From NCBI RefSeq assembly GCF_000001735.4, contig NC_003071.7, positions 2,987,001 to 3,051,000 of the forward strand: 64,000 nucleotides of DNA, given 5' to 3'. Below, piece by piece: positions 1-64,000 of this stretch. The stretch's first letter is position 1. Every line of letters begins with the position of its first letter. The translations under genes and the position numbers were made by a program. This stretch comes from Arabidopsis thaliana (taxonomy: Eukaryota; Streptophyta; Magnoliopsida; Brassicales; Brassicaceae). The notes below the pieces were generated by a model, which saw only the letters and a list, made by a program, of their open reading frames with translations, did not search any database and was not told the DNA's origin.

Positions 1-35
1 TTATTATTTATTTATCAATTTTTTCTTTCTATATA

Positions 36-302
36 AGCGACACTCGCTTGGCATGTGCACTTTAGGGAAAGTATGTTAAGATTGTTGATAAAGCTTGCGA
101 GAAATCAACTGATGGTATTGTTGTTTGCTTAATACGATTTGCGAAGATCAATCTCTATAACGGTAATTATATTAATATGCATATATATATGTAATATTTC
201 ATTTTATATATACGCAGATAATAAGAGCATTTCCAATTCATTTGATGTTTCACAAGTCTTTGTTGATACAAAATTGGTTGAGTTGGTTCTTTTTAAGAAA
301 AG
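36..302 (+). pseudogene. RPA70-like OB-fold fragment, broken
   Basis: Two exons read as part of a replication protein A large-subunit-like OB fold (DUF223/RPA1-like family). The first contains GKYVKIVDKAC and VVCLIRFAKI and ends at a GT donor near 162. The second runs from 219 to 302 and contains SISNSFDVSQVFVD, the family's usual start of the following strand. The join across the intron keeps frame. A TAG at 63-65 stands where relatives have Trp (CAL-stop-GKY), so the gene is dead. It ends about 60 bp before the MULE-1 peptidase frame. The family binds single-stranded DNA, and in plants related copies are carried by Helitrons and other transposons. I see no Helitron ends here. The left part lies outside the window. 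Confidence 0.6.
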
Positions 303-363
303 GTAAATTTTTATCCCATTTCCAAAAAAATAATTACTGAAAAGATGGGACTCAAGTAGACTG

Positions 364-2878
364 ATGATGGGAGCTGCAATTATGAGAAATGGAAAGATGA
401 TAAAGGATTTTTGGAGTAGATTGCTGAAAAGAGATGGAAATATTTGCATAAGGAAATTGATGACTGACATTGAAGATGTTAAGAAGTGGAGTGAGAAGAA
501 GGACATAATCCGTTTTGTGTATATTTGTGTGATAGCTGGGTTGGTCATGGCTACGAGTGAAACGAAAAAGATAGATCATTTATATATCAAGATGGTAATG
601 GATCTTCATAACGTTCGTAATTATCCTTGGGGTCTTAAAGCTTATGATAATCTACTAAATTGTATCATGAAAGCAATATATGCTCTGAAGAAAACCAAAA
701 GCTATGTTCTGGATGGATTCTCATATACACTTCAGATATGGGTGATGGAAGCAATTCCAGAAATTGGATCATTGTTGGGAGAAAAGATTAGCACTGAATT
801 CAATGAAGGTCCTCGATGTTCTAATTGGAAAGGTGCTGCAAAGATATCATATGAGGACATCATCTCTGTGGACAGGTCATTTAAATCACATGTAAGTTTA
901 CAGTTCTTTATCTTCAGTTTAAAAGTTTTAAGAACTAAGGGTTTTGTAATTGTATGAAGTACTTTAACTAGTAGTTTGATTATCTACTATGATTTTTTAA
1001 ATGTTTATTTTTATTTTTCTGTAGGCTGTCTTTTATCCATCTATTTCTTATTTTGGAAACGAGGTCATTAACGACAGAGAATTTGTATGGCGTGATGAAA
1101 TCAGAGATGGTGAAGTGGATAATATGATTGAAAAAATAAAATCTAGGAAAGATTTTAGAGACCATGTTTGGGAAAGTGTTGTACATAATCAAATAGAAGG
1201 CGACAATATTGAGAATGTGCAAGAGAATGATGTCCAAGGAAAGGATGATGTAACTGAAGATGGTAATGAGGTCGATCATATGAGTGGGGTAACTGAAGAA
1301 GGGAATGAAGAGAACCATGTCTCCGGTATGAACAGGAGTAAGAAAAAACAATCTGATCACGGTGCAGAGACACGCAAAAAGAAGTTGCTTTGTCAACGAG
1401 CAACAGCAACAACACATGGAGCTTTAAATGACAAAATGAATTCCTTTCTTAAAGCATTGATTGATTCTTCTTTTGAGAAGTTTGAAAAGCGATTGCAATC
1501 AAAAGAGGATGATACATCACTAGTGGAGGGTTTGGTCTCTACATCTGAAACTACAAGAAAAACAACGAGATTCACAACTTCGCAACCGTCCAATCCAACA
1601 GATCAGCCAAGTAAACTTGTAGTACGTATAAATCTAAATCTTGTAGATATTTGAAAATTATGTACTTGTAGTTCTTGTTTTAATGTTTTTGTTCATCTTT
1701 TTTAATAGCAGGACCTAATGTCTTTAGATGACGATATTTTAGACTTTAATTTGGGTACACAAGAATTTTTAGATAAATCTATGGGACACTTATCTCAACT
1801 GTCACAGCTATCCGGATTTGATTCCACACAAAATTTGGATAAATATATTCCTGACGTGGACAAAAATGACAAGGATGCTGTATTGGTGTTTGTTTCGGAG
1901 GCTAGATGGGAAGCTTTTAGGGAGTGGGATATGAAGCACGAGTAAGTCCATTGTTTTTCTCTTAAATTATTAGAATTTTATGCTTTGTCAATCAATTAAA
2001 TTATCATGCTTTCACATTTTCAAAGACTTAAAATTTGGTCCAAGTGTTATCAATAAAGCATTACTCGGTCGACTCTTGCCTTCTAGCAAATGGCTTGGCA
2101 ACGAGGTGCGTTTTACCAATTGTCATTAACTTTGCAGTACATACTAAGTATTATAAAGAATTTGTGGTGCACTGATTACTCACCGATTTAATATTTTTCA
2201 GGATATGGATGCTACAATGCATTTATTTCGAGAGAAATCATCTATAGGGCGACTGAATTTAGCTCGTGTTGGTTTATTGGACTGCATTTTTGGCGTGCGA
2301 CTCAATGTTGAATACAAAAAGTTTGTGAACAATAAACGAAGCCACCAATGGAGTAGATTTATCTAAGATTATGCCAACGGCGAGTCTCCTTCTCATGGGA
2401 GGACAAGAAAACAGTGGGGATCAAATTTTGACCGTATTACTTCCCGCTCCATGACAATGGTAATCATTGGATTTCTCTGTGCATTAACTTCATTCAAAGA
2501 ACGGTTGAAATCTTTGATTGTGCTGGTCACAACCATAGAAGTGGAGGCATTCGCAATCACCGTCCCACGAATTCTCAAGGAAATTCACACAAAATCAAAT
2601 GGAAAAATCTACTATTGGCTCCGTACACTCTCGTCCATGTTTTGGTGCCGCCTGACCTCAACAAAACATGTTGTGATTGTGGAGTGTATGCGCTCAAATA
2701 TATCGAGTGTCATTTTATGGGGCTGTCCTTGGATATGTTGGATGATGTCAACATTAAAGATGCACGTCTGAGGATTGCAGTTGATCTATGGAAAGCAGCA
2801 TTTGATCCTGTATTCATTGACCGAATGACAAAGTATAAACCACCAAAGATAAATTCTGAAATAATAGATATTGCATGA
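364..2878 (+). pseudogene. DUF1985/Ulp1 (C48) peptidase-like gene of MULE-1, pseudogene
   Basis: The first exon (364-890) carries a DUF1985-like region with the hallmark NYPWGLKAYDNLL and a GTAAGT donor. Exon 2 starts at 1025 and contains VWRDEIRDGEVDNMIEKI, a block also seen in the MULE-2 relative. Later exons (about 1711-1941, 2023-2105, 2201 on) lead into a C48 peptidase domain: His in GNHWISLCIN, Asp in VEIFDCAG and the nucleophile Cys in CCDCGVYALKYIE, ending at TGA 2876-2878. A TAA at 2364-2366 and a one-base frameshift near 2436 break the frame just before the catalytic His. The family resembles SUMO proteases. Transposon copies are thought to be captured and possibly active, but this one cannot make a full product. 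Confidence 0.75.
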
Positions 2879-3394
2879 GAAACAAATACACACTAATTTA
2901 TGAGACTTTTGTTACTTTCAAACAAACAAGCCAAAACATTTCCACAAATATAGTACTTTTCTTAGTTTATATTTGATTTTCGTGTGTTCAGTATATTGTT
3001 TTGTGTGTTGGACAAGAATTTGAGCGTCAAACTGTTAAAACTGAATCTCATTGATAACATACTCGAAGGTCCATTATCGGAGAGCATAACTCGCTCCAAA
3101 ACCTTGTTAGAACTCGATAACATGCTCGAACCAAATTGCATATAAAACACGTCATATATCATCCAAAAACTGAATTATCGTATCTAAAACCCGTCATAGA
3201 TAAAATATAATAGTTAGACAAATTGAGTTCATAAAAGAAAAAGAGTAAAGAATAAAATATAGTCTTCTTGTCCCAACGATCATACATTCAAAACAATCCT
3301 GAAAAAAAAAAAAATCACACAGTGAATTTAATGATAATGAAATACCAATTAACACTACTTCATGTGAGAATTAGAATTATTGAACAAACCATTA

Positions 3395-5602
3395 TTATAT
3401 TGCTATATTACATGTTGTTCTATTGTGTCCTTCTTGACCACAACAACCACACCTATGCCTCTTAGACCCTTGTGATCTGTTTGATGATCGTATATTGTCT
3501 TCCACTGTTTCGTGTCTTCGTTAATTTTCTTCGTCGACCAGGGCCTCTTCGTGTTTCAAGTGGTAGGACTTTAGCATTTTCGACATGTTTTAGGACACGT
3601 CACTTATTTTCAGGAATAACTATTGGATTAATTGTTTCTTTGAATAATGATCTCCAAGCTGCAGTTACATACACTTCATCATCAAATTCATGAAGCTCCT
3701 TACCGATTGCAAAAACAGCTTTTATGGCATGACGACACAAACTTTTCCCTAACTGAAACTTTCCACATGAACATATCTTTCTTTCCAAGTCAACGACGTA
3801 GTTAGATGACTCACCTTTAACTTGAAATCTGTATTCGGTAACCGGATAAACTTTCAGTGTTTTACCTTTTTCTATCCTACCATCAATCTTTTTCTCCACT
3901 TCAACAGTTAAAGGGTCGGTATGCTTTGCACTTAAAGCTCTACGCTCATGAAACCATCGTGTCAACATTTAATGTTGTCTAACAAAGGAATTATTGGATA
4001 CTCTCTAGGAGATCTCAACACTGAATTTATTGACTCAGCAGGATTGTTGGTGTTAATGTCGTACCTATATCCGGGAAAATGACACCAAACCCATTTTTTC
4101 ACATTAGCATCTTGTAGGTATACTCCAATCGCTGGACTAATGTTGCTAATTTGCGTCAATAAACCCTCAAATTCAGTAACCCTATATGTTTTTGACGCTT
4201 TGGCAACCATATCAACCAAACCCCTTCCGTGATAGTATGTTATCACATTATTCAGCAAGTGGTGGATGCAAATCATGTTTTGCTAATGGGAAAATTGTAG
4301 CAATTGTTTTACCAATCGAGAGATGTCTATCTCACACAAAAACTAAATCTTTCTCATCGTTTGTAACAAAATTAAGTTGCATGAAAAACCACTCCCATGA
4401 AAGATCATTCTCAGAATCAGCAATCCCGAATGCGATTGGATATAAATTAGAGTTACCATCTACGGCTGTAGAAACTAGTAGAACTCCTTTGTATTTACTC
4501 TTCAAAAACGTTCCATCTACTACAATCACCCTTCGGAGTGCCTTGTAGAACCCTCTTATTGATTGACCAAAAGAAATAAATAGATACTTGAATCGACCAT
4601 CACAATCAGTTTCTAAATTTGTATACGTACCAGGATTAGCTTCTTCTAGCATATACAAGTATTTTGGTATTTTACCATAACTTTTCTCAGGTATCCCTCT
4701 AACCTCGTTAATTGCATACTCCCGAGACTCCCAAGCTTGGGAATAAGATAGCTCACATCCATATTCTGTACGCAAAATATTGATGATATCATTGGGTTTA
4801 GGCCCTTCTTTACACCCTCGTATCTATGCATAATGAGATGTCCAATTGTTCTTGCTAAAGGTGTTCTAGAGACTTTTTTTTTCTTTGAAGGCGCACAATC
4901 ATGTTTAGCAACATACTTATTGATTTTGAAATATGTAGACCCCTTTAAATATTCTGCCCGAAGCCTCTATTTGCAACCGTTGTCTACACATCGAATACCC
5001 CAAAATGTCGTATCATTTTAGTAACTCTTTAGTCGAAGTTATACTTCATCGCACATATTTCTAGAGTTGCCGGTACAACTTCCTTGCTTCTAAAATATTT
5101 TCCTTTCTTTACAATTGAATCTGCCAACGTAGATTCAACATCATCACAAACTCTACCAACATTTGGTGTATCCTTATCAACCAATACTGCAGATTTTTAC
5201 GCACGTTACGGTCATCATCTCGTTCGATTTAATCACGTGGCTATTCATCCAATTCGATATCCACTCTACTCCTTTGATCATCGCCTTTAACTTTAAAGGT
5301 CACACACAACCGCATTAAACTGTTCCTTTTATAATACTCGACAAAAAATTCAATTGTCGCTCATTCGTCATAAGAATAGGAGGAGAATCAACACCGAGAT
5401 CTGTAGGTAAGTAAGTGAATTCAACATCAACCATAGTAAGTTCTGTTCTGTAGTCTTCTAAGACCATCATCTTTAGGTCTTGAAGAGTTGTTGTAGATTG
5501 CAAGATGAGTAATCTCGCATATTTTTCTTCATCAACAATAACTTTCCACTCTTTATTAGCAAAAGATCTTCATATACCACAAGTAACGTAAATCTGCAAC
5601 AT
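3395..5602 (-). pseudogene. MuDR/MULE transposase of MULE-1, pseudogene
   Basis: Read from an ATG at 5602-5600, the reverse strand gives a plant MURA transposase in pieces: the N-terminal plant-Mu region (5602-5315), the DDE core with VVDGTFLKSKYKG and DRHLSIGK, the NNPAESIN block with the third acidic residue, a SWIM zinc finger CSCGKFQLGKSLCRHAI (about 3720-3780) and a final CCHC knuckle of form CX2CX4HX4C (about 3405-3450). Breaks include a TGA about nine codons after the start, a stop at 4336-4334 in place of the residue before the second catalytic Asp, and frameshifts near 4270, 3968 and 3470. All catalytic landmarks remain recognisable, so decay is moderate. It converges with the peptidase gene at 364-2878. 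Confidence 0.8.
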
Positions 5603-5879
5603 GTTTGAAAGAAGAATGATAGAAAAAAAAAAGAGTCGAAGGAAGAAGAAAAAGGAGAAAACAATTAGAAGAACATATAAGTGTAATCTAATTCACTTAG
5701 GTATAAAGAGGAGAATTATAGACTAATTAGAATACAAGTTCTCAAAAATTAAGACGCAATCTTAACTTCTATATTTAATTTGATCACACATAATTATATC
5801 ATATTGCTAAAATATTTGATTACCTTATTTTAAGATTTATTTATTTTTTTTTTAAAATACATTATAAATTACATAGAAT
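5603..5879. other. AT-rich flank of MULE-1 transposase
   Basis: Upstream region of the reverse transposase. It is AT-rich with no gene. Promoter and terminal sequences of MULE-1 should lie here, but I could not define them. Confidence 0.4.
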
Positions 5880-6225
5880 TTGTTTTCTATTTTCTGTAGA
5901 ATATAAAAGAAAAAAATAAGAATGTGTTTGCTAACAATTTTAGAACATGAGTAAATGTTAGAAAATAAATTCTAATTTTCCTAGATGAAAGAACAAAGTA
6001 TAGAATATGTATTCTAAATTTTGTAGAAGTTAGCATTCTAAATACTGTAGAACATAAACGCATTCTAAATTTAATAGAACTTGTGAAGTTAATAAAATAC
6101 AATATCAAAATTTTATAGAACTTTTACAGTTTATAGAATACGATATCTAAATTTTATAGAACATGTGTAATGTATAGAATATGCATTCCAAATTTAGAAG
6201 GGGTATTCTAAACTTCGTAGACCAT
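5880..6225. repeat. Degenerate short tandem repeat (TAGAA...ATTCTA type)
   Basis: About eight to ten degenerate copies of a roughly 35-40 bp unit. Each copy contains a word like TAGAATATGNATTCTAAAT followed by TTTNTAGAACAT. The unit is partly palindromic (ATTCTA/TAGAAT). It sits beyond the 5' end of the MULE-1 transposase and could be subterminal transposon DNA or an unrelated minisatellite. Copies differ too much to count exactly by eye. Confidence 0.55.
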
Positions 6226-7150
6226 ATTTTACTCATCTAAAACGACAACAAAAATGATATATTTTCAACATTAAAAGTATCCTCATGACTTCTTTATCAT
6301 TTGGCTACAAATTGTTTTGAATTTTATTTGAAAATTGGTTAAACAAATTACAAAGGCTAGATTAGGAATTTGTGACATTTGAATATAAAAGGTATAGATG
6401 GACAATATTTTTATTATTTTTCTCTTTTTCCAATTTTTCCTAAAGATTATAAATTATAAAAAACATTCCTTTGAAACAAGACCAATCATGATAATATTGA
6501 AACCAAAATTTTAGGAAATTTTTCCTAACAATTAATTTTGGACTTCGTTATATGCCTATTTCGTATTTATCTCCTTCCTAATTGTATTAACAGAAACAGT
6601 GCATTTGAATAATAAAAATTAACTTATTTCTCCTCATATATGAGCTACGAGATTTACCATTCTTTTATTTCATTTAATATAACCCTGTACCAAAATGCAA
6701 ACAATTGTGTTATTGTATTATGATAAAAAAATCCTTTTATTTTATATATCTTTGGTTTATATGGCCTAATAGTATTAGATGGCCAAAAATGATCTTGACC
6801 ATTCAAATGCATTGTTATGAGCCGTTGATTAGATGGCATAAAATAAGTGTCTAATATATATTTATATTTTATTATAGATTAATATAGTCTTATTTACTTT
6901 ATCTTATTACATAGAGTTTAAATTTAATTAGATATTGACTCACGCATTAATATCTATAATTCCATAGATTTTGGCAACTGAAAATATTTTGAATCAATAG
7001 AAAATATTCTAACACGCTATACTTTGGAAAATAACAAAACGTCATCACTTTTTTTTAACTCACAATAAATCCTATTGGTTTGAAACGATTCGTATTTCCT
7101 TTGCGACATCAACTGTCAATCATTGTATTTTTTGAGAAATCTTCCGTGTT
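6226..7150. other. AT-rich intergenic DNA with part of a dispersed repeat
   Basis: No coding frame of interest. A segment at about 6436-6500 (containing GACCAATCATGATAAT) reappears at about 11140-11205 with over 80 percent identity by eye, so a dispersed repeat runs through here. The rest shows nothing I recognise. Confidence 0.4.
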
Positions 7151-7160
7151 ATATATAAAA
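7149..7160 (+). promoter_or_regulatory. Possible TATA box of RPA-like gene
   Basis: A TATATATAA word about 80 bp before the ATG at 7235, at a usual plant TATA distance if the transcript starts near 7180. Position and sequence are the only evidence. Confidence 0.3.
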
Positions 7161-7234
7161 CTAATTACACTAAAAAAATTCATTAATCTAAATGCTTATC
7201 TTTCAAAACAAAAAAAAACTTCCTTTTGAAAGAT

Positions 7235-8557
7235 ATGGAGCCTATCCACAAGCTCACTGATTTGAATGTAAACTTGACCGAATGGAAGGTTTATGTGAAG
7301 ATCCTATCTATCTGGAATCATCCTCCAAAGAATCATGGTGAAGTTACAACCATGATTTTGGTTGATTAAAAGGTTTGGATCCTTTTATTTTTTGGTTCAT
7401 TTATCAAATTTTCTTTGTTACGATTGAAATAGAGGCTTTTTTCTTCTTTAAAAGAGAGTTTTTTCTTTTCTTTTTACCTGGGTACTCGAATAGATGCAAC
7501 CATACCTTAAAAAAACTATAAATATCCTTTCTGACCCATTCTCAAGTCGGACATCTGCTTTCATCTTTCTGATTTTCGAGTCATTTATCCAACAAACAGA
7601 GTTAATTATTCTTTGTTTCATGTCCAAATCAAGTTTATTTGGGGAACAAGTGTTTAGCCTGTTCTAGTAATTAAGAAAAGTAATTTCTTTGATTTCATTT
7701 TTCCCATAGACATTAAGTATCCTTCGTCTTAGGAAGTTGAGTATGTCACTGGTAAGTGTATAGAGAATTTAAGTTGTTATCATTTAAATCTGCTTATATT
7801 TGTTAGTATGTGATGCATTTAATTTTTATATAATCTATTAACATCTTCTGTTCCACTTAGACGCTATGGGTGTGGTGTCAAATATCTCTGCTATTAAGAA
7901 TTTTCCATTTGTTGGTCATCAGGGTGAGACTGACTATAAGTACATGTATGTCTCTTTCGACATTGTGGACACTATGTAAGTTGTTGTATTTATAGGTGTA
8001 TAAAGAATTCTGCTGTTTTATGAATATGAAACTTAGAAGAAATAAGTATTGCAGATTGAATCATATTGTTTAGGGACAGAAAATCAAGTGCTTTCTTGTG
8101 GAAAAATGTTGTGAACTGTTTGTTATAAAGTGGACTAAACGTATTGTTCAGTTTCATATAGCAATAAACCAATTCTTGCAATTGTCCGCTTCTAGAGAAA
8201 CACAGAGGTTGAGGGTTACTGTTCTATCACCTCTTGGTAAATTCTTATTGTTTGTCAAAAGTATTGTAATTATATATATTTCATTGTTTTTTTTTTATCT
8301 AACTTATATCATTATTTTGTAACAGGTGAGAATGTCTTAATAAGTGAATTTTGTTGTTCACATCTGTACATCGATCCAACCTTCCCTGAGATAGATCTCC
8401 CAAAATACATGTAAATCCATAAACATTTTGTATTTTTTCTGCAGTAACCAAAACATTAATGACTAACTATAAGTTCTGAATTTTGTGTGTTTCCAGCCGC
8501 AATATCAAAGGTGAGAATGATGCTCTAGAGAACGTAAAGCCGATCCGTGAATTTTAA
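7235..8557 (+). pseudogene. RPA70-like (DUF223) OB-fold gene, degenerate
   Basis: ATG at 7235 opens a frame matching the start of the plant RPA1-like family (L-N-V-N-L-T-E-W-K-V-Y-V-K-I-L-S-I-W, then TTMILVD) and meets a TAA directly after. Later exons fit the same family: about 7707-7750 (with one stop), about 7861-7977 with AMGVVSNISAIKNFPFVG, a segment RLRVTVLSPLG up to the donor at 8238, GENVLISEFCCSHLYIDP (about 8328-8410) and a last exon ending at TAA 8555-8557. The exon layout parallels the RPA-like genes in MULE-4 (43798 and 53107). The segment between the first and second exons is missing or unrecognisable. Probable role of intact relatives: binding single-stranded DNA. Confidence 0.6.
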
Positions 8558-8759
8558 AATTACGTGATGAACTTATTTCTATTTTATTTATACTTTTTTA
8601 TATTTCGGGTTGTTTTATTTTGAACTATGCTTAGTATTTGAACTTACAATATTTCTAAAACTTTATTACATCTACGATACTTCTTTTAATTTTTATATTT
8701 TATAATGTTTCTTTAATATATATATTGTTTTCGAATTATCAATGTTTGTTTTTCTGAAG

Positions 8760-9460
8760 ATGATAGCTTGAAGCACAAGTTAATCTTAAGTGTCAAACTC
8801 ACAAAAGTTGAAGACTAACCAAAGGTGATATAAATCAAACCTTGGTTGAGTTACTTTTGGGACCACACTCATGGAGAAACGGGTATGAAAGAAATTGCTT
8901 GGAAGTAGCCTCATTTTAGCCATAAGGACATTTTGTCTGGTTGTGCTCAAAATCTTTGCGGTTTGCTTTTGCACAAGGAATCCCTAGTTAGCTGTGGATA
9001 TATATAGGTGCTTGTGTTCATTGAGAGACGCCAAGGGAGCATAAAGAGAGTGATATTACAATGTAGATCTAAGAAGAAGAGTTAGTAAGGTGTAGAGATG
9101 AGAGAAAACATGTATTAGTATAAGCTTGTTTTGTTGTTCTCTGAGTGATACATGAAGTATTACAGAGTGAGTCTAAGTACTAGTGGAGGGTATTAGCGGG
9201 TCACTTGTAGCTTCTTGTTTTGTAAACACCTTCTTCTTCATAGTGGAGTTGGGGATCTGTTGATCCCGACCGGATGTAGTGGCTCGTTAACGCCATGAAC
9301 CGGGTTAATAAATCCTTTGTGAGCTCCTCTTCTTCCTTCATCTTGCTCTGTTTTATATTTCTCTTCTTCTCCATATTTTACTTGATATGTTTCCGCTTTC
9401 TTGTGTTGATGACAAATGAGACAAAGCTTGAACCCTTGAGAGGTGCAAAATCATAACAGT
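8760..9460 (+). mobile_element. Ty1/copia-like LTR, probably solo
   Basis: A non-coding segment with the look of a copia LTR: an internal TATA (ATATATATAGG, about 8999), then a stretch with CCATGAACCGGGTTAATAAATC (about 9292-9313), the R/U5-like signature common in plant copia LTRs, and a T-rich end. No gag-pol or primer-binding site follows, so a solo LTR is likely. I could not find a clean 5-bp duplication, so both limits are approximate. Confidence 0.45.
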
Positions 9461-9529
9461 TTCAATTATATATTGTGTGGGTTAAATGGATTTTCAAACA
9501 ATATCTAACAGATTAGATTCGAATATGAA

Positions 9530-11067
9530 ACTTTTTTAGAAACCTCCCTGACGCTATTATCGAGAACGCTATATTCCATCTCCTCTCCGACGCCGGTGGA
9601 GCTGAAGCTCGCCGGCGTCAGAATCTCTCTCTCATTTCTCAAGTTGTTTCCTTTATCTTCAAGCTAAATTTTCGCTTCGATTTAATTTTCCTCTTTTGCA
9701 ATCCCTTTAATCCAAACCTATCGAACCTTTCTCTACTGTTGAATCCCCTCTTTGCAGCAGTGCGTTCCGACATAGTTAGACAGTGGCCTCTGAGCCATCT
9801 ACACTCTCTGCCAACACTTTGCGAATCAAAGACAACAGTGACTGAATCTTTCGACTCCACTTGCGTTCAACTTTTCTATTTTGAGATTTGTCTCCATCGC
9901 CATATCGTCCCTAGATCCACGGGCCCTCTTTGCTCCCAAGGTTTTCTCCATCGATCTGTTGCAAAACTTTCAGCCGTGGTTTCATCCTCCGCGTCGGATC
10001 CGCCATACAGTTTTCTCACCCTGACTCTTGCTTTATCGAAGATGTCTGCTCCAACGACGCGGTCCGTACCCCTCCACCGTAGCCGCCGCGCCTCCAACGC
10101 TTCTTGCCCAGCAATCTGGTTTCTAGGGTTTGCCTTTATGGGCCCTATAACCATTGTTGGCCCATTTCCCCTGCGGCCCAAGCCCATATTTTGCGACCCA
10201 AGTCCTTTACCAATTAAGCCCAGGTTTGTTTCTTTCTGCAATTTGCAGAGTCTGTCCCAATGTAGGCGTCGTTTCTCTGTTTTGAGTGGCCATGGACACC
10301 ATTTGAATGGCGAATCACCCTCATTGCTATGCTCCTGCAAACAGTCTCTAAGAACCTTGGTGCTAGGTTTATGTAGGGCTATGCTTTATGTTTGCTTTTT
10401 GAAGTCTCTTGGTCTAGTTTTGATGCGTCCAATCTGTCGGAGATGTGACGCTGGTCACCAAAGCCCTCTATCAAAGTACTTCATGCCGACATCTATATCG
10501 ACCAACTTCAAGAACATCCCAACCATCTTTCCTTCCCGAGTTTGGATCAAGCTTCCCGACTACAAGCTTTGTGTGGAATTCCTTAATCTCCTTGGCCGCT
10601 ATGGACTTCTTGTGAGAGAGGACCCACCTGTTTTGTTACGGTATCGCATCAATCTATCTACGCCTCGACGATCATTCTCTCTCTACCAAAACCTTGTCCG
10701 AACCTTTGCCAAAGCTCTACTTAGTGTAGTACTTCTCGTCCCGACGAGACTCTTGTCTTTGGCGCCCTTGTTAACGTTACTACGTCTTGTGACAGTAACC
10801 ACTTTCTCTCTCGCTGCTTTGTTCGTGGAAGTATTGTCAACAATCCTCGACCTTACAAGTACCAAATTGCCTCCGTGTGTTTGGTTCATAGCTCTCTTGG
10901 AATTTTTGTTGATATATTTTATTTGTGTGTTTGCTTTTCTTCTTATGGTATTGGCGAATGCCTACTTTTGTTATCTTTTAAACTTTGGGATCTTAGAATC
11001 CTCTTTCCATTGTACTTGTTTCTATCTTAGTTGTATGAAAACAAGCATTTGTCCAAAAAAAAAACAA
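9530..11067 (+). mobile_element. Non-coding retroposon with A-tail and 15-bp TSD
   Basis: The segment ends in an A-rich tail (11053-11067) and is bounded by near-identical 15-bp direct repeats: AGATTCGAATATGAA at 9515-9529 and AGATTCGATTATGAA at 11068-11082 (one mismatch). That is the footprint of target-primed reverse transcription. The body is GC-richer than its surroundings and has no reverse transcriptase. A long forward frame (9739-11097) runs through it but has no recognisable domain and crosses the tail and the TSD, so I do not call it a gene. It resembles the Sadhu class of Arabidopsis non-coding retroposons, or a LINE-mobilised transcript. Confidence 0.6.
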
Positions 11068-11138
11068 AGATTCGATTATGAATCCCTTAAAAGGTAAACT
11101 TAAACAATCATTATGATCTTGAGAAAAAAAGCAATTGA

Positions 11139-11206
11139 TTGCTAAAGATTTTAAATTATAAAATAATCACTTAGAAACAAGACCAATCATGATAATCTTG
11201 AAAACA
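11139..11206. repeat. Second copy of dispersed repeat also at about 6434-6500
   Basis: Shares CTAAAGAT..TAAATTATAAAA and GACCAATCATGATAAT with the segment near 6434-6500, in the same orientation. The identity of the repeat is unknown. Confidence 0.5.
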
Positions 11207-12087
11207 AACAAAAAATTAATATACCTCTGTCAAAGTATCATTCATAGGTCATATTCAATTTTCGAAAATTTCAAATTTGATATAGCTCAAATTATCCTTA
11301 AGCTTATTCCCTCAAATAAGAGATCGTCGTTAGCACTGAATGATCGAATTTCACTAAGCTCTCGTTGTTCACACAATAAACTTATGATGATTAATATTAA
11401 GCTAGACAAAGTAGATGAAAGTAAAAGACAAGAAAACAGTAAATCGAGTTGTGAGTTCAGGAGATTAAAGCGTGAGGTCTAGGGATAGTCTTAGGAAATA
11501 GATAAATTGTAGATCTTGCTATGACTAGGATTGTTATCAAACTGTTCTTAAACTCAAACACTATTACAGAGTAACTTGTGGTTCGCTATATTACTCATTA
11601 TGTCCAAGGCTAAAGATTCCTTGTGTTGGCTTGGCAAATCCCTAATTTAAGACATGCATGCTAACGAGTTTTATAACTTCAACTTAGTAAACATGTCGAT
11701 TCTTATTACACACCTATAAACCCGGCTCATCTATAATAGTTCTGATGACAGATACTTTTTTGGGCATACCTATTATCTAAGATCAAATTCTAGGTGATCA
11801 ATCTAGAACTAGCAGTAAGAACAATTATAGATGAAGAACTCTAAAAATAATCCTAACAGGTTATCGATTTACTAATCAATCTAAATCCCTAGTGAGACAC
11901 CCTAAACCCAACAAAGTGACTACTTAGACATGATCAAAGAATCACAAATCTTGATTTGAATAAATTGCATTGAATTATAATATGAAATAGAGTAAAAGGA
12001 TTTCAGAATGTTCTCTAAATGGATATGATTCTTCTCTCCAAAAGTATGTCTCTTACACAAAACTTTCTTAGGTCTAAACAATGACCT

Positions 12088-12124
<37 letters not shown>

Positions 12125-12425
12125 GTTACTAAAAACGTGCATGGTCTATTTTGCAAATAAGAAAAACTTATGGGACTTCTTTAAGACTTGGTAAAACGTG
12201 GGGATTTTCTTTGTCGAATAAGGTTGTCGATCGACACCATCGCATGAATAACGTTTTTGCTGGTCTTCTTTGCTGAAAAGCTTCCAAAGTTCCTTATTAT
12301 GCTCCATAGCTCTCAAAAGTATATATGCACCTCTAATGACTACAAAACATACGAAAATCACTAGAAAGACTCTCAAAACTATCCCAAAACTATGTTAGAA
12401 ATCAGTAAAAACCCATGATATATCA
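11190..12425 (-). mobile_element. Ty3/gypsy (Tat/Athila-like) LTR, reverse orientation
   Basis: On the reverse strand a purine-rich tract is followed by TGATATATCATGGG (12425-12412), which is how Tat/Athila-type 3' LTRs begin. The right boundary at 12425 is therefore fairly firm. The left boundary near 11190 (TGATAAT on the forward strand) is a guess. The LTR contains a TA microsatellite and a GTCGATCGACACCA word. Only a short internal stretch adjoins it, so the element is truncated. Confidence 0.5.
12090..12122. repeat. (TA)n microsatellite
   Basis: An uninterrupted run of TA dinucleotides of about 33 bp inside the gypsy LTR. Confidence 0.9.
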
Positions 12426-12480
12426 ACTCTCTCAGACTTAGCTTTTGCTTGCCCTCAAGCGAAACAATAAACTTAACCTG
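12426..12480 (-). other. Polypurine tract and 3' internal end of a gypsy element
   Basis: The reverse strand reads CGCTTGAGGGCAAGCAAAAG then CTAAGTCTGAGAGAGT. This GAGGGCAAGCAAAAGCT...AGTCTG...GAG string is the conserved region just before the 3' LTR in many plant Tat/Athila elements and includes the plus-strand priming tract. Sequence from 12481 to about 12760 may be more internal region, but it has no readable frame. Confidence 0.55.
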
Positions 12481-12760
12481 TGGGAGGGGTTTGAAAACGT
12501 AGAAACTCCTGATCTTTCTAGCATATTACCTTGATCATTCAAACCAAATCCATGCACTTAACAGTTCTAATCAAGTCCTAACCACCATGTAATTCTCTGC
12601 ACGCTTACACAACATCCTAAATTTCATACCAAATTCCACAATTATATCTATTAGGCTTTCGTCGCTGGGTCTCATCAATCAAGTTAGGATTCAAGAACCT
12701 TCTACACGCATTCATGTACTAAACACATTTTCAATAGTTTTAAAATTGATGTATCAATAG

Positions 12761-13898
12761 TTTTAATAGTTTTAATGATATATCAACAGTTTTAAAATTG
12801 TTAGAGATATAAACACATTTTCAAAACAAATACCAGTGGCATAACGCAGACTTTTACCTAATCTCTTTTTAAAAGAACTGTTTATTTTGGCATAAGTAAG
12901 AAAAGTAGGGATGTTTCACATATTCGATTGTAAGTGTGAAGATTCTCAATCTTTACAATTTTGACAATATGAAGGATGGCAAAAAAAAAACATGATTCTC
13001 GTGGATACAATGGTTATTTGTTTTTTTTGGTTTTGTTTTATATTATCTTTTTCTGTATTTTACAACTTCAACAAGTTTAGAGATATTAAAGAAGGTGAAT
13101 GGTAGTTCATAAAATATTTTCTGGTCATCACTCTCCAAGCTTTAGAACATATAATTATAACTCATTTAATATTAAGTTTGCTCATCTTACCAAATGGCAA
13201 AAACTGATGAAAAGTTGGCTTTAGTTTTTCTGCTTTGGAAAATTTTAAAAATGCAAACGGGAAATGTAAATCAGATTCGTGCTTTTGGTAGGTTTCTTTT
13301 CTTTTATATGATATAGTTAATTCTTTGTTTTTATTTAGATTTGAATTTTATAACATTTATTGTATATTAATATAGTTCTAATATGGGTCAGTTAAATATA
13401 TATACTTCTACGGGGATTTATTTAAGGATGTGTACATGTAAAACCAAAAATTAGGTGAAAGAAAACATGCAAAATAAATATGCCAGATTTGGCCCTATAG
13501 CTAATGATACGCGTAGTGTAAGCTACGAGATTTTCGCATATCCCGCATTTAATGAGACGACAAAAACTGCAAGAAAATACGCCGCCGAGACTTAAAGAGA
13601 GAGAGAATTGTAATGATGATGAGAGATATAATTCAGTTTGCGTGTTTGTGTATTTATTACGCCCCTATCTATGTTGCTTCACCAAAAGAACTGTAAACAC
13701 CTAACTTCAAATATCTGCATTTACTAAGGCGACGATAACAAGATCAGAGTAATTGAAGGCTCAGGTACGAATTTAATTCTCAAGTTACTTTGTTCATCAT
13801 GTGTATATGAGTAAAAAGTGAGCGCTAAGTAAGGGTTTTAAAACTTTGTCTCATACGACCGCTAACTTTGCAATTATGGGTGATTATCGACAGGTGCA
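12761..13898. other. AT-rich DNA upstream of MULE-2 transposase
   Basis: No gene seen. The last part (about 13490-13898) is less AT-rich and should contain the MULE-2 left end and promoter. A GTGTATTTATTACGCCCCTAT segment near 13648-13668 weakly resembles the inverse of GGGGTATAGGGGTCATTATACAC near 25568-25590, but I could not establish a terminal repeat or TSD. Confidence 0.35.
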
Positions 13899-16800
13899 AT
13901 GGCGATGGTTGTTCGGCTGGTTCGAGGAGAATGGAAAAGAGATGAGTACGGGTGCTATGAACACGTAGCAGAACTAGATGGGTTATGCTTGGCGGTAAAA
14001 CTCCGGGAAAGGGACACGTTCGCTAAAGTTGTTACCGTCGTGAAGGAGAGACTGTCACTCGGGTCGGAGGATGAAGTGGAGTTGTCTTACCAATGGCTGC
14101 AGTGGATGATGGGACCAGATTTGGCAGAGGGCAAACCCAATACCTATTCTCGATGATGAGGATATGACTTTGTTTATGGCGATCCGATCTGATCTAGAGG
14201 AGGTTCACCTGAAGGTGAAGATCATACGGAAAATGTTGGGAGCATCAACCGTAAATTCCCACCGAAGCGTCTTAGATATGGGGAATATGACCTCGGAAAC
14301 GATATCCGATAAGTATTGGAATAGCAGTGAAACACGAGCAGCTTGGGATTCCGCAGTAACGAGAATGTTGTATGGTATCGTCTCTGGTAATAGTGTAACC
14401 GGTGATGTCGGTCTAGCCAAATACGGTGCAGGACCCCATATAGTCAGGGGAGGGGGTATAACTATCAGAGAAAACACGGGAGAGACTGGTGTTGGAAGCG
14501 TCGCACCAAGAACGCTAACCTAAGGCCATCCAACTGCAACCGCTAAAGGGAAAGAACGTGTCTTGGACGAAGAGAGCATCAATGACTTGGAGTTCGCAGT
14601 TTGGAGGAAGAACCAACAGGAAGTGATGCTGCGAGAGATGGAGGAGAGAGAAATACGACTGGTAAGCTCTACGGTAGGACAGCTCGTCACGACTCCAGCT
14701 AAAGCTACGGATAACGATGTTAGAGGGCAAACAAGTTCAAACCCGGAGGAAGCCATTCGTCTTACACTTGGCAACGCGGCTCCAGTTGCTGACGTGGTAT
14801 CCGTAGTGGCTCTATCTTCAACAGACTCGACATTCAAGACACCGGCTAAGAGTATAAGCTTCTCTAGTGAGGATCTAATGGACGAAGACGAAGTATCTAG
14901 TAACAATTGTCTGGCAAGGATAGGTATGTTAGCAAATACAGTTAGTCTTATCCAAATAACATTCATGTTGACTTGTAACTAACCGCAGGATCTGATAAAG
15001 TTTTTCTTACCCATATACAAAGGCGAAGACGAGGTGGCGCACTACTACTCAGACCCCGACGGACCGCTGTGTATGGCACCAATGAACACCCCCAAAATGA
15101 GTAGAGTCAACAACATTGTTAGGGGGGAGATTGTTGCAACTGAGGCACAAGTTAATGAGTTAAATACCCATGTTCGCCGGAGGTTGGCAGATATTGAAAG
15201 AAACACCAGTGCCAACAGTTTTGTATGATAGGGACGCCCCACCATATTTCGACGACCCTGGAGAAGAAGGTAACACATGTTAGGATATTATATTTATTAG
15301 CATCTATATGTTAGAGTATCTGATAATTGTGGATTAAAATATTATCCTATAAGTCAGGTATTTATCCGGTAAACATTAACATATCTCTATCTCTGTAAAT
15401 TTCAGATTATTTGCATCGAGCTCTAAAGGACGCAGACTATGAAGGGGACAATATCTTCATCGGAAGATTGTTCAAGAACAAAGAAGATTGTGCAACAAAA
15501 CTAGCTATTCATGCGATTAGGCGAAAGTTTAACTTCATTACTGCCAAATCTTGCCCCAACATTGTACTCGCGGTGTGTGTGAGTCATACATGTCCGTGGC
15601 GGGTTTATGCGACCAAACTGGAGGACAGTGAGAGGTTCGAGATAAAGTGTGCAACCCAGCAACACACCTGCAGCGTAGACGCTAGAGGAGATTTCCACAA
15701 ACAAGCGTCTACAGCAGTGATAGGGCAACTCATGAGAACAAAGTACCTTGGTGTTGGAAAAGGGCCACGGTCGAATGAGTTAAGAAAGATGTTAAGGGAT
15801 GAGTTTAGCCTTAACGTCTCGTATTGGAAGGCATGGAGGGCAAGGGAAATATCAATGGATAACGCAATGGGGTCGGCGATGGGCAGTTACGCTTTAGTCC
15901 AACCTTATTTCAAGCTCCTTATGGAAACAAACCCTAACTCTCTTGTTGCCATGGATACGGAGAAAGATAAGAAAGGACTGGAACGATTCAGGTACTTGTT
16001 TTTTGCACTGGACGCAGCTGTAAAAGGATATGCTTATATGAGGAAGGTGATAGTCATTGATGGAACGCATCTGAGGGGTAGATACGGGGGCTGCTTAATA
16101 GCTGCAAGCGCTCAAGATGCCAATTTCCAAGTCTTCCCCATTGCTTTTGGGATAGTGAACAGCGAGAATGACGATGCGTGGACATGGTTCATGGAGAGGC
16201 TCACGGACGCCATACCAAATGATCCGGATTTGGTGTTCGTTTCAGACAGGCACTCATCGATATATGCAAGCATGCGGAAGGTAAGTTATTTACTGATAAC
16301 GGATAATATTAATATTACAGCGATATGAATATAGTTATTTTTATAGGAATATATAACCCCACTATTATGCAGTATTTATCAATCGTTAACAATAGGGTTA
16401 AATGATATATAAATTTTACTGTTACCTGTTAACTAAGGAGTTATCCATACTTAAAAGTCTGTGGAATTTCCCTAGTCATATTGATAGTGTGATCTTACAG
16501 GATAACTTATATTTTATTTTGACAACGGTTGTAAATAGTGTCGCTAAAATAACGCAGCAGTGTTAGCTGAGACGTTTTCTATTAGTTGCTAACAGAATAT
16601 TCGAACGTCAGTTTCTTTATAGTTTGTGTTTTATCCATGGAGTATGTTTTATCAATAACACTGATACATTGGCTCTAATTTCTAGGTTTATCCGATGTCA
16701 TCGCACGCGGCATGCGTGGTGCATCTAAAAAGAAACATTGTCTCGATATTCAAGTCGGAAGGGTTGAGCTTTCTCGTGGCTAGTGCGGCCCGATCTTACC

Positions 16801-17784
16801 GTCCAAGCGACTTCAATCGCATCTTCGCCGAGGTAAGGGCTATGCACCCAGCTTGTGCTGATTACCTCGAAGGCATTGGTTTTGAGCATTGGACGCGGTC
16901 GCATTTTGTGGGAGATAGGTATTTTTTCATGACAAGCAACATAGCTGAGTCGCTAAACAATGTCTTAACCATGGCAAGGGATTATCCGGTAATTTCTCTC
17001 TTAGAGACCCTGCGAACCACACTGGTTACGTGGTTTGCCCTACGGCAAGAAACTGCACAACACGAGGGAAATCTTTTGCTCCCCAAGGTCAATGAGATGG
17101 TCATTGAAAATTTTGAAAAAGAGGCAGGGTTTGTTGTGCTTAAAATAGGAGATGCATTTTAGGAGGTGCGAGACAAGGAAGATTCGGCGTTCGCGGTTAA
17201 TCTTTGGGAAAGGTCATGCACATGCAGGGAATTCCAGCTGCTAACTATTCCTTGTTCCCATGCCATAGCAGCGACAATAAAAGAAGGGATCCGTGTCGAA
17301 ACAATGGTCGGCGTCCACCACACCATCCCATATCTGAAATTAGCGTACAAGGGGATGATCATGCCCGTCCCGGACATGGATACACTGGCACCTTCCCTAG
17401 TGATGTCGGAAGCGGAAAGCTTGCGCCACCTTACGTTCGTAGGCCACCGGGAAGGCCGCGTAAGAGGAGACTATTCTCTAGGGGAGAGTTTAAGGTAACA
17501 TTGTTAGTAACGGATATATAAACAGATAGATATATCGCTAATGTGTGTGTTATTTATCTGCAGAAAAAATCCTCAAAGCGTTGCTCCAGATGCAGGACAG
17601 TGGGACATAATAGGGCAACGTGCAAGGGACCGGTTTCGGTAACAATCATTTTACTATTTATTATTACAGAATTAACGGTAACATTAGAGTTACCAACTCA
17701 TGCATTTACGTGCAGGATCCATAACTGCGAGCGTGGGGTTGTTTTTTGGGGGAAGGAAAATGTTTTTTGAAAAAGAGGAGGTTT
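13899..17784 (+). pseudogene. MuDR/MULE transposase of MULE-2, slightly broken
   Basis: ATG 13899 begins the plant-Mu N-terminal region. Main blocks follow: the MuDR region with CPWRVYATKLE (15411-15750), the DDE core with VIVIDGTHLRGRYGG and VFVSDRHSS (up to the GTAAGT donor at 16281), the next exon from 16686 with TSNIAESLNNVL, a SWIM finger CTCREFQLLTIPCSHAI (about 17220-17270), a GRPRKRR basic stretch and a CCHC knuckle CSRCRTVGHNRATC (about 17583-17625). A last exon from about 17715 ends at a stop near 17784. Damage: frameshift near 14126, TAA 14521-14523, frameshift near 15225, TAG 17160-17162, frameshift near 17420. All three catalytic acidic residues are kept, so inactivation looks recent. 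Confidence 0.8.
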
Positions 17785-18461
17785 GAAAGGATGGTGCCAT
17801 GAAAGTTGGAAACTAAGAATGTGTGATAAATAATGCAGAAGGATCAGGAGATTTTCCCTGTATATACATACGGAATTTGATCCTTAGAATGTAATATTAC
17901 TATCGGGGGCGATCCCCATCAAACCTCCTCTATGCATGTGATATATTATGATAAACTTTCTGTTAACTGCTATAATGTTGTTTGGTACTTTTGATGACGA
18001 TGTTCAAGCATGTATCAATATAAAATATTTAAAACTGTGTTAGAGAATATAGAACAACTGTGTTAGGTTTTATGGAAAATGGAAAACTATATTGTTAACG
18101 ATAATGTTTACGGAGACAGCTATGAATAAAATTTTAAAACGATAACACATCTACAATATCAGTTAATAGGTGGGATAGCTGATATGGAACATTTTAAAAT
18201 TGTTATAATGAGTTAACTAAAGTAAAACTAATATTAACGGCAACAAAAAAAAGTTACAAGTTACCGATAAATTCTCAAAATTAATAAGACTCTGAATGAA
18301 CGAAAGTCAAAGAATGATACACAATAAGTTACAAGTTATCTGGATATGATATGGGTTAATAAGGACAGTTTAAAACGGGTTACCACACAATGTTAATAGA
18401 TGCAAAACGAGAATAATGTAACCCTAAAAGGGTTAAAATTTGTTATATCAGAATGGGTAGA
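17785..18461. other. Noncoding spacer of MULE-2
   Basis: AT-rich with many GTTA/TAAC words and no gene. It lies downstream of the transposase and probably holds its 3' end. Confidence 0.4.
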
Positions 18462-19475
18462 AATAATATATTGGTTAAGAGATACATAAACACTTACCCC
18501 ATATTTAAATTGGTAATGGATAATTTATACACAAAGATTTATATCACAAGAAGAGACCCATAGTACAGCGTTGGTTATGTAAACAATATTGGGTAAGAAT
18601 AATATTATCGAATAGTTAATAGTATATGGTTAACAGGTAAGTTTAAAAACTACCCACTAATATGAGACCACTAAATAAGCTAACAAATAAATTAGCAACT
18701 AAATAATATTCAAGTTGCGAATAATATATTGGTTAAGGGATACATTAATACTTACCCCATATTTAACTTTGTAATGGATAATTTATACACAAAGATTTAT
18801 ATCACAAGAAGAGACCCATTGTACAGCGTTGGTTATGTATACAATATTGGGTAAGAATAATATTATCGAATATTTAATAGTATATGGGTTAACAGGTAAG
18901 TTTAAAACTACCCACTAATATTAGACCACTAAATAAGCAAACAAAATAATTAGCAACTAAATAATATTCAACTAAGTAATGAGATTACCAACTTTAAAGA
19001 ATGTATAAATCTAATGTTATCAGAAAGCGTAGAAATAATATATAGGTTAAGGGATACATTAACAGTTACCCAAAATTTAATTTTGGAATGGATAATTTAT
19101 AGACAAAGATTTATATCACAAGAAGAGAACTATTGTACAGCGTTGGTTATGTAAACAATATTGGGTAAGAATAATATTATCGAATAGTTAAAATTATATG
19201 GGTTAACAAGAAAGTATAAAAACTACCCACTAATATGAGACCACTAAATAAGCTAACAAAAATATTAGCAAATAAATAATATTCAAGTTCCGTAATGAGA
19301 TTACCAACTTTAAAGAATGTATAAATCTAATGTTATTAGAAAGCTTAGAAATAATATATGGGTTAAGAGATACATTAACACTTACCCAATATTTAATTTT
19401 AAAAAGTATAATTTACACAGAAAGATTTATATCACAAGAAGAGACCTATTGTACAGCGTTGTTTAAGGAAAGTTT
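18462..19475. repeat. Tandem repeat of about 255-316 bp, four copies
   Basis: Copies begin with AATAATATATTGGTTAAG or close variants at about 18462, 18720, 19034 and 19349. Each continues with CACAAGAAGAGACCCAT and TACAGCGTTGGTTATGTA. The second and third copies are about 315 bp, the first about 258 bp, and the last is cut off near 19475. They lie between the convergent genes of MULE-2. Confidence 0.8.
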
Positions 19476-20101
19476 AAAAACGCGTGAGCTCACAATGATA
19501 TAATTTTAGAGATAGGGTCTAATAATTATAACCCGTATGTGATAACTAGATGATTACGTGCTCATACCATTATCCAAGTGTTCGGGTTGGAAAACTAAAA
19601 CAATGTAAACCTATAAAGCCATAAACACAACGTCAGTTTTTGAAAAAGAATGGATAATTATTAAGTTATGATGTAATCCATCCGGTTACATTGACAATTT
19701 CATTGCTAACATAGTTAGACACAAACAGTGTCTTTAGAAATATTATTTACATAGTGAAAGTGTTATAATGTTACACCATAACCCGAATAAGAACGAATAC
19801 TCGAAGTTTTACGCTATAACGATGAAACATATTGACCTAGGAGATAAGATATACGTTATAACAGAGTTACCGTTAAGTGATAATAGTTAGTTGATAAATA
19901 TAGCTACCAAAAAGTTACCGTCCAAAGAGCAGAGATAGGTGATAAATATAGCGAGTTATAGAGTAACAAAGCTTTGAAAACGATAGCGAAAGCAAATAGT
20001 CAAAGCTAAAGCAAAGCCGATAAATAAGTTCAAACATGTGTACTACACGCAAAAGGAAGGGAGGCAATGTCTTTAAGGCCAATAGTCGGCTAATAAAAAT
20101 A
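19476..20101. other. Noncoding spacer beside MULE-2 Ulp1 gene
   Basis: Continuation of the GTTA-rich spacer with no gene. It lies 3' of the reverse peptidase gene, and I see no clear polyadenylation signal. Confidence 0.35.
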
Positions 20102-22324
20102 TTAGGAGGCAACACCCGACAATATTATTGTCGAGACAAGTTTTTTAACTTCTACATCCAGCGCAACAACGTCAAACTCCATGCATTCCTCGACCCCTCC
20201 GACAGCATGGGCGTGGATGAGGAAAACCGATAGAACACCGGAATCGAACGGGGAGGAAACTTGCGGGATACCATGCGGGCGATCAAGCAGAAAGGGTTGC
20301 AGCGAGATGTCCCCGCTAGAAGAGCTAGTCTGTCGGAAAAGGTAAGGGAGCATGGCAGCCAGCGGCTGGAGTTCGGCATATAACGCTGCATCACGTCGTA
20401 GCTGAATGTTGGAATCGAGGATGGTAATCTTATGTGCCTTTAGGTCCACACACAGCGACACCCAATGTTTTTTGTCGAAGTTGAAAGGCATATACACACA
20501 ATCAGCCTCAGCAAACAAACGAACACGGTTGGACTCACCAGCACCAATTAGTAGATCAACTAAAGCAGATGGAAAAATGAAATCTTTGGGCGGCAAAGTT
20601 TTAGCAAACTTCGGAAAGAGCCTCGTCAGCTGTGAAACGAATTTCGAGCCAAGCACATCAACCCTGAGCTTCTCGCCATCAATGTCGTCTGTCCGTAAGA
20701 GATGTCTGCTGAATTTGATCAAAACGTCCATGACTTTGCTAGAGAAGTGTTTCTTCCGCTCAATGATGTCGAAAATCTCTTTGTGGGAAAGAGAAGCTTC
20801 ACCAACAATGCTAATCGAGCTGCAAAATCAATTGAGAGAAGTTATAATTCTAGTGTAATATGATAAATTAGTTAACCGGTAATTGCATTACCTTTTTCCC
20901 TTTATCTTCGAGAGAGATCGTTGGTAACGCACTTCTGGATCAGATGCCAACTCCCCGACGCTTAGAAATGGGGATGGGTGACCCACCAGTAACTTAGTTT
21001 TCTTGTCGAAGTGAAACCGCCCATCTAACTTACTAGAAAGCGTCCTTGGTCTTTTGCTCTTCCTTCCTTGATTGACATCGCCATCGGGACCGCCGCCATC
21101 TTTCCCAGCCAATAGTTTACCGCCGGAAGGCGGAGGGGGGTTGAAAAATCCTAATGAAAAGATAAAGCAAAATAAGGAGTGGGGGGGGGGGGAAAGAAAA
21201 AAATTAAAAAGGAGGAAACTTCGGATTACCTCATCTGAATCCTGATAAGGGTTGCCAATCGTCATCAGATTTAAGAGAGATACAGTGTGAGTAGATAATA
21301 AAGTTTATAGTGGATAACATTAAAGTTAGTAACGTTGGACAATAGTTACCGGCAGATTAGGAATCAAAGAAGCTCCTACGGAAGAAACATTATCAACCTG
21401 TATTAAAAAAAATTACACAACGGTCTTAGATATTTTACACGGTAAGGATCTCCTTACCCGGAATTTGTACTATTAGCTAATAATGATGTTAAATATCAAG
21501 TCTAACATAAAAAAGTGCCTACCTTCGGGGTGTCATTGAGTTTAGTTATCGGAGATGAAGCCGTCTAGGAAAAAAGGAAACTAAATTAGCATCAATAGGT
21601 ACAATCAATTTAAAGTAAAACGCCATAATAGTGATTTTAGTATGTAACACTGAAATTAGCTTCATAAGTAAAAATGGGTGGGGTGGGGAAAAAATCATAA
21701 CCTTTAATGCCTGGGTCGGGAGAGCGCTGGGATGGGTTGGTTGAGATGAACCAATCTGTGAAGAGAACATCGCAAAATCCTGGGATTCCTAAAAAAATAC
21801 CGTATACATACACAATTGGTGGATAAGGAAGAATTTATCAATTAAATATAAGATATTTAAAAATCCTCCATCTACCTCAGGAGGGTTGGGTGCAACAACT
21901 GATGTAGCGACAACAACGACAGATGGTAGGGGATCCAACGGAGCGACGGGGTTTAATGGATCAGGGGCAACATCGGGTCCGAGAGCAGTATTCTGAATTG
22001 AATACAAACACGACACAATAACTGGTGATGAATTATAAATATTTAAAAACATAAGTCTGGATACAATTAGCATTAGCAAACTAACCTCTGTTGTAACAGA
22101 CTTCGGAGGGCTAACTGTGGAGGAACTGGGGTGGGCCACACCATCAGACGGCATGTTGACATCCTGGACAAAATATACATTAGTGAACAGCCATGCGTAA
22201 TGTCGAAAAAAGGTCATAAAAAGAAATAAAATTGTTATCGGATACCTATTGTATTATACGACAACAGCTTAGTTACAAACAATGTAATCGAACTTAGGGA
22301 ATAACTATATAGTGCACGACAAGC

Positions 22325-22740
22325 ATGTACTTGTTCAGCCATTGCCGCATTAATATCATCGACCATCTCAACGTCGGCCTACAAAGCCAAAACATGTTAA
22401 AAACGTTAAGTAGTTAATAACTTAATTACCAGATACATTTATAATTGCCGCGGTCTACAGGTTATAGTGTAACAATTATATCGAAAATGGAATTAAATAA
22501 ACAAATTGTTAACGGATAAAAAGTTTATTTTACGTTAATAGAATTATTACAATTGTTCTAAGCGACTTAGTGACTAACTTTAAAGTACAAAAAAAGCATT
22601 TACCTGGTGAGCCCTGCCTGCGTTAAGATCATCGACCATATCAACGTCGGCCTACATAGCAACAGTAAATTGATAAAAAAGTTAATAAACTATAAACTAA
22701 AGTACCAGATACATAAATAATTAGCGCACTATAAACGTTA
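22325..22740 (-). repeat. Tandem duplication of a 48-nt phase-0 exon with flanks
   Basis: Two reverse-strand exons of 48 nt each, about 270 bp apart, encode ADVEMVDDINAAMAEQ and ADVDMVDDLNAGRAHQ. Each has AG before and GT after at matching places, and the introns between them are alike. Duplication of a symmetric exon keeps frame. Confidence 0.75.
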
Positions 22741-23884
22741 GTCTATAACAAATATACCTGTTGGTTCCCATTTTTTTCCGGCTGAACACCAACTTCTTCC
22801 TCGCCCGACTGATATCGTGAATAATAAGAGAAACAGGACAATTTAAACAACTTCGTTACCTCCCCTATTCTCGCTAAGACAAATAATAACGAGGTAAGGT
22901 CGTTACTCGCTAACCTGCACTTTGTTCGTCTTATTCGTATTGGAGGCGCCGCCAGACGGATCAGTCGGAACATTAACCGAGTTGTAGAAAGAAACAACAT
23001 CATCTACTGCTGATATTGCTTGGTCACCCTGGAAAGATGGAAGGGTAAAATCAGTTTGCATGGATGAGGGTTGCCTCGGCGGAGGGATGGGGTTAAAATC
23101 CGACTCCTCGTATTCGTTGGCAGACTCCGGAGATGAAACAGGATTGGAGTTTTGCTCTTCTCCGCCAGTTTCCTTGTCAGCTTGAAGACCGTTATCCCCC
23201 AACGCAACTTCCTTGTCAGTATGAGGACCGTGATCTCCGTCTGCGGCTTCTTTGTCAGCTTAAGAACCGGGTTCCCCAGAAGGAGGACCTTTCGGATTAT
23301 CGGGATCAACAACCAAATTTTCAGTAAACCAGTGAATCACGCCTTTGAGAATCTTCTCAGATTGCGCCTTCAATTTTTCATCAATCATACGAGACAAAGC
23401 ATCAAAATATACCCCGCTAGAGCTTTCGCCTTTCTCCCCGATGGGACCATGATTCTTTCTCCTCATGCCAGTGGCTGGTCTCGCATTGGATTGGGCTTTC
23501 ATTCCACGAACTACCTTGGTTTTCCCACCTGTCTTTTATTTTTTTGACGCAACAACTATATCGGTCGGAATACAACCGCCACAAAACATTTCATTAGAAA
23601 ACGACTTGCCTTCCTTTGCCATCTTCACCATGTTGTCAACCCTTTCACCGTCTTCATCATCTGACCATGTTAGATCTTCAACGGGATTCAATCGAGCATT
23701 GGGGAAGATGATTGGTTCTACATGAGCCTGCAGGAAAATTAAGTAACGTATTATATAGCACCGTAATAGTATATTTATAACAGTAAAAGAGTTATCGAAG
23801 AAACAAAATTATTATGGGATAAAAGAGATTGAATTAAAAAAACCCATCCATCTATCCAATTAATAGTAGGGTCCTTAACAGTAT

Positions 23885-24262
23885 CGTTAGCATGTAAAAC
23901 AAAGAGTTTGATAGACAATAATGATGGTAACGTTATCATGGTAACAGAGTTATTTTCAATGAAAAATTACTAGTTGATAACGAAAAAATTGGAGTAAAGA
24001 AATCAAGAAATTCGCCACTTAAGACACTAACAAAGAAGTTAATGTGTATCAAACATGTTATCGTATATGTATCATTAGCACGTAAACAAAAAGTTTGATA
24101 GACAACAATAATGGTAACATTATCATGGTAACAGAGTTATTTTCGAAGAAAATTTACTAGTTGATAACTAAAAAATTGGAGTAAAGAAATCAAGAAATTC
24201 GCCACTTAAGACACTAACAAAGAAGTTAATGTGTAACAAACATCTTATCGTATATGTATTGG
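23885..24262. repeat. Direct repeat of about 183 bp, two copies
   Basis: Two adjacent copies, about 23885-24067 and 24068-24262, both with GTTTGATAGACAA, TATCATGGTAACAGAG and GAAATTCGCCACTTAAGACA. They lie in an intron of the reverse DUF1985/Ulp1 gene. Confidence 0.85.
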
Positions 24263-25139
24263 GAGAAAACATTACCTCGCAATTAGAATCGACATTTTTT
24301 GCATTCCCAAGCTTGAGGGCAACGCCTGGCCGAGTAGCCACATCAGCGGCTGCTTCCGCATCAGAATCAGACAAAACAACCTCATCAATTTGTGGACCCT
24401 CCTGTATGGCTGGGACTGCTTCCAAAACAACAAGCTGCAAAGCGTATAGAAGACCTTGTACCGCAACACACGTTGTGGCGAGCTGTTCAACTTCCCTCTC
24501 TTTTATTGAGGTCATCATCATCTCGAAAGACAATCGACCCCAAGGGTAAGACAAAAAACCCTGCAGATCCTCGGACATTTCCGCGTGATCTTTAATTATT
24601 TTAGGGTAATGCGATGTGGGCAACAAAAACCCATCAACAAGAGCCAAACAAGCATAACGCAGCCTTATTTCGCGATCGGTAACAACCCTTTTCTTAAGCA
24701 TCGCAATAACCCTTTCAACTGTGACATCTTCTTCTAGACCGAACAGGGTACTGTAATAGGGGATTTGCTTCCCCCGTCCCTCTCTTCTTCTTCTTCTGAA
24801 CTTTAGGATATTTGCCACACGGAAGCCCGGTAACAATCTTAAACTCCCTTAACGAAAATCTTACCGGAGTCCCAGCGAACACTACCCAAATCTCGTGGGG
24901 GTTGAAATTTCCAATTGCCTACTCAGTAATAAGAGTCTGAAACTCGCCGAGAACGCCGGTTTATTCGGAAAATCTAAAAGCCCACCCAATGAATTGTTGA
25001 GGATGAAGGATTACTCTTGTTCGTCGATAGCGTTAATAATCCCAGACAGTGTTTTTATTTTGTGGTACACGTTTACCCTTTCGCCAAGCGGCTCCTCCCC
25101 AAATGCAATCAACCGGTTGGGTAATTCGACAGACTCCAT

Positions 25140-26095
25140 CTAGAACAAAAAAAAAATTGATTAAACTAGAACCGCCATGTGAAAGAACCCTAACCGGAGC
25201 CGAATTAGAATTCAAACATTACCTTAGAAATAGAAACGCAGCGCCGAAGAGTTTACTCCGGAGAAGACTAATTATCACGGGCTCCGCCGAGGATGATGTT
25301 TGGATATCGGACCAAAAAAGATGCAACTCAATGAGACTTTAAACGAACGCTCTCAAGAGTTGTGGTGACTCTCAGATTTTTGGGAGAATAAAAACACTAG
25401 TAAATATAAGATCCATTGAGACGCGACTCTTCATTTTTAGCAGATAAAGTTCCTCGCAAGCCTTTATTAAATGAACAGTGTTCAACAAACAAAATCTCTC
25501 GAAAGATTACGTTGCCGTCTGACACAATACTAGTCTAGCGGTAATGTTCATTTTCGAAATGATTTATAGGGGTATAGGGGTCATTATACACATCAACAAT
25601 CATTGGGAACAGTTGAAAAATGGACGACCTAATTACCGAGTCTTCCATGTACATATAATGGTAATACCATTCTAATAATGTCTATGACATTAGATGTTTG
25701 TGATGTGGTGGAGTTGTAAATGTGTCAAAAGTTCAACAAATGCCATTTTTTTGTCTAATAGCTTTGAAGTACATCTTCGTAACTAGTTTTTATTTAGGAA
25801 AAGTGACTACGAGTTACCCTCTCAAAATATTACTTTTATTTCTATTTTTAGTTGTTCGATTCATAGTAATAATTTTCCAAGTGTCCAATATTCTACTATA
25901 ATTAATTTTTGATATTTTGAGTTTGTTTGGCTACGAAACAAAGAATTGACTTGAGTAAAAAACAACTAAAGTGATGTGTCGAATTTCAGAATTTAATAAT
26001 ATAAAATTTTGGTCAACGCGGTTTATCCTTCTTCGAGGATCGTTTTATTGGTCCCTCGAACAAAATAAATAATAGAGACGATTTTAAGTGGATAA
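25140..26095. other. Right flank of MULE-2 and AT-rich DNA
   Basis: The promoter side of the reverse peptidase gene and probably the MULE-2 right terminus lie here. I see no further gene and could not identify the terminus. Confidence 0.35.
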
Positions 26096-26284
26096 CACTC
26101 TAAATTTTTGGGGGATTGACATGAATGACACTAAAAAATTTTATTATTTTAAAAATAATAATTTCTTTTCAAACTTCCAAAAATAGCATATAAAATTTTT
26201 AATTCTCTATAAATTTATTAAATAATAAAGTTTTTTTATTACCATTTGTATCAATCTCCCAAATAAAAATGCGAGCAAACACTA

Positions 26285-26487
26285 ATCTAATATTAAATTG
26301 AATCAAAAACTTTTAAATAGTAAAAATATATACCCTAAATTAGAAATAAAAAATGTAATATTACAAACAAATTTTAAAATAAAAAATCTCTTTTAAATGG
26401 TGAAAATATATACCTTAAATTTTTTTTGGTAGAAAAATATATACCTTAAATTGGAAATAGGAAACTCAAATATAATACCATAAACTA
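26285..26487. repeat. Short tandem repeat interrupted by the foldback MULE
   Basis: Units containing TATATACC(C/T)TAAATT and GAATCAAAA occur near 26300, 26385 and 26445, and again at 27418-27480 on the far side of the 26497-27409 element. The element therefore inserted into an existing repeat. Confidence 0.55.
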
Positions 26488-26496
26488 ATATTAAAA

Positions 26497-27409
26497 GAAA
26501 AATTCTTTCTAATGCCCTTTTCATGATGTCCTTTTTCAACTCTACCCTTTTGTTTTATCCATTTTCATTTCTACCCTCTTTAATTTTTTAATGACCATTT
26601 TACCCATATTTAGAAATTATTTTAGGTTAACAAAATGAAATATTAATGTTTTTTCGCCTAAAATATTCCAAAACAATCCCGCCAAAAGTTTCCCGCCAAA
26701 ATTAATTTTTCAAAAAAAGAATTCTCGCAAAAAACATTACAAGGAATTTTAAAAGGAAGATTAACAAGTGATTTTAAAAGGTTTTTAAAAGATTTACAAG
26801 AGATTTTAAAAGGGTTATAAAAGATTTACAAGGGATTTTAAAATGGTTTTAAAAGATTTACAAGGGATTTTAAAAGTGTTTTGAAAGATTTAAAAGAGAT
26901 TTTAAAAGAGTTTTAAAAGATTTACAAGATTTTTTTAAAGGGTTTAATTGGAGTTTAAAGGATGTACAAGGATTTTAAAAAGATTTTTGAAAAATTAACA
27001 AAAGACCCTTTAAAAACTCTTGTAAATCTTTTTAAAACCTTTTAAAATCCCTTGTAAGTCTTTTAAAACTATTTTAAAATCCCTTGTAAATCTTTTATAA
27101 CCCTTTTAAAATCCCTTGTAAATCTATTTCCCGCCAAAAAAAATTTACAAGAATTTTTAACAGCATTGTTTTGGCTGAAAAAAAAATTGTTACGAAAAAA
27201 AATTTGGCGGAATTTTTTTTTTGGCGTGAAAAATAAATTTTGTCGCCAAAAATTTGGCGAAAAATTTTCAGTTTCCAATTACATGTTCCAATTAGATGAG
27301 GGTAATTTGGTCATTTTGTTCAAGAGAAGAGATATTTTTAAAAATGAACAACATAAAAGGGTATTGTTGGAAAAGGGTAGTAAAAAAAGGGTAGTTTTGC
27401 AAATCTCCC
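26497..27409. mobile_element. Non-autonomous foldback MULE (913 bp) related to MULE-3
   Basis: It is bounded by the 9-bp direct repeat ATATTAAAA (26488-26496 and 27410-27418), the TSD size of MULEs. The left end reads GAAAAATTCTTTCTAATGCC and the inverse of the right end GGGAGATTTGCAAAACTACC. These closely match the two ends of MULE-3 (GAATAATTCACTCTAATGCC and GGGATATTTGCAAAACTGCC). The interior has repeated GATTTACAAGGGATTTTAAAA words on the left arm (26750-26990) and their inverse on the right arm (27000-27130), so the strand can fold into a long hairpin. It has no gene, so movement would depend on a transposase such as that of MULE-3. Confidence 0.8.
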
Positions 27410-28170
27410 ATATTAAAATGAATCAAAATTTATTTTAAATAGTTAAAATGTATACCCTAAATTAGAAATAGATAACCCAAATATAATATTTTTAATTTAT
27501 TTCTAATTTATTTTGGTTGAATAGATTTTATATAAAACTGTGGTATTATTATGAATAATTCACTCTAATGCCCTTTTCTCAATGCCCTTTTGCAACTCTA
27601 CCCTTTTTTTCCCATTTTCATTTCTACCCTTTCTAATACTTTTCTCCCCAAATTACCCTTAATGAGCTACCCACAGACCTAATTCATTTCTTCACTCTCT
27701 CTCTTCTTCCTCCATCGGAAATTGTGAATGTCGTTGAATCCCATGCCGTCGGAAATAGTGAGTTTACTCGCCGTGAAAACCCATCTTCGCCGTCGTAAGT
27801 AGAGCTGTGTGTCGTCGTCGAATCTCTTGCGTTTCCCAGGTTTGATTTTATAATGTTAGCTTAAATCTTCGTTTTCGAATTGGTTTATTCGATTTTTGTT
27901 GTTGATTATGTGAATTCGTTATTTTAAATTCTGATTCAATCGACAGTTTGACATTTGCTTCAGCTTCGAATTTGAATTTTGTTTGAGATTTGATGATTGA
28001 ATTTGTTTCTAAAATCCTTGTAAATTCGTTATACTGTTCTAAAATCCTTTTGAATTCGTTAGACTGTTTCGTGATAGATTTGCTTATGTGAATTCGTTAT
28101 ACTATTTCGTAATAGATTTTGGTTCTGATTTAGTGTTTACCTCTTTTGCATATGCTTTCGTGATAGATCT

Positions 28171-28705
28171 ATGCCACTTACGCTTTAAAACGATTTGTAA
28201 ACCATGTTAACTACTTTTCAAAGCTTTTAAAATCCCTTGTAAATTATTTTATGCTACTTACTTACGCTTTAAAACGATTTGTAAACCATGTTAACCACTT
28301 TTCAAAGCTTTTAAAATCCCTTGTAAATTATTCTATGTTACTTACTTACGCTTTAAACCGATTTGTAAACCATGTTAACCACTTTTCAAAGCTTTTAAAA
28401 TCCCTTGTAAATTATTCTATGCTACTTACTTACGCTTTAAAACGATTTGTAAACCATGTTAACCACTTTTCAAAGCTTTTAAAATCCCTTGTAAATTATT
28501 CTATGCTACTTACTTACGCTTTAAAACGATTTGTAAACCATGTTAACCACTTTTCAAAGCTTTTAAAATCCCTTGTAAATTGTTCTATGCTACTTACTTA
28601 CGCTTTAAAACGATTTGTAAACCATGTTAACCACTTTTCAAAGCTTTTAAAATCTCTTGTAAATTATTCTATGCTACTTACTTACGCTTTAAAACGATTT
28701 GTAAA
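28171..28705 (+). repeat. 84-bp satellite in 5' region of MULE-3 transposase
   Basis: Copies start at 28251, 28335, 28419, 28503, 28587 and 28671 (the last is partial), each with ACGCTTTAAAACGATTTGTA and CTTTTAAAATCCCTTGTAAA, with a diverged 80-bp copy before them at 28171. Because 84 is a multiple of three, the array reads as a repetitive open frame (28251-28778), which I regard as non-coding. Diverged copies recur at 31850-32440 and 34430-35170. Confidence 0.9.
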
Positions 28706-28777
28706 CCTTGCTTTTCTCTGTAGTGACAGTGTTTTTGTGGGTGTTGATTTTGTTGTTAATTATCTTATCAGGTTATA

Positions 28778-31655
28778 ATGCTAGAATTGTATTCTGTTTG
28801 TGGCTTGTGGAAGTTGACAAACAATATGACTTGGGAATTTGAATTAGACATTGAATTGGGAGCTTCTTTAGTGCTCATTGATGAGCACATTACCTATCAC
28901 GCGTTGGTTGATATTCTTGTAGAGGATTTTCAAATAGATAGTTCAACCAATTCTTTGAAGCTTAGTTACAAGTTAGTCTCCACGTCTACAACCATACAAT
29001 CTCATCCTCTTTATTTTAGGAACGATAGACAGCTTGCAACTTTTATGCACAAATTCTCACAGAGTGGAGGATTGCTTCAGTTATGTTTGACTGTAGAGCA
29101 AATTTCTGTGACAGTTGAGCAGGTTTTTCAATAACCTTCTTGTGTAATAATTTTAAAAATCCTTGTAAAATCATTATTAAGTCAGTGATTGTGCTTATTA
29201 CAGGCTGAGACTACTTCAAATCCTTTTGTTTCTCATTTTGTCCCTACTGCTCAGGTACTAATCGTTTTAAAAATCCTTGTAAAATCATTATTAACGTTTT
29301 TAAACCCCTTTTAAAAATCCTTGTAAAATCATTATTAACGTTTTTAAACCCCTTTTAAAAATCCTTGTAAAATCATTATTAAGTCAGTGATTGTGTTTAT
29401 TACAGGCTGAGACGACTTCAAATCCTTTTGCTTCTCATTCTGCATTTACTACTCAGGTAATAATCCCTTTTAAAAATCATTATTAACGTTTTTAAACCCC
29501 TTTTAAAAATCCTTGTAAAATCATTATTAAGTCAGTGATTGTGTTTATTACAGGCTGAGACGACTTCAAATCCTTTTGCTTCTCATTCTGCATCTACTAC
29601 TCAGGTAATAATCCCTTGTAAAATCATTATTAACGTTTTTAAACCCCTTTTAAAAATCCTTGTAAAATCATTATTTAAGATAGATTGATGTTTGAGGTAA
29701 ACTTTTTATTTTGGCAGCCGAGGTTAACCTCTAGGATTATTGAGGTCTGTGTATCTGAAACATCTAGTATTCTTGATCAACAGTATTCTAGTTCTGCGTT
29801 TTCAACTGGTCTAAGTGATGCTGATTCTTTGTTTATTGGAAAAATTTTCAAAGACAAAGATAAAATGGTATTCACGTTGCGGATGTTTGCAGTGAAGCAC
29901 AACTTTGAGTTTCATACAGTGAAATCAGATCTCACGAGGTATGTTCTTCATTGTATTGATGAAAACTGTATTTGGAGACTACGTGCAACTAGGGCTGGTG
30001 GATCCGAGAGGTATGTTATTCGGAAGTATGTTAGTCATCACTGTTGTGACTCTTATTAAGGAATGTTAGTCATCGTCAAGCATCTGCAAGGACATTAGGA
30101 AGATTGATAAGTAACCATTTTGAAGGAGGAAAGCTTCCCCTCAGACCTAAATAGCTGATAGAAATATTTAGAAAAGATCATGGAGTTGGAATCAATTATT
30201 CGAAGGCTTGGAGAGTTCAAGAACATGCAGCAGAACTTGCGAGGTGTTTACCTGATGATAGTTTTGAGGTTTTACCGAGGTGGTTCCACAGGGTACAAGT
30301 GACGAATCCAGGTTCTATCACTTTTTTCAAAAAAGATTCTGCTAATAAGTTTAAGTATGCGTTTCTGGCTTTTGGTGCATCAATTAGAGGTTATAAGTTG
30401 ATGAGAAAAGTCATATCTATTGATGGTGCCCATCTGACATCAAAGTTTAAAGGGACTTTGCTTGGTGCCTCAGCTCAGGATGGGAATTTTAATTTGTATC
30501 CTATTGCTTTTGCAATAGTTGACTCTGAAAATGACGCGTCATGGGACTGGTTTTTGAAGTGTTTGCTGAATATAATCCCTGATGAGAATGATTTAGTTTT
30601 TGTGTCTGACCGAGCTGCTTCTATTGCAAGCGGACTTTCAGGGAATTATCCACTTGCTCATCATGGACTTTGCACTTTTCATTTGCAAAAAAACTTGGAA
30701 ACCCATTTCAGAGGTTCTTCACTTATTCCAGTTTACTATGCGGTTTCTAGAGTTTACACGAAGACAGAATTTGATTCTTTGTTCTGGGAAATCACTAATA
30801 GTGATAAAAAGTTAGCACAATATCTTTGGGAGGTAGACGTTAGGAAATGGTCTCGAGCTTATTCTCCTTCAAATCGGTATAACATCATGACATCTAATCT
30901 AGCTGAATCTGTTAATGCCTTGTTGAAACAGAACCGCGAGTATCCGATTGTTTGCCTATTTGAGTCAATCAGATCTATTATGACATGGTGGTTTAATGAG
31001 CGACGTGAAGAGAGTAGTCAACATCCGTCTGCTGTTACTAGAAATGTAGGGAAGAAATTGAAAGCGTCATATGATACTTCAACACGATGGCTTGAGGTTT
31101 GTCAAGTTAATCAAGAAGAGTTTGAGGTAAAAGGAGATACCAAAACGCATTTGGTTAATCTGGACAAAAGGACTTGCACATGCTGTATGTTTGATATTGA
31201 TAAATTTCCTTGCGCACATGGAATTACTTCTGCTAAACATATCAATCTGAACGAAAACATGTTTGTTGATGAGTTTCATTCTACTTACAGGTTTTATCTT
31301 TATTCTTCACAACTTTACAAGCGTTTTTAAATGTTTTAATATCTCTTTTTATGGTTTTATCTGTGTTTATGTGGTTTTAATCTCAGTTTACATCGCTGTA
31401 ATTTATAGGTGGCGTCAAGCATATTCAGAGAGCATTCACCCAAATGGTGATATGGAATATTGGGAGATTCCAGAAACTATTAGTGAAGTTATTTGTCTAC
31501 CACCTTCTACTCGTGTACCTAGTGGCAGACGGAAGAAAAAGAGGATACCTTCTGTTTGGGAGCATGGAAGGTCTCAGCCAAAACCAAAATTACACAAATG
31601 CAGTAGGTGTGGTCAGTCGGGTCACAACAAATCAACTTGTGTTGCTGCAATTTAG
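28778..31655 (+). pseudogene. MuDR/MULE transposase of MULE-3, nearly intact
   Basis: Exon 1 (28778-29122) encodes the plant-Mu N-terminal region. Three near-identical 51-nt exons follow (29204-29254, 29406-29456, 29554-29604), each encoding a variant of AETTSNPFASHSASTTQ. The main exon (29718-31290) holds the MuDR region, the DDE core with ISIDGAHLTSKFKG and VFVSDRAAS, TSNLAESVNALL and a SWIM finger CTCCMFDIDKFPCAHGI. The last exon (31409-31655) has a GRRKKKR basic stretch and the CCHC knuckle CSRCGQSGHNKSTC, ending at TAG. Two lesions are visible: a one-base frameshift near 30055 and an in-frame TAG near 30150. Intact relatives cut and paste the element. Confidence 0.85.
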
Positions 31656-31849
31656 ATATATCTTTATCTCCAGAGAATTGAATATTGTTGGGGTTTTTAA
31701 TATTTTCTTCATTGTGTCGTGTTATTACTCTCGTTTGTTAAAATTACTATCAAACTTTTACAAGTAATTTTGAAGGTTATTCCAATATTTTACCTTTTAA
31801 AATCTCTTGTAAAATCCTATTTAAAATGTCTGTTTAAATCCTTTTAAAA

Positions 31850-32440
31850 TACCTTGTAAATCTTTCGTTATGCCACTTACATATACTTTAAACGATTGTA
31901 AATCAAGTTAAACACTTTTACAAGCTTTTAACTTGAATCTTTTAAAATGTCTTGTAAGTCGTTTACTAAAATTACTATCAAACTTTACAAGTAATTTTAA
32001 TAGTAATTCCAATAATTTACCTTTTTAAATATTTTGTAAAAGCCTGTTTAAAACGTCTTTGAAAATCCTTTTAAAATACCTTGTAAATATTTTGTTATGC
32101 CACTTACATATACTTTTAACAATTGTGAATCAAGTTAAACACTTTTACAAGCTTTTAAAATCCCTTATAAATCATTTTCTGACATTAACTTATTCTTCTT
32201 AAAACGATTGTTAATCAAGTAAACCCCTTTTAAAAGCTTTTAAAATCCCTTGTAAATCATGCTTTACCACTTTACTATCCTTAAAAACCGATAGCAAACC
32301 ATGTAAACTCTTGTTAATTCGTTTGCAAGGCTTTACAAATCCTTTAAAATGTCATATAAATCTTTCGTTATGCATATAAGCTGTTTATGCCTTTAAAATC
32401 ACTTGTAAATCATGATAATTCTTATAAAACCATAAGCAGT
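31850..32440. repeat. Diverged MULE-3 satellite units in the intergenic spacer
   Basis: Several copies of the TTTAAAATCCCTTGTAAATC / GCCACTTACATATACTTT unit, in the same orientation as the array at 28171-28705. The rest of the spacer, 31656-31849 and 32441-32559, holds nothing else I recognise. Confidence 0.7.
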
Positions 32441-33224
32441 TGAAAATAGTAAAGCATTTTGATTAGATTTGACAGTCATAATTAAAATACAAGTACAATC
32501 ATAGATTCCAAATAACAAAAGTAAAATAAACATGTTTGAAATAAGTCAGTCTAAAGAACTAAATCCATTTTTGCCTTAGTAGCTCTGTCTTTCTCTACCT
32601 GCAAATAAAATTTAAGCTGTAAGTTATTTTTTGCATAACAATAATATTCAAGTTTTTAAAGATATATCGTTATACAAAGGAAGAGTTTAACACTAACAAT
32701 TATTATCTTGTAGATTTGTTCAGCTAGGTATTTCACTTCTGGATGAGCTCGAGGCAGTTTGTCACGATGAATGAGTAACGTTGCTTTCTTTAATGCTAAT
32801 TTGTATTTCTTCTCGTCCTACATTTCCCAAATTTCGACTTTTTGCCATTTACTGTCGGGCCAAAGAATCTGAAATGTAAAAATTCCAAAATGATAAGAAT
32901 TAAAACCTTTTGCAGCAAAACAATGATGTAATTTAACTTACTTCTTCAAGTGACGATAGTAGATCTCTTATTAATTTGTTTTTCGCCCATTTTTTAACTT
33001 TTAGGTCAATTTCTTCCATTACTTCCTGACTCAACATGACCGGCGTCAAAGGAGTTTGAACTGATACAAAAACAAAAAAAATATATTTAGAAGTTGTTTA
33101 TCAAGGCAATCATCTGTGAATGTAAAAAGAACTTACGACTGCTCTGTCCCTGGGTGATTTCTTCTTCTTGCGTAGAGAGTGGTGTTTGATTAACATCTTC
33201 ATCATCTTTCTTGGTCTCTTTTGG

Positions 33225-33905
33225 AACCTGTAAACAAAAACATCCAAACAAATTTTTATTTTTTGACAATTTTATCATGCCTTTTAAAACAACTAAGGAA
33301 TGCAGACCTTTGTTGTTTCTTCTTTTTGAGGTTGTGATTCTTTCTCTGTGGGTGCAGTCCCATTACCTTCATCATCTGACAAAATTACATATGCTTCTTG
33401 ATCTTCAGTCTCATCATATTCATCATGTTCTTCTACGTTTTCTTCTTTTGGAACCTGTAAACCAAAACATCAAAACAAATTTTTATTTTTTGACAATTTT
33501 ATCATGTCTTTTTAAACAATTAAGGAATGCAGACCTCTGTTGTTTCTTCTTTTTGAGGTTGTGATTCTTTCTCTGTGGGTGCAGTCCCATTATCTTCATC
33601 ATCTGACAAAATTACATATGCTTCTTGATCTTCAGTCTCATCATGTTCATCATGTTCTTCTACGTTTTCTTCTTTTGGAACCTGTAAACCAAAACATCAA
33701 AACAAAATTTTTATTTTTTGACAATTTTATCATGTCTTTTTAAAAAGTTAAGGAAAGCAGACATTTGTTTCTTCTTTTTTTTTGTTGTGATTCTTTCTCT
33801 GTGGGTGCAGTATCATTATCTTCATCATCTGACAAATTTATATACGCTTCTTGATCTGCAGCATCATTATATTCATCATGTTCTTCTACTTTTTCTTCTT
33901 TTCCT
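33225..33905 (-). repeat. Tandem duplication of an exon-intron unit, three copies of about 240 bp
   Basis: Three consecutive copies (about 33225-33455, 33456-33690, 33691-33905) contain the same acidic exon (DQEAYVILSDDE and TAPTEKESQPQKEE on the reverse strand) and the same intron (with TGACAATTTTATCATG). The first two are almost identical and the third has diverged and shortened slightly. Confidence 0.85.
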
Positions 33906-34059
33906 TCTTCTCTTTCCATTTCTTCATCGCCTTGTTTGGGATTCTCTTGTTTTTCTGTTTCTTCAACATTGCAAGTAGAATGATGATCTCTGTATTCAAC
34001 CTGTATAAATAATTACAAGTTCCCAAATACAAGCCAGGACACAGTTATTAGTCATGTAA

Positions 34060-35170
34060 ATCACTTTTAAAAAGCTTTTAAAATCCGTTGTAAAATCTTA
34101 TCGAACACTGCCTATCCTTTAAAAACGAATTTCAATCTTTTAAAACCCCATTAAGAAGTCTTTAAAATCCCTTGTAAATACATATCTAACACTGCCTATC
34201 TTTTAAAAACGGCTAAAAATCTTTCAAACACGATTTATTCACCTTCCTTAGGTTTTAAAAACAATCGATCTTCGAGATCACCAAGGGTATAGGATTCTTT
34301 ACTAGCCCAAAAGTATGGTTCTTTTACAGGATCTTTCCCCTTTCGTCGAAGTTCCCTATGAACAGGTTCACATTGAATTCCTGTATGAACAAAAGACAGT
34401 GTCGAGACTATTATTACAGGTTTTATAGTAAATACTTTAAAAACGATTGTAAATCATGTTTAACACTTTTAAAAGCTTTTAAAATCCCTTATAAATCATT
34501 CAATGCCACTTACTTATGCTTTAAAAACGATTGTAAACCATGCAGACACTTTTAAAATCCCTTGTAAATCATTATATGACACTTACTTATGCTTTAAAAA
34601 CGATTGTAAATCATGTTTAACCCTTCTAAAAGCTTTTAAAATCCCTTGTAAATCATTCTATTCAACTTACTTATGCTTAAAAAATGATTGTAAATCATGT
34701 TTAACCCTTAGAAAAGGTTTTAAAATCTCTTGTAAATATTCTATGCCACTTACTTATGTTTTAAAATCGATTGTAAACTATGCAAACACTTCTAAAATCC
34801 CTTGTAAATCGTTTTACGACACTTACTTATGCTTTTAAAATCCCTTGTAAACGTGTTTAACACTTCTTTAAGCTTTTAAAATCCCTTGTAAATTATTCTA
34901 TGCTAGTTACTTATGCCTAAAAACGGTTGTAAACCATGCATACCCTTTTTAAAATCCCTTGTAAATCATTATCTGCCACTAACTTATGCTTCTTAAACGA
35001 TTGTTAATGAAGTAAACCCCTTTTAAAAGCTTTTAAAATCTCTTGTAAATTATCTGTGACACTTATGTTTTAAAAACGATTGTAAACTACGCAAACAGTT
35101 ATGCAAATGCCTTGCAAATGCCTTGTAAATCATTCTACGACAGTTAATTAAGCTTTAAAAACGATTGTAA
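34060..35170. repeat. MULE-3 satellite array in introns of the DUF1985-type gene
   Basis: About ten diverged copies of the 80-90 bp unit (ACTTATGCTTTAAAAACGAT, TTTTAAAATCCCTTGTAAAT), in the same forward-strand orientation as the array in the transposase leader, although this gene is read in reverse. The repeat is therefore oriented by element, not by gene. Confidence 0.8.
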
Positions 35171-35649
35171 AACTTTATTACCTGTTGTGAGATAGAACTC
35201 TCTCAAGGAGAAACGGATAGGTTGAGAATCAACTCTAAACCAAAGAGTTGATCCTTTTGTTTTTACTCTCTGCTTCATGAGATAGTGAAAGATTTTCCAG
35301 AAAATCTGATTCCCTTCTTAGCCTTCATTTTTGGTCCCAATTCAACTAGAGGACCAAGAAACACTCGCCTAAAGCTTCCTCTACTTTACTAACTAAATTC
35401 CAATCCGAGTATTGTTGAACGGTTCCCAGTGTAATAGATTCTTCACCTTCTCTGTATATCTGTTCAGGCAATGTAAGGATTTCACTCTCTGAATCCATCT
35501 GCAAAACATGTTATGAAACATCGTCAGATCTACTATAAAATCGACTATAAAATCGATTATAAAAACGGTTACCGTCGGATCTATCGATATCTCTGGGGAT
35601 TGTTTGCGTCGTAGAGAAATGATCTGAATCCTTCAGCGAAGAACAAGTT

Positions 35650-35880
35650 TATCGGAGAGGAAATTCGTCGGCGATTTTGGGGTTTCTCAGAGAGAAATTT
35701 CGTCGGCGATTTTCAGTGAAATCGGAGAGGAAATTCGTTGGCGATTTTGAGTGAAATCGGAGAGGAAATTCGCCGGCGATTTTGAGTGAAATCGGAGAGG
35801 AAATTCGCCGGCCAAAACGAAGAAGTTTGTGCCAAAACGAAGAAGTTTGTGCCAAAACGAAGAAGTTTGTGAAACGAATG
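35650..35880. repeat. 35-bp and 20-bp tandem repeats in MULE-3 right end
   Basis: About four copies of a 35-bp unit (GGAGAGGAAATTCGCCGGCG) are followed directly by three exact copies of GCCAAAACGAAGAAGTTTGT. They lie upstream of the reverse DUF1985-type gene, in its probable leader or promoter. Confidence 0.85.
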
Positions 35881-36328
35881 TGAAACCTAATCATTCAGTA
35901 AGAGTAAGACAGTCATTTGCCATATTAGAAGGGGTAGTTTTAAAAATGGCCTTCAGGAAAGGGCATTTTTACAAAAGGTTATTAGAATAAGGGCAGTTTT
36001 GCAAATATCCCTATTATTATTGTCCATAAAACTTGTTTAATCTTACTTTTAGGAATTTCTCAAATAATTATTTGAGTGCTATTTATGTCTAAAAAACTTT
36101 TTAATGCTATTTTTGTCCAAAAAACTTAAAAGTGTGCTATTTGTGGGAATTTCTCTAAACTTTAACATATTTTTATTAGTAATATAAATTTCTAAATTAA
36201 TTTTATTAATATTTTAAATCTCTAAATAAAAATTTTCTGTTTATGTGGTCTTAAAAATAACGGAACATTAACTTCCGTTAACAAAAACCAAAATTAACTG
36301 AAAAGTAAAACGAACTTTTTTTTTTTTT

Positions 36329-36664
36329 GGAAGCCCTCTTGACCTAGTGGTTAGTTAACCAGTTGTTCATTAATGCTTCTACAATAAGAGGTTTGAGTTC
36401 GAGTCTTGCTACTGCGATTTATTAGCAGATTTGCAGATTAATGGAGACAAGTGTGTAGAAGATCTACAACGAAGTACAATTATAGTCGTTCGCCAAGATT
36501 CTACGCAGATAATTGAAGATGTCCATCAAGCGCATGGAGAAGGAGAAGAATGTGTCGTTTGTCATGGATCTAATAAGGGTCAGAAAGAATTGTCCGTGGT
36601 AGAATCGTCTATGTAACAGTTTTCAAAATTTGTAATAAATAGTAAGTTTAGACGGCAAAAAAAA
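36329..36664 (+). mobile_element. tRNA-derived SINE (RathE-like)
   Basis: The 5' part has a pol III A-box-like TGACCTAGTGGTTAG (36350-36364) and a B box GAGTTCGAGTC (about 36395-36405) at tRNA-like spacing. The 3' end is A-rich (GGCAAAAAAAA). The element is flanked by GAACTTTTTTTT at 36312 and 36665, a likely target-site duplication. This layout fits Brassicaceae RathE/S1-type SINEs. The 61-codon frame inside is not a gene. Confidence 0.65.
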
Positions 36665-36676
36665 GAACTTTTTTTT

Positions 36677-36999
36677 ACGAAATAGTTTTATCTTTTGACG
36701 TAAAATAGTATTTGTGTATCTCCTTAATCATAATATTTTTACTTTTGATTTAGAAAATGATATAATTTTAATTTTTGATGTTAAAAATGATATAATTTTT
36801 TTTTTTTTAAAATGGATGACAAAAAATGATATAATTTTACTTTTGACGTTAAAAAAGCGAAAAACAAGTTTTACTATAAACCTTCAAACTTATTTTACTA
36901 ACACTCAAACCTCAAAGTAAATTTTCTGTTTGGATCTTTCTAAAAGATAATAGAGTCATGTCAACAGAAAACTAAAACGTGTTTTTTTTTGTCATCCAA
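36677..36999. other. AT-rich DNA
   Basis: Repeated AAATGATATAATTTT words and no gene or clear element. Confidence 0.4.
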
Positions 37000-37320
37000 A
37001 AATAAACGAGTCATTCGTGAAGAATATTGTTTACATATATAATATAAATCGGTTGGGTACGATCTTTTCGTGTCAAAATATCCGCTTTAACATTAGCTAC
37101 TAAAGATTAAAGATAAAGAATACCTTGTGAACTCATCATTGTCGCTCTGTAACTCCTCCAAATACACTAAGAAAGTTGTTCATTCGGTTGGAAAAGACAC
37201 CATCTACACCAGATTTGAACAGTCTGTAAGAACAACTACATCTTGGTTGTCGGCACCATTCATACACTTCATCGTACAAAGAAGAGCTTCCACCTCTGCA
37301 TGTAGTAGTGGAAATTGATT
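37000..37320 (-). pseudogene. RNase H-like (RVT_3) domain fragment
   Basis: The reverse strand reads HAEVEALLCTMKCMNGADNQ followed by VVVLTDCSNLV, then VYLEELQSDNDEFT, and after a frameshift ANVKADILTRKDRTQP. These are the conserved blocks of the plant RNase H-like domain found at the end of LINE proteins and as orphan genes in Brassicaceae: HAE with the catalytic Glu, TDCS with a catalytic Asp, and ANxxAD with the last Asp. A TAG follows the second block, a TGA comes further on, and a frameshift follows, so it is dead. No reverse transcriptase lies beside it. Confidence 0.65.
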
Positions 37321-37716
37321 TCCTCTGAGTAAAATGTGTTATTTTTTTTTCTTTTTAACCTCAAAAAGTAAATTTATTTTGATTGACGAAACAAAAAAAC
37401 TATTTAATGTCAAAAAGTAAAATTAAATTATTTTTAATGTTGAATTATTTCATTAAAAAAAATACGTTTAAATTTTTTGTCGACGGGAGTTATGGTTCGG
37501 TTATCTTTTAGGACAAAACTAATAGAAAACTTAATTTGAAGGTTTAAAGTGTTAATAAAACAGTTTGTAGGTTTATAATACTAATAAAAATATCAAGGTT
37601 TAAAGTATTACCTAATATCACTTATAAGGTTAAAAAAATGGTTTTCTCAAGATTAAAATTTGAGCAGATATGTGTGATATAGTTGCTGGGTTTATTTTAG
37701 AGTTAATGTTCTAAAG

Positions 37717-37718
<2 letters not shown>

Positions 37719-37746
<28 letters not shown>
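37719..37746. repeat. (TA)n microsatellite
   Basis: A run of about 28 bp of TA at the tail of the reverse retroposon, perhaps grown from its A/T-rich 3' tail. Confidence 0.85.
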
Positions 37747-37749
<3 letters not shown>

Positions 37750-39024
37750 TGGTAAAAGATTAAGTTTTATACCATTTTAGTTTTTTTAACAGAATTACAA
37801 AGATTACAAGGAACAGAATAAAGCAATATACAGAAGATAAATACAACATTACTACTCAAATTGCGATAGATCGCTTCTAAATGCAAAAAGATAGGCTGCG
37901 AGGTGAAACACCGATTCCGAGCTCGCGAGGCTTGGAAATTTGCGTGATTGCCACAAGACCGAAGTATTGGAGTCCTCATCTTAGTTGCCACGAGCAAAAC
38001 TATCCGAAACATGTCCACAAAATCTCGAGATAGAAGCTTATAGTTTCTCCGAGAACTAACGCAAAAACGCATAGGCAAGCGCGGACTTCTACACTAACTC
38101 AAAGAATTAGTGATGCCACTTAGACTTATTCGCCGCCTCTATTCAACACTCAACAACCTTGCCAATGCAACTAGAAGCTCAAAATCGCAAAGAGAACCGA
38201 CACCAACAAAACCTGAAACTACAAAACTCTACCTTAAAGTAACCGTAGAAATGTGTCGGGGACGAAGAAAAATGGAGACAGAGAAACCATATCCATGGCT
38301 GAGGAACTTGCCACCTTCTTCAACCCACTAAAGGAGGAGAGACACTGTCCACCAACAACCAACCCACAATGCCTCTAACCGCCACGATCAAGCCGAAGAA
38401 CCAAAAAGGTTCTGAGACTTGCCTCCAAAAGAGACTCTCGCCGGTTTCAAACACACTACCACCGCAGCTGGAGGAAAAACTAAGGTAAGAGAGACCGAGA
38501 AGAGAAGGTCTGCTTACCAAGGCTCCCGCTGATGTAGCAAAAGAGCCAAAAACACGAGGAACGACGACAAGTGAAGAAATCCGGCGATGCACCACCGGTT
38601 TCACAGAAATGGAGGATGGTCTCGCCGTTAAGAGCCACGACCCTGCTACAAACGCCGGATCAAAACCAAAACCAGAAACGGAGAACCCTATACGCACAAC
38701 GATAGATCTGATGCCCAACTCGCCGGAGGTTAAGCCTTAAACCAGCGCCGTCCATGAGCGTCGAATTTCAGAGTTCACCAGGAAAGCAAGCAATCTATCC
38801 CAAACTGAGCGTGGTTGACGCAGTTTCACCACCAACAAGAGGCAAAGAGCAATTCTCGGAGAGGCCACCATTGGAGCAACAAAGGCTAGATGGAGAAGGA
38901 GACAAACAGAGAGAAAGGGAAAGGAGAGATGGCCTCTCCGACAACTAGCAAAAGAGCGTCGTTGCTGGAGAAGCAGAATCAAAGCTCAATTTAGGGTTTC
39001 ACCTGCTTTATCGCCTTATTTGGG
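37725..39024 (-). mobile_element. Non-coding retroposon, reverse, with 10-bp TSD
   Basis: On the reverse strand the segment starts at 39024 with a GC-richer body and ends in ACTTAATCTTTTACCAAAAA plus a TA run, the look of LINE/Sadhu-type 3' ends. The direct repeat AGTTATATAT lies at 37715-37724 and 39025-39034. It is low in complexity, so support from it is moderate. Several open frames cross the segment, but none resembles a known protein. It resembles the 9530-11067 retroposon in type. Confidence 0.5.
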
Positions 39025-39397
39025 AGTTATATATTTGATACCCGAAATTCACATGTCGTCTATAACCAATCTAAAATACGAAATATTTGCATGTTAGGAC
39101 ACTTTATTTAAAATTTTAATCATTTATAACACTTCCCAAAACTGGCACACTTTTTGATCTTATTCCCATCTTTTCCGCGTTTACAATTACCGTAACACCC
39201 TTGGCGGAAGTTCAGTCGTCCAACCGAAAACCAACCCTAACCGGTCCTCATCACTTTACTCTTTTTTACCTTATCCACCATCTCTTGAACATACCCTTCT
39301 CGATTCAAATTAGTGCGCTTCTGGTAAAAGCCATAATCCACCATACTCGGTTATTTTCTTTCAATTCTTCCGTGGTCTCCCTTCATTTCTGTCAAAA

Positions 39398-42300
39398 ATG
39401 GCCGAAATTACCGAAGATCCTAACATAGTTCCACCAGTCGCTACCTTAACAGGTAAATAACTTTAACCTAGATTCGTTTTGTCACTCTTCTCTGTCGTTT
39501 TCATCTTCTATAACTAAACAACGTTTTAAATTGTTCAGGCAAGGCTGCTTTTCTTGATCCCGTTTTTTGGGATAATGATTTGCCACCACGGTTGTACGGA
39601 ACCATACGTTACCCAGACGCTCGACTTAATGTATATTCCAAGTTTGATTATCTATGTTTCATTAAGAAACATATGGAAGGGACACATGAGCCTTAATGTA
39701 AACTCTGGCACTTCCTCTTACAGACCCTTCGGACGATATAGTTATATTAGACTGGGATAATGTGTGGATTCCTCGTCAATCCCGTCTCCTAGCTGATGTT
39801 CATGCTGTTGAACAAGATCGTGATGTATGATTCAATTTTTTTTGTTTTCCCCATTTTGTAGCTTCCCACTTTCTTCATTCATTTCTATGTAATTGCAGGT
39901 AACTGAGGAGTCTCTAATCGAAATGGGGAACGCCAGTTTGTATGAGTAGGATGATGAAGTTAGGGACAAGAAGGTGTCCTATATGTTAGAGAAGATTCAA
40001 TCGGGTTATGGGTTTGCAAAGTATGAATGGCCTGGTGGCGTCATGTCTTTGGACCTTATTGACATTGTTAAGGTTAAGAAATCTGTACCCCCCCCCCCCA
40101 TCCCCCTTCGAAGACTCGTTCCAACAAGAAGAAGAAGATGAAGCCTTTGTTGAATTCTCCAAAAGGCTCAGTCAAACGTAGAAGGTCAACCCATCTCAAT
40201 CCTGACTTACCACCATCTCTTTCACAAGATTTGGCTGCTCGTGTTGATTCTCTTGAAAATAAAATTGGTGTTCTTAAAGCTCAACTAAAGAAAGTCAGCG
40301 ACCGTAATACACTTATTCAGAACAGGTTTAGGGACTCTAGATTCCTACATGCTACACGCAGAGCAAAACCCTCAATGTTCCGCTTCAAGAAACTCGTCCG
40401 TAACTCTGCTTCAGAAACAACCTCAAGATTCATGCATGCTAGATGGAGAGCAAAACCCACCTTTCTTCGAGAGCTCTTTGGAAAGGATACTGGTGAACAA
40501 GATTGGACTCATTTTGAACATCCGTTAGGTGGTCTTGACCGTAACTCTGAACCACAAGTACTGAACTGGACTCATTTTTTGGTTATTTCCACCCTCATGT
40601 CAAGCACTTTATAGGCTCCTTCATAACATTGCTATTTTCGTTTAGCTGTCTAGTCGTCTTGATGATATTCAGGTATGTTCATTGCTCTCATCACTCTCTT
40701 ACATGTTGCGTGTGTTTTACTAAGCATAGAATGTCTTCATCTATGTTTTTTTAGATGGAAGAAACAATAGAGTCCTTCAACACCGCACTCACTGAACACC
40801 AATCTGAAAATACGGACAAAGAGGTAAAAATACTAGTTACTCTGTTTAGTTTCATTATAGTAGTTCTTCCTTTGGAAATCTTAAGGAACAATCCCCCAAA
40901 GTTGTATACTTTTCGATTTACTTTCAATGTTTCACAAGTACAAATATGTGTCTCACTCCATTCTCTCATATATGACAGTCTGAAGAAGTTGGACTTGATG
41001 TACCAACTGTTATTTCTCAACCTCTTAAGGTAGTACATCACATATACATTGTCTTTGGTACATCAAACTATATATGCAAACTGATATTGAATATTCCATT
41101 CTGATTTTTCTCTAGGTTTCACCTGATGTGGTTCCTGAAGCGTCTGAACCCCCTCTATCTGCTCAAGTTGTAAATACTGACCTTCTTGATCTTATATCCT
41201 ACTACTTGTTTCATAACTGTATTTAGTTATAACTCCACTTCCATCTTTTTGCATACAACAGGATAAACCTCAAGAATTCCCTTCTGTGGATATCAATATC
41301 GTAAGTTGTAAATGAGTCTTTGCTAAACATTGTATCCAAGCTTGAGAGTTAATTATTTAATACAACATTGTATCCAGGCGGTTTGGTCTATTTTACATTC
41401 ATGTTAGAGATGTTCATTAATATTACTATTTTTAAATTTATTGACTTTTCCAGGGTCTTTTGAATGATGGGACATTAAACCGAGAGATTGAATTTCCTGA
41501 GGTACCATTTAAGAAAATAAATGATTGAGTAATCATCCTAATCTTTTATTTGAGGCATCCCCTTTAAAAAAATAAATGATTGAGTAATCATCACAGAGAT
41601 TGAATTTCCAGGGTATTTTACACATTGACCTCCGGTGTAGACTATTTTTAACACTTTTAGCTTCTGTTGTGTTTCTATATTTTCAAGAGGATTCATTTTT
41701 GTCATTTGAAAAATAAAAGACAATACAATTTTACAATTTGTTAATTTTAAAATAATTAATGTTTCTTTTTCTACTCACCACTACATTCCTGATGTGCATG
41801 AATAATTGTTACTTTCATGTATCAGTCAGATTTGGTCATGGATCCATTTATCTTTCCTGTTCCATATCATGTTTCACAGTATCAGCCTAATGGTGAACAA
41901 GTGTTCAAGACCCCAATCCATAATCAGGTACATCATACCATTCCAAATACATATACTTTATTTTTACATTGTTTTTGCATAAGTATTATAAATACACCAC
42001 AATGTAAGCACCCGTTTCAAATATCCTTAATGGAACATGGGATGAAGTGCTGTCCTTCTGTTCAACTACTGTAAGGCATTTTCTTTTGGCTTATCCACAT
42101 TAATATGTTCATATGTCCAGTTTTTTTTGTATTCTTATCCATTTTTGATTGTCCACTATGCATACTATATAAGCATTCATAATGATTATACCTGGAATTT
42201 GATTCAATTCACTCATATCCTCCATCAGAAACATCATTTGCTATAATACCATACCTTGGGGTTTGTGATGCTCTATTAATGTTATTACTTATTATAATAC

Positions 42301-42910
42301 TGCACTATCTCGGCCAGATTGTCATGCTAATGATTCTGTATGCTTTGATAGTTTTCTGGATCTTCTAGTTTTGTTGTTGATCCCCCTATATATGATACTG
42401 AATTGAAGCCCAAGGAATCTATTTTCGACACCGAAGATAAGGCCCACAACAAGGAGACAAAGCTTGTTGCTACATTATTCATTACCTAACAGATGAGCGT
42501 TACTGTTTTTTAAAGTTTTATTTATAGGATACGGCCAGTCCATTGGATGGAGAAAAAGAAATGCTCAAGCCTCTAGTCCTTAGTGACTCATCCCCTGTAA
42601 GGCCGAGAGACCTAACCTTATTGGATCAAGAAGAGGCTGGATTGGTGTCTACCTTTATTAATAGGCCTCCTATTGACATTTTCAAAATTTTGCCCTCTAA
42701 AGATGATCCTGACTGGCCGTCCTTCCAACAGATTCTTTCCAAATTTCCAGACACGTAAGTTTCACTTCCCCCTTTCATTTTCTTTATAAATATCTTAATA
42801 GTAGGATCTAATCCTTTTATATAGGGAGCATCTTTGTCCTGATGGAGGCCTTGTAAACAACTCTTTTATCTTGGATATTGTCTTGCCTCAAAAATGGATT
42901 GATCACAGAG
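39398..42910 (+). pseudogene. DUF1985-type gene of MULE-4, lacking DUF1985 core and Ulp1 domain
   Basis: Exon 1 (39398-39452, MAEITEDPNIVPPVATLTG) joins exon 2 (39539 on), which reads YPDARLNVYSKFDYLCFIKK, the usual lead-in to DUF1985. The frame then ends and the next exon (from about 39723) is already past the domain (DDIVILDWDNVW), so the core is deleted. Then come DEVRDKKVSYMLEKIQSG and WPGGVMSLDL, with TAG at 39946-39948 replacing Trp, a basic segment RRRSTHLNPDLPPSLSQDLA (40138-40614), and a series of short acidic exons to about 42905 ending with LPQKWIDHR. In relatives a C48 peptidase domain follows that point. Here repeats and the RPA-like gene follow. Confidence 0.6.
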
Positions 42911-42954
42911 TATGTAATCCTCGTTTCTTTCAATCAATAGTTTCGACAACTTGT

Positions 42955-43570
42955 TATTTTATGGGGTTCGTATTTTATGCTGATTTAAACTTAGGTTTTA
43001 TGCATTTTTCCCCCTTTCATATCGCTATCATTTAAACAAATATGTACTACCAACCGTTTCTCTACTGGATATTAATCTGTAACTATCTATGTGGATGATC
43101 TTTTATGTTCACAGTGTCATACATTTTTATATTTAGTATCTTCCCAAATACATACAAAGACATTGTACATTAATTCCTCAGAGAACTTTCCTTAGTAGTT
43201 CAGAACACTGTTCACGGTGGATGATCGGTTATGTTCAAGTTGTCATTCATTTTTATTTTCTGTTCTTTACCTCTCCCCCATTCCTTTTCAGGATTCGATC
43301 AACTTTTTATTTTATGGAGTTCGTATTTTTATGTTGATTGAAACGTATTTTTTATGCATATTTTCCTTTTTATAGCTATCATTTAAACAAATGTGTACTA
43401 CCAACCGTCTATGTACTGGATTTTTATCTGTCGTCTTTTCAACTATATATGTGGATGATCGCTTATGTTCACCGTGTCATACATTTTTATATTTATTATC
43501 TTCCCAAATACATACAAAGACACTATACATTTATTCCATGGTGTACTTTCCTTAGTAGTTCAGATCAGTC
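42955..43570. repeat. Direct duplication of about 250 bp, two copies
   Basis: Sequences at about 43005-43205 and 43365-43565 share CTATCATTTAAACAAATNTG, TACTACCAACCGT and ATCTTCCCAAATACATACAA in order. Both end in TTTCCTTAGTAGTTCAGA. They lie between the DUF1985-type remnant and the RPA-like gene. Confidence 0.85.
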
Positions 43571-43797
43571 CCACCCCGTACTTTGAATGGCAACCAATCA
43601 TTGAATTATGCACCCTCTCAGTTCGCCTCCTTTCATTCCAACTTCTACCGTTTAGGATTCCCAATAAACAAACCTTTTCACTTTCTATAAATCCCTTTTG
43701 CTATTTCCCCTAACCCAAGACAGCCCCACCACTAACCGTAAACCTACATATTTCTCCATTATCATTTGTACCACACTCGTATTCGCCTCTGTTCATT

Positions 43798-44763
43798 ATG
43801 GAAAACTACCACCGTTTGTACGAGTTGTCTCCCTTAATAACTGGTTGGACGATATGTGTTATGATTCTTCGGATTTACAAGAAAATGCTAAATGATCACT
43901 CCTTTGAATTGCATCTTATCTTGCAAGATGAAGCGGTAATAGTTTATTTGTAATCTTTGATTTCATTTTCTGTTGATTTCGATGCGTAATATAATACGAG
44001 TGTTTGTTTTATTAGGGCAAGAGGATAGAGGTAACAATTGGAACTCGGTTTTCTGCTTTCTATTATGACAGGCTCATAGAGAATCAATGGAAAATGATCA
44101 GTACTTTCCTCGTGCGGCCTAATTCAGAATGCATAAGATCCACTCCCCTTGAGTTTCGAATCTTTTTTTTTGTAGCAAACCGTTGTTACTTCATCATAGC
44201 CGAAGGGAACCGTTTTACTTAACAACTTTACTCCATTTGATTACATTCTCGAACACTCAGTTCGGAAAGATACTCTGGTTGGTAAGTATTACCCTATTTT
44301 CTCATGATATTTCTCCAAATATTTACTTTAATATTGACTTACACTTAATATTTGTCTCAGACTTGCTTGGGGCACTCATTGATTTCGACTGGCTGACCAA
44401 TAGTGCGCCAAATGGGTCCGATATGGACGGATTCAAGCTTCAATTCAGGTTCATCGATAGCAAGTACTTTTCTTCACTACCTTTTTATAGGGTTTTCTAT
44501 TTATTTTTATTAACTCTGTCCACATAGATTCACCATTTACAGCCAAGATATATTGCAATGCGAGGCACATGGTGAATATGCAGTTGATTTAGAGAAAAAG
44601 TTTCGTTCCGTTCGGAACAACAAAGTAGTTATTGCCCTCGCCTTTTGGAAAATTGTTACGTACTTTGATGGTGGTCACCGTATGAAGATCGCCAGCCATG
44701 CGCCTATATCTACTGTTTATCCCGATCCAGATATTGAGCCAGTCAAAGAAATCAAAATGGTAT
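43798..44763 (+). pseudogene. RPA70-like OB-fold gene of MULE-4, copy 1
   Basis: Exon 1 starts MENYHRLYELSPLITGWTIC and ends LILQDEA at the GTAATA donor (43936). Exon 2 (from about 44016) continues GKRIEVTIGTRFSAFYYDRL. After a T-run frameshift near 44165 and a TAG near 44196 it reads NNFTPFDYILEHSVRKDTLV up to 44282. The third exon (about 44363) begins DLLGALIDFD, and the last (about 44528-44760) ends with VVIALAFWKIVTYFDGGHRM and PISTVYPDPDIEPVKEIK. This is two consecutive OB folds of the DUF223/RPA1-like family, predicted to bind single-stranded DNA. Only two lesions are seen. It aligns block by block with the reverse copy at 53107-52240. Confidence 0.7.
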
Positions 44764-44849
44764 GTATTTACTAATTCGAAGTTTCTTTGTAAATTCATTT
44801 CTTGTGTTTTAAAAGTAACGTTAGGCTTCTGTAATTTTCCCTTAGGTTG

Positions 44850-45440
44850 TCTATTAAATCTGGATATATCGAGTGAAGCCACCGTTCATGGATAATGTCT
44901 TTTTTTTTCATTGCTGTCCAAATGTTTCCGAACACAATTATGTGTAACGAACCTTTTGATAATTTATCTTCCATGTATTCGGATATCATTTTAATATAAC
45001 TGCCTAAGTTCCTTAATATTATGAAAGTCGTGAATAATGGTTCGACCTTATATCTTCCAAATTATGTTTTACATAATATAATCAAAAGTACTACATCAAC
45101 AGAACCATAAACCACGTCGATTCAATACAATGTTAATATCGAGTAAATCAGGATATATCGAGCCTAGCCACCGTTTTATGGAGTATGTCTTATTTTTTCT
45201 TCATTGTTGTCCACATGTTAGCGAACACAATTATTTCGAATGATCTTATGTTAATTTCTCATCAATGTTTTCGGATGTCCTTTAAATATATTTGGGAAGA
45301 ATATTAGTTCCTTTATGTTATGACAGTCATGAATAATTATTTGTCTTTAAATCATCCAAATTATGTTTTGCATAACATAAACAAAAACCCAACAACAACG
45401 TCGATTCAATACAATCGATTCACACACATCGTGAATATGT
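44850..45440. repeat. Tandem duplication of about 289 bp
   Basis: Copy 1 starts GGATATATCGAG at 44862 and copy 2 at 45151. Both continue with GCCACCGTT, GTCCA.ATGTT, CGAACACAATTAT and CCAAATTATGTTTT.CATAA. They are diverged but clearly collinear. Confidence 0.8.
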
Positions 45441-45860
45441 TCTTTGAGCTTGCTCTCCTTTCCAACAGTTAGTCTTCTATGATCACCAAATGATCTTCCT
45501 CTCTTTAAACATTTATTCTTCATACTTGTTGTTGTTTCCAAAAGTTTTTGGTCATTGTTTTATGTTCAGCTGCTATAAAATTTGTTTATGATATAATTTT
45601 CTGGCAATAATGTTGGTCTTTTGTCTTTTCATTGCTACAACTCTGTCTCTAGCAAACTTCTTACGATTTTATTCGAGATTGATCTCCCTCCAACAGTAAG
45701 TCTTATACCCACATCAAATGAACTTCCTTTTTTTAAAACATTTATTCTTCATACTTAATAGCATTTCCAATAGTATATGGTCAACGAGATATGTTCAGCT
45801 GCTATGGATTTCTGATACATTTCTCTGTCAATAATGTTGGTCTTCTGTCTATATGTTAAC
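45440..45860. repeat. Tandem duplication of about 230 bp
   Basis: Segments at about 45445-45615 and 45675-45855 share TTTATTCTTCATACTT, TATGTTCAGCTGCTAT and CAATAATGTTGGTCTT. A nearby string (CTCTGTCTCTAGCAA, 45642) also occurs at 48267 inside a reverse F-box-like gene, so this is probably rearranged gene debris. Confidence 0.8.
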
Positions 45861-46132
45861 TCGTTTTCCACGTACATATGGTTACTGTCCCGTCGCCATA
45901 TTTTTCAATTTCGTCTTCATTACTTTAGGGCCATCCCCCTATAAAGGAATACTTATATTACTTTTTCCCTTCTATACTAATATATCAGCTTTACCAAAAT
46001 ATCTTTAAATTCTTATTTTTTCTTCGGATGGAAGTCGATTGGAATCCAACGCAATCTGTAGGGATCTTGTCTATATGTTTTCTTCCTTATTTAGTTGGCT
46101 TACTTTATTTATGCATCATTATTTACTTGCAG

Positions 46133-46640
46133 ATGGCTGTGTTTCGGGAATTTCACATTCCGGTCACCATTCTTGCAAAGATTGTTAGTCTCGTGTCTGA
46201 AAACAGTGTTGATGATTTGAAGGCCTGGATTCAAGCCGGTCGGGAAGGCACTGAAGCTGTGATGTCGAATGAAACGTTGAGTCGAGTCAGGCTTGATAAA
46301 TCTGAACATTCCATATGGTGGACCGTGCCCCATTCTTCTTACCACAAGTTTTTCTTGAAATGCCTTTCTCAGAATAATCCATTAGCCATGTTCGCTTATA
46401 TGAGTAAATCTTGGGCTTATCAAACGTTGGTTAATGCTCACTACCGTTTTGGGCGTTGAGAATCATACAATGGTGGAATTGCAGCTTACAACGAGTTTGT
46501 TGATGGACGCCTCACTCACGAGAGATTAACGGATGTCAAATTTTATGTCTTCCTCCTACTAAACAACGTAGAATGGTTCGACCTAGGTGCGGCCGTTGTT
46601 GTCGGCCAGGTCACATTAGCACGAATTGTACACATGTATT
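46133..46640 (+). pseudogene. F-box-like protein with C-terminal CCHC knuckle, MULE-4 copy 1
   Basis: After an AG acceptor the frame starts at 46133 with MAVFREFHIPVTILAKIVSL, continues with LKAWIQAGREG, VRLDKSEHSIWW and YHKFFLKCLSQNNPLAMFAY, and stops at TGA near 46457. This resembles the small Brassicaceae F-box family around At2g35280 (divergent F-box start, then Sel1-like helices). Beyond the stop, in a shifted frame, MVRPRCGRCCRPGHISTNC gives a CX2CX4HX4C zinc knuckle (about 46575-46632), suggesting the intact protein ended in a nucleic-acid-binding finger. The reverse copy at 49420-48911 has the same arrangement. F-box proteins usually recruit targets to SCF ubiquitin ligases, but that role here is inference. 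Confidence 0.55.
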
Positions 46641-46784
46641 TTATTAATTTTGCAATTTTTGCTACTCTGATAACCTCGACGATATGGTATCATGTTCGCG
46701 GTTTTTTGGTTAACGACTATTTCTGTTTATTTTTATTTTTTTTTTTAACCTTAGTAAAATAATTATATTATTATATGTGTATTA

Positions 46785-47545
46785 AACATTCTTATAATTT
46801 GGCCTCCAAAATATTCACTATATGGATTTAGGCTTTACCATGTTTTATTATTATTTGTTTGTGTGGATAAATCCAAAAAATGGTTGTCCATATTCTTCAG
46901 TATACAGAATGTCTTAGTTATTTAAAGGAATCTCATATTTTCACATTGAATTTCCTATCCACAAATTTGCGTCCACATATTTTAAGTGCAGTAGACTTAT
47001 AAATACCCATATTGACCTGTTACCGAATTGTACATATTTATTAATTTGGCATTTTGTTATTTTTCAACATACTTGAAACGAACTCATGTAAGGGATTTTA
47101 TGGTTAATGACACTTTCTTATGTTTTTATTTAATTGAATAGTTAATTTATTATTTACGCCTATATATACACATCTCGATATTATGTGATAGCAAATGTCG
47201 TTGTCTTCCTCTTTCAATTCGTCCCGGAGGCGTAACAATTCTATAAGGGAGAGCGTTCAGAACAATTTTAGTGCTCATGATCTCAAATGTTTAATGTTTG
47301 CCATTCTGGCTTTTGTATTTGTCGTACTGTTCATTTTATAATTACTCATATTGTTGATTATTCTATTATTTCTTATTAATATGCTACTTTATCTTTTAAT
47401 ATGTGTATTATACATTTTTATAATTTGGCTCTCCAGAATTTTCACTATATGGATTTAAGCATTTACCATGTTTTATTATTACTTTGTTTTTGTGGATAAA
47501 TCCTAAACGTGGTTATCCATATCTTCAGTATATATTAGGTAGTAT
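46785..47545. repeat. Direct repeat pair of about 130 bp in MULE-4 spacer
   Basis: About 46790-46915 and 47405-47535 share TATAATTTGGC, TTCACTATATGGATTTA, TTACCATGTTTTATTATTA and GTGGATAAATCC. Both contain TGTGGATAA. No gene is seen between 46641 and 47759. Confidence 0.8.
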
Positions 47546-47759
47546 TGCCCAGATTTACTTACAAACCTGTTTTTGTGGATAATACTCGATACCATTAACC
47601 ATGTGTTGTGATTTATAATGAATAATGTGATATCTGGATGAGAGTAAATATTACAATATGTCCATCTTCAATTTCATAAAACATTTTTAGTAACTAAAGT
47701 TTCTAAGTTAGACATTATGAGAGTAGTATGATGTCTCTAGACAGATAATAGTAGATACA

Positions 47760-48334
47760 TTGCATACATCGCTCCCCATTGTATTCTTTACGCTGATTAT
47801 GGGAAAACCAACAGTGTGGAAAATCCACGAAATGCCATGTGTAACAGTAGTTTCCGAATCGTTTGGGACCGATTGTGTTTATATGAAACATTAATTCGTC
47901 TGACATTGAACTTATCTCGGAATTTCCAGTAGTTCTTTTCCACAAGCGTGCATGCACAACTTTGTAGCATAATTAGTAATAGAGCCGCGACTAGGTAGGT
48001 ATGTTGTACTTTGTTCAGTACCGAAATAGCTCCATCAAGATCTAAGTTACGGAATCCTAATTTCAGGCTTACAACGTATAGAGCAAAAAGATTTTTGTTT
48101 TTGTTTTAGGCAGGCAGAATAAAAGGCGTAGTAAGTACTAGAACTTTCTGACCATTGGACAAAATTTTCGTTCAGGTCTAGGCGTACGGAGCTTAGAGTC
48201 GCCGGAGAGTAAACCGCTTTTTTACCGGCCCTTCTTGTGTTCATCCAACTTTTCAATACATCAACTCTGTCTCTAGCAATAATGCTTACGATTTTATCCA
48301 AAACATCTTGGTTTATATCTACAATATTCCCCAT
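47760..48334 (-). pseudogene. F-box-like protein, MULE-4 copy 2 (reverse)
   Basis: From ATG 48334 after a CTGCAG acceptor: MGNIVDINQDVLDKIVSIIA, LKSWMNTRRAGKKAVYSPAT, VRLDLNENFVQW, YAFYSACLKQ. A frameshift near 48080 leads on to SLKLGFRNLDLDGAISVLNK and LVEKNYWKFRDKF. The second half shows the helical repeat part of the family, including the stretch matching ECC-type inserts in intact relatives. No zinc knuckle is visible at the end. The start has the same exon boundary as copies 1 and 3, so all descend from one gene structure. Confidence 0.5.
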
Positions 48335-48910
48335 CCGTTTCTGCAGTGCAAATATGTAAGAGTTTAAACCTAGCATGAAGCAATTATCGCATTATTAATA
48401 AATCAAGGTTTGAGTTATGTTTTGAACCAACCTTCTTTCCCATTGTAACAACTCTTGGCCGTACACTCGTTTCCTGTTAGAACGTATAGAACGTCTATCA
48501 CTATATTTTCTTTCTTCCTTGTACTCTCCCTTTTGCACAATGATGGTTTTCTCACTTATATTTATATATGTAACTTATTGATAACTGTAATTAATATTAC
48601 TGTTTTATGGATAATAACCATGACTCCTTGTTTTTGTAATTATTCTGTTTCATTTTAGTTATATTAGGTGGTTACTATGGATGTTATTTTTATAAAACCC
48701 AGCTTACTATATGGTCAAGATTAAAATATGTTAACAGTATGGTTTACTTTGTTGTCAATGAAATATTTGTAAAAACAGTCGTCAATGACTTTGCCTTTTA
48801 GATTGTAACAGATTCAAACATTCGATGATGTCTTAGCCATTGTACAACGTTTTTAATAAAACCAACTTAAATTGAATAATCTAGTTTTAGACGATGTCTA
48901 ACACAAACAC

Positions 48911-49420
48911 CTAACCAAACCTCACTGGACACATATGTCCGTTTTTCTTGCAAATAGGACATTTTGGCCTGCCAGCTCTCTTCAATGGTGGGTTTGTAAC
49001 TAGCTCGCCAATAAATGGATCTTCCATACAAAGTCGACCATCTATGAACTCCATATACGCTGATAAATCTCTGTTGAAGGAAACCCATCTCCCTAGTCGG
49101 AAGCATTGTGTCATCAATTCCTCGTAAGCCTATCCCTTACTCATTTCGGTAAAGACGGCGGCAGGGTTACCTTCGGTTAGGCATTTTTTGTAAAATTTAT
49201 GGTACGTTGAGTGAGGCATGAACCACCAAATAAAATGTTACGATTTGTCAAGTCCCACACGCTTTAGTGTCTCTTTCGACAAGACAACATCCTTGCCTGC
49301 ATGACCACTTCGAATCCAACTTTTCAAGTCTTCTACACCGTTTTCCGAAACTAAACTAACGATTTTAGCCAATAATTCCGCTGGCATGTGGAACTCCTGC
49401 TTTCTTTGTAACTACACAGT
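48911..49420 (-). pseudogene. F-box-like protein with remnant CCHC knuckle, MULE-4 copy 3 (reverse)
   Basis: Reads EFHMPAELLAKIVSLVSENG, then VEDLKSWIRSGHAGKDVVLS, a TAA replacing a codon after LDKS, FIWWFMPHSTYHKFYKKCL, a second stop after MSKG, then FNRDLSAYMEFIDGRL and GRPKCPICKKNGHMCP. The end fits CX2CX4HX4C except that the last Cys is Arg. It is the closest relative in the window of copy 1 (46133), in opposite orientation. Two in-frame stops and no large deletion point to single-base decay. Confidence 0.55.
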
Positions 49421-49429
49421 AATATTCCA

Positions 49430-50105
49430 TCGTCAACATAAGGATAATAAACTTGCTTATTAAATAATTCACGATGTCAGCTTACCATTCACCCACTTCT
49501 GGTTCGTTCCATTTTCCTGTTCTCCATTTTCCGCCGATGAAGAAAATCTTGAAACTTCTGCTTACTAATGGCAAAAAGTTAGGACGAAACAATTTATAAG
49601 TATTTTTTAACCGTGCTATATTTTTATATTATTTCAGGCTGTTTGACCACATGGATAATTTACTTTATTTTCCTACATGTTATATATATTCACTGATATA
49701 GGGAATTATACTATAAATTTATATTTAATAAGGTTTATTATATGGACAACTATTATCCGGGTATGTGTGATATCCATGTGGTTTGAGTGCATAATTTTCC
49801 TTTTCTAGTTATTATAAATTTTATTTCTATTATTCATTTCTATCGTTATCTCTTATCAGAGTAAACTACACATACTCCCCAATTATGCTCATTCAGTTCA
49901 CCTCAGTCTATTATATAATTCTACAAATATTATTTGAACATGTTGATAGAGAACGAAGTATAAGCTCAAATATATAAGATCTGAACATTTGTACGCATCC
50001 TCGGATATTCATTTCCACTATATATATTATTATTTAATTTAATAGATCAGGGATATCCTTAGGTTCAGTGAAGGATACCTACAATTTTTTTTTTAAGTCC
50101 TTCTA
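49430..50105. other. MULE-4 spacer
   Basis: AT-rich, with CACATGGATAATTTAC and similar GGATAA/TTATCC words. It probably includes the promoter of the F-box-like gene at 50106, but no specific element stands out. Confidence 0.35.
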
Positions 50106-50726
50106 ATGAACCCCTTCATTCCAATTCCGCTGCTCTCTGACATCATTAGGCGGATCGGCCGTCAGGGTTTCCGGGAGCTTGCTCCTTTCATCGCCGCTGG
50201 TACCGTTTGGCTGGATATTGTTTATAGTAATGAAGTTTTAGTCGATGTTTGTCTGGACAAGTTTATATTCGTCTGCTCCCTCGCGAATGTTGGATCTCCT
50301 TGTCGCCCATTCCTACTTAGGTGTTTGGCTGCTCAAAACTACACCGCGAAATACGTTGAACGGTTAAGACGTTTGGCTCAAGAAGGCCCTTCCATATCAT
50401 CTCTCGATATGGTCAGGGAAGCCGCTCTTCATAGTAATTATGCCCGATTTGCATTCGGTATATTTCTAAAATGTTGCGGTTCTCATACCGAGGGTAATAT
50501 GGTACTACAAACATTTCATCAAAGGGTTCCTATTTTCGAGGAGGCAGAATATATCGTGGATCAGGTGATTACCCAAATTCGAGACATGGGGACTCCAGGT
50601 TGCGGTTACTACATGGGTTTCAGGGGTGCAATAGATATCCCAGAGTGTAGGCTTCAGCATTACACTGGTGTTTGTCCTTTGTGTTTCTCAGTTATGTATG
50701 TATTTGAGGTCAGAATGCTTTGTTAG
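50106..50726 (+). CDS. F-box-like protein, intact 206-codon frame (MULE-4 copy 4)
   Basis: An uninterrupted frame from ATG 50106 to TAG 50724-50726. The N-terminus NPFIPIPLLSDIIRRIGRQG is the divergent F-box-like start. It is followed by LVDVCLDKFIFVCSL, RPFLLRCLAAQNYTAKYVER, a helical middle (SLDMVREAALHSNYARFAFG, FHQRVPIFEEAEYIVDQV) and a C-terminus with CRLQHYTGVCPLC. The same domain order appears in copies 1-3, but this copy is longer and has no stop or shift. It lies inside the cargo of MULE-4 and is the only clearly open cargo gene. Whether it is expressed, and whether its F-box binds SKP1, cannot be judged. The GC content of the frame is higher than its flanks, as expected for a gene under selection or recently captured. 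Confidence 0.6.
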   Translation: MNPFIPIPLLSDIIRRIGRQGFRELAPFIAAGTVWLDIVYSNEVLVDVCLDKFIFVCSLANVGSPCRPFLLRCLAAQNYTAKYVERLRRLAQEGPSISSLDMVREAALHSNYARFAFGIFLKCCGSHTEGNMVLQTFHQRVPIFEEAEYIVDQVITQIRDMGTPGCGYYMGFRGAIDIPECRLQHYTGVCPLCFSVMYVFEVRMLC

Positions 50727-50804
50727 TTATCGTTGTTGTAGTTTGAGTAAGCAACTAATAACCAACCTTCAATGTTTAGTTTACTTCCCGTCTTGCCAAA
50801 TACA

Positions 50805-51387
50805 TTATGCATACATATATTTGTTCCATTTTGTAATGTAAGAAATTAATAAAATGACGACCAAACCAGCAACTATAATATTTCCAAACTCTTTTGAAAT
50901 CCCTGCTTTCTTCCCCCCGATTTCCTTTTTTAATAAAGCGACAGTAGTTTGATGTTGTGTGTGAAGTTCAAAAAGTTGCTCTATCTCTTCCTTGTGAGCC
51001 TCTATTCTTTCACGCATTTTTTCCATCTTACTTCTTCGCATCCTCTCTGTCTCGTCCTCCATTTCACACCTTAACACTGTTGCCTCCTCCATCATTGCCT
51101 CATCCCATCATTTTCCGATGTGTACCTCTCCATCTTACTTTAAAAGTTTGGTTTCTATATACATATATACAATTTTGCTAAATATTTTTATACAACTAGC
51201 TCTTTAATATTCTTTACCTCCACCAACTCGCATGCATAATACCTTCTTCCTGAGTAATTTCTTCCAGATGAATGTTTGATAATCGTTGGTGCTCCACAGT
51301 AGCATTTTTTTTTGGAATTCCATACTCACTGTTATTACGGCCGAAGTTTGGCCTATCCACAGATCTAGAAGAACTACTGTCAGACAT
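50805..51387 (-). pseudogene. GRF zinc finger, coiled-coil, membrane-anchor protein, MULE-4 copy 1
   Basis: From ATG 51387: MSDSSSSRSVDRPNFGRNNS, then in an A-run one base is lost or gained and the shifted frame reads KCYCGAPTIIKHSSGRN and GRRYYACELVE, a GRF-type zinc finger (CxCG ... GR.YY.C). After an intron the second exon (about 51120-50805) has DGEVHIGK-stop-WDEA, then a strongly charged coiled coil (MRRSKMEKMRERIEAHKEE) and a C-terminal membrane segment NIIVAGLVVILLISYI. Such GRF/coiled-coil/TM proteins of about 120-150 residues are a known plant-specific family of unclear role. Two lesions make this copy dead. Confidence 0.6.
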
Positions 51388-51389
51388 TT

Positions 51390-52235
51390 TTCTTACTCTT
51401 TTGTTCCCTTAACCGAACTAGTCAAAACTACTTATACTGATTTATAAATCATAATTCCGTTAAAGTGTTGTTGATAATTCTTGTCCATCATGATATGCGT
51501 TCATAATTAATATATATTTTAACCACATGTTCGCTATCATGGATCGTCTGTATAAGTGTCATTTTGTTAGTACTCGTTGCTACAATATAATATTATTCAA
51601 GCGTACCTCTTGGGAAGAGAGTTAATCATTTCACTTGGGAATATATACTCCCTTTCACATCATTTTGAATTTTAAGAAGAAGCGGTCATACAGTAATAAT
51701 AAAAACGAAGTATAATTACCCCTAAACATAGGTTTATCATTTGATATCTACTGCTGTTGTCTACTGGTTGTGTTATACGCAACCTTGACGTACAATGGAA
51801 CCACCACTTGACGATATAGTAATTTAATTTTGCTGGCTAATTATCACCACATTAAATTTTTTGGCGAGATATGGAAAGTTATATAATATAATCAAATTGT
51901 AGTTTAACATACGTATCCATATGGATCATGTTAATTATTTTAGATGAAGGGGACATAAATTGATCCATCGAAACCATTTCTTTTTCCAAATTCGTAAAAC
52001 CAGCATAGTTAAAGTTGTGGATCAAGTCTGTACTAAGAGATACATAACAAAAAAATTAAAATAGCCGAATCACAAACATTCACTTCATAGTCTTAAGTAG
52101 TTCATTGTAAGACTTCAAAAAACTTTCCCAATCTTCACTCCTTAATCTTCACTCCACAACCTATGAAATTGATTTAAGTGTATGAGGTATTTCTTTATTT
52201 TTAACATAACTCAAAAGTATTGATGTTATAAAAAT
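51390..52235. other. MULE-4 spacer
   Basis: AT-rich and no gene seen. It is the region between a reverse GRF gene and the 3' end of a reverse RPA-like gene. Confidence 0.35.
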
Positions 52236-52239
52236 TTAC

Positions 52240-53107
52240 TTACCATTCTAATCTCATCCACTTCTTCAATGGATGGTTCCGGGGTAAACAGTTGATACGC
52301 CTCCATAACTCACGATCTTAACATTTCCTTCGACTGCTGATAACTTAACCACCCTCCACCACCCCAGCGCCACAACGATGTTAGGTCTTCCGAACTGTCG
52401 GTAACATTTCTCAAATGTAATAGCAGTTTTCCCCACAGTATCACAATTTAGAGTTTTTTTGCTGAATGTTGTTAGAGTGATATCATTACGAGAGTATATA
52501 TTGAATGTAAAAAAAACATGGGCAGTGAAAAAACGTACTACTTATCCATGATCTTGAAAGGAAGTATCACCTCCTCACCACCCTCATCTACATTCCCTGT
52601 GTGAGTCAGCACACCAACTTCAACAATGGCTCCAAGCAGGTCTGTTGTAAAAAATTTAAAACAATACTGATTATGATTGTTAAAACCAAATAGTCAAAAA
52701 CAAATACGGAAAGAAACTTACCAACTAACACTTCAGTATCATAAGTTTCCTCCAGGATATAGTCGAATCGAGTTAAATTGTTGAATTGAACAGTAGGTCT
52801 TGTATCAGCTGATGTCAGTTGTTCTTTTCAAGTTTTTCGAAATAGTAAGCTGAAAACCTACGGTGAATTACAACTTCCATGCGCTTTCCCTATTTAAAAT
52901 TTACTCCATATTAGAAATTTACTCCAACGTTGAAGTTTTGAATAAATTTTATGTTGGAAAAATCACATACCGTTTCATCCGCAACGATTACCCTTAGTTC
53001 GAAAGAATCGTCCCTTTCGTACTTTTTGTATTTCCTCATGACGGTAACTCTTACTGTCCATCCACTGAGTTAGGGGAGATTTCGTGTAAGAGATGGTATT
53101 TCAACAT
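52240..53107 (-). pseudogene. RPA70-like OB-fold gene of MULE-4, copy 2 (reverse)
   Basis: From ATG 53107: MLKYHLLHEISPNSV, after a one-base shift GWTVRVTVMRKYKKYERDDS up to VIVADET at the GT donor (about 52968). Exon 2 (about 52890) reads GKRMEVVIHRRFSAYYFEKL, loses an internal stretch, then NNLTRFDYILEETYDTEVLV. Exon 3 (about 52640) is DLLGAIVEVGVLTHTGNVDE. The last (about 52470-52240) has TAITFEKCYRQFGRPNIVVA and GGVSTVYPG, then TGA. Block order and intron positions equal those of copy 1 at 43798-44763, on the other strand. The internal deletion and the shift mean it cannot be functional. Confidence 0.65.
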
Positions 53108-53109
53108 TT

Positions 53110-53900
53110 ACTTCTTTTTTCAAGGTTACAAATAAGTATTAGGATTTCGTTAGTTATATACTAAACAAGGATATATATACAAATAGATATAAGTATTACC
53201 GGTTTACCGTATAATATACCAATCAACATTAATATTTATTTATCCGATTATATTTAATCATCAGAGCATATTTTACAAGTTTATGTTCATTTTTGGATTA
53301 TTTATCCACATGGTCAGGATATTTAGTTTTCTTAAAAGCATATTACCAATTTAATTCACATTTTTTTTTATTATGTTTTTAACAACTATGTTGCCCTTAT
53401 GAAATTCACATTTTGTCACATTTTTAACAATTTAATTCACATTTTTTAACAACTATATTTAGTTCATTTTTATTTTATTTTTTTAACAACTATGTTGATC
53501 ACTTATGAAATTCGAAACTTAAACTATATTAAAGGCTAATTTTTGATTAATATATTAAATTAAAAGAGTATTTTACATTTATATTTCTCACTTACTTAGA
53601 GGCTCGTAGTTTGATGGCTTGTTTTCTTTGAACGTATTTTGGTTATCCACATGATCAACATTACATATTTTCAACGTACAGAATATTCAGTTTTTAAATA
53701 TCTATTATGTTCTACTATATCAATTTATTAAAGTACAACATATAAAAATCTTTTATCGAATTTTTTCCACTAGATATATGTTCCGCGCTTTATTTTTGGT
53801 TTTATTTATAGGTTTTATAGTGTATCCACATCGCCAAAATAAGTTATTTCCAACAAACATAATATCAAACAACAATAACTTACACAGCCGATCACTCACT
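53110..53900. other. MULE-4 spacer with TTATCCACATG words
   Basis: AT-rich, no gene. Contains TTTATCCACATGGTC (53301), GGTTATCCACATGATC (53641) and GTATCCACATCGCC (53822). Confidence 0.4.
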
Positions 53901-53904
53901 CGAT

Positions 53905-54432
53905 TCATCCTTTCACTTTGTTCAAACCAATGATAAGTATGCAACATACAATGACAGCAATTGACATCTTTTTCATGCTGGCTTTCGATTCCAACAGTTT
54001 GTCATCTAGCCTCTTCACAATTTCATTATCTAGCTTAATTTGCATCTTATCAAAAACAACTTTCTCCTGATTTATACTTACAGCAATAAACTGGGACATT
54101 GTTTGTTTAAGAGCATTCGTTCTTCTAGCCAATCTTTTGATCTCATCAATCATTGCTTCGTCAACCTATTTGAAAGTGTGGTTATCATCGATCAGCTTGA
54201 AAATCAATTAATTAGCATATGAATTTGTTATAATCAAACAAATTTTCATTCACATTACCTTATGTCCTGCAGCATAAGCACAACGATAGTAACGTCTGTA
54301 TGGATTCGTAGCTGACTTGGATATTAAGGCCGAGATACTAGCTCCACACCAACACAATTTCGGCACACTCTCAACTCTTCTTCTCTAACAGACATTTGAA
54401 GTTCCACTTGTAGCTGCTAATGAATTACTCAT
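53905..54432 (-). pseudogene. GRF zinc finger, coiled-coil, membrane-anchor protein, MULE-4 copy 2
   Basis: From ATG 54432: MSNSLAATSGTSNVC, an in-frame TAG, then RVESVPKLCWCGASISALIS and NPYRRYYRCAYAAGHK, a GRF finger with CWCG and YYRC. A GT donor near 54258 and an acceptor near 54166 join exon 2: VDEAMIDEIKRLARRTNALK, a coiled coil with KLDNEIVKRLDDKLLESK, and the C-terminal membrane segment MSIAVIVCCILIIGL, ending at TGA 53905-53907. Apart from the single stop the gene is intact, and it keeps the family's exon layout better than copy 1. Confidence 0.65.
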
Positions 54433-54985
54433 TTTTTAGCTCAATTTGGGAAATGGTTAAGAATACTAGAAATTAGGGTTCTATGATTTTGGGGATTCTT
54501 GAAGTGGTATTTATTTCTATTGGGGTCACTTATATCGGGTTTGAATTTGGTTTAACTTTGGTTTATTATATTGGTTATTGGTTTGCTCTCTGGGACAGTA
54601 AACCAACAATAAACCCCGAAAATTCATTCTTTGGGGTTCCATACGGACTTTATATTTAGAACTTTATATTTCGAGGCTTTAACCATATGGTCGACCTTAA
54701 ACCATATGGTCGACCCTGTTTTCTTAGTGTTCCACAATTTTTACCTTTTTTCATTATCTATTATGAAATTAGCAACTGATACTATAAAAAGGCTAAATAG
54801 GCATTAAAAACAATTTAAATTGTCTTGAAATAAGAATTCATACTGTATCATGATCCTCACAATGGAGCATCAATAAAACATCCGGTACGCCGAGTACATA
54901 ACCAAACCTACCCAATGGTTGTTCAAAAAAATTTTAAACCATTTAAAGGTTCTTCATTATAACATGGAAGATTATATAGGGTTGC
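54433..54985. other. MULE-4 spacer between GRF gene and transposase 3' end
   Basis: Includes the duplicated phrase ACCATATGGTCGACC at about 54682-54715. No gene seen. Confidence 0.4.
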
Positions 54986-54989
54986 TGCA

Positions 54990-57872
54990 ACGTGCTCTGT
55001 TGTGTCCAACCCCTTTGCAACGCGAACATCTTATTTGGTTTTACCTTGGCAACCTTCACTTTTCTCTGGTCATTCATAGACAAGTGTTAAATTCGTGAAT
55101 ATATGTTCAAGCGTAAATTTAAATTAATTACCACACTTACAGGGAACTCTCCTATGGAAGCTATTCTTTTTGCCTTTCGCCTACCCGACGGCCTCCTTGT
55201 CCTTGGTGGAAGAATCACACGTTCCTTAACTTCTTCACTTTGATCTAACTCTAAGGCATTAGCCTCAGGGTTAACAATGCCTTTGTAAGTTAAAACCCAT
55301 GTTTTGGTTTTGAAACATTCCCCAACCAAAGTTCCAAAATCAAGCCCTATACTGTTAGCTGCAAGCATGGCATGACCGCAAGGAATTTTTAGTTTATCAA
55401 AAACTTTGCAGCTACATTTCATATCATCAAAAGAAACCATGTGATTCCCTCCGAAACGCCCAACAATCTCATATGTCCAGTTTGTGACATTTTGGATTTT
55501 GCTCCCTTCCATTTTCATCATAGTCTGGGCCATCACCTTGTCAACGTAAGGTTGCACCATTCCTGTATGTTTGATAGACTTTTTCCTTCGGGCTGAACAC
55601 CATCTGGTTAACATAGCCCTAATAAACTTCACCAACTCCAAAATAGGTGCACATCTCCCTAACCGTATTGCATTGTTTAGAGTTTCTGCAATATTGCTCG
55701 TCATCAAATTATACCTCTCACCTTGGAAATACACCCTACTCCAACGGGCTGGTCCAATCTTCTCCAAATATTTGTCACATTCATAATTTCTTGATTTTAT
55801 TTCTTTGTATAGATTCCTAAAGACACTCATCTTGTACACACATCCAACATTCAACACCATCTTTGCTAATCCTTTGCTCTTATATCTTGATGTAACATTT
55901 CGTTGGAGATGGACTATACATGCTCCCTGGTGTGCTAGTGGAAAAACTCTGCTTTTTGCAACGTATAGGCTTGGATGTCTATTAGAAATTATTGTTAGTG
56001 TTGCACTGTCATCAATAATTCTCTCTACCTTCTACATAAACCAAGTCCAAGCCTCGTCCATTTCACTATCCACTACAGCAAAAGCCAGTGGGAAAACTTG
56101 ATAATTTGCGTCTTGTCCGCTAGGAGTCAATAAGACCCCTTATATTTCCCGGTCAGATGAGTCCCGTCCACAACCAAAACCCGTCTCAAATATCTGAAGC
56201 CCTGGATTGAGGCACCAAATGCCAGAAACATATAAAGAAAACGTTCATCACCATTTTCCTCAATATCTGTCACAAGGTCTGTCATACTACCTAGGTTTGT
56301 CATATTACCTAGGTTTGTCATCTTTATAAGCTCCATATATTCAGCTAATTTGGTGAAGCTATCATCATCCTCCCCTAACACATCAACTACTGCCTTTTCC
56401 CTAGCCCTATAACACTTGCTATATGATGCAGACACTCTTAAATCTTCAAGAATCAGCTTTTGCAAATCCATCGGGACAGGTCCTTTAACAGGCTCACTAT
56501 ATTGTGCTTTATACACAGCTGCTATCACCCTTGAAGTTGCCTTCTTCTTGTACATTTTCCGAGTTTCCACAGAACAAGTATGGTCTAGTTTAGCTTTGCG
56601 TATCTCATAATATCCACTCTCAGGCATTTCATGAGCTGTTACCCGCCAATCACATTTCTCATCGGCACAGTTTAAAACAAATGAATCAAGTTTTGTGCGT
56701 GTTTGTTTGAAGTGAAACATATGCCTAATAGCATATATAGCTAATCCAATTTGGCAATCCGACTTGCTAGCATAAACTTTTCCTTTATATACATCTTCAC
56801 CGTCAGCCCTATCTATATCCGGCATTATGGCAGCTTCATACTCCGTGTCATCAAACAGAGGAGGAATATCAAACTCTTCATCGTCCACATCCGACAGCTT
56901 CCTATTTTCTCTTGCAGTTTCATTTGTATTACAATCACCTGTTCTATTGTTAACAACTTTTCCCGTTCCACTGCTGTTTGCAAGTAAATCAGTTGGATGC
57001 TTAATCGAAGACGTTATCAAATCATCAATTTCCATGTTCGAACCTGCACCTTCCACACTGGCCACCAATTCTGTGTCTACTGTTGGTGACGCAAATCCCA
57101 TTCTAACATCAGCATCTTCTTCCCCGACACATATTATATCCAATGCATTTGAGCCACCCATGTCCTCATCCAAGAATGGGCTCCAAAACTCCACATCATA
57201 AGATTGGGGTTTTACTTCTATAATCTCATCCCAAGTAAGATCTTCGCTTCCTTCATCCACTAGATCTTCATCATCAAGATCTTCAGATAAAATTTCACTA
57301 ACAAGAGGACCTCGTTCACAACCTATAACTCTTTCTATAGTTTCAAGTTCTGCAACAAATTCTTCATCTTCGGAGGACAGCAAAAATTCTTTCAACCCGA
57401 CCTTCGATATACTATCTTCTGATCCACATAAACGTTTCGACTTATTCCCTCTTCCGTCATCTTCCTTAACTGAACTGGTCTTCACTAGCCCACCGTCAAC
57501 CTCAGAATTGTTTAAAACTCTTTTACAAGATGTTCCAAACTTTACAAACATGTTGGTTCCAACATTTGCTTCCAATATCTTCATAAAATAACTTAGCCCC
57601 ACATCAGTCGTCACGACGACCGGTGGTGTTTTATCTCCGGTGGTAAAATCTCTTATATTTGGGGTACAGAAGCTTAAATCAACCTTCGTACTCGTTGAAA
57701 TTCCAAATTCTACTCTAATGGCTTCCACGAATTCTGATAGCTTAATACCTTTATATACAGGCACAATTCGAGATTTCATTACCTTATTAACCTCAACATA
57801 CCACTTCTCATCCTCCTCGCAATTCCAATCCCCGCATATTACATAACAGAAGCCATCCTCAGTTCCCTGCAA
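54990..57872 (-). pseudogene. MuDR/MULE transposase of MULE-4, nearly complete
   Basis: From ATG 57872: MQGTEDGFCYVICGDWNCEE opens a 200-residue N-terminal region (plant-Mu N-terminal domain, then a long acidic linker). The MuDR region has CDWRVTAHEMPESGYYEIRK, and the DDE core has RRVLVVDGTHLTGKYKG (about 56160). A one-base loss near 56137 and a TAG after TWFM (near 56038) interrupt the core. The second catalytic position reads ISNRHPSLY, Asn instead of Asp. Then TSNIAETLNNAI, a SWIM finger CSCKVFDKLKIPCGHAM (about 55370-55420), GRRKAKR, an intron after 55143 and a CCHC knuckle CSRCKGVGHNRARC (about 55003-55050). Three tandem MTNLG-type hexapeptides lie near 56300. Confidence 0.8.
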
Positions 57873-58267
57873 TATATAAATTTTTTATCTTAGACAGTCA
57901 ATAATATATCAGCGAATATTTTCTACTATTGTTACCAATCCATTTTTTCTTACCATCGTTATGATATCTTTGTTAGTTGCTTCAAACTTCAGAGCTTCTC
58001 TTTCTTTTGTTCATCGTCATTCAAACTTCGATGACATAGTTATTCGTTCCATGCTTTCTCCGGTTTGCAAAAACAAAATAAACCGGTTTCCCCAAACTCT
58101 TACCCTAAATAACCGATTTTACTTGATTTAATTAATAGGGTCAATTAAGTCTTTTTCCCCCTTATAATTGATCACCCTTATAATTGATCAGAAGTGTGCC
58201 TGTCGGCAAAACTTTTGCTCAACATGTTTTCGAAAGTGTATGATAATGCAAATCACCCTTAAAATAT

Positions 58268-58643
58268 AATATGGTAAAATAATTTGGTGGTGTTAGCTGA
58301 ATTGGTTACGATACAAACAATGGTTTGGGTGGTTGATTATACAAGAAAAAAAAGACAATGACTTTGAGTCTTTGATTTACAAAATCATGGTACAATCTAA
58401 AACCAAATGGGTAAATTAAATTGTGTTATTGGGTAGAATTGTTTGTTCCAATGCAAACACATATTTTTTTAAAAGTATAAAATCATCGTTAATTATAAAT
58501 GGGCCGATTTGACCCAATAAAGCCTTGATAAACCGGGCTAAGCCGTCTGAAACCCGACCCGGGTAGTTCTAACTTTTTGACCCTAAAACGAAAGACCCTT
58601 CTCTAGCACGTCGGGGTTCGTTCAAAGATCAAGATCTGCAGAC
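58268..58643 (+). promoter_or_regulatory. Upstream region and 5' leader of prefoldin 1
   Basis: The 376 bp between the right TSD of MULE-4 and the PFD1 start codon must hold the gene's core promoter and leader. It includes a GC-rich patch (AACCCGACCCGGGTAG, 58551-58566). I see no clear TATA box, as is usual for housekeeping genes. Confidence 0.45.
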
Positions 58644-59606
58644 ATGGCGGACGAAGCAACCAGAGCTGTGAGTACCTCTCTCTCTCTTAAATCAGCTCAA
58701 TTTTCTAGTGGAATATTCTTCTTTCCCCAGTAAGATGTTGCAGAAAATGGAATTGTAATGTGTATAGTTACAACAGGCTTTTATGGAGATTCAAGCTAGC
58801 ATGATTGAACTCACTGGGAAGCTCAAACAGGTGAATCCTCACTTTCTTTGTATTTATCAAGTTTTAGAATCAAACGTGACACATTGTATAAGGGTTTACT
58901 TGTAATTTGTTAGTTCTTGAACTGTGTTTGGTTTTATAATCCCTTCTTTCATGTTGTGTAATGACAAAATTGGCTTTCCTAGGTTATTGTCATGTGGTGC
59001 TGAAAAACTGAAATGTGAATGTGGATGGGTTTTATATATAGGTGCAGAATCAGATGCGCAACAAAGAGGGAGATAGAAAGCGAGCTTTCTTAACCTTGGA
59101 GGAGCTGAGGCCATTGCCTGAAGAGACAAACACCTACAAGTCAATAGGCAAGTGATTCAATTCTCTGGTTTTGAGACAAGGACTAGTAAAGTTTTGGTCT
59201 AATTTGTGTTTTATTCTTGTTTTCAGGAAGAACGTGAGTGGTGGTTATTAGTCAGTCCAACTAGAGGCCTTTAGAGAATTTTGAAGGCTGATTATAGTTT
59301 GTATGGTGAACAGGTTTGTTCTAGAGCCCAAGACAGTGCTGGAGGGTGAACAAGAGCAAAAACTCAAGGACAGTGAAGCTGCCGTTGCTTCTCTACAGGT
59401 AACAATCATTCCCTCTTTCAACATCTTATTGGGTTATTAGGAGATCATTGAGATGCTGGTTATCAAACATGTTTTGTTTTCGGGATGATTTTTAGACATC
59501 CAAGGAATACTTGGAGAAGCAGGTAGCAGAGGTTGAGAACAACTTGAGGGAGCTGTTGCAGCAAGAACCGGGCATTGCTCAACAGATTATGTCCATGTCT
59601 ATGTAA
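58644..59606 (+). CDS. PFD1: Prefoldin subunit 1 (beta-type)
   Basis: Six exons: 58644-58667, 58777-58830, 59042-59147, a 7-nt microexon 59227-59233, 59314-59398 and 59496-59606, giving 128 residues, the usual length. The product starts MADEATRAAFMEIQASMIEL and ends GIAQQIMSMSM. Both ends of the protein are coiled coils, with the beta-hairpin segment around TFVLEPK. Prefoldin is a cytosolic hexamer that hands unfolded tubulin and actin to the CCT chaperonin and, in plants, also acts with DELLA proteins in the nucleus. The third intron has a GC donor (AG|GCAAGT). It is the first intact ordinary gene in the window, and I know of its Arabidopsis counterpart as AT2G07340. Confidence 0.92.
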
Positions 59607-59819
59607 CTTTTGTATTATCCCAAACCTTTGAGTTTGGAGAGCTTTTGGGATTGAAACCATAACATGTTCTAGTTAAAAGTTGTAACATTCAAAAGTTTTT
59701 GTTCGATCAGTATTGTTTTAAAGCCTCTGGTCTATGATATTGCAAAAAACTGAGATTTCTTATGCGACAACAAATGCATGATCTATCTAACTCGAAAACA
59801 AAAATTTTAACAAGGATGA

Positions 59820-60291
59820 GGTCTCTCTATGATTCTTCGGAGAGAAAACTCAATCCTTGTTCCACCGTTCGGTATGCTTACCGGCTTTCGTTGTCCGGAT
59901 GAGAAGACTTTGTTTCCGGTGTGGTCTGGCTCTGTTTTCGGTGTGATTCGGCTCATATTTCGGGTATTTGTTGCTAAAATGGAATTCGCTTTGTTTCTTG
60001 AGGGAAGATTAGGATAAGTCGATTGAATAATTTTCCGGCGATCTTGGCCGGAATTGAAGCTTTCTGATCAACGGAGACTCTCACATCTTCAACTTTGCAT
60101 GTGTCTTCTAACCTGCTTCCTGCTTGCCACATGTCTAATATAATGCATTTAAGCTTTTCCTTCAGCTTTCTTATTGGACTTTGTTTTCTTTTGTTTGGCT
60201 TCCTTGGTTTAGTGTTTGTAAAATATTGGCATGTTACTTTGGCTTTCTATACTAAATAAAACACACTTTTGACAAAAAAAAAAAAAAAAAA
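59820..60291 (+). mobile_element. Short retroposon with long A-tail (LINE or Sadhu-like)
   Basis: The segment is GC-richer than its surroundings, has no coding domain, and ends in AATAAAACACAC...GACA followed by 19 A residues (60273-60291). It lies in the same orientation as PFD1, about 210 bp after its stop. No convincing duplication flanks it, so the 5' limit is uncertain. A processed or LINE-mobilised RNA is the best explanation. Confidence 0.4.
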
Positions 60292-60622
60292 AGACTACAA
60301 CTCGAGATTGCATCTAACATTGTGAATATATATAAATTTAACCTCACAATCTAAACACAAGTAGATGTAATATATATTATGAATTCAGTGAAACAATAGT
60401 TAAAACTCAAGTTGATCAATCATCAATAGCATGTGAGCAATAAGTGTCAAAAGAGATACACATACACATCAAACCCCAACAAATACATTCCTTCATGTAC
60501 ACTGATTTTACACTACCTCTTCAAGGAAATCATGGATCATAATGTCTATTGGCATCTAAGCAAGTCCACTTAACATATCCATAGTGTGTTGGCTTCTACG
60601 TCTAAAGCCGTTCCCCAAAAAT
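60292..60622. other. Intergenic DNA between PFD1 side and TASH3-like 3' end
   Basis: AT-rich. It should contain the 3' UTR of the reverse gene. Nothing else seen. Confidence 0.4.
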
Positions 60623-63341
60623 TCAAGATTGATTGACGTATAGAACAGGAACAAGTCCCGCCATCTTCCCATCTCTTCCAGGCCGCTTCTTCTTTACCTG
60701 TCGTAGTTTATCAGTTGATCCCGGTTAGTTTACGGTTTTAAAAAGCTCTACTCCTCACAAGATTTTAGTAACCAATTACTACTTACGTAAAACCAGCCAT
60801 CAACTTCATACTCTATCTCCAATTCCTCTTCTGCCGTCAAGTTTAGCTGCAACATACCCATACGTGTTTTAACGTTTGCATAATATCATATTTTTCAACC
60901 GTATACAAAACTAAATGAATAAAAGACAAAAGCAAGCTTACCTCATCATCTCCTCCTGCTGTGAAGTCATAGAGCGCTGTTCCAAATCTTGTACCAGTAG
61001 ATTTCCTAGGTTCTTCATCATCTGATTCATAACTTCGAGAACCAGACCCTGCTACAGGGTTCTCAAACGATTCACGACTTTGTGGCTCAGAATACGAATA
61101 AGGCGGAGGAGGCTCTTCTCTAATCTGAAAGGGAGAGGAGAAAGAAGAATAAGAGATGGCCATGAAAACAGAGAACCAGCCCAATTTACACGACAAAAAC
61201 ACACAAAATTATATCCGCTTACTGGGGAACCATAGCCTTCATATGTGGACTGGTATTTACTTCCACCTGATTTTGCCTATATGAGTTACCCACATTCATA
61301 TAGTTAAAATTAGCTGGCACGAAAATAATTCATAAGTTCTTCTTAACTGAATTGTGTGTACCCTACCGTTGCTTGTGAGGAAGGCTTTGAACTGAACAAT
61401 GATGGGTAGTTCATTCCACCAAAGTGAGAGGATATTGAGCTTTCCACTGATCCAGCAGAATCTGGAGACGATGAACCTGATCTCGCATCTTCTTCCTGTA
61501 AATACAACAAAAGTCATTTTCTAACACCCCTAGAATTAAGTTATTTTGATGACAGCCCTGAAGACAGATTAAGCTAGCAGTATACCTCCAATTCTGAAGT
61601 TTCTAAAAGAGTTTTAGCCCACATGTCATCATACCCAACCGAAGGTCTAGAGAAGACATTCTCCTCCTCAACATCCGGTGCATCTGTTCCGACTCCAGCA
61701 ATGAATTCATTGACCTGACAAGTATTATATAGGTCTGAGTTCCATTTCTAGACATAAAACAATTGGTAGCATTTATAATCAAATCATGTACGAATAAATA
61801 CAGTAGATCAGATGAATGGTTTAACTACTACTGAAACCTGATCAGAAAATTTAATTATGCCTTATTAGATTGGCACCTACTTATAATCAGAAACGGTAAT
61901 ACCCAAACTTCTCATCACAAGTGTAGTCCCAAAGCATTCATTCTTGACCCCATTCAGACTAGTCGAACGTTTACTATGTCTATTTTGAAAACAAGGTACT
62001 CTAACGGGCAATCCACACAACTACTCTTACTTTCTGATTCCTTATCAGAAATATTTAATTATGCCATTTCCTTGATCTTAATAAGAAGAATATCTAAATA
62101 GACACACAAGCACTAAACTGCACACATACTAATCCGTTTATCTTAAAAGGTCAGATAAAAATAGCAACTGACCCTACTCATTGCTGGGGCATTGTTTCCA
62201 AGAAGACCATCATCACCAAGGTTTGCAGCCCAAGCATTCACCAAATCATCATCCAGACCACTGGAGTTTGAGGCAGCGGGGGCAGGCTGAGTGGACTCAT
62301 AGATTAAGTCCGAGATCCCAGTAGCAACAACAGCTGGATCGGTGGACCCAGTAGATGCAGTGATATTGTGCTTTGTACGGTATGTGTCAATGAGCTTCGC
62401 GCTTCATAAGTTACGAGGAAACAAAATAATTATTATCATATGAAACCTAAATATAGACAATAGCACCTAATAAAATAAAGAAAACGGGGAAGTAAGCATG
62501 CAATTTACACAACAAAGGTCAGCAGCAAGATCACCAAAGATGAACTGTACATTCTGGACTTCTTTTGATTAAAATGTTTCATATATAGTTAACTATAGTG
62601 TATAATCGTTCTTGGGTTTTGTCAGAATCTGGGATAAAATTTATACTTTTATTTGTCCTAATGAATAAGGATAATTACATGCAACACAATAAACTCTGTT
62701 GACCTAGATAAGCATTCACAAAAAAAGCAGAAAGTGTTTTGGAAACTATAAATCCCATCTTCCCTATACAAGATTAGTATTGTAAGTAAGTATTATGTAT
62801 TAGAAGTTAGGCTGTCTTTGACTGATATAATAAGTTCAGAATACTACCTTATCGGGCCCAGTGGTAAATACTTGGCTCTAGGAATAAAGCAAAACATTGA
62901 AACAAAATCCAGCAGCCTCTCATGGTTTTCGTAGAGTTTTTTCAGCTCCTCGTCCTTCCATTCTTTGTTTGCATTATCGTGATGGCGTATATCCCTTGTT
63001 ATCAAGGAAAAATTCATATGTCAACCATAATATCAGATAGAGGTTACATGCACGCATCACATGAAAAAAAAGAAAAGAAGACATAAATATCTTTCTTACT
63101 TGATTAATTCGTCTTGTCCAACATACATTTCATCAAGAACTTTTAACATCGGTGTTATTAAAACTCCAAGACCTGTACCACTAGCTCCTTGGTCTTCCCC
63201 ATTACTCAGGTGCATTTCAGAAAGTTGAGACTGTACACCACCCTCTGCTAAGGTGTACAAAAACTCGTATATCTGCAGCCTGAAAGGTTCACCAGATCTA
63301 ATGGCTATTGTAGTAAGAGCTTGAATTGCAACAATTCTGAC
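60623..63341 (-). CDS. TASH3-like SH3 subunit of the TPLATE endocytic complex, 3' part
   Basis: Reverse exons: 63341-63100 (VRIVAIQALTTIAIRSGEPF), about 62995-62848, 62401-62173, 61714-61586, 61495-61367, 61276-61223, 61124-60942, 60846-60787 and 60697-60623 (stop TGA 60625-60623). Splice sites are consistent and phases join, for instance LGPI-SAKLID across 62848/62401. The C-terminus is an SH3 domain: ALYDFTAGGDDELNLTAEEE, GWFYV, then KMAGLVPVLYVNQS. A Ser/Pro-rich linker and an adaptin-like helical part precede it. In Arabidopsis TASH3 (AT2G07360, next to PFD1) is a plasma-membrane adaptor subunit of the TPLATE complex in clathrin-mediated endocytosis. The 5' part lies beyond the window or in exons I could not see. 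Confidence 0.85.
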
Positions 63342-64000
63342 CTGTGTATCCACAAAACATAAACATTTAGGCGGGAAAAACTAGAAGTAACACTCATCTT
63401 AGTAGACTATTCTGGCATTATTGTGTCTATGCTTCACAAGAATCCAACTAAAGCGCTAGGAAGAAAATCATATACATGATGTAATTAAGCATCACAAATT
63501 ATAGTCAGCTATTTTCTATATTAAGATATCTAAACAGATAGTAATAAAGAGAGACCAAACATGATTACTATAGTCAACTTGCACTACTTTGTTCTTATAG
63601 TTTCTGGTCAGGCACAATTACTACAGGTTTCACATTCTGTTTCATGGTTAAAAAAAAAATCATTAAAAGCTACCTAACTAGACATCCTATTCGTTCTCAC
63701 TTATAAAAAAGGGTCTCAAACATGGTCTTCAATCTAGAGTACTCAAATGATGAATCAAATCAGCTACAAACCAAAATGTTCCTAGACATGGGTTAGGATC
63801 AGTGACCATTGCAAGGCAAGCCATCTACAAATTGATAAGAATATGGGTATGAAAATGTCCTACATACATTGTACAGGAGGGGAATAAATCAAAGCCTTAT
63901 AAGACAGACCAAAGGGCACTAAGACCTTTAAGCTAGCTTTATAGTGAGTTCTACCTACTTTGTGGGATTGCTTTGTGCCCTACTTCTATCACAAATTGTC
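63342..64000. other. Probable intron or unresolved upstream exons of the TASH3-like gene
   Basis: On the reverse strand I find no exon I can support in this stretch. The preceding exon should lie here or beyond the window edge. A reverse ATGGCTTGCCTTGCAATGGT near 63823 follows an AG but has no good donor. Confidence 0.35.

What the first reader, a model, noticed from the sequence alone, without database searches (positions are those of the whole stretch)
39080..58258. A 19.2-kb Mutator-like element that carries an RPA / F-box / GRF gene cluster
Seen: 9-bp flanks CTAAAATAC and TTAAAATAT differing only by two C/T transitions, degenerate terminal repeats sharing ATTTGCAT, ACACTTT and GGCACACTT..TGATC in order, and inside them a DUF1985 remnant and a transposase in the usual convergent layout. 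Between these lie two RPA70-like, four F-box-like and two GRF/coiled-coil/membrane genes. Known: MULEs can capture gene fragments (Pack-MULEs) and carry Ulp1-type genes. Three foreign families in multiple copies with introns are more than usual capture. Inference: the families entered by one or a few captures and multiplied within the element, and may serve it (DNA binding, targeting of host proteins for degradation, membrane or nuclear-envelope anchoring).
Basis: partly seen in the sequence, partly recalled or inferred. Interest (0 to 1): 0.9.

Follow-up and report, generated by a model that had tools for sequence, protein, structure and literature searches.

The report
Plant jumping gene carrying many helpers
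A dead 19-kb Arabidopsis transposon of the VANDAL (Mutator-like) kind carries RPA-like, F-box/TPR-like and zinc-finger genes that look less like chance passengers than like a helper gene set shared by more than two dozen related transposon loci in the same genome.

Summary
At 39080-58258 lies a decayed VANDAL-type (KAONASHI-like) MULE: a 5' terminus found at two other places, a 3' terminus resembling that of sister elements, 9-bp flanks with two mismatches, a broken transposase, a DUF1985/KIU remnant, two DUF223 (RPA-like), four 'F-box-like' and two GRF/coiled-coil genes. The interpretation needs changing: the cargo did not enter this one element and multiply there. Of 44 loci with related transposases, 30 have a DUF223 match within 15 kb, 34 an F-box-like match, 28 both, 8 neither (shift null: at most 8, 8 and 7). 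A sister at C1:12713488 carries transposase, DUF223, three F-box-like genes, Ulp1 and DUF1985; a C4 locus (nearest listed transposase about 15 kb off) has GRF too. Cargo genes show dN/dS mostly like the transposase. VANB of VANDAL21, of unknown function, matches the GRF profile. Ten searches of an open-licence library showed no description of this set; two key papers are not held. Most likely the proteins are helpers that work beside VANC/KIU; their biochemical roles are inferred and F-box activity is not shown. New variant of a known kind.

The parts
39071..39079 (.). left 9-bp flank CTAAAATAC (putative target-site duplication)
   Evidence: read directly; 2 mismatches to the right flank
39080..39161 (+). 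5' terminus (GAAATATTTGCAT...)
   Evidence: same start at C5:14075967 and C5:17978245
39399..42930 (+). VANC/KIU-type gene remnant: start and C-terminal side of the DUF1985 gene, DUF1985 core deleted at 39683/39703, then the lead-in to an Ulp1 domain that is itself lost
   Evidence: 82-83% DNA identity to C5:14075967-14078234 up to 40752, whose ORF holds DUF1985 E=2.4e-33; 42528-42909 matches three sisters, in one of which, C5:11.01M, Peptidase_C48 follows directly
43020..43567 (.). two-copy direct repeat (spacing 351-360 bp) after the KIU remnant
   Evidence: the repeat finder D1, D6
43798..44771 (+). RPA-like gene 1 (DUF223 family), in exons, 63-64% aa identity to the C5:14.17M copy in its three better matches
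   Evidence: tblastx to C2:4604272 and C4:2840637; DUF223 E=5.3e-43 in the C5:14.17M relative; own search
46133..46456 (+). F-box-like gene 1, in-frame TGA at 46457
   Evidence: 71 genome places, itself included; stop read
47797..48391 (-). F-box-like gene 2 (two overlapping frames)
49088..49399 (-). F-box-like gene 3, two in-frame stops
   Evidence: 59% aa to gene 1
50106..50726 (+). F-box-like gene 4, open frame
   Evidence: 114 genome places, itself included; 48% aa to C4:2844393-2845010
50805..51388 (-). GRF/coiled-coil/membrane gene 1; only itself found in the genome
   Evidence: own translation (GRF below cut-off)
52229..53091 (-). RPA-like gene 2
   Evidence: tblastx to C4:2839639-2840620 and C2:4604-4608k
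53906..54432 (-). GRF/coiled-coil/membrane gene 2, in-frame TAG at codon 16
   Evidence: relatives C5:15084463 and C5:5218007
55087..57884 (-). MULE (VANA-type) transposase, frame broken near 56.1 kb
   Evidence: Pfam; own search
58177..58258 (-). 3' terminus (GGGTGATTTGCAT... read inward)
   Evidence: 10 of 12 terminal bases shared with the ends of C1:9004836 and C1:12713488; weak inverted similarity to the 5' end
58259..58267 (.). right 9-bp flank TTAAAATAT
41285..53830 (.). candidate anti-silencing target motif TATCCACA, 10 copies (41285, 42092, 46862, 46956, 47491, 47574, 51354, 53303, 53644, 53823)
   Evidence: 10 versus 1.1 expected; 3 in 44.8 kb of flanks; third in the list of enriched words

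Best explanation
39080-58258 is a decayed member, without a second full copy found, of the VANDAL / non-TIR, KAONASHI-like branch of Mutator-like transposons in Arabidopsis thaliana. Its cargo is the inherited accessory gene set of that branch: DUF223 (RPA-like, single-strand-DNA-binding type), an array of F-box-like/TPR_27-type genes, a GRF-finger/coiled-coil protein of the VANB type and DUF1985-Ulp1 (VANC/KIU), beside the transposase. Shown: linkage, recurring order, near-identical multi-gene copies at different places, low dN/dS for most genes. Inferred mechanism: VANC/KIU binds element-specific motif arrays and lifts silencing (as published for VANC21 and VANC6); the transposase cuts the ends; the DUF223 protein coats single-stranded DNA at excision or gap-repair intermediates; the F-box-like proteins act as adaptors that mark host silencing or repair factors; the GRF protein tethers DNA or the complex, in some copies through a membrane anchor.
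For: Linkage: 44 transposase loci; 30 with DUF223, 34 with F-box-like, 28 with both, 8 with neither; 1000 shifts of up to 1.5 Mb give means 2.7, 2.7, 1.7 and maxima 8, 8, 7. Whole sister: C1:12713488 onward, transposase, DUF223, three F-box-like genes, Peptidase_C48 (E=6e-70), DUF1985 (E=6e-19); the copy at C1:9004836, 97.7-98.8% identical as far as fetched, with the same terminus and other flanks, lacks one 4.28-kb block, the F-box trio. C4 locus: DUF223, two F-box-like genes, GRF (PF06839 E=9.4e-11, one splice joint judged by eye), Peptidase_C48 E=1.2e-21. C5:14.17M, C1:12.83M and C4:10.54M are 98.8-99.3% identical over DUF223 and F-box-like genes; the first two 98.9% over the transposase side. 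dN/dS: transposase 0.21, 0.22; DUF223 0.16-0.21 in four of six comparisons; last F-box-like gene 0.19 twice; KIU 0.20, 0.33. GRF profile hits VANB21 at 32.1 bits, best of 300 shuffles 8.1. The motif method gives the published VANC21 motif as top 8-mer of the VANDAL21 region.
Against: No second pair of these two termini was found. One transposase pair at low dS gives 0.48, two DUF223 exon-2 comparisons 0.48 and 0.61, the F-box-like gene before DUF223 0.35 and 0.39. 20 of 68 F-box-like loci lie near neither a listed transposase nor a DUF223 match. The C4:10.54M copy has no listed transposase near it, and ends of the three near-identical copies were not compared, so duplication by other means is not excluded for them. 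The C4 locus was fetched only from 2839001 to 2848000; that it forms one element with the transposase at C4:2822667 is inferred. GRF1 finds only itself; GRF2's nearest relatives are not near the listed transposases. No F-box domain was detected and the fold searches are undecided. In the fetched 10 kb of VANDAL21 no DUF223 match was found; that stretch does not reach all of the element. The steps proposed for DUF223, F-box-like and GRF proteins are untested.
Confidence: 0.77

Rival explanations
1. One reading: host genes were captured by this one element and multiplied inside it (Pack-MULE-like, then amplification).
For: The best TPR_27 matches of the genome lie away from the listed transposases and are probably host F-box genes (recalled), so a host origin at some time is likely. 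GRF1 finds only itself.
Against: The same families sit beside transposases down to about 40% identity, with similar order and F-box-like arrays; multiplicity is older than this element.
Confidence: 0.07
2. Composite: two related VANDAL elements nested or fused, one giving KIU and RPA-like 1 (family-A layout), the other RPA-like 2, GRF and transposase (family-B layout).
For: RPA-like 1 is on the plus strand far from the transposase as in family A, RPA-like 2 on the transposase strand as in family B. The 3' end has no second copy; similarity to the best 5' relative stops at 40752.
Against: The C4 region 2822667-2846114 also holds DUF223 matches on both strands, both F-box-like types, GRF and Ulp1. 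The candidate motif lies on both the KIU side and the cargo side. I saw no inner terminus, but did not search for one systematically.
Confidence: 0.18
3. No functional tie: genes and transposons merely share the same chromosomal neighbourhoods.
For: Many of these loci lie in the same broad stretches of the chromosomes (coordinates).
Against: Local shifts give at most 7 joint loci against 28 seen; near-identical multi-gene copies at different places.
Confidence: 0.02

Closest known systems
VANDAL21 / Hiun (VANA, VANB, VANC)
   Same: MULE transposase, DUF1985 VANC gene on the opposite strand, a dense short motif (YAGTATTAY, PMC5735166 passages), and a GRF-type coiled-coil gene: VANB21 fits the profile of the window's GRF genes
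   Different: no DUF223 match in the fetched region and no F-box-like match listed there; three genes published (passages); VANB of unknown function in PMC6446971 (passage)
KAONASHI (KI) MULEs
   Same: Ulp1-type gene in reverse orientation to the transposase, as stated for KI-MULEs in PMC2528002 (passage); sisters carry Peptidase_C48
   Different: the review PMC13317346 (passage) speaks of three coding genes; here DUF223 plus several F-box-like genes and GRF; the window copy has lost the Ulp1 catalytic domain
Pack-MULEs
   Same: MULE with host-like genes inside
   Different: Pack-MULEs are non-autonomous carriers of gene fragments (recalled); here a transposase gene and a family-wide gene set with low dN/dS in most comparisons
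Helitrons with RPA genes
   Same: a DNA transposon carrying an RPA-like gene; Helitron RPA stated in PMC7385966 (passage)
   Different: here the transposase is MULE-type; Helitron ends and Rep/helicase were not searched for

Membership tests
Mutator-like elements (MULE) | MuDR/MULE-type transposase | tested here: met
   DBD_Tnp_Mut, Transposase_mut and SWIM over cut-off in the window; MULE domain 18.0 bits, below its cut-off of 27.6; MULE E=7.7e-24 in a sister
Mutator-like elements (MULE) | 8-11-bp target-site duplication (PMC6446971 passage) | tested here: inconclusive
   9-bp flanks with 2 mismatches; chance rate 184 of 63,991 positions
VANDAL (non-TIR MULE) | absent, short or degenerate terminal inverted repeats | tested here: met
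   62.7% of 75 positions at the ends; not above the best AT-rich windows elsewhere
VANDAL (non-TIR MULE) | VANC-type gene with DUF1985 | tested here: inconclusive
   core deleted in the window, present in the 82-83% identical copy
VANDAL (non-TIR MULE) | dense element-specific motif in non-coding parts | tested here: inconclusive
   TATCCACA 10 versus 1.1 expected, P about 0.009 after correction for 8-mers, but only third in the list; no binding data
VANDAL (non-TIR MULE) | VANB gene | tested here: inconclusive
   VANB21 matches the profile of five GRF genes, two of them the window's, E=3.8e-9 in a small test set; Pfam gives VANB21 no GRF hit; that VANB defines the family is not established
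KAONASHI (KI) MULE | Ulp1-type peptidase domain | tested here: not met
   only its lead-in remains in the window; met in sisters
Pack-MULE | non-autonomous, no transposase of its own, recently captured gene fragments | tested here: not met
   own transposase gene (broken) and family-wide genes
RPA70/DUF223 family | DUF223 domain | tested here: met
   E=5.3e-43 in a family-A relative; the window copies by homology only
At2g35280-type F-box/TPR_27 proteins (name recalled) | TPR_27 domain | tested here: inconclusive
   10 places of this family, all also, are over the cut-off in the genome scan: 6 near a listed transposase, 2 near a DUF223 match only, 2 near neither; 8 of 14 aligned members weakly; neither of two window proteins tested
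SCF F-box adaptors | F-box domain that binds Skp1 | tested here: inconclusive
   no Pfam F-box hit; confident N-terminal helices at 10-50 but fold search undecided
GRF zinc finger | PF06839 | tested here: inconclusive
   window copies below cut-off (15.9 and 13.9 bits); C4 relative 42.1 bits, over cut-off, with a splice joint judged by eye

The most novel reading that the evidence does not exclude
KI-type VANDALs are multi-gene transposons with a conserved helper operating system: a SUMO protease/anti-silencing factor, a private RPA-like single-strand-binding protein, up to five diverged F-box-like adaptors per locus and a membrane-tethered GRF protein, which together free the element's DNA, remove host silencing or repair proteins through the ubiquitin and SUMO systems, and steer its repair, more like a large DNA virus than a two-gene transposon.
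Probability: 0.25. Interest if true: 0.88.

Novelty: new variant of a known kind. Interest (0 to 1): 0.64.

Why it matters
Plant DNA transposons are usually seen as a transposase with at most one or two helpers. A branch that keeps DUF223, F-box-like arrays and GRF genes for long times, in recurring order and mostly at low dN/dS, would mean a transposon with its own toolkit for handling single-stranded DNA and host proteins, next to the known anti-silencing factor. It also gives a first structural clue to VANB, the VANDAL protein of unknown function, and makes the question testable in a model plant where VANDAL21 can be mobilised.

Tried and rejected
Terminal pairs elsewhere: the 3' 161 bp has no second DNA match; the C5:14075967 copy shows homology to 40752 only and no convincing far end or duplication; the far end of the C1:12713488 element was not found. 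Family-A ends from alignment edges were unclear. F-box fold: not decided by Pfam, PDB sequence or fold search; no F-box structure is among the rows shown. A DUF223 sequence search of PDB gave nothing. Host capture by this element and chance neighbourhood were rejected. Empty sites and other accessions could not be tested: only this genome is held.

Paper searches for the gene set: (open-licence library only). Not held when looked up: PMC3773815, the VANC paper of 2022 and the KI-MULE paper of 2006 (the first DOI recalled). What I saw: passages of PMC5735166, PMC13317346, PMC6446971, PMC10398659, PMC2528002 and PMC7385966, and one short section of PMC5735166; other papers as listings only.

Of 180 DUF223 matches only the listed rows could be used. 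F-box-like rows are those. The places were retyped by hand from the outputs. All these searches score only their best candidates, so counts are lower bounds; the C4 GRF gene, for one, was not in the list.
Full report
What was checked. The window is G000:C2:2987001-3051000 of a 119.66-Mb genome. Genome size, the named protein hits and the VANDAL21 locus point to Arabidopsis thaliana; this is inferred. The left flank CTAAAATAC and right flank TTAAAATAT differ at two positions. The 5' start GAAATATTTGCAT occurs at two further places, C5:14075967 (83% over 161 bp) and C5:17978245 (90% over 70 bp), with flanks that read as unrelated, so 39080 is very probably a true terminus. Two reservations: the C5:14075967 match starts 6 bp outside, and a 73% repeat lies left of both copies, 1.8 kb and 95 bp away. 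The 3' terminus has no DNA-level copy, but its first 12 bases read inward match 10 of 12 with the transposase-side terminus of two sister elements that are 98.8% identical over 5.5 kb and have other flanks. The inverted repeat is too weak to stand alone: 1 of 5000 shuffles reached it, yet some windows nearby scored higher.

Gene content of the window element. From left to right: a DUF1985/KIU gene remnant (+), RPA-like 1 (+), F-box-like 1 (+), 2 (-), 3 (-), 4 (+), GRF 1 (-), RPA-like 2 (-), GRF 2 (-), transposase (-). The transposase is in two frames with DBD_Tnp_Mut, SWIM and Transposase_mut over cut-off; the MULE domain stays below its cut-off in this decayed copy. Several genes carry stops: F-box-like 1 ends at an in-frame TGA, gene 3 has two stops, GRF 2 has a TAG at codon 16. 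The DUF1985 core and the Ulp1 domain are deleted. The element is therefore a fossil.

The cargo is family-wide. With the element as DNA query, matches to its transposase and to RPA-like 1 came in pairs 5-12 kb apart at ten places. The F-box-like 1 protein has 71 matches, F-box-like 4 has 114. The transposase of a C5 relative finds 64 places, 44 loci after merging the 58 starts used. Within 15 kb, 30 of 44 have a DUF223 match, 34 of 44 an F-box-like match, 28 of 44 both and 8 neither. Shifting each locus by up to 1.5 Mb, 1000 times, gave at most 8, 8 and 7. In the other direction, 48 of 68 F-box-like loci lie near a listed transposase or DUF223 match and 20 near neither.

Layouts. Family A (C5:14.17M, C5:11.01M, C1:16.95M, C2:4.60M): F-box-like genes around a DUF223 gene opposed to the transposase, with KIU-like ORFs upstream in the last three; Peptidase_C48 was shown by Pfam for C5:11.01M. 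Family B (C1:12713488): transposase, DUF223, three F-box-like genes, Ulp1 gene (E=6e-70), DUF1985 (E=6e-19). A second copy at C1:9004836 is, as far as fetched, the same element without one 4.28-kb block that holds the F-box trio. A C4 locus, fetched only from 2839001 to 2848000, holds DUF223, F-box-like types 1 and 4, a GRF gene over the Pfam cut-off and an Ulp1 gene. The nearest listed transposase, at C4:2822667-2824349, lies about 15 kb away; DUF223 and F-box-like matches lie beside it, and the stretch between was not fetched. The window has RPA-like 1 in the position of family A and RPA-like 2 on the strand of family B, so a composite origin stays possible.

Mobility and selection. Family B gives the clearest case: one terminus, different flanks, and transposase with DUF223 98.8% identical in two places. 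The C5:14.17M, C1:12.83M and C4:10.54M copies are 98.8-99.3% identical over DUF223 and F-box-like genes, the first two also 98.9% over the transposase side. Their ends were not compared, and C4:10.54M has no listed transposase near it, so this fits recent movement with cargo but does not prove it. Nei-Gojobori dN/dS: transposase 0.21 and 0.22, one low-dS pair 0.48; DUF223 0.16 to 0.21 in four of six comparisons, 0.48 and 0.61 in two at low dS; last F-box-like gene 0.19 twice; F-box-like gene before DUF223 0.35 and 0.39; KIU 0.20 and 0.33. Window against relatives: DUF223 0.09 over 51 codons at near-saturated dS, F-box-like 4 0.36, F-box-like 1 not computable because dS is saturated. Most cargo comparisons thus indicate purifying selection, several as strong as on the transposase.

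VANB looks like a GRF protein. In the VANDAL21 region (DUF1985 E=5.8e-30) the gene between VANC and the transposase, which by position is VANB21, carries a CxCG...RYYxC stretch and a coiled coil. A profile of five GRF genes scores it at 32.1 bits against 8.1 for the best of 300 shuffles, while Pfam gives no GRF hit. Its search gives 30 matches at 18 loci.

Motifs. An 8-mer enrichment gives AGTATTAC as the top word of that region, the core of the published VANC21 motif YAGTATTAY, which serves as a positive control. The C1:12713488 element has ACGTACAC, 31 seen against 0.6 expected. The window element has TATCCACA, 10 against 1.1 expected and 3 in 44.8 kb of flanks; it is third in the list after CCCCCCCC and ACCTAGGT. 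It occurs on both the KIU side and the cargo side, which suggests that they belong to one element.

What the proteins are. DUF223 is certain in relatives (E=5.3e-43). Ten places of the F-box-like family are over the TPR_27 cut-off, six near a listed transposase, two near a DUF223 match only, two near neither; no F-box domain is found. The AlphaFold model (mean pLDDT 71, pTM 0.54) has a confident helical N-terminus (blocks 81-94 for residues 11-60) and a helical rest, and fold searches give only weak TPR-like matches.

Verdict. A known kind of element, VANDAL/KI-type MULE, in a variant with a large recurring helper gene set that ten searches of an open-licence library did not show. Two key papers are not held, so priority is uncertain.

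Noticed in passing
window 26737-35171: Arrays of a TTTTAAAATCCCTTGTAAA-like motif at spacings such as 32 and 84 bp (17 CCCTTGTAA on the plus strand), like the motif arrays of VANDAL elements; a GGGAGATTTGCA terminus-like word lies at 27409(-). Possibly another VANDAL element left of this one.
   Followed up: partly
window 37011-37309 and C5:14075582-14075872 (L002): A 73% identical repeat lies 1.8 kb left of this element and 95 bp left of its sister at C5:14075967: shared insertion surroundings or an older element.
   Followed up: no
C5:17978245 (L003): A 70-bp stub with the same 5' terminus (90%); nothing else of the element matched in the 3 kb held.
   Followed up: no
L057, C2:10005112-10005684: VANB21 of VANDAL21 looks like a GRF-finger/coiled-coil protein; its function is reported as unknown.
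   Followed up: yes
C4:1847088-1850944: A VANB21-like gene and an F-box-like gene of type 4 lie about 3 kb apart, perhaps another element type that mixes both.
   Followed up: no
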